Of a stretch of DNA of 64,000 nucleotides, positions 1 through 64,000 are shown one piece after another. The position numbers and the translations under genes were made by a program. Origin of the DNA: a virus; IMG/VR virus record IMGVR_UViG_3300042483_000504, positions 1 to 64,000 of that record; one strand, given 5' to 3'. Positions within the stretch are counted from its first letter, which is position 1. The number at the start of each line of letters is the position of its first letter. Below the pieces are notes generated by a model that worked only from the letters and a program-made list of their open reading frames with translations, was not told the origin of the DNA and did not search any database.

Positions 1-311
1 TTTGATAACGGAACTTTATTATCCAACATATATTGGAACCCAACGCCCGCTAACAATAAACTAATCTCCATAGTTGACATTTCAGGGTATTCACCGTGAA
101 TGAACTTTTCCAACGGACCCATTAAACCACCAATAGCCAAACTAAAAGTACCCAATATACTTAAATCAAATTTAATTTGGTCTGACGCTTGTTTCGCGAT
201 TCGTTTAACTAATTTATCGTTTTCACCAATAGTACTATCAATTTCCTTATTAGCCAACTCGCACAAAATTACACGTTGTTGTGCTTCAGTTATTAAAATA
301 GTTTTTCTCAT
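1..311 (-). CDS. hypothetical protein (partial, runs off left edge)
   Basis: About 103 codons are visible from the ATG at 311 to the window edge. I recognise no family. The start MRKTILITEAQQRVI is a variant of the N-terminal motif shared with the products at 25472, 31025, 46516 and 47208, so a virion-type protein is possible. Residues 50-66 form a Gly-rich hydrophobic stretch (SILGTFSLAIGGLMG). A TATTTATA box lies 3 bases before the start. It is divergent from the gene at 358. Confidence 0.75.
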   Translation of the reverse strand, partial: MRKTILITEAQQRVILCELANKEIDSTIGENDKLVKRIAKQASDQIKFDLSILGTFSLAIGGLMGPLEKFIHGEYPEMSTMEISLLLAGVGFQYMLDNKVPLS

Positions 312-333
312 ACATATAAATACCTTATTAATT

Positions 334-341
334 ATATTTAT
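334..341 (+). promoter_or_regulatory. candidate late promoter (ATATTTAT)
   Basis: The motif ends 16 bases before the ATG at 358 and matches the box found before many virion genes in this window. Confidence 0.5.
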
Positions 342-357
342 CTAATAAAATCAAAAT

Positions 358-1083
358 ATGAATCCAGAATTACAAAAAGGTGATAGAGTAGTAGTACTCA
401 AAATGTCCGACCCTTATTCTGCAGTCCCACCGGGAACTGCGGGAACCGTTTTAAGTTCAAGTAATGTTTTTGGGGATGACTTATATTATGTCGATTGGGA
501 CAATGGTTCTCGTCTTAACTTAATCTCAGGTGAAGATATATGGTTATATGAGGAAGACTTTAATAACCGAAGAAAAAGACGTACTGAGTCAGTTAAACCT
601 AGAAAAAAGTTAACTGAGAGTCAAAAATCAATGTCAGACTTTGTTTTAAAAAATCGTCAAATATTAAAAAACTACGATTGGAAAAAAATAAAGTTATTTT
701 TAACCGCTATTCGAGCAACAAGTATTGTTAATATGTTGGAATCAGGGTATTTCTTATCTTGTGGTAAAGAAAGATTAGAACATTTTATCACATATAAAAA
801 CATTAGTAATAAAAAAGCGTTAAAATACGCATTAGAACACGCAGATGAAGTTCGTAATGTGATGATTTCAGGAGCAATGTCTATGCTTGAGGATGAAGAT
901 AAAGAAATTACCCCCCAATCAGTTGAGAGACGTATGAGAAGGGATACTTCAACTCTTATGCAAATATATATGTCGTTTCCAATGTCAAAAGAATTTGACA
1001 GTACTCTTGATGATGAGGACGAGGATGAAGATTACTATGAAGACGGGTATGAGGACGAAGAGGATGAAGATGATGATTATTAA
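358..1083 (+). CDS. DUF4314-like domain protein with acidic tail
   Basis: 241 aa. Residues 7-63 (GDRVVVLKMSDPYSAVPPG, then GTAGTV and VDWDNGSRLNLISGEDIW) resemble DUF4314, a small beta-rich domain of unknown function seen in phages and bacteria. The middle part is basic and helical (KKLTESQKSMSDFVLKNRQ). The last 25 residues are almost all Asp, Glu and Tyr. It is followed by two more acidic proteins, which suggests a linked virion or assembly set. Role unknown. Confidence 0.8.
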   Translation: MNPELQKGDRVVVLKMSDPYSAVPPGTAGTVLSSSNVFGDDLYYVDWDNGSRLNLISGEDIWLYEEDFNNRRKRRTESVKPRKKLTESQKSMSDFVLKNRQILKNYDWKKIKLFLTAIRATSIVNMLESGYFLSCGKERLEHFITYKNISNKKALKYALEHADEVRNVMISGAMSMLEDEDKEITPQSVERRMRRDTSTLMQIYMSFPMSKEFDSTLDDEDEDEDYYEDGYEDEEDEDDDY

Positions 1084-1093
1084 TCAATAAACG

Positions 1094-1101
1094 ATATTTA
1101 T
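1094..1101 (+). promoter_or_regulatory. candidate late promoter (ATATTTAT)
   Basis: The motif sits 15 bases before the ATG at 1117 inside GATATTTATAAG. Confidence 0.5.
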
Positions 1102-1116
1102 AAGAAAACAAAAATT

Positions 1117-1848
1117 ATGAGAAAATATTATTTCGATGTAACAAACGAAGAAAGAGAAAACATATTAGATAAACATAAAACAACTTATGATGGTTATGTG
1201 ACAGAATATGGTAATGGTAATAATATGACACCATTATACGTAGTTGATATGGCCAAAGATAAAGAAGGTGTTACTGTTAATAGTAGAGGTGAAGTTAGTG
1301 GTTATAAAAACTTTGGAATAAATGAAAGTATCAATGAAATGAGATTTGATAATAAGTCCACAGGTTTATTTTCTGCGGAAGAAGATGATTATTCTAACCC
1401 TAAAGCCGAAAAATCTGCAAAGTCCGACATTAAAAAACATTTTAGTAAACCAGCTAAAAGACCATTCCATTATGAGGAAGACCCATCTGAAGATTGGCCG
1501 AAACACGACGTTGATTATGACACTGAATTTGATTTTGAATTACAAGAAGACAGATTTGGAGCACCATTGGATATGATTGCCGACAGAGATAGTGATGTTA
1601 AACACGGAACAGTTGATTTTGATGGTGATATCGAAAATTTCGATTTAGGTGATATTATACCATTTGATGATGACGAATATGGTGACGATAATGTTGAATT
1701 TAGTCTTGATTTGACTCACGACAATGAAGAATCAAATGATGATGAATTTTCATTTGAATTAGGTATTGATGATGAAGACGCTGAACCAATTATGGAACAA
1801 GTTAACAAATCATTGGATATGTTCAAAAGATTTAAAAAATATAACTAA
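1117..1848 (+). CDS. acidic virion-type protein with N-terminal tag-like motif
   Basis: 243 aa, strongly acidic, especially after residue 130 (runs of Asp and Glu). The N-terminus MRKYYFDVTNEERENILDKH matches the pattern of the start at 47208 (MKNRFTITESEKERILGLH). GINESINEM near residue 68 contains INE sites of the kind a gp21-type protease could cut. No known fold is recognised. I infer a head-associated protein; a scaffold-like role is also possible. Confidence 0.75.
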   Translation: MRKYYFDVTNEERENILDKHKTTYDGYVTEYGNGNNMTPLYVVDMAKDKEGVTVNSRGEVSGYKNFGINESINEMRFDNKSTGLFSAEEDDYSNPKAEKSAKSDIKKHFSKPAKRPFHYEEDPSEDWPKHDVDYDTEFDFELQEDRFGAPLDMIADRDSDVKHGTVDFDGDIENFDLGDIIPFDDDEYGDDNVEFSLDLTHDNEESNDDEFSFELGIDDEDAEPIMEQVNKSLDMFKRFKKYN

Positions 1849-1899
1849 TATATTAACTTTTAATAAGTTTTCAGATATTTTTTAATTAAAGATTAAATT

Positions 1900-2217
1900 A
1901 TGGAAGTTAAAGAATTAGTATCCTTTTATATCAATGAAACATCAGAAACATTAGATGTGACATTTAGATTGTTATTTGACAAAGAAGATGAAATTAGAAC
2001 AGACCAAATAGATTTAGATGAAACTATCGGTTTTGGGTTTGATTTTGATTCTAAGAATAAAATTAGTGACGCGTTTGGTGAAGACTTTGATGATGAATTC
2101 TCAGATGCGTTTGATTACTCGGATGAGTATGATATTGACGACGATGAGGTAATTTCATTTCTTAATGAATATTACTTAGTAAATCCAAAAAGACTACCTA
2201 AGTCAGAACTATTTTAA
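1900..2217 (+). CDS. small acidic hypothetical protein
   Basis: 105 aa, about a third Asp or Glu, ending in a less acidic segment (NEYYLVNPKRLPKSELF). It lies directly after the acidic gene at 1117 and before a strong terminator, so it is probably the last gene of that unit. The upstream region has only a weak ATATTTTT variant of the late box. No family recognised. Confidence 0.7.
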   Translation: MEVKELVSFYINETSETLDVTFRLLFDKEDEIRTDQIDLDETIGFGFDFDSKNKISDAFGEDFDDEFSDAFDYSDEYDIDDDEVISFLNEYYLVNPKRLPKSELF

Positions 2218-2225
2218 ATATTAAA

Positions 2226-2252
2226 GCCCCTCCGATAAAGAGGGGTTTTTTT
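2226..2252 (+). terminator. intrinsic terminator between convergent genes
   Basis: CCCCTC, loop CGATAAA, GAGGGG, then seven T. It ends the 358-2217 unit and abuts the stop codon of the convergent lipoprotein gene. Confidence 0.85.
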
Positions 2253-2775
2253 ATGGACCTACTCTAGTTAAATAAAGTGTCAAAGATTCTTCAGGACCTG
2301 ACGCTCCGTAAGCTCCCCATTGACCCGTAGTTCTTAATACCAGGTTTTCAACACCATCATCAATTATTTTAAATACTCGTCGACCCCCATTATCCATTGT
2401 GAAGTCAAGATAACCTAAATCATAGTTAGTGTAATGATTTGTAACCGTGTAGAAATATTGTTTTTCCCAAATAACTTGACCTGTATTTAAGGTATGTGGG
2501 TCAAACGATATTACACTATAGTCTAAATGCCAACGTGTGAATCCAACACTTATACTATCCATAGGGAATGTCCCATTAGGATTAACATAAATGTCACCAC
2601 CATAATACACTGTCTCGTCAGGAGTTGTTGAATTCTCAATTTTAGAATACGTGATTTTATCCACGATATACTCACCACTTAATGATAAGGTTTTTGGTTG
2701 GGAATACTGTTTATAACAAGATGTTAATGTTAACAGAGAGATTACGATTATTACAATATATTTCATAGGGTTCAC
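2251..2775 (-). CDS. lipoprotein, function unknown
   Basis: 174 aa. The N-terminus MKYIVIIVISLLTLTSC is a type II signal peptide with an LTSC lipobox, so Cys is predicted to be lipidated and the protein to be membrane-anchored. An in-frame ATG at 2766 gives a more typical signal peptide than the one at 2775. The mature part is beta-rich with many Tyr and Thr and resembles lipocalin-like proteins of Bacteroidota only in general appearance. It is the only minus-strand gene in this stretch, so it may be host-derived cargo acting at the cell surface, such as superinfection exclusion. Confidence 0.75.
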   Translation of the reverse strand: MNPMKYIVIIVISLLTLTSCYKQYSQPKTLSLSGEYIVDKITYSKIENSTTPDETVYYGGDIYVNPNGTFPMDSISVGFTRWHLDYSVISFDPHTLNTGQVIWEKQYFYTVTNHYTNYDLGYLDFTMDNGGRRVFKIIDDGVENLVLRTTGQWGAYGASGPEESLTLYLTRVGP

Positions 2776-2796
2776 ATTTTCAACAAAGATATTAAA

Positions 2797-2804
2797 ATAT
2801 TTAT
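2797..2804 (+). promoter_or_regulatory. candidate late promoter (ATATTTAT), first copy
   Basis: The motif ends 23 bases before the ATG at 2828. A second copy at 2815-2822 ends 5 bases before the same ATG. Confidence 0.45.
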
Positions 2805-2827
2805 GAAAACAAAAATATTTATACTAT

Positions 2828-3082
2828 ATGAGCAATATTGATAACATAATAAGTCTTTTAAACCATTTCACGAATATTGATGATTCGTCAGAACTTGGGG
2901 AACAAGATGCCGCTCCCGCCGCAGCACCGAGTACAGGTGGTGGAGGTGGTGGTAAACCCCCATATCCCACAGTTACAAAATGGGAGTCAGGTGTGACTAG
3001 AGGACCCGCAAACCAAATAGGGTTAACTAAATGGGCTGACATCGTTAAAATAAATCGTGGTAAAGCAAATACTTTACTATAG
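2828..3082 (+). CDS. small Gly/Pro/Ala-rich protein
   Basis: 84 aa. A helical N-terminus (residues 1-22) is followed by a flexible Ala-Pro and Gly stretch (residues 28-46), then a compact segment with KWESGVTRGPANQIG. It lies between two late-type boxes and the virion-type gene at 3109. No family recognised; probably a minor virion component. Confidence 0.65.
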   Translation: MSNIDNIISLLNHFTNIDDSSELGEQDAAPAAAPSTGGGGGGKPPYPTVTKWESGVTRGPANQIGLTKWADIVKINRGKANTLL

Positions 3083-3087
3083 TCGTA

Positions 3088-3095
3088 ATATTTAT
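3088..3095 (+). promoter_or_regulatory. candidate late promoter (ATATTTAT)
   Basis: The motif lies 13 bases before the ATG at 3109. Confidence 0.5.
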
Positions 3096-3108
3096 AAATT
3101 AAAACAAT

Positions 3109-4593
3109 ATGAAATATATAGGAATTTCTAATGATGAAAAATTTATTTTTACAACTAAAGGGTTTTATATCTTAGAAGAATCTGCAGTATTCGTACCATA
3201 CAATTCAAATCTTATTTCAAATCTATATAAGATTAATAAATCAGATTCTGAATATCGTTATAATAAGGGTCAATTATCTTTGACAGAATGGGTGTCAACA
3301 CCTAGAAAGTTTTTAAATATGGTACTTGAAAACTTAGTATCATCACCTAACGATAAAATGAATATTTTAATTGAATGGGATAAAAAATTTGACAAAAATT
3401 ATTTAATAACTGAAACTACCAATAAAGAAGTTACTAAAACAATAATCAACGAATCTTGGGATGAGGTTAGTGTTATTTGTGAAGGTTTATGGGATAGTAT
3501 CAAGTCAGGTGCGAGTAAAGCGTGGAACGGTGTTAAGTCAGTCGCTAGTAGTGCGTGGGAAGGTATTAAAAAGGGTGTAAGTGTTGTGGCTCAAAAAGTC
3601 ATTATACCTATATTGAAAAAAGGTGTATTACCATTTTTACGTTGGGTACGACGTAATTTAAATAGTTATATTGGTATTATTGCCGATGTGATATTATCAA
3701 TGTTCCCAACTGTTGTAGTTATGAGAGCAATATGGGGGTTAATTGTTGTGTTAGATATCTATGAGATATTATCAAATGATTACGACCCTGAAGACCCTGA
3801 AAGACAACAAATGCCATTTTTATTTTTAATAACTGATATTCTATCTTTATTATTCACTGCGGCGGCAGGTAAGGCTGCGGGTGTCACATTAAAACAAGCG
3901 GTTAAGGCCGGAGCTAAAAGTCCAGCGGCTAAAGGTATTTTAACAAAATTAATTAAAAAATTACCAATGTTAAGTAAATTTTTAGGTGATGCTCAAAAAT
4001 TCATAGTTAAAGTTTTTGGTAAAAATATTGGTGGGTTTATTGGTAAAGTATTCTCAGGTATTGATACTATAATAACTAAAATGGTTAGTTGGATTAGTGA
4101 AACATTTGGATTAAATGTTGGTAAAGAAGCGTTAATTAAAACAGGTAAAGAAATCGCAACTAAAAAAGGGTTAGGTAAACTAGCGGTCGGGACAGGTATT
4201 GGTGTCGGTATCGCAGAATTCTTTAAAGAAAAAACAATTAAAGAAGGTGATAAAGGAGATAAAGTTAAAAAAGTCCAAGAAGGTATATTATTAGCGAAAC
4301 AAACTCCGGCTAATATGGGTGGTGTTCCCACATTAAAATATAACGGAAAAGTAGATGGTATTTACGGACCCGAAACAACACAAGCAATTAAAGATATTCA
4401 GAAGGCATATAAATTACCAATCACAGGTAATGTCGACCCTAAATTAGCATTTGCCTTTGGTATTGAAATGGAACCAGGTGGATTGGAAAAAATTGTTGGG
4501 ACCGATAATATGAAATCATTTGGTGATAAAATGGTAAAATCAAATTCGTGGTTAGAATCCAAATTTGGTAAATTAAAAGGTTCAATGAAATAA
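3109..4593 (+). CDS. virion-type membrane-active protein with peptidoglycan-binding repeat
   Basis: 494 aa. Residues 107-145 contain IINESWDEVSVICEGLWDSI, an amphipathic module that recurs as LISEGLWDSLKG in the product at 5721 and has two possible gp21-type cleavage sites (INE, ICE). Two strongly hydrophobic spans follow (about residues 185-220 and 235-262). The C-terminal part (about 385-460: GDKVKKVQEG, NGKVDGIYGPETTQAIKDIQ) is a PG_binding_1-type repeat that would bind cell wall. I see no catalytic lysin domain. I infer an internal or tail protein that helps DNA pass the envelope. Confidence 0.7.
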   Translation: MKYIGISNDEKFIFTTKGFYILEESAVFVPYNSNLISNLYKINKSDSEYRYNKGQLSLTEWVSTPRKFLNMVLENLVSSPNDKMNILIEWDKKFDKNYLITETTNKEVTKTIINESWDEVSVICEGLWDSIKSGASKAWNGVKSVASSAWEGIKKGVSVVAQKVIIPILKKGVLPFLRWVRRNLNSYIGIIADVILSMFPTVVVMRAIWGLIVVLDIYEILSNDYDPEDPERQQMPFLFLITDILSLLFTAAAGKAAGVTLKQAVKAGAKSPAAKGILTKLIKKLPMLSKFLGDAQKFIVKVFGKNIGGFIGKVFSGIDTIITKMVSWISETFGLNVGKEALIKTGKEIATKKGLGKLAVGTGIGVGIAEFFKEKTIKEGDKGDKVKKVQEGILLAKQTPANMGGVPTLKYNGKVDGIYGPETTQAIKDIQKAYKLPITGNVDPKLAFAFGIEMEPGGLEKIVGTDNMKSFGDKMVKSNSWLESKFGKLKGSMK

Positions 4594-4607
4594 TCATTTA
4601 TTAAAAT

Positions 4608-4615
4608 GTATTTAT
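4608..4615 (+). promoter_or_regulatory. candidate late promoter (GTATTTAT)
   Basis: A one-base variant of the late box, 13 bases before the ATG at 4629. Confidence 0.4.
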
Positions 4616-4628
4616 AAAAAAAAAAAGT

Positions 4629-5699
4629 ATGAAAGATTTAGAATTTTTAGATAAACAAATAATGTTTTTAGAGGAGTCAATCCGTATTCAAGAATTGATG
4701 TCCAATAAGACTAATAAGTTTTTAATCCGTGAAGGTGCAATTGCCGGTATGACTGATGACGCATTAAGAGCCTCAATTAAAACAGGTATTAAAGACGCAA
4801 TTAGAGACACAATTGATGACGTAATTAAAAATGCTAGTAAAGAAACCGCTGAGGATTTATTAAAAGGTAATGTTAAAAAAGTCTTAGGTGATGGATTTGT
4901 TACTAAAAATTACGCTAAAATACAATCAGCAGTTGAGACCAAACTAGGTCAAAAATTAGCACCTCAAGAAAAATTGGCAATAACCACTGAGTTAAAAAAT
5001 ATGAAGTTAAATGGTCAATTAGATGACATTTACAAAAAAACAGGTCAAGAGGTTACTCAAACATATAGTCAAAGACTATCCAAAGTCGCTCAAGGTTCTG
5101 CCGATAACACAGTAACCGCGGCAGGTAAAAATCTTGATAAATCAGGTCAAAAAGTCCTTGATTTTGTTAAACGAAACGCAACCAAAAGTAAAACTTGGTG
5201 GAAAGGTAAATTCCAAAAATGGGGTTGGGTTGACGGAGCCGGTAAATTAACATCTAAAGGTAGAAAAAGAATGGCACTGATTTTAGGTGCCGCGGCAGTT
5301 ACTTGGTGGATGATGTCAGGAAATGATGATGAAAAAATACCTAACCCAAAACCTGATAATACTGATGGTGGCTCAGGTGGTGGTGACACAGGTGGTGGTA
5401 CTGGTGGAACTACCTACACTAATTGTACTGATTTCCCATATAAAAAAGGATGTCAAAATTCAGTGATTGCTGAAGTTCAACAATGTTTAGGTTTAACTGC
5501 GGATGGTAAGTTTGGACCTAACACTGAAAAGACTTTAAAAGATAAAGGTTATGGTGCTGAAATCACTAAAGAAGTTTACGATAAAATTAAAGCAAATTGT
5601 GGTGGTTCATCTACAACTACAACAACAACACTAAATCCTGCGGATAATTATACATTAGTCGATGTTGATGCCGAAAACGCATCGTCATTATTTAAATAA
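4629..5699 (+). CDS. virion-type protein with one transmembrane helix and peptidoglycan-binding repeat
   Basis: 356 aa. The N-terminus is helical and contains FLIREGAIAG (residues 32-41), a possible prohead-protease site. Residues about 212-230 (RMALILGAAAVTWWMMSG) form a transmembrane helix, followed by a Gly/Asp linker. Residues about 280-310 (VIAEVQQCLGLTADGKFGPN) are a PG_binding_1-type repeat, and a Thr-rich tail ends the protein. It has the same order of parts as the product at 3109, so the two are probably related virion proteins. Confidence 0.7.
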   Translation: MKDLEFLDKQIMFLEESIRIQELMSNKTNKFLIREGAIAGMTDDALRASIKTGIKDAIRDTIDDVIKNASKETAEDLLKGNVKKVLGDGFVTKNYAKIQSAVETKLGQKLAPQEKLAITTELKNMKLNGQLDDIYKKTGQEVTQTYSQRLSKVAQGSADNTVTAAGKNLDKSGQKVLDFVKRNATKSKTWWKGKFQKWGWVDGAGKLTSKGRKRMALILGAAAVTWWMMSGNDDEKIPNPKPDNTDGGSGGGDTGGGTGGTTYTNCTDFPYKKGCQNSVIAEVQQCLGLTADGKFGPNTEKTLKDKGYGAEITKEVYDKIKANCGGSSTTTTTTLNPADNYTLVDVDAENASSLFK

Positions 5700-5720
5700 A
5701 TCTAAATATTAAATATTAAA

Positions 5721-7364
5721 ATGAAACGAGTTATAAAAGAACAAGAAACTACCCAAAATGAAACATTAACGTTATTATTACGTGATTGTGGTTGGAAGGG
5801 TTATCAATTGGTTACTGATGAAAACACTAAAAAACCTGCGTTAAGACAAAGTGTACCGGGTAAAGGTATTGTGTTTTTATATGATGATTTTACTTATAAA
5901 GCTTATGGTACTAATGGTAAACTAAATAATGAAGGTACATATAGTGCTTGTGAAGCGGTTAAAGGTAAAATTGATTTACCATTAGGTCCTGACCAAAAAA
6001 AGGTTGTAGAGGCGTTACTTGCACAAAATACAGGTTATAAAAGATTATCAGATATTCCTGGTGGTCGTGGTGAAATAGACAAAGGAACTTATAAAGCGGT
6101 CGACTTAAACTCCATCAATTCTCAAACGTTTCCAGAAAAAGGGGTACATTTTATTTACCAATCAGTTGGTATTACAAATAATTGGATTGACCAAATGCCA
6201 AATGTTAAAAACTTTTTTGATAAAATAGGATATACATTTACAGAAGCCCCTTATGGAACACCTGAATACACATTAACAGGTAACGCGTTAACAATATTAA
6301 CTAAGAATGGTGGTGAAAATATTGTTGACGAATTTAATAAGGTGTTACAAAAAAATGGAAAATCATCAAAAAATTTAGTCGTTTGGAAAAAAAGTTCTCA
6401 AGCAGTTAAAGGGGCGACCGCAACAAGTGCAAAAGAATTAGCAGCAACTTTAGAGGGTCAAAAAATATCAAGAAATGAATGTAGAAAAGCTATCAAAATA
6501 TTATATAAAAACGCATCGAAAAATGTACCTGTAACCGCAGGAGCTACTGAAGTTGAAACTGTTAGGGATTATGCTTATAAATGTGCTACCCAAGGTATGA
6601 ACTTTTTAGGGGGTATTATGGGTATTGAAGATGAAATTAACTTTTTGAAACGTAACAATGGTGGTTGGGGTTTAAGATACAAATTCGAACAACGAATGAA
6701 TGAGTCTAAAGACGATGTTCTTAAATCAATCATCAAAGGTAAATTATCAATGTTATCTGAGAGTAAAAAAAAAACATTAGTCACAGAAAGTAAAATAATT
6801 AATGCACGTTTTAAAATGATTACCGAGTCTTCAAAAGTGAAAAAAGAGTCAGTATCTGAATTATTTAACGAATCATTTGATTTAGTTAATTTAGGTTTAT
6901 CACCAAAATTAATATCTGAAGGATTATGGGATTCATTAAAAGGTATGTTTGGTTTAGGAACTGAAGGAATTTTAGGTTACTTTAAAGAAAAAATCGCTGA
7001 GACCTTATTAAATAAATTGGGAATTAATACAGATAGTTGGGTTGCCGGTACAATTGTGAAAGCAATTGGAAATATACCACTTGGTGATTATACTTCAGGT
7101 AAAATATTAACGTGTGATTACTTAACACCATTATTAGCAAAATCAATCGCTGAAGAGGCGTTAGATAAAGTTAAAGATAATGCAGGATTGACGGGTGGTT
7201 TCTTTGATATATTAAGAAATTCTATTGTTCAAGGTTTAGATAGTTCAGACTTTGCACAATCAATAGAACGAGGATTAGCAGCGGCAATATGTCCAGCGTT
7301 AAGTAAAATTAGTGGAAATATGGATGGTGTCTTTAATACATTAAAAACTAAAGCATTATCTTAA
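5721..7364 (+). CDS. large virion-type protein with EGLWDSLK module
   Basis: 547 aa. It starts MKRVIKEQE, a shortened form of the N-terminal tag. The first 300 residues are mixed alpha/beta with no recognised family. Residues about 345-400 are Ser/Glu-rich with several candidate cleavage sites (LFNE, LISE) leading into SEGLWDSLKGMFGLG, which recurs at 3109. The last 140 residues are helical and moderately hydrophobic. It is the third gene of the set at 3109-7364, with likely joint expression, and has no late box of its own. Confidence 0.65.
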   Translation: MKRVIKEQETTQNETLTLLLRDCGWKGYQLVTDENTKKPALRQSVPGKGIVFLYDDFTYKAYGTNGKLNNEGTYSACEAVKGKIDLPLGPDQKKVVEALLAQNTGYKRLSDIPGGRGEIDKGTYKAVDLNSINSQTFPEKGVHFIYQSVGITNNWIDQMPNVKNFFDKIGYTFTEAPYGTPEYTLTGNALTILTKNGGENIVDEFNKVLQKNGKSSKNLVVWKKSSQAVKGATATSAKELAATLEGQKISRNECRKAIKILYKNASKNVPVTAGATEVETVRDYAYKCATQGMNFLGGIMGIEDEINFLKRNNGGWGLRYKFEQRMNESKDDVLKSIIKGKLSMLSESKKKTLVTESKIINARFKMITESSKVKKESVSELFNESFDLVNLGLSPKLISEGLWDSLKGMFGLGTEGILGYFKEKIAETLLNKLGINTDSWVAGTIVKAIGNIPLGDYTSGKILTCDYLTPLLAKSIAEEALDKVKDNAGLTGGFFDILRNSIVQGLDSSDFAQSIERGLAAAICPALSKISGNMDGVFNTLKTKALS

Positions 7365-7369
7365 ACTTA

Positions 7370-7393
7370 CCTTCGGGATAGTTACCCGAAAGG
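7370..7393 (+). other. stable hairpin without T tail
   Basis: CCTTCGGG, loop ATAGTTA, CCCGAAAGG just after the stop at 7364. It may protect the 3' end of the upstream mRNA or act together with the terminator 45 bases downstream. Confidence 0.5.
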
Positions 7394-7437
7394 AATAAAC
7401 CATTTTAAAAGAAAGGGGGTGTTCCAAATCTAGCAAC

Positions 7438-7468
7438 GAGGTGTCGAGAGACACCTCTTTGTTTTTTA
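7438..7468 (+). terminator. intrinsic terminator
   Basis: GAGGTGTC, GAGA loop, GACACCTC, then TTTGTTTTTT. It ends the 3109-7364 unit and overlaps the stop codon of the convergent HNH gene. Confidence 0.85.
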
Positions 7469-7957
7469 ACTAAATGTCTTTTGAAAATCAATCCAAATAT
7501 CTTCAATTGTTGGATTAATTACATTAGAAAAGATTGAAGGTTCAAATGGTTTGTATTTTAATTTCATTCCCGCTTCATCAGGTGTTTTGTCATCTTTAGT
7601 TCTATTACAATTTCGACAACAAGTAACCAAGTTAGTCCAAGTATTACCCCCACCTCTTGATTTGGGAATAATATGGTCAATAGTAAGATGTTTCCCACTA
7701 CCACAATAAGCACATTCGTAATTATCCCTTTTAAAAATTCTATGTCTGTTAATTTTAAGATTACGAACTCTAAATTTAACGTAACTCAATAGTCTGATAA
7801 TCAAAGGTCTAAGCACAGGTATGTTTCCGGTTACTATAGGTTTTTCCCCCGTCTTCAATATCTCAGCTTTACCTTTAATAACTAAATTATACCCACGTAT
7901 TGTACTTGTTACGTTAATTGGGGTATAATCAGAGTTTAATACTAATACCTTATCCAT
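7466..7957 (-). CDS. HNH endonuclease
   Basis: 163 aa from the ATG at 7957; the frame opens further upstream, but MDKVLVLNSDYTPINV is the usual start of this family. Zinc-binding Cys82-x2-Cys85, the LTIDHIIPKSRGGG core (Asp94-His95), the following Asn residues and Cys114-x2-Cys117 make a complete HNH site. Such free-standing nucleases in phages act as homing or packaging-associated enzymes. It is not inserted in a visible gene, so a homing role is not demonstrated. Confidence 0.9.
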   Translation of the reverse strand: MDKVLVLNSDYTPINVTSTIRGYNLVIKGKAEILKTGEKPIVTGNIPVLRPLIIRLLSYVKFRVRNLKINRHRIFKRDNYECAYCGSGKHLTIDHIIPKSRGGGNTWTNLVTCCRNCNRTKDDKTPDEAGMKLKYKPFEPSIFSNVINPTIEDIWIDFQKTFS

Positions 7958-8018
7958 TTTATTTATTTTGTTATTAAGTATATATCTAAAAAGATTAATA
8001 GTCAAAATTTTAAAATGT

Positions 8019-8048
8019 TTGATTTACTCGAAATAGTTTATATCTTTA
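8019..8048 (+). promoter_or_regulatory. Bacteroidota-type promoter
   Basis: TTG at 8019-8021, 19-base spacer and TATCTTTA at 8041-8048. It lies inside the longer open frame upstream of 8066, which is the reason for choosing the downstream start. Confidence 0.55.
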
Positions 8049-8065
8049 CAAAAAAATTAAATGTT

Positions 8066-8248
8066 ATGGGAATGTATGTTATTATCAAAAAAGTGAAGAA
8101 AAGAAATGGTGTTTCAATACCAGTAATCTTATTAAATAGTGACCACGAAGTTTGGGAGTTCGAAGACTTAGATAAAGCAACTGAAATGAAGACAATCTTC
8201 GAAACCAATTCAGATTCAGGTCACGAATACGAAGTTAAAAAAATCTAA
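8066..8248 (+). CDS. small hypothetical protein
   Basis: 60 aa from MGMYVIIKKVKKRNG. The open frame extends to 8015, but that part overlaps a promoter, so the ATG at 8066 is preferred. The protein is a compact alpha/beta sequence (ILLNSDHEVWEF, DLDKATEMKTIFE) of the kind common in Bacteroidota phages. The next gene starts 2 bases after its stop, which indicates co-translation. Function unknown. Confidence 0.7.
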   Translation: MGMYVIIKKVKKRNGVSIPVILLNSDHEVWEFEDLDKATEMKTIFETNSDSGHEYEVKKI

Positions 8249-8249
8249 T

Positions 8250-8432
8250 ATGGGGAGTTTTCACGAAATATTAGAAGAAGAACATCGACAATTCGCAGAA
8301 TCAATTGATGGTCAAGAATTTTTCAAAATGTTATCAGAAATGGAACAATCAAGTAACTATGTGTTAGTTGAGAAACAATTTTTAGAAGACTTGAAAGATT
8401 TTGAGTATTGGAAAGAATGGAAAAATAATTGA
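8250..8432 (+). CDS. small hypothetical protein
   Basis: 60 aa, acidic and helical (HEILEEEHRQFAESIDG, EKQFLEDLKDFEYWKEW). It follows the gene at 8066 with a 1-base gap. No family recognised. Confidence 0.65.
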   Translation: MGSFHEILEEEHRQFAESIDGQEFFKMLSEMEQSSNYVLVEKQFLEDLKDFEYWKEWKNN

Positions 8433-8441
8433 TAACCTTGC

Positions 8442-8470
8442 TTGATTATTAAGTATTTTTTATATCTTTG
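8442..8470 (+). promoter_or_regulatory. Bacteroidota-type promoter
   Basis: TTG at 8442-8444, 18-base spacer and a perfect TATCTTTG at 8463-8470, 16 bases before the ATG at 8487. Confidence 0.65.
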
Positions 8471-8486
8471 ATAAAAAGAAACGGAT

Positions 8487-9059
8487 ATGAAAGAGATAAT
8501 AAAATTTGGTGTTATAGTTTTGGTTATGGTTACTTTAACTTCTAAAGTTAAATCAGGTAAAATCCCATTACCAACATTTATCACAAATTCAATTGATTTG
8601 AAAAAAATGACAGATGGTGATACAATCTATATTCAAGGTCTTGGTAATTATTCAAATAGTACTTTACGTCACGCTAAACAAATTGTTGAAGAGACTTATG
8701 GTGTTCCAACTAAAATAATTGACCCAATTCAATTGAGTTCTGATTATTACATCAATGGGTTAATTGATTGTGAGAAATCTTTAGAGGATTTTGACAATAA
8801 CCAAAATAAAATTTTATTAACTGATGATGGGTGTTATTCAGTAGAAGATAAAAATACGATTGGTGGATTAGGTGAACTTTATGGTAATATCATAATTGTT
8901 GGTAAGAACCGACCAAATGAATTAAAACGTGTCATAATTCACGAGATAGGACACAATTTAGGTTTGAGTCATTGTGATAACTCAAATTGTGTTATGTCTG
9001 AAAACAGAAGTAATGATGTGAACACAATCACATTTTGTGAAAAATGTAGAAAAAATTAA
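8487..9059 (+). CDS. archaemetzincin-like zinc metalloprotease
   Basis: 190 aa. His152-Glu-Ile-Gly-His156-x5-His162-Cys163 is the HExxHxxGxxHC motif of the M54 archaemetzincin family, and Cys168, the Met-turn-like VMSEN and Cys184-x2-Cys187 complete the family's second, structural zinc site. The N-terminus has a hydrophobic segment (residues 7-18) that could anchor or export the enzyme. It probably cleaves peptides; the substrate is unknown. It has its own early-type promoter. Archaemetzincins in phages are unusual. Confidence 0.85.
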   Translation: MKEIIKFGVIVLVMVTLTSKVKSGKIPLPTFITNSIDLKKMTDGDTIYIQGLGNYSNSTLRHAKQIVEETYGVPTKIIDPIQLSSDYYINGLIDCEKSLEDFDNNQNKILLTDDGCYSVEDKNTIGGLGELYGNIIIVGKNRPNELKRVIIHEIGHNLGLSHCDNSNCVMSENRSNDVNTITFCEKCRKN

Positions 9060-9067
9060 AAAAAAAC

Positions 9068-9097
9068 TTGACAACCAAAGAACTTTTACTAAATTTG
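9068..9097 (+). promoter_or_regulatory. Bacteroidota-type promoter
   Basis: TTGACA at 9068, 19-base gap from TTG and TAAATTTG at 9090-9097, leading to the short ORF at 9125. Confidence 0.65.
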
Positions 9098-9124
9098 TTG
9101 ATATATATTAAAAGAATAATAAAA

Positions 9125-9244
9125 ATGAGAACAACTGAACAACATATTAAACAAGTAAGTCCATCGAAACAGATTCGCGTGTGTAGCGTATCGTATCCGA
9201 TGTGGTTTAGCACGTCATATGGTTCAGAAAACATATTAAGTTAA
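9125..9244 (+). CDS. short ORF, 39 aa
   Basis: MRTTEQHIKQVSPSKQIRV, 39 aa in all, with a good promoter at 9068-9097 and a terminator at 9271, so it is transcribed as a separate unit of about 200 bases. It could be a real small protein or a small RNA that happens to contain an ORF. No family recognised. Confidence 0.45.
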   Translation: MRTTEQHIKQVSPSKQIRVCSVSYPMWFSTSYGSENILS

Positions 9245-9270
9245 ATATAAACGTATATTAATTTAGTAAG

Positions 9271-9303
9271 ACCCCTGAACCAAAAGTTCGGGGGTTTTTT
9301 TTT
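9271..9303 (+). terminator. intrinsic terminator
   Basis: CCCCTGAAC, loop CAAAA, GTTCGGGGG followed by nine T. It isolates the 9125 unit from the tRNA array. Confidence 0.85.
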
Positions 9304-9313
9304 GAAATAAAAT

Positions 9314-9345
9314 TTGGAAGTTACAAAATGAAATTTGTATCTTTG
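9314..9345 (+). promoter_or_regulatory. promoter of first tRNA operon
   Basis: TTG at 9314-9316 and TATCTTTG at 9338-9345, followed 12 bases later by the boxA-like leader. Confidence 0.65.
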
Positions 9346-9356
9346 ACAACAGAAAA

Positions 9357-9373
9357 GTTCATTGACATATTGG
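9357..9373 (+). promoter_or_regulatory. boxA-like stable-RNA leader element
   Basis: GTTCATTGACATATTGG, repeated exactly at 12684 and with two changes at 13024. It resembles the boxA antitermination site of rRNA leaders (E. coli consensus TGCTCTTTAACA). Confidence 0.55.
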
Positions 9374-9388
9374 TTTAGATAATAATAC

Positions 9389-9471
9389 GGAAGGCGCCCG
9401 AATGGACGAGGACACCGCCTTGAAAGCGGCTGGGTGTAAAAGCTTTGGGGGTTCGATTCCCTCGTCTTCCG
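9389..9471 (+). tRNA. tRNA-Ser(TGA)
   Basis: Acceptor GGAAGGC/GTCTTCC, anticodon loop CTTGAAA, long serine-type variable arm, T loop TTCGATT. First gene of the array. CCA is not encoded. Confidence 0.9.
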
Positions 9472-9486
9472 CAAAATAAAAGTAAA

Positions 9487-9612
9487 ATGAAAAAAAGAGA
9501 AGTATTGACGGGAACATTTGAGTCAAGTAGAGTAATGTTAAGACAACAACCTAAAGAGGTTAAAATAAAATTTAGGTTGTTGAGAAAATTAATCAAAAGG
9601 TTACGTAAGTAA
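9487..9612 (+). CDS. short basic ORF between tRNAs, 41 aa
   Basis: MKKREVLTGTFESSRVML followed by a very basic C-terminus (FRLLRKLIKRLRK). Net charge is strongly positive, which would suit RNA binding. It fills the gap between tRNA-Ser and tRNA-Gln. No Shine-Dalgarno sequence, as usual here. Expression is uncertain. Confidence 0.45.
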   Translation: MKKREVLTGTFESSRVMLRQQPKEVKIKFRLLRKLIKRLRK

Positions 9613-9619
9613 CCATTAT

Positions 9620-9694
9620 TGTCCTGTAGGCGACGTTGGCAGAGCCACCACACTTTGAATGTGGATATCGCAGGTTCGATTCCTGCCGGGACAA
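9620..9694 (+). tRNA. tRNA-Gln(TTG)
   Basis: Acceptor TGTCCTG/CGGGACA, anticodon stem CCACA/TGTGG with loop CTTTGAA, T arm GCAGG-TTCGATT-CCTGC. Confidence 0.9.
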
Positions 9695-9800
9695 CTACCC
9701 CATCAAATAGTTTAATCCACGGGTAAAAAGAAAACACGGGACGGCAGTTCCCGAAGGTCTCACCGTAATTGTGGTAATCGGTGATTTGATGAAAATATTT
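9695..9800 (+). ncRNA. structured inter-tRNA spacer 1
   Basis: CATCAAAT (9701-9708) pairs perfectly with ATTTGATG (9784-9791), enclosing internal hairpins such as CGGGA/TCCCG. No ORF. The ends coincide with the processing sites of the flanking tRNAs. Confidence 0.5.
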
Positions 9801-9873
9801 GGGTCAGTTGCCAAGTTGGTCAAGGCACTTGTCTGAAGAACAAGCAATGGGGGTTCGATTCCCTCCTGTCCCA
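9801..9873 (+). tRNA. tRNA-Phe(GAA)
   Basis: Acceptor GGGTCAG/CTGTCCC with one T-T mismatch, anticodon stem CTTGT/ACAAG with loop CTGAAGA, T loop TTCGATT. Confidence 0.85.
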
Positions 9874-9951
9874 CGGAGTCCCTACTGATGGGAAAACCCC
9901 CACTCCCGATATGGCAGTCGGTCCATTAATCCGATGAAGTGGGGTTTTTAT
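9874..9951 (+). ncRNA. structured inter-tRNA spacer 2, terminator-like
   Basis: CCCCACT (9898-9904) pairs with AGTGGGG (9938-9944) followed by five T, with a smaller CCGA/TCGG hairpin inside. It resembles a leaky terminator that an antiterminated transcript would have to read through. Confidence 0.45.
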
Positions 9952-10027
9952 GGAGTATATAGTGTCAGTGGTCGAGCACGTTAGTTTGTGGTGCTAATAG
10001 GGTGAGTTCGAATCTCACTATACTCCC
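9952..10027 (+). tRNA. tRNA-His(GTG)
   Basis: Acceptor GGAGTAT/ATACTCC, discriminator C, anticodon loop TTGTGGT. The extra 5' G of histidine tRNAs is not encoded (T at that position). Confidence 0.9.
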
Positions 10028-10040
10028 AATTAATTTTTAA

Positions 10041-10256
10041 AACTTAGAAATCGCAGAGACAGAAAAAACATTTGTAAATGCCGACTTAGAAAATGGTCGA
10101 TGGTTATCTCCAATCATTAGTGAAAGGAAATGGCAAGAAGAAAAATTAGTTGAGATATTCGGTCATTATCCGAACGCAAGTCCGAAATGGCAATATCTCA
10201 ACGGTTTGATACACATTGCATTAGATTACATTAAACAAAATGAAGAAAAAATTTGA
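10041..10256 (+). pseudogene. open frame without a start codon, probable gene remnant
   Basis: 71 codons free of stops between the TAA at 10038 and the TGA at 10254, reading EIAETEKTFVNADLENGRWL and onward to KQNEEKI with a protein-like composition. There is no ATG, GTG or TTG at its beginning. It looks like the 3' part of a gene whose start was lost during tRNA array rearrangement. Confidence 0.45.
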
Positions 10257-10257
10257 C

Positions 10258-10281
10258 AAGTTGTAGGTTAAAAACCACAAC
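10258..10281 (+). other. hairpin directly before a start codon
   Basis: AGTTGT and GGTT pair with AACC and ACAACT, ending 1 base before the ATG at 10283. It could influence initiation of that gene. Confidence 0.4.
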
Positions 10282-10282
10282 T

Positions 10283-10480
10283 ATGAGTACAAACATCAAC
10301 AGAGCAAAACTGAACAAAGCACAAAATGGTAGAGAATACCGAAATAGATTGATTAATGACTTTTACCCAATTTATTGGGATGAAGGAATAAGTTTCTACG
10401 GAAACAAAATGAGTTATCAAGTTAGAATGTATAAAACTTGGAAACACTACAGAAAAACTCAATATAAGGTTATAACCTAA
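10283..10480 (+). CDS. small basic hypothetical protein
   Basis: 65 aa starting MSTNINRAKLNKAQNGREYR and rich in Tyr, Lys and Arg. The frame extends upstream to 10253, but that start would overlap the hairpin and the end of the remnant ORF. The composition suggests nucleic-acid binding; no family recognised. Confidence 0.55.
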   Translation: MSTNINRAKLNKAQNGREYRNRLINDFYPIYWDEGISFYGNKMSYQVRMYKTWKHYRKTQYKVIT

Positions 10481-10572
10481 TAATGGGTGAATATTAGGTT
10501 CAGACCTAATAATGGGTGATTATAAGGCTCCAACCTTATAATGGTCGATTATAAGTCTCCAACCTTATTATT
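10463..10572 (+). repeat. tandem array of four decaying hairpin repeats
   Basis: A unit of about 29 bases starts at 10463, 10490, 10520 and 10550. Each contains a short inverted repeat (for example ATTAGGT-TCAG-ACCTAAT and TTATAAGG-CTCCAA-CCTTATAA) followed by TAATGGnNGA. The stems change by compensating substitutions, so the hairpin seems to be what is kept. The first unit overlaps the end of the gene at 10283. Confidence 0.65.
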
Positions 10573-10573
10573 T

Positions 10574-10645
10574 GGTTCCTTGGTGTAACGGATAGCACCT
10601 ATCGCTACGGACGATAATGTCAAGGTTCGAGTCCTTGGGGGACTA
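10574..10645 (+). tRNA. tRNA-Arg(ACG)
   Basis: Anticodon stem TATCG/CGATA with loop CTACGGA, T arm CAAGG-TTCGAGT-CCTTG, acceptor GGTTCCT/GGGGACT ending in a G-T pair. Confidence 0.85.
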
Positions 10646-10685
10646 CGTATCCGATGTGTGATACCGAGCTAGGTCGGTGTATTTT

Positions 10686-10773
10686 GGAAGATTACTCAAA
10701 TTGGTAAAGAGGCTTGTTTGCTAAACAAGTAGGTCTGAAATATGACGCGTAGGTTCGAACCCTACATCTTCCG
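10686..10773 (+). tRNA. tRNA-Ser(GCT)
   Basis: Acceptor GGAAGAT/ATCTTCC, anticodon stem CTTGT/ACAAG with loop TTGCTAA, long variable arm. The preceding 40-base spacer contains an ACCGA/TCGGT hairpin. Confidence 0.9.
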
Positions 10774-10779
10774 CAAACG

Positions 10780-10849
10780 TCGTTATAGTGTAAAGGTAGT
10801 CACAACACTCTCATAAGGTGTGGGTTCAGGTTCGAGTCCTGATAACGAT
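10780..10849 (+). tRNA. tRNA-Met(CAT) or lysidine-type tRNA-Ile(CAT)
   Basis: Perfect acceptor TCGTTAT/ATAACGA, anticodon stem ACACT/GGTGT with loop CTCATAA. It lacks the three G-C anticodon pairs of an initiator, so it is an elongator Met or an Ile2 tRNA. Confidence 0.85.
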
Positions 10850-10872
10850 ACAAAAAAAAATTAACTAAGGTA

Positions 10873-10903
10873 TTGTGAGAATGAAAATGATTACTTATCT
10901 TTG
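10873..10903 (+). promoter_or_regulatory. internal promoter of tRNA array
   Basis: TTG at 10873-10875, 20-base spacer and TATCTTTG at 10896-10903, 13 bases before tRNA-Pro. The block TTGTGAGAA...AATGATTA is shared with the promoter at 12973. Confidence 0.6.
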
Positions 10904-10916
10904 TTAAACAAACAAA

Positions 10917-10988
10917 CGGGGTATAGTCTTGGGGTGAGACGCTTGGTTTGGGACCAAGAGGCGGCAGGTTCGACACCTGCTACCCCGA
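10917..10988 (+). tRNA. tRNA-Pro(TGG)
   Basis: Acceptor CGGGGTA/TACCCCG, anticodon stem CTTGG/CCAAG with loop TTTGGGA. CCA follows the discriminator in the DNA (10989-10991). Confidence 0.9.
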
Positions 10989-10998
10989 CCAAAAATAA

Positions 10999-11072
10999 CG
11001 GTACGTAGCTCAGCTGGTAAGAGCATTCGCCTGATACGTGAAAGGTCGTAGGTTCAAATCCTACCGTACCGA
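10999..11072 (+). tRNA. tRNA-Ile(GAT)
   Basis: Acceptor CGGTACG/CGTACCG, anticodon stem TTCGC/GTGAA with loop CTGATAC, T loop TTCAAAT. Confidence 0.9.
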
Positions 11073-11194
11073 CTACTTAATACCAATCGGGTTTGTCGTG
11101 AAGTGAGACCTGCGACTATGACACTTAGGTGTAATTAGACAAAACGACATTAAAATACTCACCGTGGAAGGTGTTTGTGGTGACCTTCCAAATT
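11073..11194 (+). ncRNA. inter-tRNA spacer 3, weakly structured
   Basis: 122 bases with no ORF. GTCGT near 11099 can pair with ACGAC near 11144, and GGAAGGTG/GACCTTCC form a hairpin near 11166-11190. Less convincing than the other spacers. Confidence 0.35.
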
Positions 11195-11271
11195 TGACTT
11201 CGTAGCTCAGTTGGTTTAGAGCAGTACACTTTTAATGTACGGGTCGTGAGTTCGATTCTCACCGGGGTCAC
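11195..11271 (+). tRNA. tRNA-Lys(TTT)
   Basis: Acceptor TGACTTC/GGGGTCA, anticodon stem GTACA/TGTAC with loop CTTTTAA, T loop TTCGATT. Confidence 0.9.
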
Positions 11272-11277
11272 AATAAT

Positions 11278-11351
11278 TAGCCCTTTAGCTTAAAGGTGAA
11301 GTACTTGTTTTACATACAAGATAGTGTAGGTTCGAGTCCTACAGGGGCTAC
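11278..11351 (+). tRNA. tRNA-Val(TAC)
   Basis: Acceptor TAGCCCT/GGGGCTA, anticodon stem CTTGT/ACAAG with loop TTTACAT. Confidence 0.9.
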
Positions 11352-11436
11352 ATTAGAGATATGGGGTTTACCTCCTGACACGAAGTACAAGTGATGGTTT
11401 AATCCTTCGGGAACCAATCTCTAAAATAATTAGTAC
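11352..11436 (+). ncRNA. structured inter-tRNA spacer 4
   Basis: TTAGAGAT (11353-11360) pairs perfectly with ATCTCTAA (11417-11424). Inside is GGTT-taa-TCC-TTCG-GGA-ACC with a UUCG tetraloop, plus a short GGGG/CCTC hairpin. Confidence 0.55.
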
Positions 11437-11546
11437 GAAGATATTAAGTTGGGTTTCCTAGTGGTAACGGTATGAACTATAGTAAGTAAGCCACAAGATT
11501 CTAGTAATAAGCGACAGATGGATTACTCGCGACTTAATATTAAATT
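11437..11546 (+). ncRNA. structured inter-tRNA spacer 5
   Basis: ATATTAAGTTG (11441-11451) pairs with CGACTTAATAT (11530-11540), 11 pairs with one G-T. The inside begins like the 5' half of a tRNA (CCTAGTGGTAACGG) but has no T arm. Confidence 0.55.
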
Positions 11547-11620
11547 GGACAGATGCCTGAGTGGTCTAAAGGGGTGGGCTGCAAACCCATTATTCGGGAG
11601 TTCGAACCTCTCTCTGTCCT
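11547..11620 (+). tRNA. tRNA-Cys(GCA)
   Basis: Acceptor GGACAGA/TCTGTCC, anticodon loop CTGCAAA on a GTGGG/CCCAT stem, T loop TTCGAAC. Confidence 0.9.
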
Positions 11621-11647
11621 CAATGAAATATAAAAATTTCATTATTC

Positions 11648-11719
11648 GCATCATTGGTGTAATGGCTAGCATAAATGGTTCCAACCCATTTGGTCAGGGT
11701 TCGAGTCCTTGGTGGTGCG
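11648..11719 (+). tRNA. tRNA-Trp(CCA)
   Basis: Acceptor GCATCAT/GTGGTGC, anticodon stem AATGG/CCATT with loop TTCCAAC, discriminator G. Confidence 0.88.
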
Positions 11720-11745
11720 CGAAATGACATTAATTGTCATATAAT

Positions 11746-11828
<83 letters not shown>

Positions 11829-11906
11829 CCAAGATATCGTAGGAGAGTTGATTAAGTTCAAACCCGCCGTTAAATTGTGAAGGACAATCTACGATATTTT
11901 CTTTAT
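11829..11906 (+). ncRNA. structured inter-tRNA spacer 6
   Basis: ATATCGTAG (11834-11842) pairs perfectly with CTACGATAT (11889-11897), leaving about 46 bases inside. No ORF. Confidence 0.55.
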
Positions 11907-11987
11907 GGGTGTGTTGAGCAATTGGCTGGCTCGCCTGATTGTAGCTCAGGTCTTAATCGCGTGGGGGTTCGAATCCCTCCGCACCCA
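11907..11987 (+). tRNA. tRNA, anticodon probably GTA (second Tyr-like)
   Basis: Acceptor GGGTGTG/CGCACCC, D stem GAGC/GCTC, anticodon stem CCTGA/TCAGG with loop TTGTAGC, 12-base variable region, T loop TTCGAAT. By position the anticodon is GTA. The loop is atypical on its 3' side, so the isotype is uncertain. Confidence 0.7.
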
Positions 11988-12004
11988 CTTAAAAACAAAT
12001 AACT

Positions 12005-12403
12005 ATGTCACTAAGAGAACAAATTAATGTCGAATTTATGACGGCATTTAAAAACAAAGAAATGGAAAAGAAAAACTTTTTAGGTGTACTAAAAGGTGAA
12101 ATCCAAAATGAAGAAGGTAGAGGTGTTAGTGTGACAGATGAGGTAGTTCTTTCTATTTTAAAGAAAATGGAAAAATCATTAACACAGACAAACACTGATG
12201 AATCTTTAAAAGAATTAGAATACATTAAACCATATTTACCAAAGTTAATGGATGAATTTAGTATCCGTTCAATCATCAGAACATTTAAAAAAGATGGTAT
12301 TGATAATGTTGGTAAAATGATGGGTGCTTTCAATAAAGTATATAAGGGTAAAGCCGACAATACTTTAGTTTCAAAAATTGTTAAAGAAGTACTTGAAAAT
12401 TAA
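12005..12403 (+). CDS. GatB/YqeY-family protein
   Basis: 132 aa. The sequence (MSLREQINVEFMTAFKNKEM, GVLKGEIQNEE, LKELEYIKPYLPKLMDE, GKMMGAFNKVYKGKADNTLV) fits the YqeY family, whose fold matches the tRNA-binding tail domain of the amidotransferase subunit GatB. Length is normal for YqeY (about 150 aa). It lies inside the tRNA array 18 bases after a tRNA, with no promoter of its own visible, so it is probably co-transcribed. I infer a tRNA-related role; the biochemical function of YqeY is not firmly known. Confidence 0.88.
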   Translation: MSLREQINVEFMTAFKNKEMEKKNFLGVLKGEIQNEEGRGVSVTDEVVLSILKKMEKSLTQTNTDESLKELEYIKPYLPKLMDEFSIRSIIRTFKKDGIDNVGKMMGAFNKVYKGKADNTLVSKIVKEVLEN

Positions 12404-12488
12404 AAATCTAAACCAATTTGTTAAAAATTTTTCACTAACTATTGAACTTTTCAAAAAGTACAATATATTTAATAAAAAAGACAACACA

Positions 12489-12566
12489 ATGCAAAATTTG
12501 AATAACATACTTTTAAATGCGAGAACGGAGGGAGACAATCCTTGTGTATCGGAGAAGATGTGTTAA
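12489..12566 (+). CDS. short ORF, 25 aa
   Basis: MQNLNNILLNARTEGDNPCV to SEKMC, preceded by TTG near 12445 and a TATATTTA box near 12465-12472, and followed by a terminator. The separate transcription unit argues for a real small gene or small RNA. A longer frame from 12378 would cross this promoter and overlap the YqeY gene. Confidence 0.4.
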   Translation: MQNLNNILLNARTEGDNPCVSEKMC

Positions 12567-12590
12567 TTCATTAAGATAAAATTTAAATGA

Positions 12591-12621
12591 AACCCTTCTC
12601 CAAAAGAGAGGGGTTTTTTTT
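12591..12621 (+). terminator. intrinsic terminator
   Basis: CCCTTCTC, loop CAAAA, GAGAGGGG followed by eight T. It ends the first part of the tRNA array. Confidence 0.85.
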
Positions 12622-12632
12622 GTGACCTAAGT

Positions 12633-12663
12633 TTGGCAAATCAAAATAAAAGTATTAGATTTG
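12633..12663 (+). promoter_or_regulatory. promoter of second tRNA operon
   Basis: TTG at 12633-12635, 20-base spacer, TAGATTTG at 12656-12663. Confidence 0.6.
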
Positions 12664-12683
12664 TAAGACAAAACAGAACAAGA

Positions 12684-12700
12684 GTTCATTGACATATTGG
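12684..12700 (+). promoter_or_regulatory. boxA-like stable-RNA leader element
   Basis: GTTCATTGACATATTGG, identical to 9357-9373. Confidence 0.55.
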
Positions 12701-12713
12701 AATAGAAGTAGAT

Positions 12714-12787
12714 ACCCTTGTGGTGGAAAGGTATACACGATAGTTTTAGAAACTATTTTTTTGTGGGTTCGAATCCCACCAAGGGTA
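12714..12787 (+). tRNA. tRNA-Leu(TAG) without long variable arm
   Basis: Acceptor ACCCTTG/CAAGGGT, anticodon stem ATAGT/ACTAT with loop TTTAGAA. The variable region is only six T, while leucine tRNAs normally have a long arm, so either the arm was lost or charging differs. Confidence 0.75.
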
Positions 12788-12873
12788 CTTCGTTATCACA
12801 TATCGGTTCGACTCCGGTACTGTCCGTGACGACGGGCGGTTAGTTTAATTGGCCTAAAACGTGAAACGTATTT
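12788..12873 (+). ncRNA. candidate circularly permuted tRNA
   Basis: The tRNA parts occur in the order 3' half, then 5' half. T arm ATCGG-TTCGACT-CCGGT (12802-12818) and acceptor 3' strand ACTGTCC (12819-12825) come first. After 8 bases follow acceptor 5' strand GGGCGGT (12834-12840), TA, and D arm GTTT-AATTGGCCTA-AAAC (12843-12860) with the conserved GG. The outer ends CGTTATCAC (12791-12799) and GTGAAACG (12861-12868) pair with one bulged A, as an anticodon stem should. The acceptor strands pair 7 of 7 including two G-T. The anticodon cannot be read because the break falls in its loop. Confidence 0.5.
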
Positions 12874-12947
12874 GGTTCAGTAGCTCAACAGGTGAGAGCA
12901 GGACGCTTATATCGTCAAGGTTGGGGGTTCAAATCCCTTCTGAACTA
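12874..12947 (+). tRNA. tRNA-Ile(TAT)
   Basis: Acceptor GGTTCAG/CTGAACT with a terminal G-T pair, anticodon loop CTTATAT on GACG/CGTC, T loop TTCAAAT. It reads ATA, a common codon in AT-rich phage genes. Confidence 0.82.
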
Positions 12948-12972
12948 CAGAAAAAAAAATATCACAAAGAGC

Positions 12973-13003
12973 TTGTGAGAACAAAAGAAAATGATTAGAT
13001 TTG
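12973..13003 (+). promoter_or_regulatory. promoter of third tRNA operon
   Basis: TTGTGAGAA at 12973 and TAGATTTG at 12996-13003. Confidence 0.6.
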
Positions 13004-13023
13004 TAAGACAAAAGAAAACAAAA

Positions 13024-13040
13024 GGTCTTTGACATATCGG
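13024..13040 (+). promoter_or_regulatory. boxA-like stable-RNA leader element
   Basis: GGTCTTTGACATATCGG, a close variant of the elements at 9357 and 12684. Confidence 0.5.
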
Positions 13041-13057
13041 AATAGAAAAAACAAAAT

Positions 13058-13131
13058 GTCGCGTTAGACGAGAGGTTTAAGTCGTCACCCTTTCAAGGTG
13101 AAAATCACGGGTTCGAATCCCGTACGCGATA
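13058..13131 (+). tRNA. tRNA-Glu(TTC)
   Basis: Acceptor GTCGCGT/ACGCGAT, anticodon stem TCACC/GGTGA with loop CTTTCAA, T arm ACGGG-TTCGAAT-CCCGT. Confidence 0.9.
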
Positions 13132-13233
13132 CAAAGGTCGGAGTAATTAACCGAACCCTAACAAGAAAATAAACATATTGCCTAAGGAAATTTGTCGACA
13201 CTAATTTCTGTTTATTGTTCTTGATTAATTACT
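13132..13233 (+). ncRNA. rod-like structured spacer overlapping the next tRNA
   Basis: AGTAATTAA (13142-13150) pairs perfectly with TTAATTACT (13225-13233), and AAGAAAATAAACA (13163-13175) pairs with TGTTTATTGTTCTT (13209-13222). The outer 3' strand shares six bases with the acceptor stem of the tRNA at 13228, so the two folds exclude each other. Confidence 0.55.
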
Positions 13234-13303
13234 TATGGTGTAAATTGGTTTGCACATCGCTCAAAAGGGCGAAGGGTTGTAGGTTCGAGTCCTATGGGTA
13301 ATT
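13228..13303 (+). tRNA. tRNA with irregular anticodon loop, possibly Leu(CAA)
   Basis: Acceptor ATTACTT/GGGTAAT, D stem GTG/CAC, T arm GTAGG-TTCGAGT-CCTAT are clear. The anticodon arm is TCGC-TCAAAAGG-GCGA with an 8-base loop, or TCGCT/GGCGA with 6 bases. The only T followed by a triplet gives CAA. The isotype is a guess. Confidence 0.6.
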
Positions 13304-13308
13304 CATAT

Positions 13309-13380
13309 CGCGGGTTGGGGGAGTGGTCACCCCGTTGGGCTCATAACCCAAAGACACAGGTTCGAATCCTGTACCCGCTA
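13309..13380 (+). tRNA. initiator tRNA-fMet(CAT)
   Basis: Anticodon stem TTGGG/CCCAA with three consecutive G-C pairs next to loop CTCATAA, and an unpaired 1-72 position (C1, T72). These are the two hallmarks of a bacterial initiator. Confidence 0.9.
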
Positions 13381-13571
13381 CTAAACAAGTGAAGACGGTG
13401 AGTAAACCCTCACTGTCTATAAATCCCAAGATGGTACTTGATTCGCGATAGTAAAGTATTGAGGGTAGAATTACTATAAGTCGGGGATTAGCTACCCCAA
13501 TGACGAAAATGTAATCACCGAGTAAAATTGGTTATGATGTGTAAAGGTCACGAAAAACTTGTTTTTATTAT
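13381..13571 (+). ncRNA. long structured spacer between tRNA-fMet and tRNA-Asp
   Basis: 191 bases without an ORF. Hairpins seen: GACGGTGAG/CTCACTGTC enclosed by CAAGT/ACTTG, ATAGTAA/TTACTAT, and GGGG-ATTAGCTA-CCCC. No known RNA family recognised. Confidence 0.5.
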
Positions 13572-13643
13572 GGTCTATTGGTGTAGTGGCTAACATACAT
13601 CCCTGTCACGGATGTGCCGCGAGTTCGATTCTCGCATAGACCG
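13572..13643 (+). tRNA. tRNA-Asp(GTC)
   Basis: Perfect acceptor GGTCTAT/ATAGACC, anticodon stem CATCC/GGATG with loop CTGTCAC. Confidence 0.92.
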
Positions 13644-13693
13644 CAAAATAAAGGAGTTATAACCCTTTATATGACAGGTTCGAAACTGTCGAT

Positions 13694-13766
13694 TGGATAT
13701 AGTGTAATGGAGCACGGATGATGGTAATACGGATTTCAGATTAAGGTTCGAACCCTTATTATTCAG
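13694..13766 (+). tRNA. degenerate tRNA-like element
   Basis: Acceptor TGGATAT/TTATTCA with one mismatch, D arm AGTGTAATGGAGCAC and T arm TAAGG-TTCGAAC-CCTTA are present and total length is 73, but no good anticodon stem forms. The best fit, CGGAT/ATACG, has a mismatch and lacks T33. An isolated T-arm-like hairpin (ACAG-GTTCGAAA-CTGT) lies just upstream at 13674. Confidence 0.45.
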
Positions 13767-13800
13767 CAAAGAGAAAAACAATTATTTGTCAATCTAAGTA

Positions 13801-13872
13801 ACTAGTGGTGTAAATTGGTCAACACATCTGACGTGGAGTCGGAAGCTTTAGGTTCGAGCCCTAACGATGGTG
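13801..13872 (+). tRNA. tRNA-like, anticodon unclear
   Basis: D arm GTGTAAATTGGTCAACAC closely matches the tRNA at 13228, and T arm TTAGG-TTCGAGC-CCTAA is intact. The acceptor ACTAGTG/CGATGGT has one mismatch. The anticodon stem TCTGA/TCGGA has loop CGTGGAG, which lacks T33; TGG (Pro) would be read by position. Confidence 0.5.
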
Positions 13873-14014
13873 AAATTATGATGGGTAATTCGTAGTTATT
13901 AGTTCAATATAGTAGCAATGTGACAATATTGGAACTGCAGTAAAAATATTGGTGAAGTTGAGTTTTACGTGGATTCGCGGTCTTAGGTAAAACGAATTAA
14001 TAACACTCTTAATT
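13873..14014 (+). ncRNA. multi-branched structured spacer
   Basis: GTTATTA (13895-13901) pairs with TAATAAC (13998-14004). Inside are AGTTC-ATAT/ATATT-GAACT and GTTTTAC/GTAAAAC hairpins, giving a three-way junction. AATTCGT (13888-13894) can also pair with ACGAATT (13992-13998), a crossing alternative. Confidence 0.55.
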
Positions 14015-14087
14015 GGTCTCTTAGTATAATGGCTTATTATTCTGGCTTTGTAACCCAGGGATAACGGTTCGAATCCGTTAGGGACCT
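14015..14087 (+). tRNA. tRNA-Thr(TGT)
   Basis: Acceptor GGTCTCT/AGGGACC, anticodon loop TTTGTAA on CTGG/CCAG plus one C-C mismatch, T arm AACGG-TTCGAAT-CCGTT. Confidence 0.87.
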
Positions 14088-14099
14088 CAACAATTAAAT

Positions 14100-14171
14100 G
14101 GACTATTAGCTCAGTGGTAGAGCACTCCGCTGTTAACGGATAGGTCGTAGGTTCGAATCCTACATAGTCCG
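14100..14171 (+). tRNA. tRNA-Asn(GTT)
   Basis: Acceptor GGACTAT/ATAGTCC, anticodon loop CTGTTAA on TCCG/CGGA, T loop TTCGAAT. Confidence 0.92.
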
Positions 14172-14180
14172 CAATAATTC

Positions 14181-14253
14181 GCCCCTATCGTTCAACTGTA
14201 TAGGACCAACCCCTTCTAAGGGTTTAATCGGGGTTAGAATCCCTGTAGGGGTA
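14181..14253 (+). tRNA. tRNA-Arg(TCT)
   Basis: Acceptor GCCCCTA/TAGGGGT, perfect anticodon stem AACCC/GGGTT with loop CTTCTAA. The T loop TTAGAAT has an A where C56 is expected. Confidence 0.87.
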
Positions 14254-14259
14254 CAAAAA

Positions 14260-14339
14260 GGACCTGTGGCGAAATTGGTATACGCGTCGTGTTTAAGCCG
14301 CGATTTTTAGGATTGAGGGTTCGACTCCCTCCAGGTTCA
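14260..14339 (+). tRNA. tRNA-Leu(TAA)
   Basis: Acceptor GGACCTG/CAGGTTC, anticodon stem TCGTG/CGCGA with loop TTTAAGC, longer variable arm, T arm GAGGG-TTCGACT-CCCTC. Confidence 0.88.
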
Positions 14340-14425
14340 CAATAGTGTCTCGGTACGCTCTGACTTGAAACATAGTACAACGTCGAGGTCTCGGTAGACA
14401 GAACGCGTCTGATTCTACCCAAATT
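14340..14425 (+). ncRNA. structured inter-tRNA spacer
   Basis: GGTAGA-CAGA-ACGCG-TCTG-AT-TCTACC (14393-14419) is a near-continuous hairpin, and CTCG/CGAG encloses an arm upstream. No ORF. Confidence 0.5.
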
Positions 14426-14498
14426 GCGGGTGTCGTATAGTGGCTTATTATATTAGACTTCCAATCTAAGGACGAGGGTTCGATTCCCCCCACCCGCT
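14426..14498 (+). tRNA. tRNA-Gly(TCC)
   Basis: Perfect acceptor GCGGGTG/CACCCGC, anticodon stem TTAGA/TCTAA with loop CTTCCAA. Confidence 0.92.
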
Positions 14499-14527
14499 CA
14501 ATAAAATAAACAGTATAACAGTCAGTT

Positions 14528-14848
14528 ATGGAAGATGTAAAAAGAGATTTCTTAGTAAATCGAGACGAAACAGGAAAAGAAATTGTTGTATTTCCTGAAA
14601 CAGGTAAACAATATTTCGTAGAATATATTGAACCAAGAAGTTGGAGAGCATCTTGGGGTGATATTGACCCGGCAACAAAAACAGTTCAAGGAAGTTACGG
14701 GGATAAATATAGGGGGGCAATTAAAGCTGAAGAATCTGTTATTACTAAAGAAAATGGTTTTGATGAGATTTATGAAGGTGTAGGTAGTCCTTATCACACA
14801 ATAAATGAATTACATAATAAATGGAAATTGGAAAATGGTTACAATTGA
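14528..14848 (+). CDS. hypothetical protein
   Basis: 106 aa starting MEDVKRDFLVNRDETGKEI, with a beta-rich first half containing FPETGKQYFVEYIEP and a GDIDPATKTVQGSYG turn. No family recognised. It lies 30 bases after tRNA-Gly and overlaps the next gene by 14 bases, so the two are translated together. Confidence 0.7.
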   Translation: MEDVKRDFLVNRDETGKEIVVFPETGKQYFVEYIEPRSWRASWGDIDPATKTVQGSYGDKYRGAIKAEESVITKENGFDEIYEGVGSPYHTINELHNKWKLENGYN

Positions 14849-15167
14849 GTTAAACGAAACTGAAATTAAAAAAGACTTAATGAAGTCTAAAGCAATGGCT
14901 AAATTTAGTCACTATATTGCAGGTAATTTGTATTACAAGATTGAGGTTTTTGGTGATATGTACGAGTTTCCAATTTCAACAGTTGATGTAAAGGTCACAC
15001 ATAATGTATCAACATTAGAAGTTGGTGCGAAAGTTAAGGAGTCAGATGTGGTCACAACATTATCTGAAGACCTTGGGACAACTTCTTTCAATTCGGAAAT
15101 AAGAGGTTCTGAATTAGCAAGATGGATTAGTAAATCAATCAAAAATGAAACATTTATAAAGTTATAA
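14835..15167 (+). CDS. hypothetical protein
   Basis: 110 aa from MVTIELNETEIKKDLMKSKA. The frame opens at 14805, but the ATG at 14835 overlaps the previous gene by only 14 bases and gives a natural beginning. The alternation of short strands (YYKIEVFGDMYEFPI, VDVKVTHNV) suggests a small beta fold. No family recognised. Confidence 0.65.
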   Translation: MVTIELNETEIKKDLMKSKAMAKFSHYIAGNLYYKIEVFGDMYEFPISTVDVKVTHNVSTLEVGAKVKESDVVTTLSEDLGTTSFNSEIRGSELARWISKSIKNETFIKL

Positions 15168-15171
15168 TAAA

Positions 15172-15330
15172 ATGAAATTCGAGGAGTATTTTAAAAATAT
15201 CTTTCCGTTTCTGAAAGAAAGTAAGGAAAGTCAAACAATTGATATTGATTCTGACACACTAATACATATGGTCAATATCTACATTGAGAAAGAATTAAAT
15301 AGGGAGGACCAATCAAAGTCTTTCAAATAA
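15172..15330 (+). CDS. small hypothetical protein, 52 aa
   Basis: MKFEEYFKNIFPFLKESKES followed by an acidic helix and a basic tail. It starts 4 bases after the previous stop, in the same unit. No family recognised. Confidence 0.55.
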   Translation: MKFEEYFKNIFPFLKESKESQTIDIDSDTLIHMVNIYIEKELNREDQSKSFK

Positions 15331-15442
15331 AAAAATAGACAACAAACTCTTCACCGAGGAAAACCTTTAAAACAGATTCACAACTGCAGAGGTCGTTGAG
15401 TTAGGTAATAATAAATGTGAGTATTACCTGTTGTCTAAATTT
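15331..15442 (+). ncRNA. perfect three-way-junction RNA before tRNA-Ala
   Basis: TAGACAACA (15336-15344) pairs with TGTTGTCTA (15429-15437). Directly inside, AACTC (15345-15349) pairs with GAGTT (15398-15402) and AGGTAAT (15403-15409) with ATTACCT (15423-15429). The three helices abut with no unpaired bases at the junction; one base is shared between two stems. Confidence 0.6.
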
Positions 15443-15517
15443 GGGGGCAAATGTTCCAAGGCGTGGCGATGATGATTTGCAATCACCGTGTGGTGGGTTC
15501 GATTCCCACTGTCTCCA
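15443..15517 (+). tRNA. tRNA-Ala(TGC)
   Basis: Acceptor GGGGGCA/TGTCTCC with two G-T pairs, anticodon loop TTTGCAA on GATGA/TCACC with one mismatch, T arm GTGGG-TTCGATT-CCCAC. Confidence 0.85.
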
Positions 15518-15731
15518 CAATGAGTTCGAGAAACTCACTAGATTTGGTATCGTTACTTAAACAATGATATATCTGATACCTCATTAGGATTTGTAAAGGG
15601 GGTCGTTGGGCTAATAGTGTGGAACACCATCCTCACTCCGACGTAATGGTTGATTTTTAAGCGGTAAGACGCGTTGGGTTTTGTATAAGAAAAACTGAGG
15701 ACATCTACACCCCGTAATCTCAGGGGTGGTT
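15518..15731 (+). ncRNA. structured spacer, 214 bases, no ORF
   Basis: TGAGTT/AACTCA (15521-15537) and GGTATC/GATACC (15546-15580) hairpins are followed by a G+C-richer stretch with no long stem that I can assign. Confidence 0.4.
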
Positions 15732-15839
15732 AATTAATTGACCGAGTGGCTTAAGGTTGAGCATACATAAAGTCCGGGAATGTGGTATGTATGATACCTA
15801 TACACGGGGACTCACAGGTTCGAATCCTGTATTAATAAC
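15732..15839 (+). tRNA. oversized tRNA-like element
   Basis: D arm ACCGAGTGGCTTAAGGT, T arm ACAGG-TTCGAAT-CCTGT and an acceptor GTTA(A)TTAAT/ATTAATAAC with one extra base are clear. Between them lie about 60 bases forming AGTCC/GGGACT around GGTAT-GTATG-ATACC, and no ordinary anticodon arm is visible. It could be a type II tRNA with an insertion or a tRNA mimic. Confidence 0.45.
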
Positions 15840-15905
15840 TTTTTTTTCTATTCCGTATGTTTTTCCCCAAAATTTATATATCTTCGTAACATAAAACTTA
15901 ATGTT

Positions 15906-16133
15906 ATGGCAAAAAGAAAAACAGTTTCAGTTAAAGATATGGTTGATTACGCAAACCTTCAATTATCAAGAACCGATGAAATCGCAACCAAAGATTTTAA
16001 AATTGGTATTTGTACTATGATTGAAAGTGCGTTACATATCGCCGACCAATATCAAGGATTTATGTTCATTAATAATGATGATATTGACATAAACACCCTT
16101 GGGTATTATTCAAGAAAATATTTCTTCAGATAA
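15906..16133 (+). CDS. small hypothetical protein
   Basis: 75 aa starting MAKRKTVSVKDMVDYANLQL. A TATCTTCG box at 15879-15886 is a weak early promoter. Its stop overlaps the start of the SLOG gene by one base, so it opens the 15906-21704 operon. Basic N-terminus and helical middle; no family recognised. Confidence 0.7.
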   Translation: MAKRKTVSVKDMVDYANLQLSRTDEIATKDFKIGICTMIESALHIADQYQGFMFINNDDIDINTLGYYSRKYFFR

Positions 16134-16480
16134 TGAAAGTCATTATTGCTGGTGGTAGAGAATTCAACGATTATGAATTACTACGTGAGATATGTGACGG
16201 TGTTATACCAACACTTACCACACCTGAAATTGTTAGTGGTGGTGCTAGAGGAACCGATAAATTGGGTGAACAATATTCCAAAGAAAAGGGTTTTGATTTA
16301 AAGGTATTTCCTGCCGATTGGAATAAACACGGTAAAGGTGCCGGTCACATCCGTAATAGACAAATGGCCGAATATGGTGATATGTTAATTGCGTTTTGGG
16401 ACGGTGAGAGTAAAGGGACTAAAAATATGATAGACACATCAAAAAAACTTGGATTGATAGTGTACGTTCATAGATATTGA
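16133..16480 (+). CDS. YspA/DUF2493-type SLOG protein
   Basis: 115 aa. MKVIIAGGREFNDYELL, IVSGGARGTDKLGEQY, FPADWNKHGKGAGHIRN and AFWDGESKGTKNMI are the signature segments of the DUF2493 (YspA) branch of the SLOG superfamily, Rossmann-like proteins predicted to bind nucleotides or nucleotide derivatives. The length equals a single complete domain. In phages these genes often sit among nucleotide and RNA metabolism genes, as here. The ligand is unknown. Confidence 0.88.
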   Translation: MKVIIAGGREFNDYELLREICDGVIPTLTTPEIVSGGARGTDKLGEQYSKEKGFDLKVFPADWNKHGKGAGHIRNRQMAEYGDMLIAFWDGESKGTKNMIDTSKKLGLIVYVHRY

Positions 16481-16481
16481 T

Positions 16482-16489
16482 TATATTTG
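16482..16489 (+). promoter_or_regulatory. -7 box TATATTTG
   Basis: Perfect TAnnTTTG 14 bases before the ATG at 16504. A matching TTG at the usual distance is not evident. Confidence 0.4.
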
Positions 16490-16503
16490 TTAAAAGAAAG
16501 ATT

Positions 16504-16962
16504 ATGGAAAAAGTAAAAATATATTTAGATGATGTAAGAACACCTGTCGATAAAGATTGGTTAGTAGTAAGAAACTTCTATGAGTTTGTTAATTTGGTAA
16601 ACAAAGTTGGTTTAACTAATATCAAATTAATTTCATTGGACCACGACTTAGGTGATAGTGCGATGCAAGAATACTTCAATAACGTATCTAAAAATTATAA
16701 ATTAGATTACGATAACATCGAAGAAAAAACAGGTTACGACGCAATTAAATGGTTGGTATCAGAATTCTACGGATTAAATGAGAATAGAATCAATATGTCA
16801 AGATTTGATAAAAAACAAAAACCTATTAAGTTCCCTGAAATTGTTGTACATTCAGCAAACCCAATTGGGTCCGCTAATATAATGGGGTATTGTAACAACT
16901 TCTTGATGAATGAAGGACAATCACAAACTTGTGTTAGAGTACAAATTGAACATACTGTATAA
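16504..16962 (+). CDS. cyclic-phosphate-processing receiver-domain protein
   Basis: 152 aa from MEKVKIYLDDVRTPVDKDW; the frame extends to 16477, but that part overlaps a -7 box. YLDDVRTP, VVRNFYEFV, ISLDHDLG and TGYDAIKWLV are the hallmarks of the receiver-like domain family predicted to process cyclic phosphates in RNA repair contexts. Asp9, Asp10 and the DHDLG aspartates are the likely metal ligands. Two RNA ligases follow in the same operon, which supports a role in preparing broken RNA ends. Confidence 0.85.
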   Translation: MEKVKIYLDDVRTPVDKDWLVVRNFYEFVNLVNKVGLTNIKLISLDHDLGDSAMQEYFNNVSKNYKLDYDNIEEKTGYDAIKWLVSEFYGLNENRINMSRFDKKQKPIKFPEIVVHSANPIGSANIMGYCNNFLMNEGQSQTCVRVQIEHTV

Positions 16963-16963
16963 T

Positions 16964-17488
16964 ATGAACATATTCTTTTTAGATACCGACGTTAAGAAAA
17001 ATGCACAATATCACGTAGACAAACACGTTGTTAAAATGATATTGGAAACTGCACAACTATTGTGTTCAGTTCAACATTTAACTGGTAATGTGGATAAAGA
17101 ACTAATCCCATACAAGATGACACATAAGAACCACCCTTGTGCGATTTGGGCTCGTGAGACATTACCAAACTATTTGTACTTGTGTGAATTAGGTTTAGCG
17201 TTGGGTGAAGAATATACATTTAGATATGGTAAAACTCATAAATCGGTTGAGGTCATTAAATGGTGTCTATTCAACAGACCAAACATTCCTGACACAGAAT
17301 TCACTTGTCCCCCATTGGCGATGCCAGACGAGTTTAAAACGGTAAGTTATTGTCATCCTATCACCTCGGCAGTATTATCTTACCGAAAATATTATAAAGG
17401 AGCTAAATCAGATTTGGCGGCGTGGAAAAAAAGAGACGTTCCATCTTGGTTTAGTGGTGAAAAATTACTAGATTTACAATATGATTAA
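16964..17488 (+). CDS. conserved phage protein of the DKHVVKM type, function unknown
   Basis: 174 aa from MNIFFLDTDVKKNAQYHVDK. Strong recurring blocks (DKHVVKMILETAQLLCS, THKNHPCAIWARE, EYTFRYGKTHKS, CPPLAMPDEFK, AVLSYRKYYKGAKSDLAAWK) mark a family I have seen in many large phages without an established role. Conserved His, Asp, Lys and Arg residues suggest an enzyme. It starts 1 base after the previous stop and overlaps the next gene by 8 bases, within the RNA-repair operon. Confidence 0.75.
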   Translation: MNIFFLDTDVKKNAQYHVDKHVVKMILETAQLLCSVQHLTGNVDKELIPYKMTHKNHPCAIWARETLPNYLYLCELGLALGEEYTFRYGKTHKSVEVIKWCLFNRPNIPDTEFTCPPLAMPDEFKTVSYCHPITSAVLSYRKYYKGAKSDLAAWKKRDVPSWFSGEKLLDLQYD

Positions 17489-18149
17489 AATTAACGCAAA
17501 TAAACAAGGAAAATACCCAAATGTTTGGGTAACATCAGATACTCACTACAATCACACAAACATTTGTCGTGGTACAACAAGTTGGAGAAAACCTGACGGT
17601 TCAATTCCAATTAAAGAAACTCGTGACTTCAGTAATCTTGATTTAATGAATGACACAATAGTTAATAACATTAACCAATACGTTAAAGAAGACGATATCT
17701 TAATTCACTTGGGTGATTGGTCTTTTGGTGGGTTCGAGTCAATCCGAAAATTCAGAGATAGAGTTGTATGTAAAAACATACACTTAATCTTGGGGAATCA
17801 CGACCACCACATTGAGAATAATAAAGACAACGTTCAAGAATTGTTTTTGAGTGTTTCTCACTACAACACATTGAAGATTGGGAAAAGAGAAATTCAATTG
17901 ATGCACTACCCAATTGACTCGTGGAATAACTTACGTAAAGGTGCGATGCACATACACGGTCACTGTCACTTACCTAACAATAGAAGATTAGGAAAAGGGA
18001 GAAGAATTGATGCTGGTATTGATGGTCATTTAGAGTTTAGACCATACAATCTTATGGGAGAGTTGGTTCCATTGTTAGATAGACAACCAATTCATTCTGA
18101 GATTGAAAAGGACCACCACACTGATGAAATGTTAAATGTTATTGGTTAA
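17481..18149 (+). CDS. calcineurin-like metallophosphoesterase
   Basis: 222 aa. VTSDTHYNHTNI (metal site 1), IHLGDWSFGG, LILGNHDHHIE and MHIHGHCHLP give the complete set of metal-binding motifs of this superfamily. Substrates vary widely (phosphoesters, nucleotides, cyclic phosphates). In this operon a role in removing terminal or cyclic phosphates from RNA is plausible but unproven. Confidence 0.9.
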   Translation: MIKINANKQGKYPNVWVTSDTHYNHTNICRGTTSWRKPDGSIPIKETRDFSNLDLMNDTIVNNINQYVKEDDILIHLGDWSFGGFESIRKFRDRVVCKNIHLILGNHDHHIENNKDNVQELFLSVSHYNTLKIGKREIQLMHYPIDSWNNLRKGAMHIHGHCHLPNNRRLGKGRRIDAGIDGHLEFRPYNLMGELVPLLDRQPIHSEIEKDHHTDEMLNVIG

Positions 18150-18154
18150 TTATT

Positions 18155-18517
18155 ATGGAAACTTACGACGAAAATAATCAAGATGATTTATTCTTAGAAT
18201 CGGTTAATATGTTAAAAGAAATACAAGAGTATATCAAACAACATAAAGACGATAGAATTAAAGATGTAGGTGATAGAGTCTTGATTTGGGATGGTAGTTA
18301 TAACATTGATAAAGACACGTTAAAACACCGGTCAGGGATTGATAAATTATTTCAAAACCACGGTATTGTTATTCAAACAAATTGTAATTACACTTACACT
18401 GAAAAATATATGGATAATAAAGTTGTGAATTTAGATTTATTGATTAAATTTGAATCGGGTGAGGAAGTATACACACAATCGGAAATGGTTAAAAGAATTG
18501 ACGATGGAAAAATATGA
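18155..18517 (+). CDS. hypothetical protein
   Basis: 120 aa, acidic helical N-terminus (NNQDDLFLESVNMLKEIQEY), then a beta-rich part (GDRVLIWDGSYNIDKDTL, NHGIVIQTNCNYTYTE). The second half resembles small SH3-like phage proteins only in general layout. It overlaps the next gene by 14 bases. Confidence 0.65.
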   Translation: METYDENNQDDLFLESVNMLKEIQEYIKQHKDDRIKDVGDRVLIWDGSYNIDKDTLKHRSGIDKLFQNHGIVIQTNCNYTYTEKYMDNKVVNLDLLIKFESGEEVYTQSEMVKRIDDGKI

Positions 18518-18689
18518 ATTACTCGATTTATTGGATGAGGTAAGGTCAACCAATTATATGATTGAATTACATTCATCAAACCCTGACAATATAAGTCAGT
18601 TTATGATAAGACAATACAAAACATTGAGAATAAAATATATAAAATTATTTAACACAAGAACAAATGGAAAGAAAATTAGCGAGTATTAG
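18504..18689 (+). CDS. small helical hypothetical protein
   Basis: 61 aa from MEKYELLDLLDEVRSTNYMI. The upstream extension to 18450 lies entirely inside the previous gene, so the ATG at 18504 is preferred. It overlaps the ligase gene start by 26 bases, which implies coupled translation. Confidence 0.6.
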   Translation: MEKYELLDLLDEVRSTNYMIELHSSNPDNISQFMIRQYKTLRIKYIKLFNTRTNGKKISEY

Positions 18690-19698
18690 ACAAATTTCTG
18701 ATTTAAGTCCAATCGAAGGGGCTGACAAAATTGAATTGGCAACAATTGACGGATGGAAAGTTGTTGTTGCTAAAGATGTAAATCATAAAGTAGGTGACTT
18801 AATTGTTTACTGTGAGGTTGACTCATTTTTACCTATTGAACCTGAGTTTGAATTTTTACGTAAGAGTTCATACAAAAAAATGGCGGACGGTAATGAAGGT
18901 TTCCGTTTGAAAACAATCAGATTACGAGGTCAAATCTCTCAAGGGTTAATCTTACCCCTTAAAGAGGCTTACGATGTTTTCAAAAGAAACACACCGAATA
19001 TGGATATGGGTTGGTTTGAAGGTCTTGACGTAACAGAAATGTTAAACATTGTGAAATACGAACCACCAATTCCCGCACAATTGGCAGGACAAGTTAAAGG
19101 TAATTTTCCTTCATTTTTAAAGAAAACTGATGAAGAAAGAGTTCAAAACTTGACAAAAGAATACCCTATCTACAAATTGGCGAAATTCTACGTAACTGAG
19201 AAATTAGATGGTTCTAGTGTAACTTACTACGTTAAAGACGGGGTATTTGGAGTGTGTTCAAGAAACTTGGATTTATTGGAGGATGTGAACAATTCTATGT
19301 GGAAATTCGCAATCGAATCAGGATTACGTGATAAGTTGGTTGGATTGGAGAAAAACCTTGCGGTACAAGGTGAAATCATCGGTGAAGGAATTCAAGGAAA
19401 TCCTTACCAACGTATTGGTCAAACAGTTAGAATATTCAACGGATTTGATATTGACAAGTACGACTATTTATCGTTAGATGATTTGCTTGAATTGACTAAA
19501 ATTTTGGAAGTGAAAACGGTTCCAATTCTCGACTTAGATTTTACATTACCTGAAACAATTGATGAATTATTGTTAATGGCTGAAGGTAAGTCTGTTTTAA
19601 ATATTAAAACCGAAAGAGAGGGGCTAGTTATTCGTTCACACGACAGAAAAATCAGTTTCAAAGCAATCTCTAATAAATTCTTATTAAATGAGAAATGA
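18664..19698 (+). CDS. RNA ligase, DRB0094 (Rnl5) type
   Basis: 344 aa. N-terminal OB-like domain (KVVVAKDVNHKVGDLIVYC), then a nucleotidyltransferase core: Lys180 in TEKLDGSS is the predicted AMP acceptor, with GVCSRNLDL (motif III), EGLVIRSHD (motif IV) and SFKAISNKF (motif V). The domain order matches the Deinococcus DRB0094 family, which seals nicks with a 3'-OH RNA strand. It is the first of two RNA ligases here, next to a large tRNA array. Confidence 0.9.
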   Translation: MERKLASIRQISDLSPIEGADKIELATIDGWKVVVAKDVNHKVGDLIVYCEVDSFLPIEPEFEFLRKSSYKKMADGNEGFRLKTIRLRGQISQGLILPLKEAYDVFKRNTPNMDMGWFEGLDVTEMLNIVKYEPPIPAQLAGQVKGNFPSFLKKTDEERVQNLTKEYPIYKLAKFYVTEKLDGSSVTYYVKDGVFGVCSRNLDLLEDVNNSMWKFAIESGLRDKLVGLEKNLAVQGEIIGEGIQGNPYQRIGQTVRIFNGFDIDKYDYLSLDDLLELTKILEVKTVPILDLDFTLPETIDELLLMAEGKSVLNIKTEREGLVIRSHDRKISFKAISNKFLLNEK

Positions 19699-20636
19699 AA
19701 ACTTTAATTAATATCTTAATGTTAAGTCTGTCTATATTCACTTATGGACAGACTTATCTTGTTGACCAACACTTCTCAAGTGTATCACCATCAGGATGGT
19801 CATCAACTTCAAATGTTTGGGTCTTTAACAGGAATGAAAGTGCCACAGGAAATTATCGTAATGTTTTTGACGCGACGAAGTATTCCTCAAGATTTTCATC
19901 CGCGGCAAATGGTAATTCAATTTATATTTATATTCCTATTACTTTTAAAGCGAATTATAATTACACAATAACCTTTTACACAAAACGTGTTTGTTCGGTA
20001 GTTGTAAACACTAATGAGTTACCAAATCAAACAACATTATTAACAACTGATAATCAAACTAACTCAAGTTGTAATTCAAATTGGAATACTTGGTATCAAT
20101 GGTCGTTTACTATATTATCCACATACGCAGGGTCGGGTTATTTTCAAATATGGACTAACACAATCTATGGTGGTCCAACATCAGCATATTTAGATGACTT
20201 ATCAATCTTTGAATCTGAACCTGTAGGTTTACCTATTGAATTATTATACTTCAAGGGTAAACAAACTGAGGATGGTAATTTACTTGAATGGGCGACTGCC
20301 ACAGAAACTAATAATCAATTCTTCACAATTTTTAAAACATATTACCCAATTAATTGGGTGGAAGTCGCAAAAGTTGATGGTGTCGGAACCTCATCATTTA
20401 CGCATTTTTACCAATACTTAGAGAGGGGTTATTTTAATGATATTTCATATTATTATTTAACGCAAACCGATTATGATGGTAAATCAAAAGATTTTAATAT
20501 CATATCAATTGATAATCGTAAATTCACCCCCGAATTAATTAAGATAACAAACACATTAGGTCAAGACGTTACGGTAGATTCACCTGGAATGAAATTTTTT
20601 CACTATTCAGACGGTACGATTATTAAAAGAATTTAG
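19695..20636 (+). CDS. secreted protein with type IX secretion-like C-terminus
   Basis: 313 aa. MKTLINILMLSLSIFTYGQ is a signal peptide cut after Gln. Residues 20-175 are an aromatic, Asn/Ser-rich beta domain. Residues about 180-275 (GLPIELLYFKGKQTEDGNLL, EWATATETNNQFF, YYYLTQTDYDGKSKDF) form a module seen in many secreted proteins of Bacteroidota. The end (ITNTLGQDVTVDS, SDGTIIKRI) resembles a T9SS type A sorting signal. It overlaps the ligase stop by 4 bases. It looks like host-derived cargo moved into an early phage operon. Confidence 0.75.
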   Translation: MKTLINILMLSLSIFTYGQTYLVDQHFSSVSPSGWSSTSNVWVFNRNESATGNYRNVFDATKYSSRFSSAANGNSIYIYIPITFKANYNYTITFYTKRVCSVVVNTNELPNQTTLLTTDNQTNSSCNSNWNTWYQWSFTILSTYAGSGYFQIWTNTIYGGPTSAYLDDLSIFESEPVGLPIELLYFKGKQTEDGNLLEWATATETNNQFFTIFKTYYPINWVEVAKVDGVGTSSFTHFYQYLERGYFNDISYYYLTQTDYDGKSKDFNIISIDNRKFTPELIKITNTLGQDVTVDSPGMKFFHYSDGTIIKRI

Positions 20637-20644
20637 TATATTTG
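20637..20644 (+). promoter_or_regulatory. -7 box TATATTTG, leaderless configuration
   Basis: A perfect TAnnTTTG ends only 4 bases before the ATG at 20649, so a transcript from it would start at or next to the start codon. No clear TTG upstream. Confidence 0.35.
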
Positions 20645-20648
20645 TTGT

Positions 20649-21704
20649 ATGAAAGCAACTTTAGAAAAATATTACAATGATGGGTTATTGTACAAACAAG
20701 TACATCCAACTTTACCATTAACCATATGGAATTACACTGAGAAAGTTCAGTTTGAGAACTTATGGGATGAGGTGACTTTGATGTGTCGTGGTTTAGTAAC
20801 TGACGACAACGGTAATATAGTTGCAAGACCATTTAGAAAATTCTTCAATATGGAGGAAGGTAAACACACCCCAACTGATGATTTCAAAGTCTATGAGAAA
20901 ATGGATGGTTCATTGGGGATATTATTCCACTACGAAGGGGAATGGGTTATGGCAACTCGTGGTTCATTTACTTCCGACCAAGCGGTGAAAGGTATGGAAA
21001 TGTTATCTAATTATGATTACAACAAATTACATAAAGACTTCACTTACTTATTTGAAATAATATATGCTGAAAACAGAATAGTTTGTTCATATGATTTTGA
21101 AGATGTTGTTTTACTTGGCTCGACAAACACTAAACACGGATATGAAGTAAACTTACACGGGGATTTAGATATGAGAATACAAAATCTTATACGAAATATC
21201 GGTTTAAAAGTTGTTAAACGTTACGATGGTATATCTGACTATTCTGTGTTAAAACAAATGGTTAGAGACGACGCTGAAGGGTTTATAGTGTTATTCTCAA
21301 ATGGTGATAGAATGAAAGTTAAAGGTGTGGAATACTTACGTCTACATAAAATAATGACTAACGTATCTACTACCGGTATATGGGAATGTTTGAGAAATGG
21401 TGATGATGTTTTAGAAATGATGAAAGAAGTTCCTGATGAATTCTATTCTAAAATAAAATCTTACGTTAAAGATTTGAGATACGCTCACTATTCAATATCT
21501 GAATATTGTGGTAAAATGCACGATGGGTTTAGATACGGGAAATATGGTGATGTTGACCCTGAACCAACTAAGAAAGAATACGCAGAGTTTGTTATGAAAA
21601 ACATAAAAGAAGGACTTAGAGGTGTGATGTTTCAAATGTGGGATAAAAAAGATTACGACGAAACTATATGGAGACTAATAAGACCTGAGTTCAAAAAGTT
21701 ATAA
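20649..21704 (+). CDS. RNA ligase, T4 Rnl1-like
   Basis: 351 aa. Lys84 in VYEKMDGSLG is the predicted adenylated residue. The preceding CRGLVTDDNGNIVARPFRKF and the following MATRGSF, YLFEIIYAENRIV and EGFIVLFSNGDRMKVK fit motifs of the T4 Rnl1 tRNA-repair ligases. T4 Rnl1 reseals tRNA cleaved by the host PrrC anticodon nuclease. No polynucleotide kinase is visible in the window, but phosphoesterase and cyclic-phosphate genes precede it. Confidence 0.9.
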   Translation: MKATLEKYYNDGLLYKQVHPTLPLTIWNYTEKVQFENLWDEVTLMCRGLVTDDNGNIVARPFRKFFNMEEGKHTPTDDFKVYEKMDGSLGILFHYEGEWVMATRGSFTSDQAVKGMEMLSNYDYNKLHKDFTYLFEIIYAENRIVCSYDFEDVVLLGSTNTKHGYEVNLHGDLDMRIQNLIRNIGLKVVKRYDGISDYSVLKQMVRDDAEGFIVLFSNGDRMKVKGVEYLRLHKIMTNVSTTGIWECLRNGDDVLEMMKEVPDEFYSKIKSYVKDLRYAHYSISEYCGKMHDGFRYGKYGDVDPEPTKKEYAEFVMKNIKEGLRGVMFQMWDKKDYDETIWRLIRPEFKKL

Positions 21705-21729
21705 AAGTGGGGAAACCCACTTTTTTTTA
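21703..21729 (+). terminator. intrinsic terminator
   Basis: AAAAGTGGG, GAAA loop, CCCACTTTT with eight or more T. It ends the RNA-repair operon. Confidence 0.85.
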
Positions 21730-21737
21730 TATCCCAA

Positions 21738-21745
21738 CTATTTAT
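21738..21745 (+). promoter_or_regulatory. candidate late promoter (CTATTTAT)
   Basis: A variant of the late box, 4 bases before the ATG at 21750. Confidence 0.35.
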
Positions 21746-21749
21746 TGGT

Positions 21750-22442
21750 ATGGATAAGAATATATATGAAGCACCATCTAGCGTTAATTCATCGTTATAT
21801 CAAAATACCGATTTTAAAGATAGGGTTGTTGGTTCAAGTACACCTTCAAAAGATAAGATTAACCCATCGTTATTAGCCGATGTTGATAAAGCTGCCAAAG
21901 CTGCCGGTGTTAAAGTTTCCGTAACAACTGCGGTGACAGGACATAGAAATAGTGGTAGACACCCTAAAGGGAATGCCGTAGATATTGCTATGGTTAATGG
22001 TAAAGGATTTTCATCATTATCCGCAGCCAAAAGTAATGGTATTTATGATGCCATTAATAAGTTCGTTAATGAACTAGTTAAAATGGGTTACGTTAAAAAT
22101 AGTGAAAGTGGAAATGATAAAGCGGTATTAACATTTGGGTTCCCCAATCACGATAACCACGTTCACGTTTCACGAAATTCCGATAGTGGAACATCATCCT
22201 CAAACCCGTCATTAGGTTCGAGTGATACTCCCGATGATGAAACTAAAGGGGATGTGAGTAAAGATAGTGAAACTAAAGATGACGAATCAAAAACTGATGA
22301 ACCTGAAGGTGAAAAGTCAATGGGTAATCCAATATTTAAATCAATGTTAAATCTATTGGGGTTTAAAGAAAATGACGAGTCCCTTGAAAGTGTTAAACCG
22401 ATAACCGAGGAAATAATTAGAATTAAACAATTAATGAAATGA
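21750..22442 (+). CDS. M15-like peptidoglycan peptidase with C-terminal tag
   Basis: 230 aa. GHRNSGRHPKGNAVDIAMV (His71, Asp78) and NHDNHVHVS (His137, His139) fit the zinc sites of M15-type or related peptidases that cut peptidoglycan cross-links. A low-complexity Thr/Ser/Asp linker (145-190) leads to a C-terminal module, GNPIFKSMLNLLGFKENDES and then ITEEIIRIKQLMK, nearly identical to the next protein. It overlaps the next gene by 4 bases. Probably a virion-borne or lysis enzyme. Confidence 0.75.
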   Translation: MDKNIYEAPSSVNSSLYQNTDFKDRVVGSSTPSKDKINPSLLADVDKAAKAAGVKVSVTTAVTGHRNSGRHPKGNAVDIAMVNGKGFSSLSAAKSNGIYDAINKFVNELVKMGYVKNSESGNDKAVLTFGFPNHDNHVHVSRNSDSGTSSSNPSLGSSDTPDDETKGDVSKDSETKDDESKTDEPEGEKSMGNPIFKSMLNLLGFKENDESLESVKPITEEIIRIKQLMK

Positions 22443-23125
22443 AAAATCAAAAATTGATTTTTGAAGAAACTAATGGTAAGTTAACCAATCTGACACCTCT
22501 CTCTTCAAATAGTAATCATAAATTAAATCCCGAAGCCGCGGCGGCCTACGATAAAATGGTTAAAGCCGCTAAAGAAGATGGTGTCACTTGGTCAATCACT
22601 GATTCATATCGACCATTTGAAATCCAAGACAAAATATTTGATTGGGATTATTATAAGAAAACCAAGAAAAGAAGAAAGAAAGGGACCGCAGGAACACCTG
22701 TCGCATATCCTGGTACTTCAAATCACGGATGGGGTGCTGCTCTTGATTTAGTCGTTAAATATGGTGATAAAGCCCATAAATGGTTAACTGACAACGCATC
22801 GAAATTTGGTTTCTCAAACCCATTTAGTAATCCAAGGACCGAACCTTGGCATTGGGAACACGTTGAAAGTGCAAAAAAATTAGGTTCAGGTAAACCAATG
22901 ACACCTGAAAATGATAAAACAGACTCTGATTCAGAAACCACAACTGACACCGAAACTAAAGGGGATGAAACTAACGGTGATGAAACTAGTGATACTAAGC
23001 CAATGGGTAACCCAATATTTAAATCAATGTTAAATTTATTAGGGTTTAAAGAAAATGATGAGTCACTTGAAAATGTTCAAACAATTACTGAAGAAATTAC
23101 TAGAATTAAAAAATTAATGAAATGA
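22439..23125 (+). CDS. D-Ala-D-Ala carboxypeptidase-like (M15B/VanY) with C-terminal tag
   Basis: 228 aa. SITDSYRPFEIQDKIF, PGTSNHGWGAALDLV (His96, Asp103) and EPWHWEH (His138) are the M15B zinc and catalytic motifs. After an acidic linker it carries the same C-terminal module as the product at 21750, ending ITEEITRIKKLMK. The two catalytic parts differ strongly, so the module was duplicated or swapped rather than the whole gene. Confidence 0.85.
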   Translation: MKNQKLIFEETNGKLTNLTPLSSNSNHKLNPEAAAAYDKMVKAAKEDGVTWSITDSYRPFEIQDKIFDWDYYKKTKKRRKKGTAGTPVAYPGTSNHGWGAALDLVVKYGDKAHKWLTDNASKFGFSNPFSNPRTEPWHWEHVESAKKLGSGKPMTPENDKTDSDSETTTDTETKGDETNGDETSDTKPMGNPIFKSMLNLLGFKENDESLENVQTITEEITRIKKLMK

Positions 23126-23775
23126 GTAAATCAAATAAAATAACCCACGGAGATATAGATTTTAAATCTAAAAGTGCGGAGTTGAAGTCATATAGGATGG
23201 ACAAAGTTATGTCCCCCTATGATGGTGTTGTGGTTAAAACTAATAATAATAGTTGTTCTGATGGTTATTTATTAATTCAACATAATATTGGGGGCTCTAA
23301 ATTCTATTCTCAATTTTGTGGTGTTAATAACACTCTTGCTCATCTTAGCGATAATGTTCGTGGTGGGTCAACAATTGGTTTTTTTTCTGAAGAACCAATA
23401 ACTTATTCAGTATTATCGTCTAATTTAGATTACCTCAATCCTAAGAAGTTCTTAAATGGTGAATTATTTAAAGATGAGGAATCTAAAGATAAATCTAAAG
23501 TAAGTGACAAAAAAGAAACAAAACCAACAAAAAGATATCGTGATTCAAAAGACTATGAAATTAATGCGTTATCACCTGTCACTTTACCAATCGAATTTGC
23601 GGCAAACCAACTTTTAAAAGGTGCGGATATTGCCGGTAAAGAATTAAAGAAAATTGGTAAAGGTATGTTCCAATTACATAATAAAGAAAAAGACGAAAGA
23701 CTAAAACAGAAAAAAAACGATTCCGAGGATAATTTGAACGAAGAAATCTCAAGAATTAAAAATTTATTAAAATAA
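23122..23775 (+). CDS. M23/LytM-like fold, catalytic residues not seen, with C-terminal tag
   Basis: 217 aa. MSPYDGVVVKTNNN, GYLLIQHNIGGSKFYSQFCG and DNVRGGSTIGFFSEEP follow the beta pattern of M23 endopeptidases, but the zinc ligands HxxxD and HxH are not visible, so it may only bind cell wall. A Lys-rich linker ends in LNEEISRIKNLLK, the same tag as in the two genes before. Start overlaps the previous stop by 4 bases. Confidence 0.6.
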   Translation: MSKSNKITHGDIDFKSKSAELKSYRMDKVMSPYDGVVVKTNNNSCSDGYLLIQHNIGGSKFYSQFCGVNNTLAHLSDNVRGGSTIGFFSEEPITYSVLSSNLDYLNPKKFLNGELFKDEESKDKSKVSDKKETKPTKRYRDSKDYEINALSPVTLPIEFAANQLLKGADIAGKELKKIGKGMFQLHNKEKDERLKQKKNDSEDNLNEEISRIKNLLK

Positions 23776-23808
23776 TCTGTTTTTTTACTTGATTACCGAT
23801 ATTTATTT

Positions 23809-23816
23809 CATACATT
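23809..23816 (+). promoter_or_regulatory. candidate late promoter (ATATTTAT) before the large RNA region
   Basis: The motif lies in GATATTTATTTC, 35 bases after the stop at 23775 and upstream of the gene-free region. Confidence 0.35.
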
Positions 23817-23872
23817 TGTTAAACAATTCTGAAACAAAGTAATTTAAATCAGAAAATAAAGTTTACAAAGTA

Positions 23873-23904
23873 CTTGACAGAACAAAAAACATTAAGTATC
23901 TTTG
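23873..23904 (+). promoter_or_regulatory. Bacteroidota-type promoter 1 of the large RNA region
   Basis: TTGACA at 23873 and TATCTTTG at 23897-23904. Confidence 0.65.
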
Positions 23905-23984
23905 TAAAACAAATGAGGGAAAGGTTGACAATTAGTTATAAAACCGTGGTTTCCTAAACCTCAAAAAAAAGTTAAAAAAAGTGT

Positions 23985-24015
23985 TTGACAAATCAAAATT
24001 AAATACTTAACTTTA
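23985..24015 (+). promoter_or_regulatory. Bacteroidota-type promoter 2 of the large RNA region
   Basis: TTGACA at 23985 and TAACTTTA at 24008-24015, followed by a small hairpin TCGGA-AATG-TCCGA. Confidence 0.55.
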
Positions 24016-24041
24016 CAAAACAAATCGGAAATGTCCGAGAC

Positions 24042-24050
24042 GTTCTTTGA
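24042..24050 (+). promoter_or_regulatory. boxA-like element of the giant RNA
   Basis: GTTCTTTGA followed by AATTTG, the same type of element as before the tRNA operons and the tmRNA. Confidence 0.45.
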
Positions 24051-24950
24051 AATTTGATTATCCGTTCAGAATGTTTGATGATGAGACCCTTGTGGTTGAT
24101 TTTGAGTAACAAACTGATAAAGATATTGGCCGTGTATGGTCATTAAATAAACTACGAAAGTAGGATAAAGTGGACCCCCAAGTGTAACGGGTCTGCGTCT
24201 TGGGAAACCGAGGTCGAGTACACAAGCGGGATACCGTATAACCTTTAGTATCGAGGTCAACGATGTAGAGAAAGTGGTTATATGATTTGGTGATGTGGGT
24301 CATCAGATTGAGGAGGGAACTCTAATAGGAATAACTCGTAGGATTTATGTAAGAAGTATCGTATCCAACGTTACAATTACGACTTCCATTATAAGAGGTG
24401 GCTTAAAACCGAAAGGTATGAAAACAAACAGGTGGTGCTGAAATTTTCCTTGATGATTCTTTACCAAAAGAATTGTTTCGAAGTAATCTTAAAATATTGA
24501 GGTAGGGATACTTCACAGAGTAGTTTGGTATTTCGTTGTTCAAAAGACGACGAATCTGAAAGACGGACCACTACTTTGATTAATCCACAACACGAAAAAC
24601 TTTATTTTACTAGGTTAATGTAAAAATTAAAATTTAAACTAAAGCAAAAGTGTCCGTCAGATATCAACGAAAGGTGTCTACATAGTAATGAGTTGTTCAT
24701 TGCACAGGATGACCGCAAGTCTGAATGTATTCTTACCAAAAACCTCTAATCTCGCAAGGATTAGTCGGGGAGGCATTCTCGAAGAGAGTTGAGTAATGAG
24801 AGAGTAGTTGATGTCTCAAGGAGTGGTTCACCTAAAAAACCGACACTGAGGAATACTTTTCAAAAGAAAGTGGATACGAAGGGAAACAATAATCCTTCCA
24901 AAGGTTCTCAATAACAGGTATAATCTCAGCCTTTTTTAAAGCCAAATATA

Positions 24951-25021
24951 GCAGGGGGGAGGTAAGGTATCTCATCGGTCTCATAAGCCGACCCAAACAG
25001 GTTCGATTCCCGTCCGTTGCT
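24951..25021 (+). tRNA. tRNA-Met(CAT)-like fold inside the giant RNA
   Basis: Anticodon stem TCGGT/GCCGA with loop CTCATAA, T loop TTCGATT on ACAGG/CCCGT with one mismatch, acceptor GCAGGGG/CCGTTGC with one G-G mismatch, and a short D arm. T8 is missing. It may be a degenerate tRNA or a tRNA-shaped domain of the large RNA. Confidence 0.55.
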
Positions 25022-25396
25022 ACAGTGACTCCAAACAAAAGTGTGAGGTGATAACAGTTACCCCTTTTGAGTGATGAGTATAAAAGAACCTCAAGAACAT
25101 TCTGTTATATTTAGGTGGTTTATAGAATCTTGTGCACCCGTTTATATTTAAAACGAATAACCAGAGTAGCATTCTCCTGTAATGTCAAGAAAAGACAGTG
25201 AAGGTTAAGTTAAAAAAATAACAAGTAGATTGTTTTTTAAGTTGTGGACGTTATTATAACCACAGTCATTAAGTACTACTATAAAAAAAGTGAATGATGA
25301 TATCCTATAACCGTGAATTCTAGAAACACTCAACGATAGAGAGTCTGTAGTTTGTATCACTAACAAACTCGGTAGGGGAAACCCTAGTACAAATCA

Positions 25397-25447
25397 AAGG
25401 GAAGTTTAAACTTTATTGTTTTTTCTTCCCTTTTTTTATTCCCCAAT
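25397..25447 (+). terminator. intrinsic terminator of the large RNA
   Basis: AAGGGAAG (25397-25404) pairs with CTTCCCTT (25435-25442) and is followed by T-rich DNA. A TAGGG-GAAA-CCCTA hairpin (25373-25386) lies just upstream. Confidence 0.7.
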
Positions 25448-25455
25448 ATATTTAT
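25448..25455 (+). promoter_or_regulatory. candidate late promoter (ATATTTAT)
   Basis: The motif ends 16 bases before the ATG at 25472. Confidence 0.5.
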
Positions 25456-25471
25456 TAATAAAATTAAAAAT

Positions 25472-25774
25472 ATGAAAAAAGTTATAAGATTAACTGAAGC
25501 GGATTTAACACGTATAGTTAAAAGAGTAATTGAGGAATCTAAATACGGTTCTTTTGATGATGAAGAATGGTATGACGAAAAGGACAGTTCTTTTAGTAAA
25601 TCAGGATTTGATGATATGGAATTCGATGATGAAGAATTTGATGACTTTGATGATTTACAATCGAAACACGGGGAAGATACTAGATGGTTTGATAAAGGGG
25701 AAAGTGGTAAAAGAATATTTGATACGTATAAAGACAAACATAAAAGACCTTTCAAAGTAAGAACAAGAAGATAA
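25472..25774 (+). CDS. small acidic protein with N-terminal tag
   Basis: 100 aa. MKKVIRLTEADLTRIVKRVI followed by EES is the clearest copy of the tag, and IEE or EES offers a gp21-type cleavage site at residues 20-23. The rest is very acidic (residues 25-70) and ends with a basic patch KHKRPFKVRTRR. It looks like a tag fused to a short internal head protein. Late-type promoter in front. Confidence 0.75.
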   Translation: MKKVIRLTEADLTRIVKRVIEESKYGSFDDEEWYDEKDSSFSKSGFDDMEFDDEEFDDFDDLQSKHGEDTRWFDKGESGKRIFDTYKDKHKRPFKVRTRR

Positions 25775-25780
25775 TAAATA

Positions 25781-25811
25781 AAAAAACCCCATCCTAAAAA
25801 GGTGGGGTTTG
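25781..25811 (-). terminator. intrinsic terminator of tmRNA (bidirectional)
   Basis: On the minus strand AACCCCACC, loop TTTTTA, GGATGGGGTT, then a run of T. It also ends the + strand gene at 25472, with a shorter T tract. Confidence 0.8.
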
Positions 25812-25816
25812 TTATT

Positions 25817-26204
25817 TGGTGGAGATAGAGGGAGTCGAACCCTCGTGTTGTACACCTTAAAGACTAAGGACTACACGCTTAGGATAACATTTTCTAATGT
25901 TCCAAAAATAGTAAGTTTGTTCTTCATCATCGTAAACTAACAACCAATGAATGACTCGATTTCGGGTTCAGTCATTTTTCCACCTTTGTAAAGACTTCTG
26001 TTCCTAGGTTATATGTCCATCGACCCGTTAGTGTCTTCCTAAGCTTAGGCAGCTACTGCAGCGTCTTCACGGATTAATCCGATAGTCGCCATTTTGTTTA
26101 AAACGTTGCCGTTTGTAATTTGATACCATAGATTTAAGTGATAGGAATCTTCTCACTGCGTGCCCCGAATAATTAACAATGCCAGTCAATTCCAAGTTAT
26201 CCCC
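25817..26204 (-). ncRNA. ssrA: transfer-messenger RNA (tmRNA)
   Basis: 388 nt. 5' GGGGATA pairs with 3' TATCTCC, discriminator A and encoded CCA, T arm GAGGG-TTCGACT-CCCTC. The internal reading frame ends with codons for EDAAVAA and TAA (26047-26045), matching the Ala-Ala ends of proteolysis tags. If the frame resumes at the GGC at 26110-26108, as Bacteroidota tags often begin with Gly, the tag is about 21 residues. The sequence between tag and tRNA-like ends is rich in helices, as expected. Its own promoter and boxA-like leader lie upstream. tmRNA rescues stalled ribosomes and marks the peptide for Clp proteases. Confidence 0.92.
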
Positions 26205-26210
26205 ATAAAT

Positions 26211-26218
26211 CAAAGAAC
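26211..26218 (-). promoter_or_regulatory. boxA-like element of tmRNA
   Basis: GTTCTTTG on the minus strand, 7 bases before the mature 5' end, in GTTCTTTGATTTATGG. Confidence 0.5.
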
Positions 26219-26236
26219 TCATATTGTTTCTCTATA

Positions 26237-26266
26237 CAAATATAGTGAAAAAACTGAAAAGTCCAA
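26237..26266 (-). promoter_or_regulatory. tmRNA promoter
   Basis: On the minus strand TTG (26266-26264) and a perfect TATATTTG (26244-26237), with a 19-base spacer. Confidence 0.7.
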
Positions 26267-26275
26267 GTCCCGAGC

Positions 26276-26283
26276 ATATTTAT
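26276..26283 (+). promoter_or_regulatory. candidate late promoter (ATATTTAT)
   Basis: The motif ends 18 bases before the ATG at 26302. Confidence 0.5.
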
Positions 26284-26301
26284 ATTAAAAAACTTTATTA
26301 A

Positions 26302-28029
26302 ATGGAGGAAAATGAACGTAAAATAGTGTTTGAGGATGACAACGTAATAGTTGTTGATGTCCAACAAGCTTCAGATATAGAATACTACGCACCTGACGAT
26401 ATTAAAGAGTCTTTAGTTAAAGATTGGGTCCAAAGATTTAGAGACGGTGATTTTTATATTATAGTGGATAAAAATTCCGTATGGGCAAGATATTATGTGT
26501 ACAGAGATTTAGATGGTGATTTAACATATTATAATGATGATTTTGACGATGAGGGTTATTTAGATTTTATAGACAAATTAAAAAGTCAAAAATTAGATAG
26601 TGTTATTCCAATTATTAATGAGATTAAAGGTCACGGACGTGTTTATCAATCATTATTAGATATTAAAAATGGGAAGGTAACTGAATTCCCAAGATATTAC
26701 GATTTTTCAGATATTGATGAAGATAACATAATAAGTAAAATAAAGATTGCCGAACGAAATCCGGGTAAATCATTAATCACTTTGACATTTGAAGATGAAG
26801 AAGAATTTCTAAAAATGTTTGACGATATTAGTGATGACGATATATGGTTTATTAAAGCGGTATTCAGTTATTATGATGGTTATGAGTTTATGGACTCTTA
26901 TCGAGCGGAAGAGGATTGGGGTGAAGGTTATTTAATCCGTTATTTTGGTACTGAAAATATTGATAAAATTAGAGAGATATTGAAATACATTAACCCTAAT
27001 TTACTTAATTTTGACCTTTCAAATGATGATGAATCTCAAGAGGTGTCAAAATTATTGTATGATTTATACCCTAATGAGATTGGTAGTATATGTAGTGACT
27101 ACGCATCAAACCTAAATAGTGCGGCAAATGAAGAGGCAAAAAATGAAATAACAAATGATTTCTGTAATATATTATTACCATACTATATCATAAAAGTAGA
27201 TTGTATGTCTAAGTATGTTACATCGGTTAATTTATTACTTAAATTATATGATGACGCATCAAGTACTGATTTAACTTTAATGGAGTTATTTAAAGAGTCA
27301 TTTTATAATATAAAAGTCCCAAGTGGTTATTATGAACACTCTTATGAATACGGATATAATGGTTTTAATCAAACCGCATTTGATAATGATGTTAAATATG
27401 AATTAGATAAAATCTTTACACAGGTAACTGAAGATTATTCGGAAGATACTTTACAGATTTATCAAACAATTATTGCCAAGTTTGGGATTAATAAAAATCA
27501 TCCAATTCCGGCATCTGAAGGTTATTCATTTAAAATTCTTAGAGTCGATACTGACGATGATACCGTAGTTATTAGAAAGTTCAAAACCACCGACCCTTGG
27601 GGTGCAAGTGAGGACCAATCATATACATTGGAAACCTTCAATGATTTCTTACACAACTATAAATTGATTGAATCCAACCGAATGAAAAAAGTCATTCGAG
27701 AACAATTGGAAAAGACTGAGAATAAAGAGGTTTTAAACTTCCTGAAGGTTCTTCCCCCAATTACAGAAAAGAAACCATTAGATTACCTTAAAGACGAAAT
27801 TAATAACTATAATAGGACTACGGGTAAGAGTTTAGATTTGAGTGAAGTGTTAAAAGCAACAACAACACCAACGTTTCCATTTAAATTAGATTTATTTGGT
27901 GTTCAAATAGGTGACACTCAACAAATAATCAAAACATTAAGTTACAATATTAACCCTAAAATTACTTTCACATTAACAATCAACCCTATTTGGAAGAAAA
28001 ATTTACCCGGAGTTAATATAAAATTTTAA
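26302..28029 (+). CDS. large acidic virion-type protein
   Basis: 575 aa, strongly acidic and Tyr-rich over the first 460 residues, with many Asp/Glu clusters. At about residue 465 a new section starts with RMKKVIREQLEKTENKEVLN, which is a copy of the N-terminal tag in the middle of the protein. The last 95 residues are neutral to basic. This suggests a fusion of two tag-bearing proteins or an internal processing site. No family recognised. It is expressed from a late-type box. Confidence 0.65.
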   Translation: MEENERKIVFEDDNVIVVDVQQASDIEYYAPDDIKESLVKDWVQRFRDGDFYIIVDKNSVWARYYVYRDLDGDLTYYNDDFDDEGYLDFIDKLKSQKLDSVIPIINEIKGHGRVYQSLLDIKNGKVTEFPRYYDFSDIDEDNIISKIKIAERNPGKSLITLTFEDEEEFLKMFDDISDDDIWFIKAVFSYYDGYEFMDSYRAEEDWGEGYLIRYFGTENIDKIREILKYINPNLLNFDLSNDDESQEVSKLLYDLYPNEIGSICSDYASNLNSAANEEAKNEITNDFCNILLPYYIIKVDCMSKYVTSVNLLLKLYDDASSTDLTLMELFKESFYNIKVPSGYYEHSYEYGYNGFNQTAFDNDVKYELDKIFTQVTEDYSEDTLQIYQTIIAKFGINKNHPIPASEGYSFKILRVDTDDDTVVIRKFKTTDPWGASEDQSYTLETFNDFLHNYKLIESNRMKKVIREQLEKTENKEVLNFLKVLPPITEKKPLDYLKDEINNYNRTTGKSLDLSEVLKATTTPTFPFKLDLFGVQIGDTQQIIKTLSYNINPKITFTLTINPIWKKNLPGVNIKF

Positions 28030-28036
28030 AAAACAT

Positions 28037-28065
28037 TTGACATTCCAAAACTTTCCGTACATTTA
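28037..28065 (+). promoter_or_regulatory. Bacteroidota-type promoter, leaderless configuration
   Basis: TTGACA at 28037 and TACATTTA at 28058-28065, ending only 4 bases before the ATG at 28070. Confidence 0.5.
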
Positions 28066-28069
28066 CAAT

Positions 28070-28885
28070 ATGGAAAGAGACTATAATTTACTAAAAGAAG
28101 TTTTATCAGTACCAACTAAAACTTATAAAGAAGGACTAATGATTGAGTTCTTAGAGAAATGGTTGACTGATAATAACTTCGAGTATTACTTAGATGGTAA
28201 GAAAAACATCTATGTAACAAAACAAACCGATGAGGTTGAGTATTTCCCTTGTGTTGTTGCACATACTGACACCGTTCACAATATTGATACTATCAACGTT
28301 AAAGAAGAAACGTTACCTAACGAACAAGGTATTTTAAAACCGTCGTTAAAAGCGTATAACGATTCAGGTCAACCAACAGGAATTGGGGGTGATGATAAGT
28401 GTGGGGTTTTTGCGTGTTTGGAATTACTAAAAGAACTACCAAATTTAAAAGTCGCGTTCTTCGTATCTGAAGAAACGGGGTGTTATGGCTCAAGAGTCGC
28501 AGACCCTGAGTTTTTTGAAAATGTGGGGTACGCAATCCAATTTGATGCACCTGGCAATGTTATGGTTAGTGAGTATTGTATGGGGACTCAATTATTTGAC
28601 CGTGAGAGTGATTTCTTTGTAAAGTGTGACCAAGCATTAACTGAAGGATTTGAAGGTCGTAACGATTACCAATCACACCCATACACGGATGTTTACGCAT
28701 TAAAAAAGAAATTTAATTTCTCTTGTATTAATTTCGCTATCGGGTATTACAATTACCACACACGAAATGAATATGTGGTTGTTGAAGATGTTTATTCAGG
28801 AATTAAAACCGGTAAACAGATGATTGAATCGTTAGGTTACAATTATTATCCACTTATCCCTGTAAATAACATTATATTCGGATAA
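28070..28885 (+). CDS. zinc aminopeptidase-like (M20/M28/M42 clan) protein
   Basis: 271 aa from MERDYNLLKEVLSVPTKTY; the frame extends to 28037, but that part contains the promoter. VVAHTDTVHN, GIGGDDKCGVFACLELL, FFVSEETGCYGS, IQFDAPGN and NYHTRNEYV are the five metal and catalytic segments of the di-zinc aminopeptidase fold (His, Asp, Glu-Glu, Asp, His). It is slightly shorter than cellular peptidase T-like enzymes. Its role could be recycling peptides from degraded host proteins. Confidence 0.85.
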   Translation: MERDYNLLKEVLSVPTKTYKEGLMIEFLEKWLTDNNFEYYLDGKKNIYVTKQTDEVEYFPCVVAHTDTVHNIDTINVKEETLPNEQGILKPSLKAYNDSGQPTGIGGDDKCGVFACLELLKELPNLKVAFFVSEETGCYGSRVADPEFFENVGYAIQFDAPGNVMVSEYCMGTQLFDRESDFFVKCDQALTEGFEGRNDYQSHPYTDVYALKKKFNFSCINFAIGYYNYHTRNEYVVVEDVYSGIKTGKQMIESLGYNYYPLIPVNNIIFG

Positions 28886-28888
28886 TAA

Positions 28889-28917
28889 AAAAAGGGGTTA
28901 TTCAGCCCCTTTTTTCT
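28889..28917. terminator. bidirectional intrinsic terminator
   Basis: AAAGGGG, loop TTATTCAG, CCCCTTT with A and T runs on both sides. The loop holds the stop codon of the convergent Clp gene. Confidence 0.8.
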
Positions 28918-30979
28918 TTCTACCTCTTTTAGGTTTATCTTCTATTTTAGTTTCTTCAATCTTAATTTCTTTATCAACTACGATTAGGTTATATAACCCG
29001 TCTTCAACTAAAGAACCCTTTAATACTTCTTCTGAGATATAATCCTCAATCTTATCTTGGATTGCTCTTTTCAAAGGTCTAGCACCATATATTTCATCGT
29101 ACCCAACTTCAGAGATTAAATCAATAACTGACTCATCAAATGTAAAGTTATATTTTAAACCTGTTAATCGTTTTTGTAATCTATCAACTTCCAAGTAAAC
29201 AATTTTCTTAACATCTTCACGATTTAATGATTTAAATACAACAACCTCATCAATACGATTTAAGAACTCAGGTGCGAAAAACTTTTGAAGTTCTTTCTTC
29301 AACATATCTCGTTTTTGTTCTTCTTCAACATATGATTTAGCAACAGTCCCAAAACCAATTCCTGTTCCAAAGTCTTGTAATTTTCTAACCCCAATATTTG
29401 AAGTCATAATTATTACACAATTCTTGAAATTGATTTTTCTACCTAAACTATCTGTTAAGTGTCCATCATCCAATACTTGAAGTAATGTTGAGAAAATGTC
29501 TTTGTTCGCTTTCTCTACCTCATCAAATAAAATCACCGAGTAAGGTTTGTTTTTAACTTGTTCAGTTAATTGACCCCCTTCTTCGTGACCAACATATCCC
29601 GGAGGTGAACCGATTAATCTTGAGATATTATGTTTCTCTTGATATTCTGACATATCAATTCTAATTAACGCATCTTCAGTACCAAAAATCTGTTTAGCCA
29701 ATTGTTTTGCTAAGTGAGTTTTACCTACACCTGTTGAACCAAGGAATATGAATGAACCAATTGGTTTATTCGGGTCCTTAATCCCTAAACGATTTCGTCT
29801 GATTGATTTAGCAATTTTAGACACCGCTTCAGGTTGACCAATAACTTTTTCATTTAAGTTACCTTCCATTTCACTCAATGATTTAGTTTCATCTGCATTT
29901 AATTTGGAAATTGGAATTTTTGTCATATTGGAAACAACATCATAAACAAGTTCAGGACTAATTTCTTTACGTTGTTTATTTAAATCTTCCTCAAATTTCT
30001 TTTTCTCGTTCTCCAATTTATTTAGGATACGTTTTTCTTTGTCTCTTAAATTTGCGGCCTCTTCATAGTCTTGACGTTTAACAACATCCAACTTTTCTTG
30101 TTTAATGTTAAGAGCATCTAATTTAAGTTTTTCAATCTCTTCAGGGATTTTAACTTCCACTTGACTACGAGCACCAACCTCATCAATAATGTCGAATGCT
30201 TTATCAGGGAATTCTCTATCTGTGATATACCTTTCAGCTAAATCAACACATAAAGTTAATACCTCATCAGAATAAACTACTTTGTGATAATTTTCGTATT
30301 TATCTTTTGCGTTTTTAAGGATTTGTAATGTCTCTTCTTTAGTTGCGGAATCAACAATTACCTTTTGGAAACGTCTTTCTAACGCACCATCCTTTTCGAA
30401 GTTTTTACGATATTCATCTAAGGTTGTCGCACCAACACATTGTATTTCCCCCCTTGCTAACGCAGGTTTGAAGATATTAGACGCATCCATAGAACCTGAC
30501 GCATTACCCGCACCAACAATCGTATGGATTTCATCAATGAATACAATGATACTTGGGTTGTTTTGTAATTCCTCAATAATCACTTTCATTCTTTCTTCGA
30601 ATTGTCCTCGGTATTTTGTTCCGGCAACAATCGAAGTCATATCTAACGACACAATTCGTTTATCCATTAAATTTCTCGGACATTCACCATTAAAAATTTT
30701 AATAGCTAATCCCTCAACTATTGCAGTTTTACCACAACCTGGCTCACCGATAACAATTGGGTTATTTTTCTTTCTTCTTGATAAAATTTGAGCAATACGA
30801 GTAATCTCCCTATCTCGTCCAATAACAGGGTCCAATTTACCTTCTTCTGCTAATTTAATCAAATCACGACTAAAATTATCTAATACAGGTGTTGTGGAAC
30901 CACCGCTTGATTTACTTTTACCTTTACCATCGTTATCTACTGATTCAATCATATTCTTTTTTTTAATTAAGTATAACAT
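28898..30979 (-). CDS. ClpC-type AAA+ unfoldase lacking the N domain
   Basis: 693 aa. Two AAA+ modules: Walker A at 78-85 (GEPGCGKT) with B at 146-150, and Walker A at 414-421 (GSTGVGKT) with B at 483-487. A UVR-like coiled segment (about 295-325) and an IGF loop (541-543 in GTGIGFGT) indicate docking to ClpP. The usual Clp N domain is replaced by a short Lys/Ser-rich start, so adaptor and substrate choice may differ. An in-frame ATG at 30952 (MIESVDND) is an alternative start. No ClpP gene is visible, so it would work with host ClpP. It lies 2.7 kb from the phage tmRNA. Confidence 0.92.
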   Translation of the reverse strand: MLYLIKKKNMIESVDNDGKGKSKSSGGSTTPVLDNFSRDLIKLAEEGKLDPVIGRDREITRIAQILSRRKKNNPIVIGEPGCGKTAIVEGLAIKIFNGECPRNLMDKRIVSLDMTSIVAGTKYRGQFEERMKVIIEELQNNPSIIVFIDEIHTIVGAGNASGSMDASNIFKPALARGEIQCVGATTLDEYRKNFEKDGALERRFQKVIVDSATKEETLQILKNAKDKYENYHKVVYSDEVLTLCVDLAERYITDREFPDKAFDIIDEVGARSQVEVKIPEEIEKLKLDALNIKQEKLDVVKRQDYEEAANLRDKEKRILNKLENEKKKFEEDLNKQRKEISPELVYDVVSNMTKIPISKLNADETKSLSEMEGNLNEKVIGQPEAVSKIAKSIRRNRLGIKDPNKPIGSFIFLGSTGVGKTHLAKQLAKQIFGTEDALIRIDMSEYQEKHNISRLIGSPPGYVGHEEGGQLTEQVKNKPYSVILFDEVEKANKDIFSTLLQVLDDGHLTDSLGRKINFKNCVIIMTSNIGVRKLQDFGTGIGFGTVAKSYVEEEQKRDMLKKELQKFFAPEFLNRIDEVVVFKSLNREDVKKIVYLEVDRLQKRLTGLKYNFTFDESVIDLISEVGYDEIYGARPLKRAIQDKIEDYISEEVLKGSLVEDGLYNLIVVDKEIKIEETKIEDKPKRGRKKKGAE

Positions 30980-31001
30980 AATTATATTTAAAATTCAATC
31001 A

Positions 31002-31009
31002 ATATTTAT
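31002..31009 (+). promoter_or_regulatory. candidate late promoter (ATATTTAT)
   Basis: The motif ends 15 bases before the ATG at 31025. Confidence 0.5.
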
Positions 31010-31024
31010 ATATTAAAAAGAAGA

Positions 31025-31420
31025 ATGAAAAAAGTAATAAAATTGACTGAATCGGATTTAGCTCGAATAGTTAAACGAGTGATTAATGAAACTATGGATT
31101 CAAGTAAACCATCAAATGGGATTACATTATCAGGTGTGAATATATCGGTTAGCCAAGATAATCGAGGTCATTTAATTTTTAAGTCAGGACAACGAACTGA
31201 ACAATTTAAGGTTACCGTTGATACATTGTTTTATGATGGACCTGTTGCGGTCACTAAAATATATAAAGACGGTGATAAAATTAAAATTATTGATAATACG
31301 GATAAATCGTTTTCAATTAAAAGTACCAACATTTTAGACTTAATAAAACAATTTAATTCTAATAAAAGAAAATTAACCGCATCTGATATGGGTGCAACAG
31401 TAAATCTAACAATCGCATAA
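31025..31420 (+). CDS. tagged virion-type protein
   Basis: 131 aa. It starts MKKVIKLTESDLARIVKRV then INETMDSS, the tag followed directly by an INE site that fits gp21-type cleavage after Glu22. The remaining 105 residues form a beta-rich domain (ITLSGVNISVSQDNRGHLI, PVAVTKIYKDGDKIKI). Likely a small head or decoration protein; no family recognised. It begins the head-gene region. Confidence 0.7.
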   Translation: MKKVIKLTESDLARIVKRVINETMDSSKPSNGITLSGVNISVSQDNRGHLIFKSGQRTEQFKVTVDTLFYDGPVAVTKIYKDGDKIKIIDNTDKSFSIKSTNILDLIKQFNSNKRKLTASDMGATVNLTIA

Positions 31421-31421
31421 T

Positions 31422-31664
31422 ATGGGAATTACAAAAGAATTTATTCAAGGAACTAAAATTATTTGTGAAGTAAAATCAAGTAACTTTAGAAAGGCAGAAT
31501 ACGATACCGAAAAAAAACATTTAATAATTGAATTTAATAATGGGTTGAGATATGAATATTTAGATGTTCCACATCAAACTTTCACACAAATGAGAATGTC
31601 AGAATCTCAAGGTAAGTTTTTCAAAACAAATATTGAAAAGAATTATAAATTTAAAAGATTGTAA
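31422..31664 (+). CDS. KTSC-domain protein
   Basis: 80 aa. VKSSNFRKAEYDTEKKHLII, EFNNGLRYEYLDVP and SESQGKFFKTNIEKNYKFKR fit the KTSC domain, a small fold named after the C-terminal domain of some lysyl-tRNA synthetases and found alone in phages. It starts 1 base after the previous stop. Function unknown; an RNA-related role has been suggested from domain architecture only. Confidence 0.85.
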   Translation: MGITKEFIQGTKIICEVKSSNFRKAEYDTEKKHLIIEFNNGLRYEYLDVPHQTFTQMRMSESQGKFFKTNIEKNYKFKRL

Positions 31665-31680
31665 TATTTAGATTACTCAA

Positions 31681-31688
31681 GTATTTAT
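31681..31688 (+). promoter_or_regulatory. candidate late promoter (GTATTTAT)
   Basis: A variant of the box, 4 bases before the ATG at 31693. Confidence 0.35.
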
Positions 31689-31692
31689 TAGT

Positions 31693-32460
31693 ATGAGTAA
31701 TTTAGACGCTATTCTAAAAAGTTTTCATTTACAGGATGAACTTAACCCTAAAATTTGGGGTAAAAATTCTGCCATACCAACAATGAATCCTAAAGTCAGA
31801 ACACGACTTTTAGAAATTGCTAATGATTTTATCGAATTTTTAGATGTTGATATTATCGTTAGTGATGTGATAATGACAGGTTCATTAGCGAATTATAATT
31901 GGTCCGAATTTTCAGATGTCGATATCCATATCTTAGTGGACTTTGACCAATTTTCAGACGAAGAAAAACCTTTGTATGAAGAATTATTTTATTTAAAAAA
32001 ATCAGTGTATAACGATAAACATAATATCACTATCTTTGGTTATGATGTTGAATTATATGTTGAGGACGAATCGTCAGTTAAAGAAGTTAAGAGTATCGGA
32101 ATATATTCAGTAATGAATGATGATTGGGTTACTAAACCCGATAAAGAATCAGTTGACATTAACTACGACAGAATTGCTGAAAAAGCTAAACAATGGATGA
32201 AATCTATAGATGGTGTTATTGATAATACCGAGGATGAGGAAATTGAATCAGCAAAAAACATCATTAAAAAATTCAACGATAAAATCCGTAAATACCGAGA
32301 AAGTGGTTTACGAAAAGGTGGTGAATATTCTGAAGAAAATTTAGTTTTTAAAATTTTAAGACGTAACGGATATCTCGAAAAAATTAGGGGACTTAAAGAT
32401 AAGTTAGTTGATAAAAGACTTTCATTGAAAGAAAGAAGACAACAAATGATAAAAAAATAA
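31693..32460 (+). CDS. nucleotidyltransferase-fold protein
   Basis: 255 aa. MTGSLANYNWSEFSDVDIHI (about residues 56-75) is the GS...SDxDxxV signature of the pol-beta nucleotidyltransferase superfamily, and DVELYVEDE gives the third acidic residue. The C-terminal half is helical and highly charged. Members transfer nucleotides to proteins, RNA or small molecules. It lies among head genes, which is unusual for such an enzyme, so it may be packaged and injected. Confidence 0.8.
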   Translation: MSNLDAILKSFHLQDELNPKIWGKNSAIPTMNPKVRTRLLEIANDFIEFLDVDIIVSDVIMTGSLANYNWSEFSDVDIHILVDFDQFSDEEKPLYEELFYLKKSVYNDKHNITIFGYDVELYVEDESSVKEVKSIGIYSVMNDDWVTKPDKESVDINYDRIAEKAKQWMKSIDGVIDNTEDEEIESAKNIIKKFNDKIRKYRESGLRKGGEYSEENLVFKILRRNGYLEKIRGLKDKLVDKRLSLKERRQQMIKK

Positions 32461-32478
32461 ACATTTTTATATCGTAAT

Positions 32479-32486
32479 ATATTTAT
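32479..32486 (+). promoter_or_regulatory. candidate late promoter (ATATTTAT)
   Basis: The motif lies 33 bases before the ATG at 32520, within a very AT-rich leader. Confidence 0.4.
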
Positions 32487-32519
32487 ATATAAAAAATAAT
32501 ATTAAAACAAAAACATAAA

Positions 32520-34136
32520 ATGGGAAATTTAAGACCAATTGGTAGTGAAAAACTACAAGGTATGGATAAAATAAATCGTATAATGGAAATTGCCCGTTAT
32601 AAAGAAACTAAACCAAACCCAATTAATGAAGATAAATCTACTGAGTTTTCTAAGAAATTCTCAGATGGTAAAACATATCGTATAGATAGAGAAAAAAATG
32701 GTTACGTAATTAAAAGAACTATTAATGAATCTACAGATACTTTCGATTATCTTGAGCCGATGAAAAATAGAAAATATTATTCATCATATTCACAAGCATT
32801 TAAACGTTTAAATCTTGTAGCTAAAGAAGTTAATATGAACGAAGGTTATGACCGTAACGTTTCATTGTTTACCGAAAGTCAACAAGATAAAGAATTAGAA
32901 GAAAAAAGATATTACCTAAACTTAGGTAAAAAAACTGAGGAGAAAGAACAAGCGGCTCCCGCGGCGGTAGCTCCCGCACCTGCACCCGCTCCCGCACCCG
33001 CTCCCGCACCAACAGAAGAACCATCCGCTGATTTAAGTGGTTTAGATGATATGGACTTAGGTGGTGATGTTGACACTGAAGAAGAAGGTGGTGATGAAGA
33101 AGAAAAAGTTACTTTAAAAGTTATCCAAAAATTAACGGGTAAATTAGCTCAAAAAATTAGAGCGTTTGGTGGTGATGATGAAAGTGAGGAATTATCTTCT
33201 AAAGATATGAAGTACGTTATCAATTCTGTATTATCGGCGTTAGATTTAGATAATATGGATGAAGAAGATAGAGAAGAAATTATGGACAAAATCGAAGGTG
33301 TTGAAGAAGACGAATTCGGTGGTTCTGACGAAGAAGGGATGGGTGACGAAGAAGGAATGAGTGACGAAGAAGGAATGAGTGATGAAGAAATGGCTGAAGG
33401 TTTTGATGACGAAACTATGAGACACCATTTTGATGACTTTGACCCTAAAAAATTCAAAAAATTCCCAAAACATTTAGACCATAGTAATTTAGACCAAGAT
33501 TCTTGGTCAATGGATAAGTTCCGTAAAAAATTCGACAAAGATGAAGATGATTATGAAAATGATTACGAAGATTTGTATGAAGATGATGAAATCGACAGAG
33601 AAGATATAGACAACGCATTCGAAATTGATGAAAATGAAATTGACGCTCCTGAAAGAATCAAAACACCTGACAGAACTCGTGAGAGAGAAACTGAAAGAGA
33701 AATTGAACGTGAAAGACGTAGAAAAGATAGAGACGACCCATTCAGACCTGGTAAAAGACCACAAGAAAGACCGGCACCAAGAGCGGGATTAGATGGTCCT
33801 CGTAAACATAGAATTAATCATCCACATATCGACTCAGAAGATGCTTCACGTTTAGAAGATATGTTTGAAGGTATGTTTACAGAATCAAAAGTTGACGACG
33901 TATTGAAAAAGTATTTCAAACTTGACAATAAAGAAAAAAATGTTCTTAAAGAACAAAAAGATAACTCATCTAAAGTTAGAAAATCATCAGTGAATGTTGT
34001 TCAAGAAATGGTTTCAATGAAAGTGATGAAAAAATACCCAAATGCTAAATTCTTAGGAAGAACAAAAAATAACAATTTAGTATTTGAACATAAAAACAAA
34101 CAATTCCGTATCACACCAAAAGGTGGTATTCTATGA
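32520..34136 (+). CDS. large low-complexity acidic virion-type protein
   Basis: 538 aa. N-terminal 140 residues include RTINESTDTF (a possible gp21-type site). An Ala-Pro repeat (about 143-165) links to very acidic repeats (EEGMSDEEGMSDEE, about 275-295) that are also visible as a short DNA repeat near 33340-33385, followed by a charged Arg/Glu region. The C-terminal 70 residues look folded (YPNAKFLGRTKNNNLVFEHK). It overlaps the next gene by 4 bases. Probably a structural or head-internal protein. Confidence 0.65.
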   Translation: MGNLRPIGSEKLQGMDKINRIMEIARYKETKPNPINEDKSTEFSKKFSDGKTYRIDREKNGYVIKRTINESTDTFDYLEPMKNRKYYSSYSQAFKRLNLVAKEVNMNEGYDRNVSLFTESQQDKELEEKRYYLNLGKKTEEKEQAAPAAVAPAPAPAPAPAPAPTEEPSADLSGLDDMDLGGDVDTEEEGGDEEEKVTLKVIQKLTGKLAQKIRAFGGDDESEELSSKDMKYVINSVLSALDLDNMDEEDREEIMDKIEGVEEDEFGGSDEEGMGDEEGMSDEEGMSDEEMAEGFDDETMRHHFDDFDPKKFKKFPKHLDHSNLDQDSWSMDKFRKKFDKDEDDYENDYEDLYEDDEIDREDIDNAFEIDENEIDAPERIKTPDRTRERETEREIERERRRKDRDDPFRPGKRPQERPAPRAGLDGPRKHRINHPHIDSEDASRLEDMFEGMFTESKVDDVLKKYFKLDNKEKNVLKEQKDNSSKVRKSSVNVVQEMVSMKVMKKYPNAKFLGRTKNNNLVFEHKNKQFRITPKGGIL

Positions 34137-34543
34137 GTTATTTAATTTATGTTAATGAATTAGGTCCAAACTACAAAGGAGATAATATCTATGAGTTTAT
34201 TTTCTCCGATGGTTTGGAAGAAATTTGGGGTGATAGTTGGGAATCCGCTCCTGCGAACGGATACCCTTCTCCTCCCGATTTAGAGTTTATACAAAAAGTA
34301 GGAACTTTAAAAAGTGATTTTATATCACTAGCCGTAGTTCAAAAGTCAGACTATTTTTCAATGTCAGATTGTATGGACGGAATTATCGCATTATCTTGGG
34401 AAGATGAAAGAAGTGATATTGATTTTAATACTCACAAAAAACTTGTCTTCAGATTTGGTGAAACTGAACAATCAGTTAAAGATAAATTATACGAAAGAGA
34501 TATCGTATTAGAATTTGAAAAAAAAGTGGTCTATGAAAATTAA
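34133..34543 (+). CDS. hypothetical protein
   Basis: 136 aa starting MSYLIYVNELGPNYKGDNIY, with SDGLEEIWGDSWESAPANG and a Cys/Met-rich middle. It looks like a compact folded protein but I know no family. It overlaps both neighbours (by 4 and 11 bases), so it belongs to the head operon. Confidence 0.7.
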   Translation: MSYLIYVNELGPNYKGDNIYEFIFSDGLEEIWGDSWESAPANGYPSPPDLEFIQKVGTLKSDFISLAVVQKSDYFSMSDCMDGIIALSWEDERSDIDFNTHKKLVFRFGETEQSVKDKLYERDIVLEFEKKVVYEN

Positions 34544-35276
34544 TGACAAAATACTACAATTAGTTAAGAATGGTTTTAAAGCCACTATGTTAACTACACT
34601 ATCTGAATCACAGATTAATAATTTACATACCCGTTTGGTAGAATCTAAAGTTAATGAACAAGTTACTCAAATACCAGGGAAACCCCAATTTAAGGTAGGA
34701 CCTGATGGTGGTAATCTTCCCGCAAACGCAAAAGGTTATGATATCAAACAAAATTCCGATAAAACGGTGACGGCAATTCCGATGGGTGAGAATGAAGAAA
34801 TTGATGAAAAATTTGAGTCTAAAAAACAACAAAAATATTTCTTTTCAAAATGTGGTGAGGGTAAAACAAAAGAACAAAAAAAATGGTGTAAAATGGCGGA
34901 TGAATTCGCAAAAAAGACTAACTTTGATAAGTTACCTGAAAAGAAAACTGAAACAAATGAAGATGATGGAACACCTGTTTACCAAAAAACTGCACAAAAT
35001 TTATACGCAAAAACATTAAACAATGTTGCTAAAAGTACAGTACCCGGATTTACATTACCAACAAATGAATCAGAATTAGAAAAGAAAATTACACGATTAG
35101 TTGAGAAACATATTTCACCTAAAATGAGTAAACAAGATTTTATTAATACAATTAAAAATGTAATGGTTGAATCACCGAAAAAATTTCCGGTAGTAAAAAG
35201 AAATATGAAACCGATTGTTAGTCTTGAAGAGAATGAATTACCTGATTGGTTAACATCAAAATCAATAGGAATATAA
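34533..35276 (+). CDS. hypothetical head-operon protein
   Basis: 247 aa from MKINDKILQLVKNGFKATML; the frame extends to 34515 within the previous gene. Contains LVESKVNEQ (a possible protease site near residue 35) and ESKKQQKYFFSKCGEGKTKE, a pattern (S-K-x-Q-x-x-F-F) common in phage proteins related to DUF3008. The tail SLEENELPDWLTSKSIGI is conserved-looking. Function unknown. Confidence 0.65.
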   Translation: MKINDKILQLVKNGFKATMLTTLSESQINNLHTRLVESKVNEQVTQIPGKPQFKVGPDGGNLPANAKGYDIKQNSDKTVTAIPMGENEEIDEKFESKKQQKYFFSKCGEGKTKEQKKWCKMADEFAKKTNFDKLPEKKTETNEDDGTPVYQKTAQNLYAKTLNNVAKSTVPGFTLPTNESELEKKITRLVEKHISPKMSKQDFINTIKNVMVESPKKFPVVKRNMKPIVSLEENELPDWLTSKSIGI

Positions 35277-35300
35277 TATTAACAAACAAAACCTATAATA

Positions 35301-36758
35301 ATGAGTTTAAACCCTAATATGGAAGATGTTAAAGTAGTTAAAAACTATTTAGACGACAAATTAATTAATGAAGGTCTAACTAAACGTGAAAAAACGTTAT
35401 TGGACAACATTAAATCACAATTGAATGAAGCCCCAATTGATTATTCAAATGTTGGGGGGTCAAGAATGGAACGTGGAACTCAATCAAAGATTGAAGATAA
35501 ATCAACACCATTCCACGAAATGGGATTGTCGGATGATTTAATTGACATATTATCTTCAGAATCATTCCAACATTCAGTTGAGAAAGTTAAAGAGGCGTTA
35601 GGTGATAATTCACAAATGGTGGAAGGTGACCCAAATAGTGTGTTTAGAAACTTAATGGGTACTGCGATGAGTTCATTAAATACAATTTCAAGATTCCAAG
35701 GTAGAAACAGTGAAGCTATCGAAAAAATGGCGGAGAAATTAGTTACAGAACATTTTAATTTAGACAAACCCCCATATAGTAAACGTTTGAAATTACAAGC
35801 ACAATTAATTTCAGCACCAATGACTTCAGCACGAGGAATGAGAAGTCAACCTGAAAAGTTCAGTGATGCTCAAGTTGTTGACGCATTTAAAAATGCTGAA
35901 AAACATCAAAAAGACTTAGAAGAGTTTGCTGCCGATTTCGAAGATTTTGATTGGGAAAAAGGTAAAGAAATTTTTGACAAAAGAATGGAGGCCGATGCAC
36001 TTCAAACATTCAAAGATGAAAAGACTAAAAGACGTATTATGAATACATTTGTACAGGGAGCAGCATTTAATGTTGGTCATTTGTATAAAGAATTGAGTGA
36101 TAAGATTAACGATATCAATCCTGAGTTGATGACGGCATACAATGTGTCTCAAGCAACTATGGAACATTTATATTGGATTTATCCTAATATGGAAAGTTCA
36201 GCATCATCAGGTATGGGACAATTAGGTCAGGTCGAAATAGTTGAACCTGAAACCGATAACGGACCTTACATCATCAGTGCAAAAGCGATGACATTACCAT
36301 TATTAGTTCACGAATTAGTAAAAGGTGTGTTTGACTTTATGGCTTGGGATAGTTTACCTGAAGATGAAAAACAATCAAAAATGGTAGCGGGTAGTGAAGA
36401 CACTTTACCGGGGGAAATTTGGGATTCACGTTTAGGTTTAATCTTTTGGAAAAAACTACAACAAGCAATGCCGAATGAAATATTTGCGGACGACCAAAGA
36501 ATTATCCAATTATATTTATTCCACAAACTTGGTAGGTTATCAGCAAAAGAATTAAAATCATTTACAGAAGGATTGTTACAAAATAACCCATCTGCAATGA
36601 AAGCGATAGACCGTATGGTTAGTGAGGTTAGAGTTCAAATTCAAAATAGTCACGATGATGACGATGATTATGAAGATGAAGAACCACCGGTACAAAGTAA
36701 CGATGACGACGAAGATATGAGTGATTTCGACGATTTAGATATGGATGATTGGGATTAA
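35301..36758 (+). CDS. hypothetical protein upstream of terminase
   Basis: 485 aa. The first 60 residues contain several LINE/QLNE-type sites (KLINEGLTK, QLNEAPIDY). The middle is a folded helical domain (residues 85-440) with ISAKAMTLPLLVHELVKGVF, reminiscent of a membrane- or partner-binding helix bundle. The last 40 residues are acidic (HDDDDDYEDEEP, DDLDMDDWD). The position before the terminase suggests a packaging or head-assembly role; no homology recognised. Confidence 0.65.
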   Translation: MSLNPNMEDVKVVKNYLDDKLINEGLTKREKTLLDNIKSQLNEAPIDYSNVGGSRMERGTQSKIEDKSTPFHEMGLSDDLIDILSSESFQHSVEKVKEALGDNSQMVEGDPNSVFRNLMGTAMSSLNTISRFQGRNSEAIEKMAEKLVTEHFNLDKPPYSKRLKLQAQLISAPMTSARGMRSQPEKFSDAQVVDAFKNAEKHQKDLEEFAADFEDFDWEKGKEIFDKRMEADALQTFKDEKTKRRIMNTFVQGAAFNVGHLYKELSDKINDINPELMTAYNVSQATMEHLYWIYPNMESSASSGMGQLGQVEIVEPETDNGPYIISAKAMTLPLLVHELVKGVFDFMAWDSLPEDEKQSKMVAGSEDTLPGEIWDSRLGLIFWKKLQQAMPNEIFADDQRIIQLYLFHKLGRLSAKELKSFTEGLLQNNPSAMKAIDRMVSEVRVQIQNSHDDDDDYEDEEPPVQSNDDDEDMSDFDDLDMDDWD

Positions 36759-36780
36759 AACCAATTAAAAAATATAGTTA

Positions 36781-36813
36781 AACCCCCATTAAGTGATTAA
36801 TTGGGGGTTTTTT
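36781..36813 (+). terminator. intrinsic terminator
   Basis: AACCCCCATTA pairs with TAATTGGGGGTT, followed by six T. Confidence 0.85.
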
Positions 36814-36814
36814 G

Positions 36815-36822
36815 ATATTTAT
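36815..36822 (+). promoter_or_regulatory. candidate late promoter (ATATTTAT)
   Basis: The motif is placed between the terminator and the terminase gene, 16 bases before the ATG at 36839. Confidence 0.55.
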
Positions 36823-36838
36823 ATGTTAAATCATCTAT

Positions 36839-38605
36839 ATGAGTTTAACAAAAGACCAAGTATTATTGGAATATGTCAAATGTATGAAAGACACGTCTTA
36901 CGCATTAAAAACGTATCTACAGACATATGACAACACAGTTTCAAAATACGTTCCATTAGAGTTATTCCCTGACCAAATTACGTTACTACAGGATTATGAA
37001 GACTACAATGAGAATATCGCATTAAAATATCGTCAGGCAGGTGTATCGACAGTTACCGCCGCTTGGATATCAAAAAAATTAGCATTCGCAAGAAAAGAAA
37101 AACCTGAAAAAATTCTAATCATCGCCAACAAACTTGATACGTCAATTGAAATGGCTAACAAAGTTAGAATGTTCACAACACAATGGCCAAGTTGGGTAAA
37201 CATAGGTATTGACCCTAACAAAAAATCAACAAAACATTGGAAATTAAATAATGGTTGTGAAGTTAAAGCCGTTGCAACATCAAAGGATGCTTTACGTGGA
37301 TTTACCCCTACGATATTAGTATTTGATGAGGCCGCGTTTATCGAAGCCGATAGTGACTTCTGGTCAGCGTGTATGGCGTCCCTATCAACAGGGGGTAAAG
37401 TAATTGTGGTTTCAACACCTAATGGTAATGACCCAATTTATTATGAGATTTATGACCAAGCATTACGTGGAATGAATGATTTCAAAATTACGGAAATGTA
37501 TTGGTATCGGGACCCTCGTTATACTAAAGATTTATTCTTTGTTAAAACTGAAGACGCAATTCATTACTTATTACATAAAGAAGAATATGACCCAACAAAA
37601 ATAATTAGTTGGTCCGAAAAATCATTTGATGAAAGAAACTTTGAGGAAGCCAAAGAATTAATTAATAATGGTTACAAACCTTGTTCCGATTGGTTTGAAA
37701 AAATGGTTAAGAAACTTAAATACGATAAACGTAAAGTTTCCCAAGAGTTAGAGTGTAACTTCCTTGGTTCGGGGGATAATGTATTCGATTCTCGATTAAT
37801 GCAAAAAATCCGTGAAAATTATTTATTGGAACCTCAAAACAGAATGTTAGGTAATCAATTGTGGATTTGGAAAGAACCTGTTGTTGGTCACAAATATATA
37901 ATGGGTGTCGATGTCAGTCGTGGGGATAGTGAGGATTTTAGTTCATTTCAAATTGTTGATTTTGACACTCGTGAACAAGTTGCCGAATTCGTAGGTAAAT
38001 TACCCCCCGATACTATGGCCGAGATTTGTTATAAATGGGCTAATATGTATTCAGCATATATCGTAGTCGATATCACGGGTGGGATGGGTGTTTCCACATC
38101 ACGTAAACTACAAGAGTTAGGTTATAAGGACCTATATGTTGATGGTGAAGATATGAATAATAGTTGGAAGTATAATCCTAAATCCGCAGAAAAGATACCG
38201 GGAATTAACTTTAACAATAAACGTGTTCAGATTATTGCGTCATATGAAGAGGCAATGAGACACGATTTCCGAATTTATAGTCATCGTTTATATAATGAAA
38301 TGGATACGTTTATTTACATTAATGGTAGACCTGACCACCAGAAAGGAAGACACGACGATTTACTTATGTCGATTGCAATGGCGACATATGTGGGGGAAAC
38401 TTCATTTAGTAAATTAACTAAAGTGACTGAACAAGCAAAAGCAATGATTGAGTCTTGGTCGGTTAATGATAATAATTCTGTTAGAGATAACATATCATTC
38501 AATCCCGTAGTTCCAAATATGATGGATAGAATGAACAATAATAACGCCGTGTCATCACAAGATTACCAAACTTATGGTTGGTTATTTGGGACAGGTAGAA
38601 GATAA
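36839..38605 (+). CDS. terminase large subunit (T4 gp17-like)
   Basis: 588 aa. N-terminal ATPase: RQAGVST (65-71) as the Walker A variant typical of phage terminases and ILVFDEAAF (159-167) as Walker B with the catalytic Glu, then VVSTPNG. C-terminal RNase H-like nuclease: MGVDVSRGDSEDFSSFQIVD, IVVDITGGMG and the final HDDLLMSIAMA supply the metal-binding aspartates. Length fits T4 gp17. It drives DNA into the prohead. No small terminase subunit was recognised in the window. Confidence 0.96.
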   Translation: MSLTKDQVLLEYVKCMKDTSYALKTYLQTYDNTVSKYVPLELFPDQITLLQDYEDYNENIALKYRQAGVSTVTAAWISKKLAFARKEKPEKILIIANKLDTSIEMANKVRMFTTQWPSWVNIGIDPNKKSTKHWKLNNGCEVKAVATSKDALRGFTPTILVFDEAAFIEADSDFWSACMASLSTGGKVIVVSTPNGNDPIYYEIYDQALRGMNDFKITEMYWYRDPRYTKDLFFVKTEDAIHYLLHKEEYDPTKIISWSEKSFDERNFEEAKELINNGYKPCSDWFEKMVKKLKYDKRKVSQELECNFLGSGDNVFDSRLMQKIRENYLLEPQNRMLGNQLWIWKEPVVGHKYIMGVDVSRGDSEDFSSFQIVDFDTREQVAEFVGKLPPDTMAEICYKWANMYSAYIVVDITGGMGVSTSRKLQELGYKDLYVDGEDMNNSWKYNPKSAEKIPGINFNNKRVQIIASYEEAMRHDFRIYSHRLYNEMDTFIYINGRPDHQKGRHDDLLMSIAMATYVGETSFSKLTKVTEQAKAMIESWSVNDNNSVRDNISFNPVVPNMMDRMNNNNAVSSQDYQTYGWLFGTGRR

Positions 38606-38654
38606 TGAAAATACAAAGTATTTAATTATGGATAAATACAATTAAATTACCTAT

Positions 38655-40508
38655 ATGGAAAACAATAATCAAAATTTGACAGTTTGGCAACGATTGTCCC
38701 AAGCATTTGGGCCTAACTCGTTGTTAAATCAAGATTACCCAACATATAAGTTCGACAAAAAAGAATTGTTAAAAACAACTTCTAAAGCCGATTATGAGAG
38801 GGAAAAGTTACAAGCACAACAAACGGTTTATTTAGGTCACCAATGGTCTAAAATCGAAACAAACTTATACTCACAAGCAATCTATTATGAACCAACACGT
38901 TTGGCGTCATTCTATGATTATGAATCTATGGAATACACACCTGAAATTTCCGCAGCGTTAGACATTTATGGGGAAGAATCAACAACAGTTGACCAAAACG
39001 GTTATATGTTACAAATCTACTCAGAGTCAAAACGTATTAAATCAATTTTAACGGATTTATTCAACAATATCTTAGACATTAATACCAACTTACCAATGTG
39101 GGTTAGAAACACCTGTAAATACGGGGATAACTTTGTTTATTTGAAGTTAGATGCTGAGAAAGGAATCGTTGGTTGTATGCAATTACCAAATATCGAAATT
39201 GAACGTTTAGAACGTGGTATGGCAGCAAGAACTCAGAATGTTGAAGAACCGGCTGAAAGTAAAGGTCTAAGATTTAAATGGAAGGTTAAGGATATGGAGT
39301 TTAACTCTTGGGAAATCGCTCACTTCCGTTTATTGGGGGATGATAGAAAACTTCCATATGGTACATCAATGTTAGAGAAAGCAAGACGTATTTGGAAACA
39401 ATTATTATTGTCTGAGGATGCTATGTTAATTTATAGAACATCAAGAGCCCCTGAAAGACGTGTTTTTAAAGTATTCGTTGGTAATATGGATGATAAGGAT
39501 GTTGAACCATACGTACAACGTGTCGCTAACAAATTTAAACGTGACCAAATTGTTGATAGTAAAACAGGTAACGTTGATATGAGATATAATCAAATGGCAG
39601 TAGACCAAGATTATTTTATCCCTGTTCGTGACCCAGCAGCACCAAGTCCAATTGAAACATTACCGGGAGCACAAAACTTAGGTGAGATTGCCGATATCGA
39701 ATATATCCAAAAGAAATTATTAACGGCATTACGTGTTCCAAAAGCATTCTTAGGATTTGAGGAACCTGTTGGTGAAGGTAAAAACTTGTCATTAATGGAT
39801 ATTCGTTTCGCAAGAACAATAAATAGAATACAAAAATGTATGATTGCGGAAATGAATAAAATCGCGGTTATCCATTTATTTTTATTAGGATTTGAAGACG
39901 AATTATCCAACTTTACTTTAGGATTAGCGAATCCATCAACACAAGCCGACTTATTAAAAGTTGAGGCGTGGAAAGAAAAAATTACATTATACAAAGATGC
40001 CGTTGCGGCAATTGAAGGTATCGCACCTGTATCAGTATCTTGGGCTAAAAAACATATCCTTGGATTCTCTGATGATGAAATTAAATTAGACTTACAACAA
40101 CAACGTGTTGAAAAAGCGGTTGGGGCTGAATTAACAAATACCGCAACATTAATCACACATACAGGTATCTTTGATAATATTGATAAATTATACGGAACTA
40201 AAAACACTTCAGGAGCGACTCAAACCGCAGCCGCAGGTGCTACACCACCACCACCACCTCCAGGAGGAGGGGGAGGAATGCCCGATTTAGGTGGCGGAGG
40301 AGGTGAACCATCAGCACCACCACCCCCAGGTCCTGAACCGGGAGGTGAAGCAGGTGTTACCCCTGAATCATATGAAAGACGAGATAATTTAAAAATATTA
40401 GTGGAAAATGAAGATTTATTAAACGAAGAAACGTTCATTGATTTATCTAAAGCGAGAAATTCTTTAGGTGATATGGAAAGTCAACTGAACAAACTTCTAA
40501 GAGATTGA
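38655..40508 (+). CDS. portal vertex protein (T4 gp20-like)
   Basis: 617 aa. TPEISAALDIYGEEST, MWVRNTCKYGDNFVYLKLD, WEIAHFRLL, RAPERRVFKVFVGNM and KKLLTALRVPKAFLGFEEP are characteristic of gp20-type portals. The C-terminus after residue 530 is a Pro/Gly-rich linker plus a charged helix, an extension beyond the typical portal core. It follows the terminase by 49 bases, the standard order. Confidence 0.95.
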   Translation: MENNNQNLTVWQRLSQAFGPNSLLNQDYPTYKFDKKELLKTTSKADYEREKLQAQQTVYLGHQWSKIETNLYSQAIYYEPTRLASFYDYESMEYTPEISAALDIYGEESTTVDQNGYMLQIYSESKRIKSILTDLFNNILDINTNLPMWVRNTCKYGDNFVYLKLDAEKGIVGCMQLPNIEIERLERGMAARTQNVEEPAESKGLRFKWKVKDMEFNSWEIAHFRLLGDDRKLPYGTSMLEKARRIWKQLLLSEDAMLIYRTSRAPERRVFKVFVGNMDDKDVEPYVQRVANKFKRDQIVDSKTGNVDMRYNQMAVDQDYFIPVRDPAAPSPIETLPGAQNLGEIADIEYIQKKLLTALRVPKAFLGFEEPVGEGKNLSLMDIRFARTINRIQKCMIAEMNKIAVIHLFLLGFEDELSNFTLGLANPSTQADLLKVEAWKEKITLYKDAVAAIEGIAPVSVSWAKKHILGFSDDEIKLDLQQQRVEKAVGAELTNTATLITHTGIFDNIDKLYGTKNTSGATQTAAAGATPPPPPPGGGGGMPDLGGGGGEPSAPPPPGPEPGGEAGVTPESYERRDNLKILVENEDLLNEETFIDLSKARNSLGDMESQLNKLLRD

Positions 40509-40515
40509 TATTTAT
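40508..40515 (+). promoter_or_regulatory. candidate late promoter (ATATTTAT)
   Basis: The motif overlaps the portal stop region and lies 15 bases before the ATG at 40531. Confidence 0.5.
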
Positions 40516-40530
40516 ATTAAAAACGAAAAA

Positions 40531-41247
40531 ATGAAATTTGGAATATTAAAATCGAAAATTGAAAACGTATTACTTGAGTCTTATAAAAACGGGACATTTA
40601 AAGAAGAATTAAAAAACTTCGATAAATACGTATTAAAGAACAAAAACGTTAGTAAATTATTTTATTTATATGATGACTTATCATCTAATAAAGGACTAAA
40701 CGAATCCGTTGTTGACGATTACATTAATGAGTCAATTAAATTGTTTGAGAACACTATTAATAAAATTGACCCGTCTGAAATGAAGAAATTATCATTATGG
40801 GTTAAAAATAGTAAATCAAATAATCAATATGAAACAATTGATTCATTATTTAGTACAGGTGTATTAACGATTGAAAGTAGAATTAAAAGTAAAAAACTTA
40901 TTTCTGAATCTTTATCTAAATTCCCTGTAAAACAGAAAGACGTGGTAAATGTCCCAATAAGTTCTATGATTTCTATGGCGAACAAAACTATCTCAAAACA
41001 TATTGAGGGGTTAAATGAATCTGAAAAGAAAGAATTTAATCAATTACTATCGGTTGACGATACTGAGTTAGAACCAAAGTATTCTACAATTAAAGAAAGT
41101 GTGGTTGAAAGATTAAACACTATGTATAATCAAAATCACGACAACTCAACTAGAAACGCAATCAATGAAACAATTGAAAAACTTTCAACTGAGAAATATG
41201 ATAAATTAAATTATTACAAACTTAAAAGTTTATACGAAAATCTTTAA
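40531..41247 (+). CDS. helical head-module protein
   Basis: 238 aa, almost entirely helical and Lys/Asn/Ser-rich. Contains KSKKLISESLSKFPV, GLNESEKKEFNQLL and AINETIEKLS, several of which fit (I/L)xE sites. Its place between portal and prohead protease matches the small core proteins gp67/gp68 of T4, but sequence similarity is not evident. The end overlaps the convergent bS21 gene by 4 bases. Confidence 0.65.
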   Translation: MKFGILKSKIENVLLESYKNGTFKEELKNFDKYVLKNKNVSKLFYLYDDLSSNKGLNESVVDDYINESIKLFENTINKIDPSEMKKLSLWVKNSKSNNQYETIDSLFSTGVLTIESRIKSKKLISESLSKFPVKQKDVVNVPISSMISMANKTISKHIEGLNESEKKEFNQLLSVDDTELEPKYSTIKESVVERLNTMYNQNHDNSTRNAINETIEKLSTEKYDKLNYYKLKSLYENL

Positions 41248-41438
41248 TCTTTGTTTGATTTATACATTTTTTGAACGTACTTAGCTTTGTTAAGTACGTT
41301 TCTTTTTTTAACCGAAGTTTTAACGAACTCTTTTCTATTTACCAACTCGGACATTTGTCTCGTCTTAATAATCTTACTTTTGTATTGTTTTAACGCCCTT
41401 TCGATGTTTTTATCTTTTCCTACTTTTACTATTAGCAT
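41244..41438 (-). CDS. rpsU: ribosomal protein bS21
   Basis: 64 aa. MLIVKVGKDKNIERALKQYK, KIIKTRQMSEL, RKEFVKTSVKKRNVLNKAKY and VQKMYKSN match bS21 over its whole length, including the Bacteroidota-type start. bS21 sits near the mRNA exit and the anti-Shine-Dalgarno end of 16S rRNA; in flavobacterial ribosomes it helps occlude that end. A phage copy could replace the host protein and shift initiation. The leader is A-rich with no Shine-Dalgarno sequence. It is alone on the minus strand inside the head operon. Confidence 0.9.
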   Translation of the reverse strand: MLIVKVGKDKNIERALKQYKSKIIKTRQMSELVNRKEFVKTSVKKRNVLNKAKYVQKMYKSNKD

Positions 41439-41529
41439 ATTAATTTTTTGTTAAATTATGAGGTTTTTGACTCTTATTGTAAATATACTTACATTTAATA
41501 AAAATAAACGTTATACAATATGAAAAATA

Positions 41530-42000
41530 ATGAAAAAAGGGAAAACCTCAAAAATCCAAGGTTTTAAAACTGCGAAAGTTTTATACGGAACAGTTGATTC
41601 ATTGAATTTAAAATCACTATACCTAAACATACAAACTTGGGTCGAACCTAAAAAAGACGTTGATAATTGGTCACGAGTTGTACTTAACTTAAGCAGAGCG
41701 ATTAAACATTCAGTTTACGAAAAAACTAAAAACACAATATTTGATGATAAATTTATCGTCGACTTAGATTTAAGGTCAAGTGGTTTAAATCTAAATAAAA
41801 AATCGTTTATGAATCTTGAGATTAATTTTTACATTAACGATACCACATTAAATTTTAAAGATAGAATGGTTAAAGATACTCTAAAAGATATTACTTCACA
41901 AATATTTTTAGATAATTTTAAAACAAACCCCCATTTTAAATTTTACTTATCCAAAAACATTAAAACACCCAAAGAAACGATACAAACCGAAGATGTTTAA
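41530..42000 (+). CDS. hypothetical protein
   Basis: 156 aa starting MKKGKTSKIQGFKTAKVLYG. Basic first third, then NWSRVVLNLSRAIKHSVYE and a beta-rich middle. Divergent from bS21 with about 90 bases between; a TATATTTA box in that gap faces bS21. It precedes the prohead protease by 22 bases. No family recognised. Confidence 0.65.
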   Translation: MKKGKTSKIQGFKTAKVLYGTVDSLNLKSLYLNIQTWVEPKKDVDNWSRVVLNLSRAIKHSVYEKTKNTIFDDKFIVDLDLRSSGLNLNKKSFMNLEINFYINDTTLNFKDRMVKDTLKDITSQIFLDNFKTNPHFKFYLSKNIKTPKETIQTEDV

Positions 42001-42007
42001 TATTTAT
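42000..42007 (+). promoter_or_regulatory. candidate late promoter (ATATTTAT)
   Basis: The motif lies 15 bases before the ATG at 42023. Confidence 0.5.
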
Positions 42008-42022
42008 TATTAAAACATCAAG

Positions 42023-42745
42023 ATGAGTTTAAAAATTTTAAACCCTAATGAAACAGGTAGGGGAATATTAATAGAATATGATGCGGGATTTATTTCCCCA
42101 AAGACTGAGAGTAATTCTTACATTATGGAATCTAAAAGTTTTTTAGACCATTCTAAACCATTCGAATTTTACGCAGTTTTACAAAAATACAATACACCAA
42201 ACAGAAATGGTAGAGTTTATCCTGAACGTATTTTAAAACGTGAAGCGGATAACTACAAAAAAATGATTGATAAAGGGGTGGCACTTTCAGAGTTAAACCA
42301 CCCTGAATCTTCTTTAATTGATTTGGACCGTGTTTCACATATGATTACAGAAGTATGGTGGGAAGGTAATGTATTAATGGGTAAATTAAAATTACTTACA
42401 AGCCCAGGATTTCACGAGAGAGGTATTGTATCAACTAAAGGTGATATGGCGGCTAACTACCTAAGACAAGGTGTTACTTTAGGTATTTCATCAAGAGGGG
42501 TTGGTTCACTTAAAAAAGTCGGAGAACAAAATGAAGTTCAAGATGATTTCGAATTAATTTGTTTTGACTTAGTATCATCACCGTCAACACCGGGGGCTTA
42601 TTTATTCTTAGACCCTAACGATAGAATGAAGTTTGATGAAAACATCGAAGAAGAAAATCAATCAAGAAAAGAAAAAGAATTAGAAGGAGGTAATAAATCG
42701 CTTGACTTAATGAAGAAATTGAACGATTATTTGGGAAACAGATAA
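42023..42745 (+). CDS. prohead core protease (T4 gp21-like)
   Basis: 240 aa. ELNHPESSLIDLDRVSHMI carries the catalytic His, LGISSRGVGSLKKVG the catalytic Ser, and CFDLVSSPSTPGAYLFL the conserved C-terminal block of the gp21/U9 prohead proteases. These cut scaffold and head proteins after (Leu/Ile)-x-Glu during maturation. Such sites occur in the major capsid protein and in many tagged proteins of this window. It is directly upstream of scaffold and capsid genes, as in T4. Confidence 0.93.
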   Translation: MSLKILNPNETGRGILIEYDAGFISPKTESNSYIMESKSFLDHSKPFEFYAVLQKYNTPNRNGRVYPERILKREADNYKKMIDKGVALSELNHPESSLIDLDRVSHMITEVWWEGNVLMGKLKLLTSPGFHERGIVSTKGDMAANYLRQGVTLGISSRGVGSLKKVGEQNEVQDDFELICFDLVSSPSTPGAYLFLDPNDRMKFDENIEEENQSRKEKELEGGNKSLDLMKKLNDYLGNR

Positions 42746-42758
42746 AAACAATTAATTT

Positions 42759-42977
42759 ATGGAACAAGGAGAAAAATATTTCGTAGCTAAAATTTGCTCT
42801 GATTTGTTAGATGCAGAATCAGGAAAAGTTAAAAAACTAAGAGAAGAAAAATTAGTAAAAGGTTATAGTCCGACTGACGTTGAGGCGAAAGTTACCAAAG
42901 TATATGAGAATTATACAATGGATTGGAGGATAACAGGTATTGTTGAAAGCAAAATAGATGAAGTGATAGAAGATTAA
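42759..42977 (+). CDS. DUF4494 protein
   Basis: 72 aa. KYFVAKICSDLLDAESGKVK, EEKLVKGYSPTDVEAKVTKV and WRITGIVESKIDEVI fit DUF4494, a small family found mainly in Bacteroidota and their phages. Function unknown. It starts 13 bases after the protease stop and ends before a terminator. Confidence 0.8.
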   Translation: MEQGEKYFVAKICSDLLDAESGKVKKLREEKLVKGYSPTDVEAKVTKVYENYTMDWRITGIVESKIDEVIED

Positions 42978-42997
42978 TTTTAAAATTCAATAATGTA

Positions 42998-43027
42998 AAA
43001 GGAGGGATTATATCTCTCCTTTTTTTT
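42998..43027 (+). terminator. intrinsic terminator
   Basis: AAAAGGAG, loop with GAT/ATC, CTCCTTTT with more T. It separates the protease unit from the scaffold and capsid genes. Confidence 0.75.
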
Positions 43028-43119
43028 ATGCCTAAAAATTTTTTTATTAAAAATTTAACAAGATATTAAAAATATTTGACACAGTAAATCCCAAAATTAA
43101 GTTTTTTTTAAAAATGGTA

Positions 43120-43127
43120 ATATTTAT
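43120..43127 (+). promoter_or_regulatory. candidate late promoter of scaffold and capsid genes (ATATTTAT)
   Basis: The motif ends 25 bases before the ATG at 43153. No second box occurs before the capsid gene, so the two are probably co-transcribed. Confidence 0.55.
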
Positions 43128-43152
43128 TAAGAAATAAAACAAACATTTTTAA

Positions 43153-44595
43153 ATGGCAAAAGAAAACTCTTTAGTAGAAGACGCATTTATCCAAATGAAA
43201 AACTTGGAAGAAGCCGTCGCAGAAAACGCAAAAGGAATACTTGCTTCAACAATGAAAGCAGAAATCAAAGAATTGGTAAAAGAGTCTCTATTCGAACAAG
43301 AAGATGAGATTGAAGACACAGATGTTGAAATGGATGTAGAAGATGATGTGGAAGACACAGATTTAGACGCAGATATGGATATTGATAATCTTGACATTGA
43401 TTCTCAAGGAGAAGAGGACTTTGATATGGAAATGGACGATGAAGAACCGATTGATTTAACTGGCGATGATGTTAGTGATGAAGAAGTTTTAAGAGTTTTC
43501 CAATTAATGGGTCCTGAAGACGAGGTAATCGTTAAAAAAGATAACGAGGGGAATATCAGTTTAAAAGATAATTCAACAAACAAAGAATATATGATAGTAC
43601 AAGAATCAGATGAGGAAATGGAAAATGAAGAAATGTTTGAATGGGATGATTTAGAAGAACAAGATGAAATGAATTTGGACTCTCTTGAAGAAGAAGATGA
43701 AATGAATTTTGACGAGGAAGACGATGTTGACTCGATTGTTGAAAGATTGTTTAATGAACAAGACGATATGTCAGGTCTTGACGAATTCGAAGATGTTGAT
43801 GATTTAGAAGAAGACGATAACGTTATGTACGAAATCGAAATGGATGAAGAAGACGTTGAAGAAGAAGATGAAGAACCTGTAATGGAATCTAAAAACTCTA
43901 TCAAACCAAAAGGTGTTGGTATGGGTAAACCAAAATTCAACTATGATTCTAAACCAAATCAAGGTAAAGGTTTCGCAACAAAAAGAAAAGAAGGTCCTAA
44001 GTCAGTAGGTACAGGTAACGCTAAAAAAGGTTTCTCTTATAAAGATGGTGAAAATTTAGATGGTGAATTTAAAGTTAAACCTAAAAAAGTAGAAGCTAAA
44101 GAAGCTGCAAGAACTAAAGCTAATGGGTCTAATTTCAGAAAAGGTGGTTTACCAAAACCAAGAGCACATTCTTCATTTAATACCGCTATCAAAGAAAGTG
44201 AAAATAGAAAAGAATTACAAATTCTTAGAGAGAAAAACGAAGAATACAGAAAAGCACTTAATGTATTTAGAAATAAACTTAATGAAGTTGCAGTATTCAA
44301 TTCAAACTTAGCTTACGCTACTCGTTTGTTCACTGAACATACAACAACTAAACAAGAGAAAATAAATATTTTAAGACGTTTTGATTCTGTAGAAACAATT
44401 AAAGAATCTAAGAATTTATTCCAATCTCTTAAAGAAGAGTTATCAGGAAATAATTCAAAACCAATCAACGAATCAATCGAAAGAACAATTGACAAATCAC
44501 CTTCTACAGGGTCAGCGGTTAATTTGATTGAATCAAAAACGTATGAAAATCCACAATTCCTTAGAATGAAAGATTTGATGACGAAAATAAAATAA
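43153..44595 (+). CDS. prohead scaffold/core protein (T4 gp22-like by position)
   Basis: 480 aa. Residues 1-40 helical; 45-250 extremely acidic (long Asp/Glu runs); 250-340 basic and Gly-rich; 345-400 a coiled coil (ENRKELQILREKNEEYRKAL). The C-terminus has KPINESIERTI and NLIESKTYE, possible protease sites. An acidic, coiled-coil protein between the gp21-like protease and the capsid gene is the scaffold in T4-like phages. Composition and synteny carry the assignment. Confidence 0.82.
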   Translation: MAKENSLVEDAFIQMKNLEEAVAENAKGILASTMKAEIKELVKESLFEQEDEIEDTDVEMDVEDDVEDTDLDADMDIDNLDIDSQGEEDFDMEMDDEEPIDLTGDDVSDEEVLRVFQLMGPEDEVIVKKDNEGNISLKDNSTNKEYMIVQESDEEMENEEMFEWDDLEEQDEMNLDSLEEEDEMNFDEEDDVDSIVERLFNEQDDMSGLDEFEDVDDLEEDDNVMYEIEMDEEDVEEEDEEPVMESKNSIKPKGVGMGKPKFNYDSKPNQGKGFATKRKEGPKSVGTGNAKKGFSYKDGENLDGEFKVKPKKVEAKEAARTKANGSNFRKGGLPKPRAHSSFNTAIKESENRKELQILREKNEEYRKALNVFRNKLNEVAVFNSNLAYATRLFTEHTTTKQEKINILRRFDSVETIKESKNLFQSLKEELSGNNSKPINESIERTIDKSPSTGSAVNLIESKTYENPQFLRMKDLMTKIK

Positions 44596-44632
44596 AAATA
44601 AACTAAAAACAAATAAAAAACAAAAACTAAAA

Positions 44633-46435
44633 ATGGGAGCATTATTAGAATCAGGTCTTGTAGGTAACATCGGGTTAAAACACCTTAAAGTTATCAAAGA
44701 AGATACAATCAACAAATGGGACAAATTAGGTTTCTTAGAAGACTTATCAGGTCACTTAAAAGAAAACGTAGCTCAATTATATGAGAATCAAGCGTCTTTC
44801 TTAATTAACGAGGCAACTTCAGAAGGTTCAAACGGAGCGTTTGAAACTGTAGTTTTCCCTATCGTTAGACGTGTATTCTCTAAATTATTAGCGAATGATA
44901 TCGTTTCTGTACAAGCAATGAACTTACCAATCGGTAAATTGTTCTACTTCGTACCTAAAATTCAAGGTTACAACAATGGTAACGAACACTTTAAACCATT
45001 TGGAGCTCCGGACGGACCTGCATCAGTAGGTGCTGGATATGGTGATGGTTCTACTTATGGTAACAAAAATCTTTATGATTTATTTTATGAAGGTGCTGAA
45101 CCAGGATTGGACCCAGCAGGTTTGTTCGATTACTCAAAAGGTTCTTTTGAAGTAATTACTGCAGACACAAGAGTTCAAATTTGGTCAGGTTCTGAATTAG
45201 TTGACCAAACTGACCAATTAGATGGTGAAACTGTAAGAAAAGTAATTATCAAATTATCAGGTTTTGCTGAAACAGGAGCGGGTAAATTAATCGGACCTAA
45301 CGGTAACGAAATGGATACTGAAGAATTTTTATCTGACTTAATCATCACTAAAGGTGCTGGTTTATCAATCGACGTTGATTCAGCTTGTGCGGTTGCCGCT
45401 AACACACCATTATTATTTAGAGTTGTTACACAACAATATGGTAAAGGTATCGTTCAATATGGTAACACAGTTAATACAACATTCGCAACTACAGGAAATG
45501 GTGGTTCATTCAAAAATATTTGTGACGCAAATGGTTTCATCTATTTAGAAGTGGATTTATCTTGTCCAGCTTGTGTTGGTTGTGGTGCTGACACATTAGA
45601 TGGTTACACAGGAACAACTATCGTTTCTGCAGACACTACTGACTCTTTCGTAGCAGTATTTAAACGTTACGAAGAATTAGAATTCGAAGACAGAATTGGT
45701 GAGGTATCTTTTGACTTAGAGTCAGTTACAGTATCAGTTACTGAAAGAAAATTAAGAGCACAATGGTCACCTGAGTTAGCTCAAGACGTTGCGGCTTTCC
45801 ATAACATCGACGCTGAGGCTGAGTTAACTGCATTGTTATCTGAACAAGTTGCGGCTGAGATTGACCGTGAAATTTTACGTGACTTACGTAAAGGAGCGGC
45901 TTGGAATTTACGTTGGGATTACAACGGATGGAGAAGAATCCAACAAACAACATCTTATACTCAAAAAGATTGGAATCAAACGTTGATTACGGCTATTAAC
46001 CAATTATCAGCACAAATTCACAAATCTACATTGAGAGGTGGAGCTAACTGGATTGTTGTTTCTTCTGAAGTTTCAGCTATCTTTGACGATTTAGAATACT
46101 TCCACGTATCTAACGCGTCTCCTGAGCAAGACCAATACAATATGGGTATTGAAAGAGTTGGTACATTAGCAGGTCGTTACCAAGTTTACCGTGACCCTTA
46201 CTTCCCATCAAACACAGTATTGATTGGACACAAAGGAACATCATTGTTAGACACAGGTTACATCTACGCACCATACGTACCGTTACAATTAACTCCAACA
46301 ATGTATAACCCATTCAACTTTACACCTATCAAAGGTATAATGACGAGATACGCTAAGAAAATGGTTAATAACCGTTTCTACGCGAGAATCACAGTTGATG
46401 GTGTTCGTACATTCGACTTGAAAGAATTGAGATAA
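44633..46435 (+). CDS. major capsid protein (T4 gp23-like)
   Basis: 600 aa. The N-terminal helical prodomain ends at SFLINE-ATSEGSNG (Glu60-Ala61), the expected gp21 cleavage site, like the site near residue 65 of T4 gp23. VVFPIVRRVFSKLLANDIVS, MNLPIGKLFYFVPK, KRYEELEFEDRIGEVSF and the C-terminal PTMYNPFNFTPIKGIMTRYA are typical of gp23. Codons are visibly more biased than in neighbouring genes, as in highly expressed genes. A Cys-rich loop near 305-318 (CPACVGCG) is unusual. Confidence 0.95.
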   Translation: MGALLESGLVGNIGLKHLKVIKEDTINKWDKLGFLEDLSGHLKENVAQLYENQASFLINEATSEGSNGAFETVVFPIVRRVFSKLLANDIVSVQAMNLPIGKLFYFVPKIQGYNNGNEHFKPFGAPDGPASVGAGYGDGSTYGNKNLYDLFYEGAEPGLDPAGLFDYSKGSFEVITADTRVQIWSGSELVDQTDQLDGETVRKVIIKLSGFAETGAGKLIGPNGNEMDTEEFLSDLIITKGAGLSIDVDSACAVAANTPLLFRVVTQQYGKGIVQYGNTVNTTFATTGNGGSFKNICDANGFIYLEVDLSCPACVGCGADTLDGYTGTTIVSADTTDSFVAVFKRYEELEFEDRIGEVSFDLESVTVSVTERKLRAQWSPELAQDVAAFHNIDAEAELTALLSEQVAAEIDREILRDLRKGAAWNLRWDYNGWRRIQQTTSYTQKDWNQTLITAINQLSAQIHKSTLRGGANWIVVSSEVSAIFDDLEYFHVSNASPEQDQYNMGIERVGTLAGRYQVYRDPYFPSNTVLIGHKGTSLLDTGYIYAPYVPLQLTPTMYNPFNFTPIKGIMTRYAKKMVNNRFYARITVDGVRTFDLKELR

Positions 46436-46455
46436 TCAATTATTTCTTAATACTA

Positions 46456-46481
46456 AAAGGGACTTCACAGTCCCTTTTTTT
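46456..46481 (+). terminator. intrinsic terminator after capsid gene
   Basis: AAAGGGAC, loop TTCACA, GTCCCTTT plus T run. Confidence 0.85.
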
Positions 46482-46490
46482 ATTTAAACG

Positions 46491-46498
46491 ATATTTAT
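46491..46498 (+). promoter_or_regulatory. candidate late promoter (ATATTTAT)
   Basis: The motif ends 17 bases before the ATG at 46516. Confidence 0.5.
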
Positions 46499-46515
46499 TA
46501 TTAAACAAAATTTAT

Positions 46516-47196
46516 ATGAAAAAATTATTTGAAATAGATAGCGATGAAATTAAAAGAATTTTATCACTACACGAAAATTCAACGAAAAAACAATATTTAA
46601 ATCTTATTAACGAAATTGGTGCCGGTGGTGAAGGTGATTCGACTTTTGACCCAGCACAATATGACTATTCAACAGTGGTTACACCACCCACAACGACAAA
46701 ACAATTTAATGGGTTGAATTATACTTTACAAAATGACCAAACATTTATTGGTGCAGTTGGTGGTAAAAAAATAAACGTCCCCGCACAAACAATAGTAACT
46801 GTTGACCAAACTAATAAAAAATTAAATATTGGTAAGTATTTTAAGTTTGGATGTCAACCAATCACGGTTAGTCAAACACCATTTTATTATACAAGTTATG
46901 ATGGTAAAAGAAGTTACGGGAATCAAGGTAGTGCATTAACTAATATTTTACGTAAACGATATTGTAAAGGAACTGAATTAAAAAGTAATGAGGAAATTTT
47001 AGGTAAAAAGAAAACTGTACAAGAAAAACCAAAAGTTGGGGGCTCTCCAAAAGTTGGTGGACAAGTAACGTTAAACCCTCAACAAATAACGGACACAATT
47101 AAACAAGTACAACAATCAGTCGGAATTCAAAACCCAACAGGTCAAATAACCGACAGTGATGTTGACGCATTAATCGCTAAATTATCTGAAAACTAA
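46516..47196 (+). CDS. tagged virion-type protein downstream of capsid gene
   Basis: 226 aa. MKKLFEIDSDEIKRILSLHE is a tag variant, and LNLINEIGAGGEG (Glu33) matches the LINE cleavage site of the capsid protein. The middle is a beta-rich domain with two Cys; the C-terminus (about 170-226) is helical with a Gly/Lys linker. Likely processed and packaged in the head. Confidence 0.72.
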   Translation: MKKLFEIDSDEIKRILSLHENSTKKQYLNLINEIGAGGEGDSTFDPAQYDYSTVVTPPTTTKQFNGLNYTLQNDQTFIGAVGGKKINVPAQTIVTVDQTNKKLNIGKYFKFGCQPITVSQTPFYYTSYDGKRSYGNQGSALTNILRKRYCKGTELKSNEEILGKKKTVQEKPKVGGSPKVGGQVTLNPQQITDTIKQVQQSVGIQNPTGQITDSDVDALIAKLSEN

Positions 47197-47207
47197 AAAA
47201 ATATAAT

Positions 47208-47906
47208 ATGAAAAATAGATTCACAATCACGGAAAGTGAAAAAGAAAGAATATTAGGTTTACACGAACAAGCCAACCCATTAGCACAAGGTAACGCGTTA
47301 ACCAATTCAACATTAAATACAGGTGGTGGGATTAAAACTAACACAACAATCCCTAAAATTGTTTCATCCGCAACTCCTGAACAAAAAAAATTAATTGACG
47401 CGGCAAATAGTTGGGTAGAAACTAATAAAGCCACAATACCAAAGACTGTTGCGGAAATTAGTAAATTTTTAGCGGATAAAGTAACCGCAAAACAACTAAC
47501 ACCTGAAGCGTTACCATATGTTAAGGCGGCATTACAATCAAACTCTAACGGGGCGTTAGTTTTTCCTAATGAAGAAACAGGTGGTCAACCCGCGGCAACA
47601 CCCGCAGCAGGTGCGGCACAACCAATTAACCCACAAGTTAAAAGTGCTAAAATTGAGGCATTACAGACATTGTTAAATACCAAATATAATGCAGGTTTAA
47701 CTGTTGATGGTAAGGTTGGTCCTAAAACTATTATCGCATTACAAAATGCAATAAAAACTAAAGTGGCTAAAACGGTTACAACACCAAGTGGTGAAGTAAA
47801 AACCGATGGTACAACTCCCGCAGCAACCACACAAGGTGGTGAGGTAAAAACTAACGTAACTGCATCCGTTGACCCATCAAACGCGGGTGGATTATTTAAG
47901 TCATAA
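47208..47906 (+). CDS. tagged virion-type protein with peptidoglycan-binding repeat
   Basis: 232 aa. MKNRFTITESEKERILGLHE is a tag variant. A helical part follows, then an Ala/Pro linker, and KIEALQTLLNTKYNAGL and TVDGKVGPKTIIALQNAI (about 145-185), a PG_binding_1-type repeat. It has the same wall-binding element as the products at 3109 and 4629. It begins 11 bases after the previous gene, so it is in one unit with it. Confidence 0.75.
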   Translation: MKNRFTITESEKERILGLHEQANPLAQGNALTNSTLNTGGGIKTNTTIPKIVSSATPEQKKLIDAANSWVETNKATIPKTVAEISKFLADKVTAKQLTPEALPYVKAALQSNSNGALVFPNEETGGQPAATPAAGAAQPINPQVKSAKIEALQTLLNTKYNAGLTVDGKVGPKTIIALQNAIKTKVAKTVTTPSGEVKTDGTTPAATTQGGEVKTNVTASVDPSNAGGLFKS

Positions 47907-47908
47907 TC

Positions 47909-48142
47909 TTAATTAGTTTCGGTTTTATCTTCTGATGGTCTATGAACTAATCTAATTGATTTAGATATAATTTCACATTCCCCAAGAGAATAGATACCAT
48001 TTTGATAAGCAAATTTTACCGCCTGTGTTAAATAATACAAGGCGGTTTTTTCATCCATAGTGGTTAACATTATTTCTAAATGGTCCTCACTTAATAATGG
48101 GATGGTGTTAAATAAATTTCCGTATAATTCTTGTTCTTCCAT
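47909..48142 (-). CDS. small hypothetical protein
   Basis: 77 aa, acidic and helical (MEEQELYGNLFNTIPLLSED, TALYYLTQAVKFAYQNGIYS). Convergent with the gene at 47208 (2-base gap) and divergent from 48170. No family recognised. Confidence 0.65.
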   Translation of the reverse strand: MEEQELYGNLFNTIPLLSEDHLEIMLTTMDEKTALYYLTQAVKFAYQNGIYSLGECEIISKSIRLVHRPSEDKTETN

Positions 48143-48150
48143 AATAATTG

Positions 48151-48158
48151 ATATTTAT
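48151..48158 (+). promoter_or_regulatory. candidate late promoter (ATATTTAT)
   Basis: The motif lies 11 bases before the ATG at 48170. Confidence 0.45.
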
Positions 48159-48169
48159 AAAGTATAGTA

Positions 48170-48526
48170 ATGAAAAATCAAAAAATCCATATTGTCCCAT
48201 TAAAAGAAGCCGATACAATATCAAGTGCCGGCGAATATACAGGACCGATAGAACTTGGAATGAAGAAATGGGATTCAAATCATTTAGGACCTTTTACAGA
48301 ATTTGTTGATAGTGAAGTAAATCATAAAGAAGTAAAAAGTACAACAAAAAATAATGTTAAGAGAGTTGTTGGTGTTTGGGAAAAAAATAAAGAGGGTTCT
48401 TATGATGTTGATACTCATAACGTTCACACAACAAAAGAAAACAAATCTAAAAAGAAAATTGTTAGATTATCCGAAAGAGAGTTAATCAGAATAATTAAAG
48501 AAATAATTAATGAACAATTAAAATAA
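48170..48526 (+). CDS. small protein with C-terminal tag
   Basis: 118 aa. The last 25 residues (KKIVRLSERELIRIIKEI then INEQLK) are the same motif that other proteins carry at the N-terminus, here at the C-terminus and ending in an INE site. The body is polar with no recognised domain. This gene shows that the motif is a movable module. Confidence 0.7.
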   Translation: MKNQKIHIVPLKEADTISSAGEYTGPIELGMKKWDSNHLGPFTEFVDSEVNHKEVKSTTKNNVKRVVGVWEKNKEGSYDVDTHNVHTTKENKSKKKIVRLSERELIRIIKEIINEQLK

Positions 48527-48559
48527 AAAAACCCCCAATTATTACTTGGGGGTTTTTTG
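48527..48559. terminator. bidirectional intrinsic terminator
   Basis: ACCCCCAA, loop TTATTAC, TTGGGGGT, with A and T runs on the two sides. It separates the rightward head genes from the leftward block. Confidence 0.85.
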
Positions 48560-48985
48560 TTAGTCTTCTAATTTCTCAGAGACTTTCGATAATATGGTGG
48601 ATAAGGAACAAACAATTTGTGACATCATTTCATTCTCAAATTCCTCTCTAATTGATTCTGTTTTATTATCATACATTAAAACCAACCTATCCCAATCTCT
48701 TTGAGGTAAAATCACATCATAATGGTAAACGTGATTTGTGATTGTAACTTTTTTGTCGTCAAGGATTATGAATATCTTTAACGATTCATTTTTAATGTAT
48801 CGTTTTCCTGACAATGGGGCGATTAGAAACTTCGAGTCGGAGTGTTTTATCAGTTTATAACATATAGTCTTGCAAATCCTCTCATTTTGACTTAAAATTT
48901 GAGTTTGCTTACTTGTGTTGTATCTAATCATCAATAGATACTTGGCGTACAATCTTTTACCGAGTTGTTTAAAAAATGTTTTCAT
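48560..48985 (-). CDS. hypothetical protein
   Basis: 141 aa starting MKTFFKQLGKRLYAKYLLMI, basic N-terminus, a beta-rich middle (KIFIILDDKKVTITNHVYHY) and an acidic helical C-terminus. Compact and globular-looking. It begins the block of minus-strand genes. No family recognised. Confidence 0.65.
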   Translation of the reverse strand: MKTFFKQLGKRLYAKYLLMIRYNTSKQTQILSQNERICKTICYKLIKHSDSKFLIAPLSGKRYIKNESLKIFIILDDKKVTITNHVYHYDVILPQRDWDRLVLMYDNKTESIREEFENEMMSQIVCSLSTILSKVSEKLED

Positions 48986-49030
48986 CGTCTAATTTGTTTC
49001 TACAAAGATAGATAAAATTCTCTATTAAAC

Positions 49031-49056
49031 AAAAAAGGGGGTTAATAAACCCCCCT
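49031..49056 (-). terminator. intrinsic terminator (minus strand)
   Basis: On the minus strand GGGGG, loop TTTATTAA, CCCCC, then T6. It ends the tail-gene unit that starts further right. Confidence 0.8.
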
Positions 49057-49079
49057 AATTTTTATGTTAATTTTAATCT

Positions 49080-49247
49080 TTATGAGTAAAGACCATTCTG
49101 GCCACCAAGTTGTACCATATTAAGTTGTGTTACAGTTCCACCTGATAAATCACTAAACACCGGATGAGGTGGTGTTATTGATTGAGTATTACCACTACAA
49201 TCAAGTACACAAATTATTGTTTCAGTATTTGCACTTACATTTCCCAT
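49080..49247 (-). CDS. small tail-unit protein, 55 aa
   Basis: MGNVSANTETIICVLDCSGN, then TPPHPVFSDLSGGTVTQLN and a short tail. It is preceded by an A-rich leader like its neighbours and lies 27 bases downstream of the gene ending at 49275, before the unit's terminator. The beta-type sequence suggests a small structural protein. Confidence 0.6.
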   Translation of the reverse strand: MGNVSANTETIICVLDCSGNTQSITPPHPVFSDLSGGTVTQLNMVQLGGQNGLYS

Positions 49248-49274
49248 TTTTCTTTTTTTTATTTAATTATTTGT

Positions 49275-50726
49275 TTATTCTAAATATTTGACATTAACCA
49301 CTTGAAATTTGATTTGTCGTTTATAGGTATTAATCTCACCACTACTAGCAACTTTAATATCCACATAATATTCATTAGGTATCTTATCTCTCGTATCAAA
49401 CATAAAATAGTATTCATTTGGTGTACGATTAATTTTAGTCCAATCTTGAACTTCAACCTCAGTTTGACCTTCCCTAACATAAATTCGATAATACGCATCG
49501 ACTTTCAGTAATAATTTTTGGGTTGAGAATGCTTGTTTAATTATTACCCCCACTTTACGAATGTCAGTGTTATATATTTTTTCATCTTGTTTTAACCCGT
49601 AGAAATCAAAACCATATAATTTAGGGTCCGCAGATGTCGTTGACCCAATTTGGATTGAATTTTTAATTGGTTGTAATGTGAAGTCATTTGTAATATCAGG
49701 AAGAGCAAATCCGTTAAGTTTAATGTTCGACCATTTATCTGAAAATGTACAAGGTGTTTTATAACCAATAAGTGGTGGTATTAAAATTTCGTAAACCCCT
49801 TTAGTTCTTTGACAACTTGTCAAATTAGTTAACCCAGGTATAGAAACACCTGACGAATCAATAAGAGTAACATTTGGGTTAAAGTCCAAATTAATTGGTA
49901 CTCCATTATCGTATAGGTATAAGTATAATTTATTAGTTTTACCCAACGTGAATAAATTTCTATCATCTTCGATTAAATCATTATATGATGTTTCTAAGAA
50001 TGGTTCGTAAAATGTTTGGGTATGACGAGTAAAAAATTGGACCTCAAAATTATCAGTTAACCCTGTTAAGTTTTCAACTTGAGGTTTAAAAGCAATCCCC
50101 CAACCAGTTACATTAGTTAATGAACCTTCTAAGATAGCGTTTATCTCATTAGTCATATCAAAACTAATGTTCTCATCACCAAACTGAAAATGTTGGGTAT
50201 CTACGATAGTTAAATCATTATAATTAACTAAACCTGCGTTGTTGTTGTTATAAATCCCCGGCTGAACCCAAGTATCAATAGTTGTTGTTTGATACCAATT
50301 AGATGGTCTAACTGAATAATTTTTGTCGTTTTTTACTTCATAAATTAAATCGGCGAAATCATAACCAACACCTTCATCCCATAATTGTTCATTAGGTATT
50401 CTGAATAAAAATAAATCAAACGATGTTGCTCTTTGCCTACTTTGGGACGTATCGGTATTTAAGTAATCACTAAAACTTGAGGTATTAATCATCCTTAAAG
50501 TATGTTTAACCTCATCCCCACAACTTGTGGAAATTGTACCTTCAAGTACCTTTTGTGTTAATAACTCTAAATCTAAATCGAATATAAAACGACTATAACC
50601 ATTAGGATATTGTGTGTTAATAACTGACCCATAAAATAGTTCCATCACAGGATTTCGCCCTGTGTTAGTGGTACTATTTGAAATTATGGTATTATTTTTG
50701 CTAAAATATGAATTATTTATCGACAT
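49275..50726 (-). CDS. large beta-rich virion protein (fibre or baseplate type)
   Basis: 483 aa, rich in Asn, Thr, Tyr and Phe with repeating strand-turn patterns. RSRFIFDLDLELL-like and WGIAFKPQVENLTGL segments suggest stacked beta sandwiches; the C-terminal half (KLYLYLYDNGVPINLDFN, IYVREGQTEVEVQDW) looks like repeated immunoglobulin-like domains. No catalytic motif. Position after the hub-like gene suggests a tail fibre, neck or baseplate protein. Confidence 0.6.
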   Translation of the reverse strand: MSINNSYFSKNNTIISNSTTNTGRNPVMELFYGSVINTQYPNGYSRFIFDLDLELLTQKVLEGTISTSCGDEVKHTLRMINTSSFSDYLNTDTSQSRQRATSFDLFLFRIPNEQLWDEGVGYDFADLIYEVKNDKNYSVRPSNWYQTTTIDTWVQPGIYNNNNAGLVNYNDLTIVDTQHFQFGDENISFDMTNEINAILEGSLTNVTGWGIAFKPQVENLTGLTDNFEVQFFTRHTQTFYEPFLETSYNDLIEDDRNLFTLGKTNKLYLYLYDNGVPINLDFNPNVTLIDSSGVSIPGLTNLTSCQRTKGVYEILIPPLIGYKTPCTFSDKWSNIKLNGFALPDITNDFTLQPIKNSIQIGSTTSADPKLYGFDFYGLKQDEKIYNTDIRKVGVIIKQAFSTQKLLLKVDAYYRIYVREGQTEVEVQDWTKINRTPNEYYFMFDTRDKIPNEYYVDIKVASSGEINTYKRQIKFQVVNVKYLE

Positions 50727-50740
50727 TTAATGTTTTACAT

Positions 50741-50748
50741 ATAAATAT
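50741..50748 (-). promoter_or_regulatory. candidate late promoter (ATATTTAT)
   Basis: On the minus strand the motif ends 14 bases before the ATG at 50726. Confidence 0.5.
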
Positions 50749-52346
50749 CAATTCAATCTAATATTTTCATTAAGAATTGTATTTTCTGCATCTGCCAATA
50801 AAGAATTAATCTCAACCAACGATTGTCCACTACCTGAAGCAATTGGGACAGGTGGGATTGTTGAGATTGCGTGTACGTGACCTCCCAAGAAATCAACTAT
50901 CTTTCTCATCAATTCAATCAACTTATCACCCCTAACCATAGGATATGTTTTGGCTTGAATACTATCTTTACTTCCGGCTTTACCAAACCCACCAACAAAC
51001 ATATCTTGGGGAATACCATATAATGTATCGGCTAATGAAATTTTACCATTAGGGCCTTCAGAATCGTGAGAAATTAGATATAATTTTTGAGCACCTAAAG
51101 TAGCGTATGTGACAGGTTCATTCGGTCTAAAGATAAAATTATTAACTTCTTCAATAATTGGTTTAAGAGGTGAACCGATTTTAAAATTACCATTTTCATT
51201 ATCCCAAACTAAAAAGAAACCTCTTTTAACACTAGCCGAACCTGTTGGTTTTATTTTAGCATAAAATCTACCATAATTCGCCATTTCAATAATATCATCA
51301 CCACTTGGTGTTGAATCAAATTTCACCCCTTTTTCGTAAGTCAATTTTGATGGTGACACAACAAAAGGGAATGTCTTATCAGGTGACGCATTAAGTTTGT
51401 TATTGACAGGAAATTTAGAATCTCTAAATTGATTAAATACCCCAACAATAAAATCATTAATAGTATTAACCGCATCTTCGAATGTAACCCCCCTAAAATT
51501 AACTAACTCTAACGGACCACTATAATCTGTTCCGTTACTCAATTGAGTGATTGTGTGTACCTTAAAATTAGAACTATTCGTTTTTTCATTTGGTTTAACG
51601 GTGTATAATCCGACAGAACCTGTAAAGGCGTTTTGTTGGTTCTCTAAATTTGAAATATCCCACACCACCATTTTTTGAACAACTTTAACTTCTTTTTTTG
51701 TTCTAATTTGTATTTCAGGGTCTAACTCTTCTTTTTTCTGAGTAAATTTACTTAATTGTAAAAAGGCTCTCGTTGTGTTAGCAATAGGTAATTGTGTTTT
51801 AGTTAATCTATTTGTTTTACCCGCACGTAATAATAATTCTTCTTCTTTAATGATAATATCAGCACTCCCTCGACCTAAAATCGCATTATCTTTGGCTTCA
51901 GGAAACACACCCTTACTTTCTTTTTTCTTATAAGTTTTATCGTCATTTAATATCGAAATACTATCCTTAATTCTATCACCACTCGCTAAGAATTTTTTAG
52001 CCCCTTGATAATATTCGAAAGGCGTTGTCATCGGTGATGAAAACGGACCTTGAACGTAGAATTGGTTTTGGAATGGGAAGTCTTTGTTAGAATAAATAAT
52101 GTGAACATATTCCCCTTTAATTGGAACCATCTTAATAAAAAATGGTAATAACGGTAAAAACAAAATTGGGTCTTTAGAAGTCCAAGGGTCTTTTAATTCA
52201 TTCCAATCAGGTATACTTTTGATAATATCCTCATAATTCTTAGTTTCAGGAATCACTCGAATACGTCCCAACATCATTGGGTCGTTATCATCATAAACTT
52301 CACCGGGGAAGATTATTTGATTATTTATTAATTGATTTTCCGCCAT
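50748..52346 (-). CDS. baseplate hub protein with gp5-type OB fold
   Basis: 532 aa. [20 protein letters not shown] then VIPETKN near the N-terminus, plus [20 protein letters not shown] and QFYVQGP, match the OB-fold domain at the start of T4 gp5-like hub proteins. The C-terminus ([14 protein letters not shown]) resembles the point where spike domains begin. I see no lysozyme domain, so wall-cutting activity must come from elsewhere. Overlaps the next upstream gene by 26 bases. Confidence 0.78.
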
Positions 52347-52551
52347 TAGTTCTTGTATTATATTCTTTTAATACTACATTATAAGTGTTTTCTAAACTAT
52401 CTAAATGGTGAGTCATTTTTATTAAAGTATCTTTTACAGAATCAAAGTCTTTTTGAATAACATCCATCGCCATAATTAAATCACCATTTGAACTTGATTT
52501 TGGGTCTTCAATCACCGCCATCGTTTTTTTTGTTAACTCTTCTTTTGTCAT
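52321..52551 (-). CDS. small coiled-coil protein
   Basis: 76 aa from [20 protein letters not shown]; the longer frame to 52575 would overlap the upstream gene. Helical with heptads ([20 protein letters not shown]). It starts 1 base after the stop of the gene at 52553. Probably a baseplate or tail assembly factor. Confidence 0.65.
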
Positions 52552-52552
52552 A

Positions 52553-54454
52553 TTATATTGATTTACCGAAACCACTCGCAGGAACTGTTAAACCCGCTGG
52601 TGTCATAGTTAATGGTGGAATTGCCACTTGAATTTTACCATTTTCGGCCTGTTCATTAGATTGTGCTTTCATTTGTGAAAATGTACTTAATACCGATAAA
52701 TTTGGACTACCATCCGGCATATCCCCCGTTGGGACCCCAATTTTTTGAAGTTCCTCAATAGTCCCCATAAAGGCTCTTGTTGCCGAATACCCATCAAGTA
52801 ATTGTGATGCAAACAATAATGGTAATGATATCTCACCACCCCATCCTGATGTGGCAATTTTAAGTAACCAAAGTAGTTCATCAATAACACTTTTACATTC
52901 CCGCCAATCTCGAATAAATTCCGCAACAGTAATTAATAACTGAACTAATTTAAGAATCATTATTATTTTTTTATTGGCTTTTTCTTTCGCTAAATCAATA
53001 ATAACATTTTGTATTAAATTTTTAATGTCAATTTTAATTAGTTTAAATAATTCTTTAACGAAAATCGCACCTATTTTTGATATTATATTTTTAAAAAATG
53101 TTTTAAATCTTTTGATAAAATCATAAAATGAATTTATTGCATCACCAACGCTTTGACCAATCGCCTTTAACATTATGAATATTGGTAATAATATTTTTGG
53201 TGATAATAACGCGAAAGCCAATCCTTTAACAATACCCTTTAAAAAATTTAAATCAATTTCCGCCTCAAGACTACCATTAAGCGCCAATCCACCCCAATTT
53301 GGGTCACTAGCAATTAATTTAGAAATGTTATTAGATATATCCTCCTCTTTTGTACCTTCAACAAATAACATTTCATTTAAAGTATCAGTAATTGCTTGAG
53401 CATTTAATGGTAAATTAACCATATCACAGGTTTCAAACTGGATAACACCATTTTTAATGTTATTAACTCGGTCTTGTATTTTTCTTAAATCAATGTCGGT
53501 AAATTCATAGAATGAATCGTCAATGTCATCATATTCTGACAATTTAGAAATTCCACTCACATCAATTTGTTTTCGGTTATCAAAACATAATCCAAGTATT
53601 CTCTGAATAATCATCATCGCTTTACTTGAATCTTCAACTTGATTAATACCAAAATCACCTTTGATAGATATGGCTCCCGTGATTGCCTCAATAATCCAAG
53701 AAATAATATTGTGAAAATCAACTATTTTAATTGTCTTAAAATAATCAACCATAAATTCTTTAACATTATTAACCCCACCAACACGATTTTGTAAATCCAC
53801 TTTAAACCACGGACCTGTTTGTCCAAAGTTATCGGTTTCCACATATCTAAGGTTGAATAACGGTTGTCCTGAACGTCCATTATATAACTGACCATTATCA
53901 CCTAAATAATCATTACCACTTTGAATTCTTTGATACAATTCTTTATTCATCGAGAATGGTGTCGACTGAATAGTTAAAGCTCTTTTTTCATATAATAATT
54001 TCCCAATAGAACTACTTGGGTCTTTCTTTAATAAATTACCTAAATCAACCGATTTAACTTTAACATACAATGATTGTTGGTTAAATGTTTGTGATTGGTC
54101 ACAACCAACCGCTGTTAAAGCTTCTGACGCAATTAATTCCGCTAAAATTGGTTCAATGTTTTTTAGAACCTTAGTCATTATTTTCTTGATATAAGCAACG
54201 GAGTTACCCCCTTTACCACCAAGAATTGATTTAATATCTAATAGTTCTTCAAATTGGTTTTTTAATTCTCGTTGATAACTTTTAGATTGCCCTTTCAGTT
54301 TATCTAAAGTTTGGGTAACGTCAGATTTTTTTTGGTCAAAAGTTGACCCGGCCTCTTTTTTCAAATTATCATACTTACCCTTTGCGTTAGTATAAGTCTT
54401 CGTAGCATTAATCTTACTCTGAACGTTTTTATATCCTGAACTATTATCCCCCAT
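52553..54454 (-). CDS. large tail/baseplate-type structural protein
   Basis: 633 aa. A long N-terminal coiled-coil (KGKYDNLKKEAGSTFDQKKS onward) is followed by a mixed domain, then a strongly helical hydrophobic section (about 405-570: GIVKGLAFALLSPKILLPIF, IIMILKLVQLLITVAEFI). The end is Pro/Gly-rich. Hydrophobic helices in a tail protein could mean membrane contact. Assignment to the tail rests on neighbours only. Confidence 0.6.
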   Translation of the reverse strand: MGDNSSGYKNVQSKINATKTYTNAKGKYDNLKKEAGSTFDQKKSDVTQTLDKLKGQSKSYQRELKNQFEELLDIKSILGGKGGNSVAYIKKIMTKVLKNIEPILAELIASEALTAVGCDQSQTFNQQSLYVKVKSVDLGNLLKKDPSSSIGKLLYEKRALTIQSTPFSMNKELYQRIQSGNDYLGDNGQLYNGRSGQPLFNLRYVETDNFGQTGPWFKVDLQNRVGGVNNVKEFMVDYFKTIKIVDFHNIISWIIEAITGAISIKGDFGINQVEDSSKAMMIIQRILGLCFDNRKQIDVSGISKLSEYDDIDDSFYEFTDIDLRKIQDRVNNIKNGVIQFETCDMVNLPLNAQAITDTLNEMLFVEGTKEEDISNNISKLIASDPNWGGLALNGSLEAEIDLNFLKGIVKGLAFALLSPKILLPIFIMLKAIGQSVGDAINSFYDFIKRFKTFFKNIISKIGAIFVKELFKLIKIDIKNLIQNVIIDLAKEKANKKIIMILKLVQLLITVAEFIRDWRECKSVIDELLWLLKIATSGWGGEISLPLLFASQLLDGYSATRAFMGTIEELQKIGVPTGDMPDGSPNLSVLSTFSQMKAQSNEQAENGKIQVAIPPLTMTPAGLTVPASGFGKSI

Positions 54455-54458
54455 TACA

Positions 54459-54839
54459 TTATTTCATTTTATATGACCCATTAGATGTGTCAGTATCTTT
54501 ATTTAATAAACTTTTGATAATATCATCATCCATATCAATATCAGAAATAGTGAAATTACCACCGGTGTTAGTATTTAAATTTGCTTTCTCCCAAATACTT
54601 GATTGTAATTTTGATAATGATAATTTTTTCTCAACACAATCATTGATGATTTTTTGTTGTTTTTCGATAACAGGACCTATTAATGTCATATCTTCAGGTT
54701 CCTTCATCATAGTCAACATTTTGTTTTGAATCCTGATTGCGGTATTTCTTTGTTCCACAAGTTCATTGTAGATTTCCTGCATTAACGATAGAATTGAATC
54801 CTGTGTTAACGCAATTTCTTTTTTTGCTGGTCTTCCCAT
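54459..54839 (-). CDS. small helical hypothetical protein
   Basis: 126 aa starting MGRPAKKEIALTQDSILSLM, helical with Lys and Glu heptads up to residue 95, then an acidic C-terminus. A late box lies 6 bases upstream. It could be a DNA- or tail-associated assembly protein; no family recognised. Confidence 0.65.
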   Translation of the reverse strand: MGRPAKKEIALTQDSILSLMQEIYNELVEQRNTAIRIQNKMLTMMKEPEDMTLIGPVIEKQQKIINDCVEKKLSLSKLQSSIWEKANLNTNTGGNFTISDIDMDDDIIKSLLNKDTDTSNGSYKMK

Positions 54840-54845
54840 AATAAC

Positions 54846-54853
54846 ATAAATAT
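54846..54853 (-). promoter_or_regulatory. candidate late promoter (ATATTTAT)
   Basis: On the minus strand the motif ends 6 bases before the ATG at 54839. Confidence 0.4.
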
Positions 54854-55600
54854 TTACTTAACCATTTTCTGTATCAATGTGAAATACATAGTTTTGTACT
54901 TCTTCATTGAACTTCGTATTTCTTTGGTCGATAAATTAGTCATTTCCCTAAGTGACAATAAAACTATGTTCTTATTAAATTTATTATTATCATTACCAAT
55001 GAAAATACTTTGATAATTTTCGAATAACTCATATAATGCTTGACCTAATTTAACTTCGTTTTCACTTAAATTTTCATTTTTAAGAAATTCGTCAAGTTCA
55101 AGTAAAAAATTGGCTATTACAACAGGGGCTTCGATACCATCATTTTCAATACTATAAGAATAATCGTCATTGTTTTCAATGTCATATGAAATATCCTCAT
55201 ACGAAATTTTTCGATTAGTTTCTTTTTGGTCTTTAATGATTTGACCCATTAAATAATTTTTACAGATAGTTCCAAAATAAGAATAAGCCTTCTTTTCTTT
55301 AGCAGGTTTAAACTTGTCAATTTTGGTCATCAAAAAGGAGTGAGTGTCTATATGGATTTCGTAAAAGTCCATATCTTTTCGGTATAATTTATATCTTCGA
55401 ATAATTGAAGATATCATCTTATCTAAAGGTTTACGTAAAAATTCGTTGTATATTTTATTTTTTTCTTCGGAAGTGGTAGCGGTTAAATAATCTACAACCG
55501 CTAACTCTTCACGAATATCAAAATAATTTTCTTGTGTTGGTTTTCTACCTTTCTTTTTTAACTCCGTACTTGTTTCATTAGTTACATTGTTATTATCCAT
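54854..55600 (-). CDS. sigma factor-like protein, probable late transcription factor (gp55-like)
   Basis: 248 aa. FLRKPLDKMISSIIRRYKLY, then THSFLMTKIDKFKPAKEKKA and YSYFGTICKNYLMGQIIKDQ fit sigma region 2 as it appears in T4 gp55-like late factors. A Lys/Arg-rich N-terminus and a C-terminal helical segment (LSLREMTNLSTKEIRSSMKK) that resembles sigma region 4 follow. It would direct host RNA polymerase to late promoters, and the ATATTTAT box found in this window is the obvious candidate target. Confidence 0.8.
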   Translation of the reverse strand: MDNNNVTNETSTELKKKGRKPTQENYFDIREELAVVDYLTATTSEEKNKIYNEFLRKPLDKMISSIIRRYKLYRKDMDFYEIHIDTHSFLMTKIDKFKPAKEKKAYSYFGTICKNYLMGQIIKDQKETNRKISYEDISYDIENNDDYSYSIENDGIEAPVVIANFLLELDEFLKNENLSENEVKLGQALYELFENYQSIFIGNDNNKFNKNIVLLSLREMTNLSTKEIRSSMKKYKTMYFTLIQKMVK

Positions 55601-56403
55601 TAAACTTCTTGAGGTTCAAACTTTATGGCTCTGTCATTAATAAAGAAATACTCTTTTTTAGCCGACTCAACCCAAAATCTTACTTCATCATCAGTCAATA
55701 CATTATCACCTTTTTTGTAATTCCAGAAGATAGAACCTTCACGTAAATTAACGTGTTTGTAACCAATTCTTGGAATTGACATAATTTTAACTGAGTTATG
55801 TGTCATTCTCAAGAAAAATTCATAACCAAATGTTAACTTAAATGATGGTTTAATTAAACCATAATCAATGAATTTATCTTTTTTAATAACCATACCTGAT
55901 GATTGGAAATTTTGGTATTGTTGTAATGTTTCATTACTTAAAACACCCATTTCCTGACTAAAGTTAGCCGCAAATGTCGCCTCATTTGTAAATCCTGCAA
56001 AAATACCATTGTCAGTTGTGTCAACAACTATTGGTAAAAATGCGTCAACATCTTCATATGATTTACTATATAAATCAACATTTTTAAACCAAATATTTGA
56101 ATACTCATCATCAAATTCAAACAAAGATACCCATTTGGAATTAGATTCTCTAACACCAAGATTAATTTGTTCTGCGTAATTTGGTGTTTTAGTCCACTCA
56201 AATTTTCGAACTTTTAAATCACCAAAATCAAAAGTATCTAAAAATTCAGTTAAAGATGTTTCATTAGTATGAACAATAACTAATTCGTTAATTGATAATT
56301 TTTGTGTTTTAAGTGATTCAATTGCTTTCCCAAAATACTCATCAAAGTTTAATGTTTTTGATGATTTAATTGGTAATATTACTGATACGTCAAATTTTTC
56401 CAT
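55600..56403 (-). CDS. glycosyltransferase family 2-like
   Basis: 267 aa. VSVILPIKSSKTLNFDEYFG, SLKTQKLSINELVIVHTNET and LFEFDDEYS (DxD-like) fit a GT-A fold family 2 transferase. It overlaps the sigma gene by 1 base and starts a run of sugar-related genes. In phages such enzymes decorate virion proteins or DNA; the acceptor cannot be told from sequence. Confidence 0.8.
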   Translation of the reverse strand: MEKFDVSVILPIKSSKTLNFDEYFGKAIESLKTQKLSINELVIVHTNETSLTEFLDTFDFGDLKVRKFEWTKTPNYAEQINLGVRESNSKWVSLFEFDDEYSNIWFKNVDLYSKSYEDVDAFLPIVVDTTDNGIFAGFTNEATFAANFSQEMGVLSNETLQQYQNFQSSGMVIKKDKFIDYGLIKPSFKLTFGYEFFLRMTHNSVKIMSIPRIGYKHVNLREGSIFWNYKKGDNVLTDDEVRFWVESAKKEYFFINDRAIKFEPQEV

Positions 56404-56404
56404 A

Positions 56405-57466
56405 TTATTCTTCTATTGTTTGTAGTTTAGATAGTTGGTCTTCAAATGATTTTTGTCTAGTTGAGAAATAATCTTCAAATAAAGAAACCGCTTGTTTATT
56501 AAAATCTTCTTCAGTTGGTAATGATTCAACGGTAGTTTTCATTTTCCCGTGAAATTCTTCACTGATATTGTCCTCCAACCAATTTTGTAAATGGTCAGCT
56601 AATACATCAACAATTTGTGTTTTATTATTAACCCAAATACCATTATCCTCGTTAATCCAACTAGGTAGTAAATTTGGTACTAATCCGATGACAGGGACGT
56701 TAGATTTCATTGATTCCAATGGGAATGTTCCATAACCACTCGCTTCGTCAATCCATACTGATACAAAACTTTCTCTTAGTTTAGTTGCGAATTCAATTTC
56801 ACTTAAACCTCTCATATCACTTAAAGTAACCCATCTATATTGTGGATATTTTAAATAAAATGCTTTCACTAAATTAATAGTATCTCTTTGGTCTCTTGAG
56901 TGTATTGAAACGATAGTCTTTGCAGGTAATTTACTTGGTGTGAAATTATCCGAAATAACAGGAGGTAAAATGTCAAAAGAGACATTCTTCATAATTTGTT
57001 GGATTTGTTCTTTTTGTTCCTCAGATGTTGTAATACATTTGTAGAAACCGAATTGTGCCCAAGTCTCACCAGCATTTAATGTTTCCAACATATTGTCGTA
57101 CGCTTGACATAAAACAATTTTACCACAAGTTAATTGTGTGATTTGACTCATAATAAAGGCAAATAATTCAGGAATTACGATAAAATCGTCAGGAGTTACT
57201 TGTAAATTTTGACCTTCAATCGCTTGATGAGGTAAATCATTATAGTCATCACCTAACCAAGAAGATACTCCCGTATAATCAGGTTTTTCGTGTAACATAA
57301 TTGGGTTAAAACCATTGTTTTTTAACGTTAAACCTAATTTGTAAATGTAAGCAATTGATGCTTTAGGGTTTCCTTTAGTGTCCTGAACAACTAAATAGAT
57401 TCTTGATGATTTGGTTTTTAAATTCTCAACCGAGTTTTCAATTTTTGTGATTTGTTCTTGATTCAT
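56405..57466 (-). CDS. glycosyltransferase, GT4-like
   Basis: 353 aa. The C-terminal half has TIVSIHSRDQRDTINLVKAF and SVWIDEASGYGTFPLESMKS followed by VPVIGLVPN, the E-x7-E and sugar-nucleotide region of GT-B family 4 enzymes. The N-terminal half is a less conserved acceptor domain. It sits 1 base after the GT2 gene region, in the same orientation. Confidence 0.78.
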   Translation of the reverse strand: MNQEQITKIENSVENLKTKSSRIYLVVQDTKGNPKASIAYIYKLGLTLKNNGFNPIMLHEKPDYTGVSSWLGDDYNDLPHQAIEGQNLQVTPDDFIVIPELFAFIMSQITQLTCGKIVLCQAYDNMLETLNAGETWAQFGFYKCITTSEEQKEQIQQIMKNVSFDILPPVISDNFTPSKLPAKTIVSIHSRDQRDTINLVKAFYLKYPQYRWVTLSDMRGLSEIEFATKLRESFVSVWIDEASGYGTFPLESMKSNVPVIGLVPNLLPSWINEDNGIWVNNKTQIVDVLADHLQNWLEDNISEEFHGKMKTTVESLPTEEDFNKQAVSLFEDYFSTRQKSFEDQLSKLQTIEE

Positions 57467-57467
57467 A

Positions 57468-57734
57468 TTAGTATTTATTTAGAATTTTTTTATTTAATAA
57501 CGTATTAAATGCCAATTTAAATGGTATTGAAAGTTCAGAACTTTTCCCCCCTAATGTTTCGTCAACTTCTTCACTCTCAGTCATAATGATTTCAACCATA
57601 GTTTTAACCATTTCATATTTAACCACACTAATGTGTGTTTCTCCACTAACCGTATCTATTGGTTGTTTAATGTTGATATAAGACTCCATTTCGTCAATAT
57701 CAAGATAATAATGTTCATTTAATACTTTTAACAT
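57468..57734 (-). CDS. small hypothetical protein
   Basis: 88 aa starting MLKVLNEHYYLDIDEMESYI, with VSGETHISVVKYEMVKTMVE and a helical end. No family recognised. It overlaps the HAD-like gene by 7 bases. Confidence 0.65.
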   Translation of the reverse strand: MLKVLNEHYYLDIDEMESYINIKQPIDTVSGETHISVVKYEMVKTMVEIIMTESEEVDETLGGKSSELSIPFKLAFNTLLNKKILNKY

Positions 57735-58330
57735 TTTAATAGTTCTTGTAATTTATCATCAAACTCTTTAATCGTAGTGATGGTATGTTCAGTTTCAATA
57801 TCTTTATTGTATTCTGTTTCATATTTAACTACGATTTTATTCGTCGGATACTCTAATAATAAAGCGGGATTTGATGTAAGTAAAACATCAATTTCATCCC
57901 ACATCGAATTAATTGTCAAATTACTATAAAATTTTACTTTTTCTAATTGACAAACAAATTTTGAAAGAAAGAATAATGTCGATGGTTTTGATTTTCCGAT
58001 TTCGTCGGAAACTATAACTAACTCATTATTATCTCGGTATTTTAAATAGATTTCTTGTAAGTCATTGAATGTACTATATTCTGACGATTGTGAGTGTCCA
58101 AATATCTCCATCGCAAATTCTTCATACAAAAAGGTGAATAATTCCTCGTCAGATTGAAACTCAAAATGTTTTCTTAAATCTAATGATGTGACGGGTAAAT
58201 TCATTTTATATTCAAAAGAGTCTTCGTCATTAACACCTTCTGTTTTATCAATATAAAATTTTTGGTAAGTTTGTTCAATTTTACCAATGGTGTTCCGAAG
58301 AACACCATTTACTTCAATTCCTATTCTCAT
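57728..58330 (-). CDS. HAD-like protein, nucleophile changed
   Basis: 200 aa. MRIGIEVNGVLRNTIGKI occupies the place of HAD motif I (DxDG), and ELVIVSDEIGKSKPSTLFFL and SMWDEIDVLLTSNPALLL look like motifs II and III/IV. The nucleophilic Asp is replaced by Glu and the general acid by Asn, so normal phosphatase activity is doubtful. Proteins with this altered start recur in large phages. Confidence 0.65.
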   Translation of the reverse strand: MRIGIEVNGVLRNTIGKIEQTYQKFYIDKTEGVNDEDSFEYKMNLPVTSLDLRKHFEFQSDEELFTFLYEEFAMEIFGHSQSSEYSTFNDLQEIYLKYRDNNELVIVSDEIGKSKPSTLFFLSKFVCQLEKVKFYSNLTINSMWDEIDVLLTSNPALLLEYPTNKIVVKYETEYNKDIETEHTITTIKEFDDKLQELLKC

Positions 58331-58332
58331 TC

Positions 58333-59082
58333 TTAATTCGATTCGTTATCGTATTTGTCAAGAATTCTTGAGATTTTTGGGTTACGAACAATATCTTTTT
58401 TATTGGTGAATTCAAACACTTTTACCGTGTCGTCTTTATCATCCCTAAATTTTTGAATCGCGTCCCACAAACCACTTTGTTTCTTGTCTTTATATCTGTC
58501 AGATTGTTCAACATCACCAGATATGAAAAATTTACTATTGAAACCTATTCTTGTCAATAGCAATTTCATTTGACTTGGGGTTGCGTTCTGACCTTCTTCA
58601 AAAATTAAAATTGAATTATCAATATTCATTCCTCTCATAAACGCCAATGCGAAGACTTCGATAACATCAATTTCTTTTAATTTTTCACGGACTTCTTTAC
58701 CTACTATTTTATTTAATAAGTAATAAGACGGGAAAATATATGGGTCCAATTTCTCTTCCATATTACCGGGTAATGAACCTAATTTTTCCTCAGCCTCAAC
58801 GGCCGGTCTAACAATGATAATCTTTTCATACGGAGTCATTGGGTCTGATAACAAATCAACCGCAGCCTTCATCGTTATGTAACTTTTTCCAACTCCCGCA
58901 GGTCCTGAACATACGGTGATTTCATTATTAATCAATGTCTCGTAATACTTTTTTTGTGTTTCAGTTAAAAACTTTTCCTTAGTTTTACGTTTAATGATTT
59001 GACCAATGATATCTTTACGACTCATAGGTTGTTTAACCTCCGAAGTTTCAGAATTTGGTGTGACTTTTTTTCTGTTAGCCAT
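58333..59082 (-). CDS. PhoH-like ATPase
   Basis: 249 aa. Walker A CSGPAGVGKSYITM, IIVRPAVEAEEKLGSLPGNM and the Walker B region SILIFEEGQNATPSQMKLLL are the PhoH signatures, and FISGDVEQSDR follows. PhoH proteins are RNA/DNA-dependent ATPases with helicase-like core, very common in large phages, possibly acting in RNA turnover. Confidence 0.92.
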   Translation of the reverse strand: MANRKKVTPNSETSEVKQPMSRKDIIGQIIKRKTKEKFLTETQKKYYETLINNEITVCSGPAGVGKSYITMKAAVDLLSDPMTPYEKIIIVRPAVEAEEKLGSLPGNMEEKLDPYIFPSYYLLNKIVGKEVREKLKEIDVIEVFALAFMRGMNIDNSILIFEEGQNATPSQMKLLLTRIGFNSKFFISGDVEQSDRYKDKKQSGLWDAIQKFRDDKDDTVKVFEFTNKKDIVRNPKISRILDKYDNESN

Positions 59083-59101
59083 TTAATCTTTTTTAAGTTT
59101 T

Positions 59102-59120
59102 ATAGATGATAATCATCTAA
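59102..59120. repeat. short palindrome upstream of phoH-like gene
   Basis: TAGATGAT and ATCATCTA around a central A, 20 bases outside the PhoH start. It could be an operator; no evidence for a ligand. Confidence 0.3.
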
Positions 59121-59183
59121 GTTTAAATAGTCATCATATGAAATCTATTTAATGAAAAAATAGTCAAGTCTATTCAAAAGTAA

Positions 59184-60692
59184 TTATTGAACTGAGATTA
59201 CGTACTTTTTAATAGTACTCACATTCTCACTAATAAATGGGAATAAATTATAATTATAGTCATTTAATAATGTTGTTAGATTGTCAGGGTTTTCATTTCT
59301 TGTTTGACTTTCGTAATGATAAGCAACTAATGACCCGTCAAATATATTTTCAAACCCTAATGTTAATAATTTTAAATTTAGTTCAACATCTTCAAAACAA
59401 TTGGTGTATTTCTCATTAAATAAACCCGATTTAATAAACGTATTTCTTCTAATACCTAACAAAGCACCTGTCGACCCAGGTACTGATTTGAGACCAATCG
59501 TGTAGTTATAATAATTACCAAGACCATAATGACTGACCTGAACAGGACTATTTGGTTTTGTATATAACATAACACCATCGTGTTGTATCGTATTATCACC
59601 AAAATGTAATCTACAACCAATAGTTCCCGATTTTGGTTTTTCTTTAAATGTTTTTAACATCCCATAAACAACATTGTTCATTATTTTAATATCGTTATTA
59701 CAGAATAATAAAAACTCATATTCATTACCAATATAATCCCTAACCACTTCGTTATTAATCTTAGCGAAATTATAATAATCAAATTCAATGAGATTAACAT
59801 TGGTATTTTCATATCTCGTTTTAATCTCATTTTTTTCATCAATTGACGACCCTGTATCTGCAACAAAAATATCATATAATGATGAGTTACAATTTTTGTG
59901 AAAAGAATCAATACAGTCAAATAATAAATCCAATTTACTTTTAGTCGGAATAATAACCGCCATTTTACCAATATTTTTAATTGGTTTTTCTTTTATGGTA
60001 GGTGCAAATATTTCCGTTGGTTTTAAATCTAAAGGTAATTTATCCCCATATTTTTTAACGAACAAATCACGACTATCGTAAAACTCCTGATTTGGTCTCC
60101 CAACTGATTGATGGGTAATTTCGAATGATGTGGTAACACCAATCTTAACACCGTCTAAATAATTTGGAATACAAAATAAATGGTCATAGAAATGGAATCT
60201 ACCGATAGTTTCATCAAATTTATGTTTTATCTTTGTTTTATCAAAAGATATGAATAACCCATCAATTGTTACAACAGGAACTATAAATGGTAATTTAGGT
60301 GAATATTTACTTAACCACTTATTAGAACCTTCAGGGTGATGATAAACTTGACCCACCATAATTTGTTGCATATTTTCCCAATATATTCCTGACTTTGGGA
60401 AATGACACCCACCGGCCTTTCCAATTATCCCGTAATCAGGATTATTAGAAAAGTCCTCCAAAAGTTTTTTACCCCAATTTTTCTCAAGTTTAATATCATT
60501 ATGACAACAAACTACAATATCATACTTGGCCTCTTTTATTCCTTTATTATAAAGTTCGGATAATGAGTATTCGTTATGATTTACATAAGGTAAAACCTGT
60601 ACCCATTGAAGTCCAGATGTTAATACTAGGTGGTCATTAAACTTATCGTTGTATTCTTTATCTTTATTTGTTGAATAAATTATGGTTATCAT
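59184..60692 (-). CDS. two-domain family 2 glycosyltransferase-like protein
   Basis: 502 aa. The N-terminal domain (MITIIYSTNKDKEYNDKFND, DIVVCCHNDIKLEKNWGKKL) resembles a GT-A fold with an altered DxD, and the C-terminal domain (MAVIIPTKSKLDLLFDCIDS, FLLFCNNDIKIMNNVVYG, GLFNEKYTNCFEDVELNLKL) is a complete GT2 domain including the ED motif. A two-domain arrangement suggests stepwise addition of sugars. Overlaps the next gene by 4 bases. Confidence 0.82.
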   Translation of the reverse strand: MITIIYSTNKDKEYNDKFNDHLVLTSGLQWVQVLPYVNHNEYSLSELYNKGIKEAKYDIVVCCHNDIKLEKNWGKKLLEDFSNNPDYGIIGKAGGCHFPKSGIYWENMQQIMVGQVYHHPEGSNKWLSKYSPKLPFIVPVVTIDGLFISFDKTKIKHKFDETIGRFHFYDHLFCIPNYLDGVKIGVTTSFEITHQSVGRPNQEFYDSRDLFVKKYGDKLPLDLKPTEIFAPTIKEKPIKNIGKMAVIIPTKSKLDLLFDCIDSFHKNCNSSLYDIFVADTGSSIDEKNEIKTRYENTNVNLIEFDYYNFAKINNEVVRDYIGNEYEFLLFCNNDIKIMNNVVYGMLKTFKEKPKSGTIGCRLHFGDNTIQHDGVMLYTKPNSPVQVSHYGLGNYYNYTIGLKSVPGSTGALLGIRRNTFIKSGLFNEKYTNCFEDVELNLKLLTLGFENIFDGSLVAYHYESQTRNENPDNLTTLLNDYNYNLFPFISENVSTIKKYVISVQ

Positions 60693-61444
60693 ATTGTTTC
60701 TAACTTTTTATTAAAATTTATCGTCATTTCTCGATAAAATGGAGTGATTAATGCTTGGAAGGGGAATTCATTTAATTTTTTCTCGTCGAACGTAGGTTTT
60801 GGTCCGTGAAAATGGAGTATCCTAATATCTTTATTTTGCCCCCAATATGGTTTGTAGTTAAAGAGGGGGTTTAAACTTGTTATACGTCCATCATAGTATT
60901 TTTTTAACGCATCTTGGTCATACATATTATTTGCGAAATTTTCGACAATATATTTAACAAAATCATCAAACTCGTTTAACATCGCTTTCCAATTTATCCA
61001 CATAACACCTGAATTCATATTCATTGATTCTAATGTCGGGATAAATTCACCACACGCGGCAAAAAACTCAGGTTTATATTGAGTGATTGGTGTAACATCA
61101 CCCATAAAATAAACGTCATTATCAGTGTACAGAATATACTCGTCTTCAATTTTAAGAGACTCACAAATCTTAGGAATATCAATACGTAAAAACGCTCCTA
61201 AAGCGATTGTGTCATCGTTATAATGGTTCAAAATTTTATCAGAGAAAGATACTCGATGTTGAATGACGTTAACACCCATATCAATTAGTTCATTAACTGA
61301 ATCGTCAATTTCCCCATCTAAAATTAGATAGGGTTTAATTGACGGGTTAGTTTCTTTAGCGGTAAAAACCGCAACTTTATACATTTTGATATAATCATCA
61401 TAAAGTGACTTATTATGATTATTTAAACCTGTAAACCATTTCAT
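60689..61444 (-). CDS. glycosyltransferase, GT8-like
   Basis: 251 aa. LYTDNDVYFMGDV carries a DxD, and MNSGVMWINWKAM and HFHGPKP (HxxGxxKP-like) match the GT8 pattern. The last part is basic. It is part of the four-gene sugar and methyl transfer run at 59184-61982. Confidence 0.8.
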   Translation of the reverse strand: MKWFTGLNNHNKSLYDDYIKMYKVAVFTAKETNPSIKPYLILDGEIDDSVNELIDMGVNVIQHRVSFSDKILNHYNDDTIALGAFLRIDIPKICESLKIEDEYILYTDNDVYFMGDVTPITQYKPEFFAACGEFIPTLESMNMNSGVMWINWKAMLNEFDDFVKYIVENFANNMYDQDALKKYYDGRITSLNPLFNYKPYWGQNKDIRILHFHGPKPTFDEKKLNEFPFQALITPFYREMTINFNKKLETI

Positions 61445-61445
61445 A

Positions 61446-61982
61446 TTATTTCTTTATACCCCAAAAATATAGGTCTTGATGAAAAACCGTTGTAATTTTA
61501 AATTCATAATCAGAGAAATATTCATCAATATTAATTTCAGCTCTGATATCACTTTCGTCCAAATTTCTATAGTAATCATTATCTAATTGTGATGTGAATG
61601 GACTATCACTTGGTGATGTTCTTCGTGTTCCGTGTTCAGGTCTACCCGGAGCGGCACAAGTAAATGTGAACATACCACCAGGTTTTAAATGTTTAATCGC
61701 GTTTTTAATTGTTAAAGGCCAAAATTCATCGTGTTCGAAACATTCTGATGATATAACCACATCAAATTGGTTTTCATCTGAATATTCGTGACCTCTACAT
61801 ACTAAATCAACATTATTACCTTCACCAATATCAATACCAACATATTCGTAATTTTCAAACAAATAACGATTATTACCATTAATGTCTAAAGACCCTATAT
61901 CTAATACCCGACAATTTTTAAAACTTTCAGGAAATTTATTTTTAACCGATGATAAAAATACTCTTTGTTCTGGATGTGCCAT
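61446..61982 (-). CDS. class I SAM-dependent methyltransferase
   Basis: 178 aa. CRVLDIGSLDINGNNRYLF (motif I), YVGIDIGEGNNVDLV, FDVVISSECFEHDEFW and HLKPGGMFTFTCAAPGRPEH are the successive SAM-binding and post-motif segments. No substrate signature. Among glycosyltransferases, it may cap or modify a sugar. Confidence 0.88.
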   Translation of the reverse strand: MAHPEQRVFLSSVKNKFPESFKNCRVLDIGSLDINGNNRYLFENYEYVGIDIGEGNNVDLVCRGHEYSDENQFDVVISSECFEHDEFWPLTIKNAIKHLKPGGMFTFTCAAPGRPEHGTRRTSPSDSPFTSQLDNDYYRNLDESDIRAEINIDEYFSDYEFKITTVFHQDLYFWGIKK

Positions 61983-61990
61983 TTTCTAAA

Positions 61991-62596
61991 TTATATACCG
62001 GTAGAACCAAATCCGTTCTCACCTCTTTCTTTTTCGTTTATTGTTTCGTTACTAACCAAATTAACCCATTTTCCGTTAACTACAGGACATAACACCGCTT
62101 GAGCTACCTTCATACCTTTTGTTATAGTAAATGGTTCGTTATTCGTATTAAAAATGATTGCTTTAACCTCACCCGTGTAACCATTATCGACAGTTCCCGG
62201 TGAATTCAAACACATTAAACCTTGTTTTAACGCCAAACCACTCTTAGACCTAACCTGAACCTCAAAACCATCTTGGATATCTAATGAAATCCCTGTTGGT
62301 ACTAAAACTCTACCAAACGGTGGAACTACAATTTCCTCAGTTGAATGTAAATCAAACCCTGAATCACTATCGTAATTATATTTAGGTTCAACCGCATCAG
62401 GATGTACTTTTGTAAACCCTAAAGTAAGTTGTGGTGTGTAGTTATTAAACTCTTTCTCAAGTTCTTTAACATCAACACCTAACTCATCCATAATTTGATT
62501 ATAATCAATGTCTTCATCATCAAACTCGTCATTTGAAAACATTTTTTTAAGATTTTCGGTTTCTTGTTTGAAGAATTCTAAATCATTTTCTTTCAT
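61991..62596 (-). CDS. dut: dUTPase with acidic N-terminal extension
   Basis: 201 aa. DSGFDLHSTE (motif 1), VRSKSGLALKQG (2), GTVDNGYTGEVKAI (3), KGMKVAQAVLCP (4) and ERGENGFGSTGI (5) complete the trimeric dUTPase. The first 68 residues (DLEFFKQETENLKKMFSNDE on) are an acidic helical extension absent from typical 150 aa enzymes. It keeps uracil out of phage DNA. Confidence 0.93.
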   Translation of the reverse strand: MKENDLEFFKQETENLKKMFSNDEFDDEDIDYNQIMDELGVDVKELEKEFNNYTPQLTLGFTKVHPDAVEPKYNYDSDSGFDLHSTEEIVVPPFGRVLVPTGISLDIQDGFEVQVRSKSGLALKQGLMCLNSPGTVDNGYTGEVKAIIFNTNNEPFTITKGMKVAQAVLCPVVNGKWVNLVSNETINEKERGENGFGSTGI

Positions 62597-63327
62597 TGTT
62601 CTAATTCTTTTAATTTTATTATTATATCAATTAATACTCGAACATCGCGTTCACAATATTCTGTTATTTCTTTTAATCTACCTTCATCCCAATATGCCGT
62701 ATGAACTTTATCACCCGTCACATCACCTTCTTTTGGCGATGGAACTCCTAACGAAGCACATAATAAATCTAATGACCCAATTGAACTATAAGCACCATAT
62801 TGCCAAACATCTTTAGTATCAATCGCTTTAACTTCCCAAGGTTTAGTGTCATATGATGGTAACATAGATGATGGTGCAATACCATTGATTATCATTCTCT
62901 TAGCCAACATCGGAATGTCAAAATTCTTTAAGTTGTGACCACAGATATGGAAATCCAATCTATAACATTTGTCTAAAACTTTTTTACAATCACGTAATAA
63001 TTTTTTTTCATCGTCACCCGAAAATGATTGTGATTTAATCTCACCATTATCCATAACGAACTGAACGTTAACACAAACAATTTTAGCAAACTCAGGAACT
63101 AATGCGGTTCTTTTACTAAAAACCACATTAATCCTTTTCTCCCTTTCATCAATATTGTTTGGTGGGTTAATATGGTCTTCAGGAAATCGTTTCTGAAACC
63201 AATCGTAATACTTCATAAACTGATTAGCAATTTCAGGTCTTTTTTCAAGACAACTGTCGTAATCTTTTTCAATTCCTACAGTTTCAATGTCTAAGAATAA
63301 TATCTTAGTTAAAGGTATTTTTATCAT
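62593..63327 (-). CDS. 3'-5' exonuclease, PolB exo2-like
   Basis: 244 aa. ILFLDIETVG (Exo I: D, E), HICGHNLKNFDIPMLAKRMI (Exo II) and ERDVRVLIDIIIKL (Exo III: Y/E-C-x-x-D) make a DEDD exonuclease of the predicted PolB-exonuclease family common in Bacteroidota and their phages. No polymerase domain is attached. It overlaps dut by 4 bases. Confidence 0.85.
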   Translation of the reverse strand: MIKIPLTKILFLDIETVGIEKDYDSCLEKRPEIANQFMKYYDWFQKRFPEDHINPPNNIDEREKRINVVFSKRTALVPEFAKIVCVNVQFVMDNGEIKSQSFSGDDEKKLLRDCKKVLDKCYRLDFHICGHNLKNFDIPMLAKRMIINGIAPSSMLPSYDTKPWEVKAIDTKDVWQYGAYSSIGSLDLLCASLGVPSPKEGDVTGDKVHTAYWDEGRLKEITEYCERDVRVLIDIIIKLKELEQ

Positions 63328-63329
63328 TT

Positions 63330-64000
63330 TTAATTAATTAAAGATTTGTAAAATTCAGCTCTTGTTTTGGTAACAACATTTAAGTCGTAAGTGTCTTTAA
63401 CGGTTTCGTATAATCTTTCACCCATATCAATAATCATATTTGGGTTATCGACTAATTTCTTAATGTGTTTAGACCAATCACTATGGTTATTGTGTTCATT
63501 AACTAACAATGCGTTACCATCAACAAAGTTACCATTATTTAATGAATGTTTCAAGTCAATTGTGTAAGGCCCAATGTTAGATGCTATTAACGCTTTCTTA
63601 TAAAAACCAGCTTCAATAACTTTTAATTGAGATTTCATACGATTAAAAATGTGGTTTTTAATTGGTGCCAATGAAATATCAAAGTTAGAGTAATTCATTG
63701 CGTAAGTATTGACAGGTTGAGTCCAAACACGTCTATATGGTTGGTCTAAATCCGAAATAAACGGTTCATTGACGTATTTTTTTAAGTGATTTAGATAATC
63801 ACCATTAAGTGTTTTGTAATCATTTGTAAACAATTTTTCATATCTAACCCAAACGGTTTCGTGTGGTAAAATATCACGTTGTTTATTTTCACCTGTTTGT
63901 TTATTGTATTCAGTAACCGTACCTCTTGTGTCAAATCCACATAACACATATTGTAACTTATTATTAAGTGATGAATTTTTTTGAACAAATCCACCCAATA
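63330..64000 (-). CDS. glycosyltransferase, GT-B type (partial, runs off right edge)
   Basis: The frame continues past the window end; at least 223 codons are visible. NYSNFDISLAPIKNHIFNRM, SQLKVIEAGFYKKALIASNI then GPYTIDLKHS form the donor-site region of GT-B enzymes, and WSKHIKKLVDNPNMIIDMGE RL-type text follows. The first visible Met is probably internal. Confidence 0.7.
   Translation of the reverse strand, partial: LGGFVQKNSSLNNKLQYVLCGFDTRGTVTEYNKQTGENKQRDILPHETVWVRYEKLFTNDYKTLNGDYLNHLKKYVNEPFISDLDQPYRRVWTQPVNTYAMNYSNFDISLAPIKNHIFNRMKSQLKVIEAGFYKKALIASNIGPYTIDLKHSLNNGNFVDGNALLVNEHNNHSDWSKHIKKLVDNPNMIIDMGERLYETVKDTYDLNVVTKTRAEFYKSLIN

Follow-up and report, generated by a model that had tools for sequence, protein, structure and literature searches.

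A phage bS21 gene that looks blind to host feedback and carries an antisense terminator-like structure

We describe a phage gene for ribosomal protein bS21 (64 amino acids; 41244–41438, minus strand) that carries a terminator-like structure under selection on the opposite strand of its 3′ half, and that lacks the strong Shine-Dalgarno (SD) sequence found before rpsU, the host bS21 gene, in Flavobacteriales. The window, i.e., the whole stretch of DNA analyzed, comprises 64,000 nucleotides (positions 1 to 64,000 of IMG/VR record IMGVR_UViG_3300042483_000504, itself a 66381-base piece of a virus). The explanation that we favor, and consider moderately probable, is that the phage bS21 escapes the feedback acting on the host copy and replaces that copy, and that the same gene houses an antisense terminator.

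A divergent bS21 gene among the head genes

The 64-residue protein is the translation of the open reading frame at 41244–41438(−), and its identification draws on a Pfam match, a solved relative, a clade test and synteny. It matches PF01165 (Ribosomal_S21) with an E-value of 1.4e-7 and 31.6 bits against a cut-off of 27 bits (residues 4–55, profile positions 2–53 of 55). The closest solved relative is 7jil_z, a bS21 of the F. johnsoniae type (E-value 1.4e-9, residues 1–59). Under the NCBIfam equivalog TIGR00030 it reaches 16.8 bits and misses the cut-off of 28.95, and is thus a divergent protein; two host bS21 proteins score 54.7 and 61.9 bits, and other phage copies 19.3, 24.2 and 29.8 bits. 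Codon comparisons show that phage bS21 is under purifying selection: none of 550 pairs has a dN/dS of 1 or more, and the ratio of summed dN to dS is 0.248. The Pfam match, the synteny described below and purifying selection rule out a chance reading frame.

In a tree of bS21 proteins of at least 58 amino acids, a single branch (support 100/99) splits all 65 distinct phage proteins from 98 Bacteroidota proteins. Judged by this tree, the window gene belongs to a phage-only bS21 clade; the inner branches are weak because there are few alignment columns. Residues 5, 21, 23, 24, 27, 28 and 30 separate phage from Flavobacteriales proteins almost completely; K17, K22, T26, K40 and S42 are common to both. 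Tyr54, or an equivalent residue, is characteristic of the Bacteroidota-type bS21 that hides the anti-SD. The window protein has Tyr54 (codon at 41277–41279), and 65 of 67 distinct phage proteins have Tyr, His or Phe at this position (Tyr in 50, His in 14, Phe in 1). The two proteins in which the residue is missing, in L036 (from 929) and L142 (from 1458), are shortened to 44 and 50 amino acids, represent five loci, and are either broken genes or assembly errors.

These observations bear on a simple alternative, which we hold to be possible though doubtful: the phage may do no more than supplement the bS21 supply when late protein synthesis is intense, without competing with or silencing the host copy. 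Purifying selection and the conserved family features would fit such a simple replacement, as would the report by Chen et al. (2022; PMC9723584) that the gene is expressed late. However, a separate clade with fixed differences exceeds what a borrowed host gene would need.

The gene neighborhood is that of a T4-type head module, with the order TerL, portal, “up,” bS21, “down,” protease, major capsid protein (MCP). All of these except bS21 lie on the plus strand: the terminase large subunit TerL (36839–38605; PF03237, 1.9e-12), the T4-type portal protein (38655–40508; PF07230, 3.6e-78), the convergent hypothetical gene “up” (40531–41247, 238 amino acids), the divergent hypothetical gene “down” (41530–42000, 156 amino acids), the S77 prohead protease (42023–42745; PF03420, 1.7e-23) and the gp23-type MCP (44633–46435; PF07068, 9.5e-74). 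In a greedy open reading frame call (72 genes), bS21 is the sole minus-strand gene between 30979 and 47909, which bears out the preliminary description of a gene standing alone on that strand within the head genes. The arrangement is general. Among 89 related viral loci fetched with bS21 queries (loci from other retrievals being left out), bS21 is on the strand opposite to every recognized neighbor in all 89: TerL in 70 of 70, portal in 85 of 85, “up” in 87 of 87, “down” in 85 of 85, protease in 79 of 79 and MCP in 53 of 53. Homologues of “up” and “down” are thus present in 87 and 85 of the 89 loci, respectively. Two loci, L041 and L042, have a phage-type bS21 within a different gene neighborhood.

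bS21(−) and gene 41530(+) diverge from a 91-nucleotide intergenic region (41439–41529) that holds putative promoter elements. On the minus strand, the bS21 leader has the element TATATTTA (41480–41487), whose core is shared with the ATATTTAT motif of many phage leaders and which is possibly part of a promoter. It also has the block AGTCAAAA (41465–41472), which reads TTTTGACT on the plus strand and might serve as the −35 element of gene 41530; the plus strand of this block has TTGACT at 41467, with TACATT 17 nucleotides on. Of 38 phage gene leaders with at least 25 non-coding nucleotides, 11 carry ATATTTAT, an enrichment over the shuffled mean of 0.77; the motif lies mostly at −19 to −33. At −49 the bS21 leader carries TATATTTAC; it has ATATTTAC and lacks the complete motif. 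Of 75 distinct phage bS21 leaders, 47 contain TATATTT[AG] and 69 contain GTCAAAA. Scans for promoters of the sigma-70 type found no more than in shuffles, so the case for promoters is drawn from the ATATTTAT leader motif and from leader conservation, which suggest that the block may consist of overlapping divergent promoters.

Several features elsewhere in the window deserve mention. A GOLLD RNA (24516–24932, plus strand; RF02032, 316 bits, full model) lies directly before a tRNA-Met (24948–25021). A tmRNA is found at 25817–26204(−) with Rfam RF00023 (74.5 bits) and has no ARAGORN report. There are 25 tRNA genes in the whole window, 24 of them in a cluster at 9620–14499(+); promoter-like sites of the form TTG-N-TAnnTTTG, which differ from the ATATTTAT leaders, occur in or before this cluster at 9068, 9314, 10873, 12633 and 12973. 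Downstream of the cluster lie two different RNA ligases (18664–19698 and 20649–21704, plus strand; PF09414, PF09511) that perhaps serve tRNA repair. An archaemetzincin-like metalloprotease is encoded at 8487–9059(+) (PF07998, 1.2e-9). A Clp/Hsp100 AAA+ ATPase of 693 amino acids (28898–30979, minus strand), whose best NCBIfam matches are ClpB and ClpA, both below their cut-offs, contains a GIGFG stretch that we take to recall the ClpP-docking loop. The ATPase could be the protease partner that, in the speculation of McNutt et al. (2023; PMC9976891), removes bS21.

An antisense terminator-like structure within bS21

The genes bS21 and “up” converge without a gap. Read directly from the sequence, the TTAA palindrome at 41244–41247 is common to both stop codons, and in 112 of 117 distinct genes the stop codon overlaps in the same four-nucleotide manner with that of a convergent frame 90 or more codons long. 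Such an exact overlap leaves no room for a terminator between the two genes. In L041 and L042 the stops are 13–32 nucleotides apart, and the gap holds an inverted-repeat terminator. In the window, a terminator-like hairpin of 13 pairs with a loop of 3, together with a T run, lies inside bS21 itself (41273–41309, plus strand). It starts 25 bases past the “up” stop, antisense to bS21 codons 46–56, and was assessed by scan, fold, synonymous null and covariation. The form is that of an intrinsic terminator, i.e., a stable stem-loop (41273–41301) with a T run, CTTTTTTT, directly after it. The region 41248–41330 folds at −17.3 kcal/mol (z −3.64). Between 36500 and 47500 this hairpin has the most pairs among the terminator-like sites, and the next two plus-strand sites trail the protease unit and MCP. 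The number of such sites in that region, six, is not above that in shuffles (5.1), so the case for a terminator depends on comparison between phages.

That comparison shows an antisense terminator-like structure under selection. Of 80 distinct phage genes, 32 have a strict hairpin with T run, compared to 139 of 8000 shuffles of synonymous codons in which the amino acids were fixed; none of 80 host rpsU genes has one. When terminators are scored by folding, 63 of 119 distinct genes have one at −11 or better versus 23 of 1785 synonymous shuffles; this threshold was adopted after −6 had proved unspecific (487 of 2400 shuffles pass). The 63 fall at codons 46–56 and nearby (34 genes), 47–61 (19) and 37–52 (10). 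A strong predicted antisense terminator is absent from 52 of the 112 genes with the stop overlap.

Could the hairpin be a by-product, without a role of its own, of the conserved amino acids KKRNVLNKAKYVQK? The K-rich stretch does yield the T run for free. However, of 3200 synonymous shuffles that preserved the protein only 2 matched the observed hairpin, the stem shows compensating changes, and in other clades a different hairpin is located elsewhere; we regard a by-product as very improbable. In 18 distinct sequences of class A (counts exclude L207, whose hairpin is elsewhere), 97.4% of the cells are paired and three pairs are altered on both sides. L152 has a shifted stem. The covariation score exceeds that of all 500 shuffles and collapses in slid controls. 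Of its sub-counts, the number of pairs changed on both sides is matched by 29 of 500 shuffles, and the number of further pair types is not above shuffles.

The strand on which the structure acts can be read from the wobbles. Cells with a G-U wobble that is possible on the antisense RNA only number 67, versus 2 for the sense RNA only, and because these wobbles fit the antisense RNA, selection acts on the plus-strand transcript. A hairpin working instead on the sense strand within the bS21 mRNA, e.g., as a control element, would draw some support from the folding of the sense RNA, at −5.5 to −14.0 kcal/mol. The antisense RNA is nevertheless the more stable in 14 of 14 haplotypes, and the antisense side carries the T run. 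On the wobble and stability evidence we rejected the sense-strand hairpin as the selected structure, and a sense-strand role is improbable.

The stem includes codon 54, which pairs with codon 48, so a swap between Tyr54 and His54 is matched at codon 48. Codons 48/54 read GTG/CAC or ATG/CAT in all 22 His54 genes among the 80 distinct genes, and GTA/TAC or GCA/TAC in the 12 class A genes with Tyr54. Within this 80-gene set, the change from Tyr to His at the anti-SD contact is found only in stem-bearing genes (19 strict, 3 shifted or imperfect). On the tree of “up” proteins, His54 needs six changes, four of them forced by well-supported branches, a number that would drop if phages swapped bS21.

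We infer from these patterns that the bS21 gene may have a second job at the DNA level: the other strand of its 3′ half would be the intrinsic terminator of the convergent TerL–portal–“up” transcript and would end that transcript in the cell. Separate units ending at such sites would agree with the separate transcripts of Chen et al. (PMC9723584). Two consequences follow for existing data. Part of the C-terminal conservation that these authors read as ribosome function can stem from the terminator, and unstranded RNA reads across bS21 can derive from the head operon.

A leader without a Shine-Dalgarno sequence

Is the phage gene under the same control as its host counterpart? We measured SD strength by pairing the final 25 bases of each leader with a presumed 16S tail and taking the duplex energy, with host rpsU as positive control. 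The 91-nucleotide leader of the window gene has no SD (best duplex +1.6 kcal/mol); with the Pfam match, this upholds the earlier reading of a 64-residue phage bS21 with an SD-less leader of its own. By contrast, all 78 distinct Flavobacteriales rpsU leaders are at −17.5 kcal/mol or stronger (median −19.8). The median of 74 distinct phage bS21 leaders is −2.2 kcal/mol, the best is −12.5 and none reaches −13; in an enlarged set of 119 distinct leaders, the median is −3.0, with 12 at −8 or lower and again none at −13. If the tail is five bases long, 5 of 85 phage leaders equal the weakest host leader; with three longer tails, none does. In L252, L260, L323, L346 and L364, AGGAGG occurs approximately 16 nucleotides before the bS21 start, i.e., as a partial SD at unusual spacing.

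In F. johnsoniae, rpsU has an extended SD and is translated by ribosomes lacking bS21, which creates a feedback loop (McNutt et al. 2023; PMC9976891). The preliminary description was right that bS21 helps to hide the anti-SD in flavobacterial ribosomes (PMC9976891). The window gene lacks the extended SD (pairing below −13 kcal/mol) of autoregulated rpsU genes. Because its leader has no SD and the anti-SD-hiding Tyr54 is usually kept, the phage copy seems insensitive to the feedback of the host. Among rpsU genes of the wider Bacteroidota, 18 of 30 reach −13 kcal/mol, in a control set where some start codons are uncertain; the argument is therefore strongest for a Flavobacteriales-like host.

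The absence of an SD is not peculiar to bS21 within the phage. The 72 phage genes of the window have a median of −1.8 kcal/mol (1 of 72 at −8 or lower), and 210 leaders of host genes beside rpsU have a median of −1.5 kcal/mol (2 of 210 at −8 or lower). Since host and phage genes are alike SD-free, the missing SD sets phage bS21 apart from host rpsU, the single host gene controlled through SD feedback, and gives phage mRNA no general advantage over host mRNA.

This weighs on the proposal that phage bS21 makes a selective ribosome, shifting the choice of mRNA towards phage transcripts (Chen et al. 2022; PMC9723584). A similar idea, that the phage copy reprograms initiation towards A-rich, SD-free leaders, had been put forward in the preliminary description. 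Phage leaders are indeed somewhat richer in A (0.50 in the window versus 0.38 beside host rpsU), and the near-fixed phage-specific changes at residues 21–30 lie in the N-terminal helix region, where Chen et al. place the binding of mRNA. However, phage and host leaders are SD-free to the same degree, the chemistry of residue 54 is kept, and no other common translation signal was found in phage leaders. Because both kinds of mRNA are SD-free and Tyr54 or His54 is kept, leader type does not divide phage from host mRNA. Reprogramming is thus not needed and, as originally worded, is not supported, and a graded preference for A-rich leaders is possible; a selective ribosome in the full sense is, in our judgment, rather unlikely.

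In the explanation that we favor, feedback escape with replacement of the host copy, phage bS21 would most likely take the place of the cell's own bS21 in the 30S subunits of a Bacteroidota host, as Tyr54/His54 and the overall similarity suggest, and would keep the 3′ tail of 16S rRNA hidden as host bS21 does. Since the phage mRNA is without an SD, it should be translatable on ordinary, bS21-filled ribosomes, unlike host rpsU, and might in this way escape the limiting feedback. Filling of bS21-free 30S subunits by the phage protein should lower the SD-dependent translation of rpsU, and with less host rpsU translated, the phage protein would, late in infection, gradually supplant its host counterpart. 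It is tempting to go further, though we offer this only tentatively: the host feedback may be turned on itself, a feedback-blind bS21 re-hiding the anti-SD, shutting off host bS21 synthesis and converting the ribosome pool one way, while the head-operon terminator sits antisense in the same gene, so that RNA pairing, and not only ribosome function, would set Tyr versus His at residue 54. The contrast between an SD-driven host rpsU and an SD-less phage bS21 is directly testable.

Comparison with known systems

Among the ribosomal protein genes of phages, bS21 is reported to be the most frequent (PMC9723584; PMC9976891). The arrangement described here is known from the literature: Chen et al. 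(2022; PMC9723584) report it in 47 phage genomes with predicted Bacteroidetes hosts. They observe an aromatic residue or His at position 54, and propose that phage bS21 enters ribosomes and favors phage transcripts. The window resembles their freshwater Bacteroidetes myophages (clades a–e) in the reverse-strand bS21 between two hypothetical genes, with TerL, portal, protease and MCP near, in the aromatic or His residue 54, and in the separation of phage from bacterial bS21; both flanking genes fit the description of their “bS21_CN” (fam498). Their genomes are 293–331 kb, compared to the 66381-base record here. The preliminary description, partly supported overall, had overlooked both this publication and the antisense terminator.

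The main text of Chen et al. (PMC9723584) does not use the words “terminator,” “promoter,” “antisense” or “hairpin”; the terminator was measured here. In the accessible text of that paper, leaders are not compared with those of host rpsU, the comparison made here, and read mapping is not described as strand-specific. Within the literature text searched, neither an antisense terminator nor an SD-less phage bS21 as an escape from rpsU feedback was found described. As far as this literature shows, the SD contrast with host rpsU and the antisense terminator are new.

Like F. johnsoniae rpsU (McNutt et al. 2023; PMC9976891), the window gene encodes a bS21 with Tyr54 and belongs to an SD-poor translation system; unlike it, the phage gene has no extended SD. 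McNutt et al. suggest that the feedback is a host counter-defense; our suggestion is that the phage copy does not respond to it. Pelagibacter phage HTVC008M also encodes a bS21, which is reported to enter E. coli ribosomes (Mizuno et al. 2019, via PMC9723584 and PMC9976891); its host belongs to another phylum, and we liken it to the present gene by description, not by sequence. Finally, the hairpin with its T run resembles the intrinsic terminators between or at the ends of convergent bacterial genes, as these are described in the sources at hand, but here the structure is embedded in the protein gene of the opposite strand, and it covaries with a residue that has a function.
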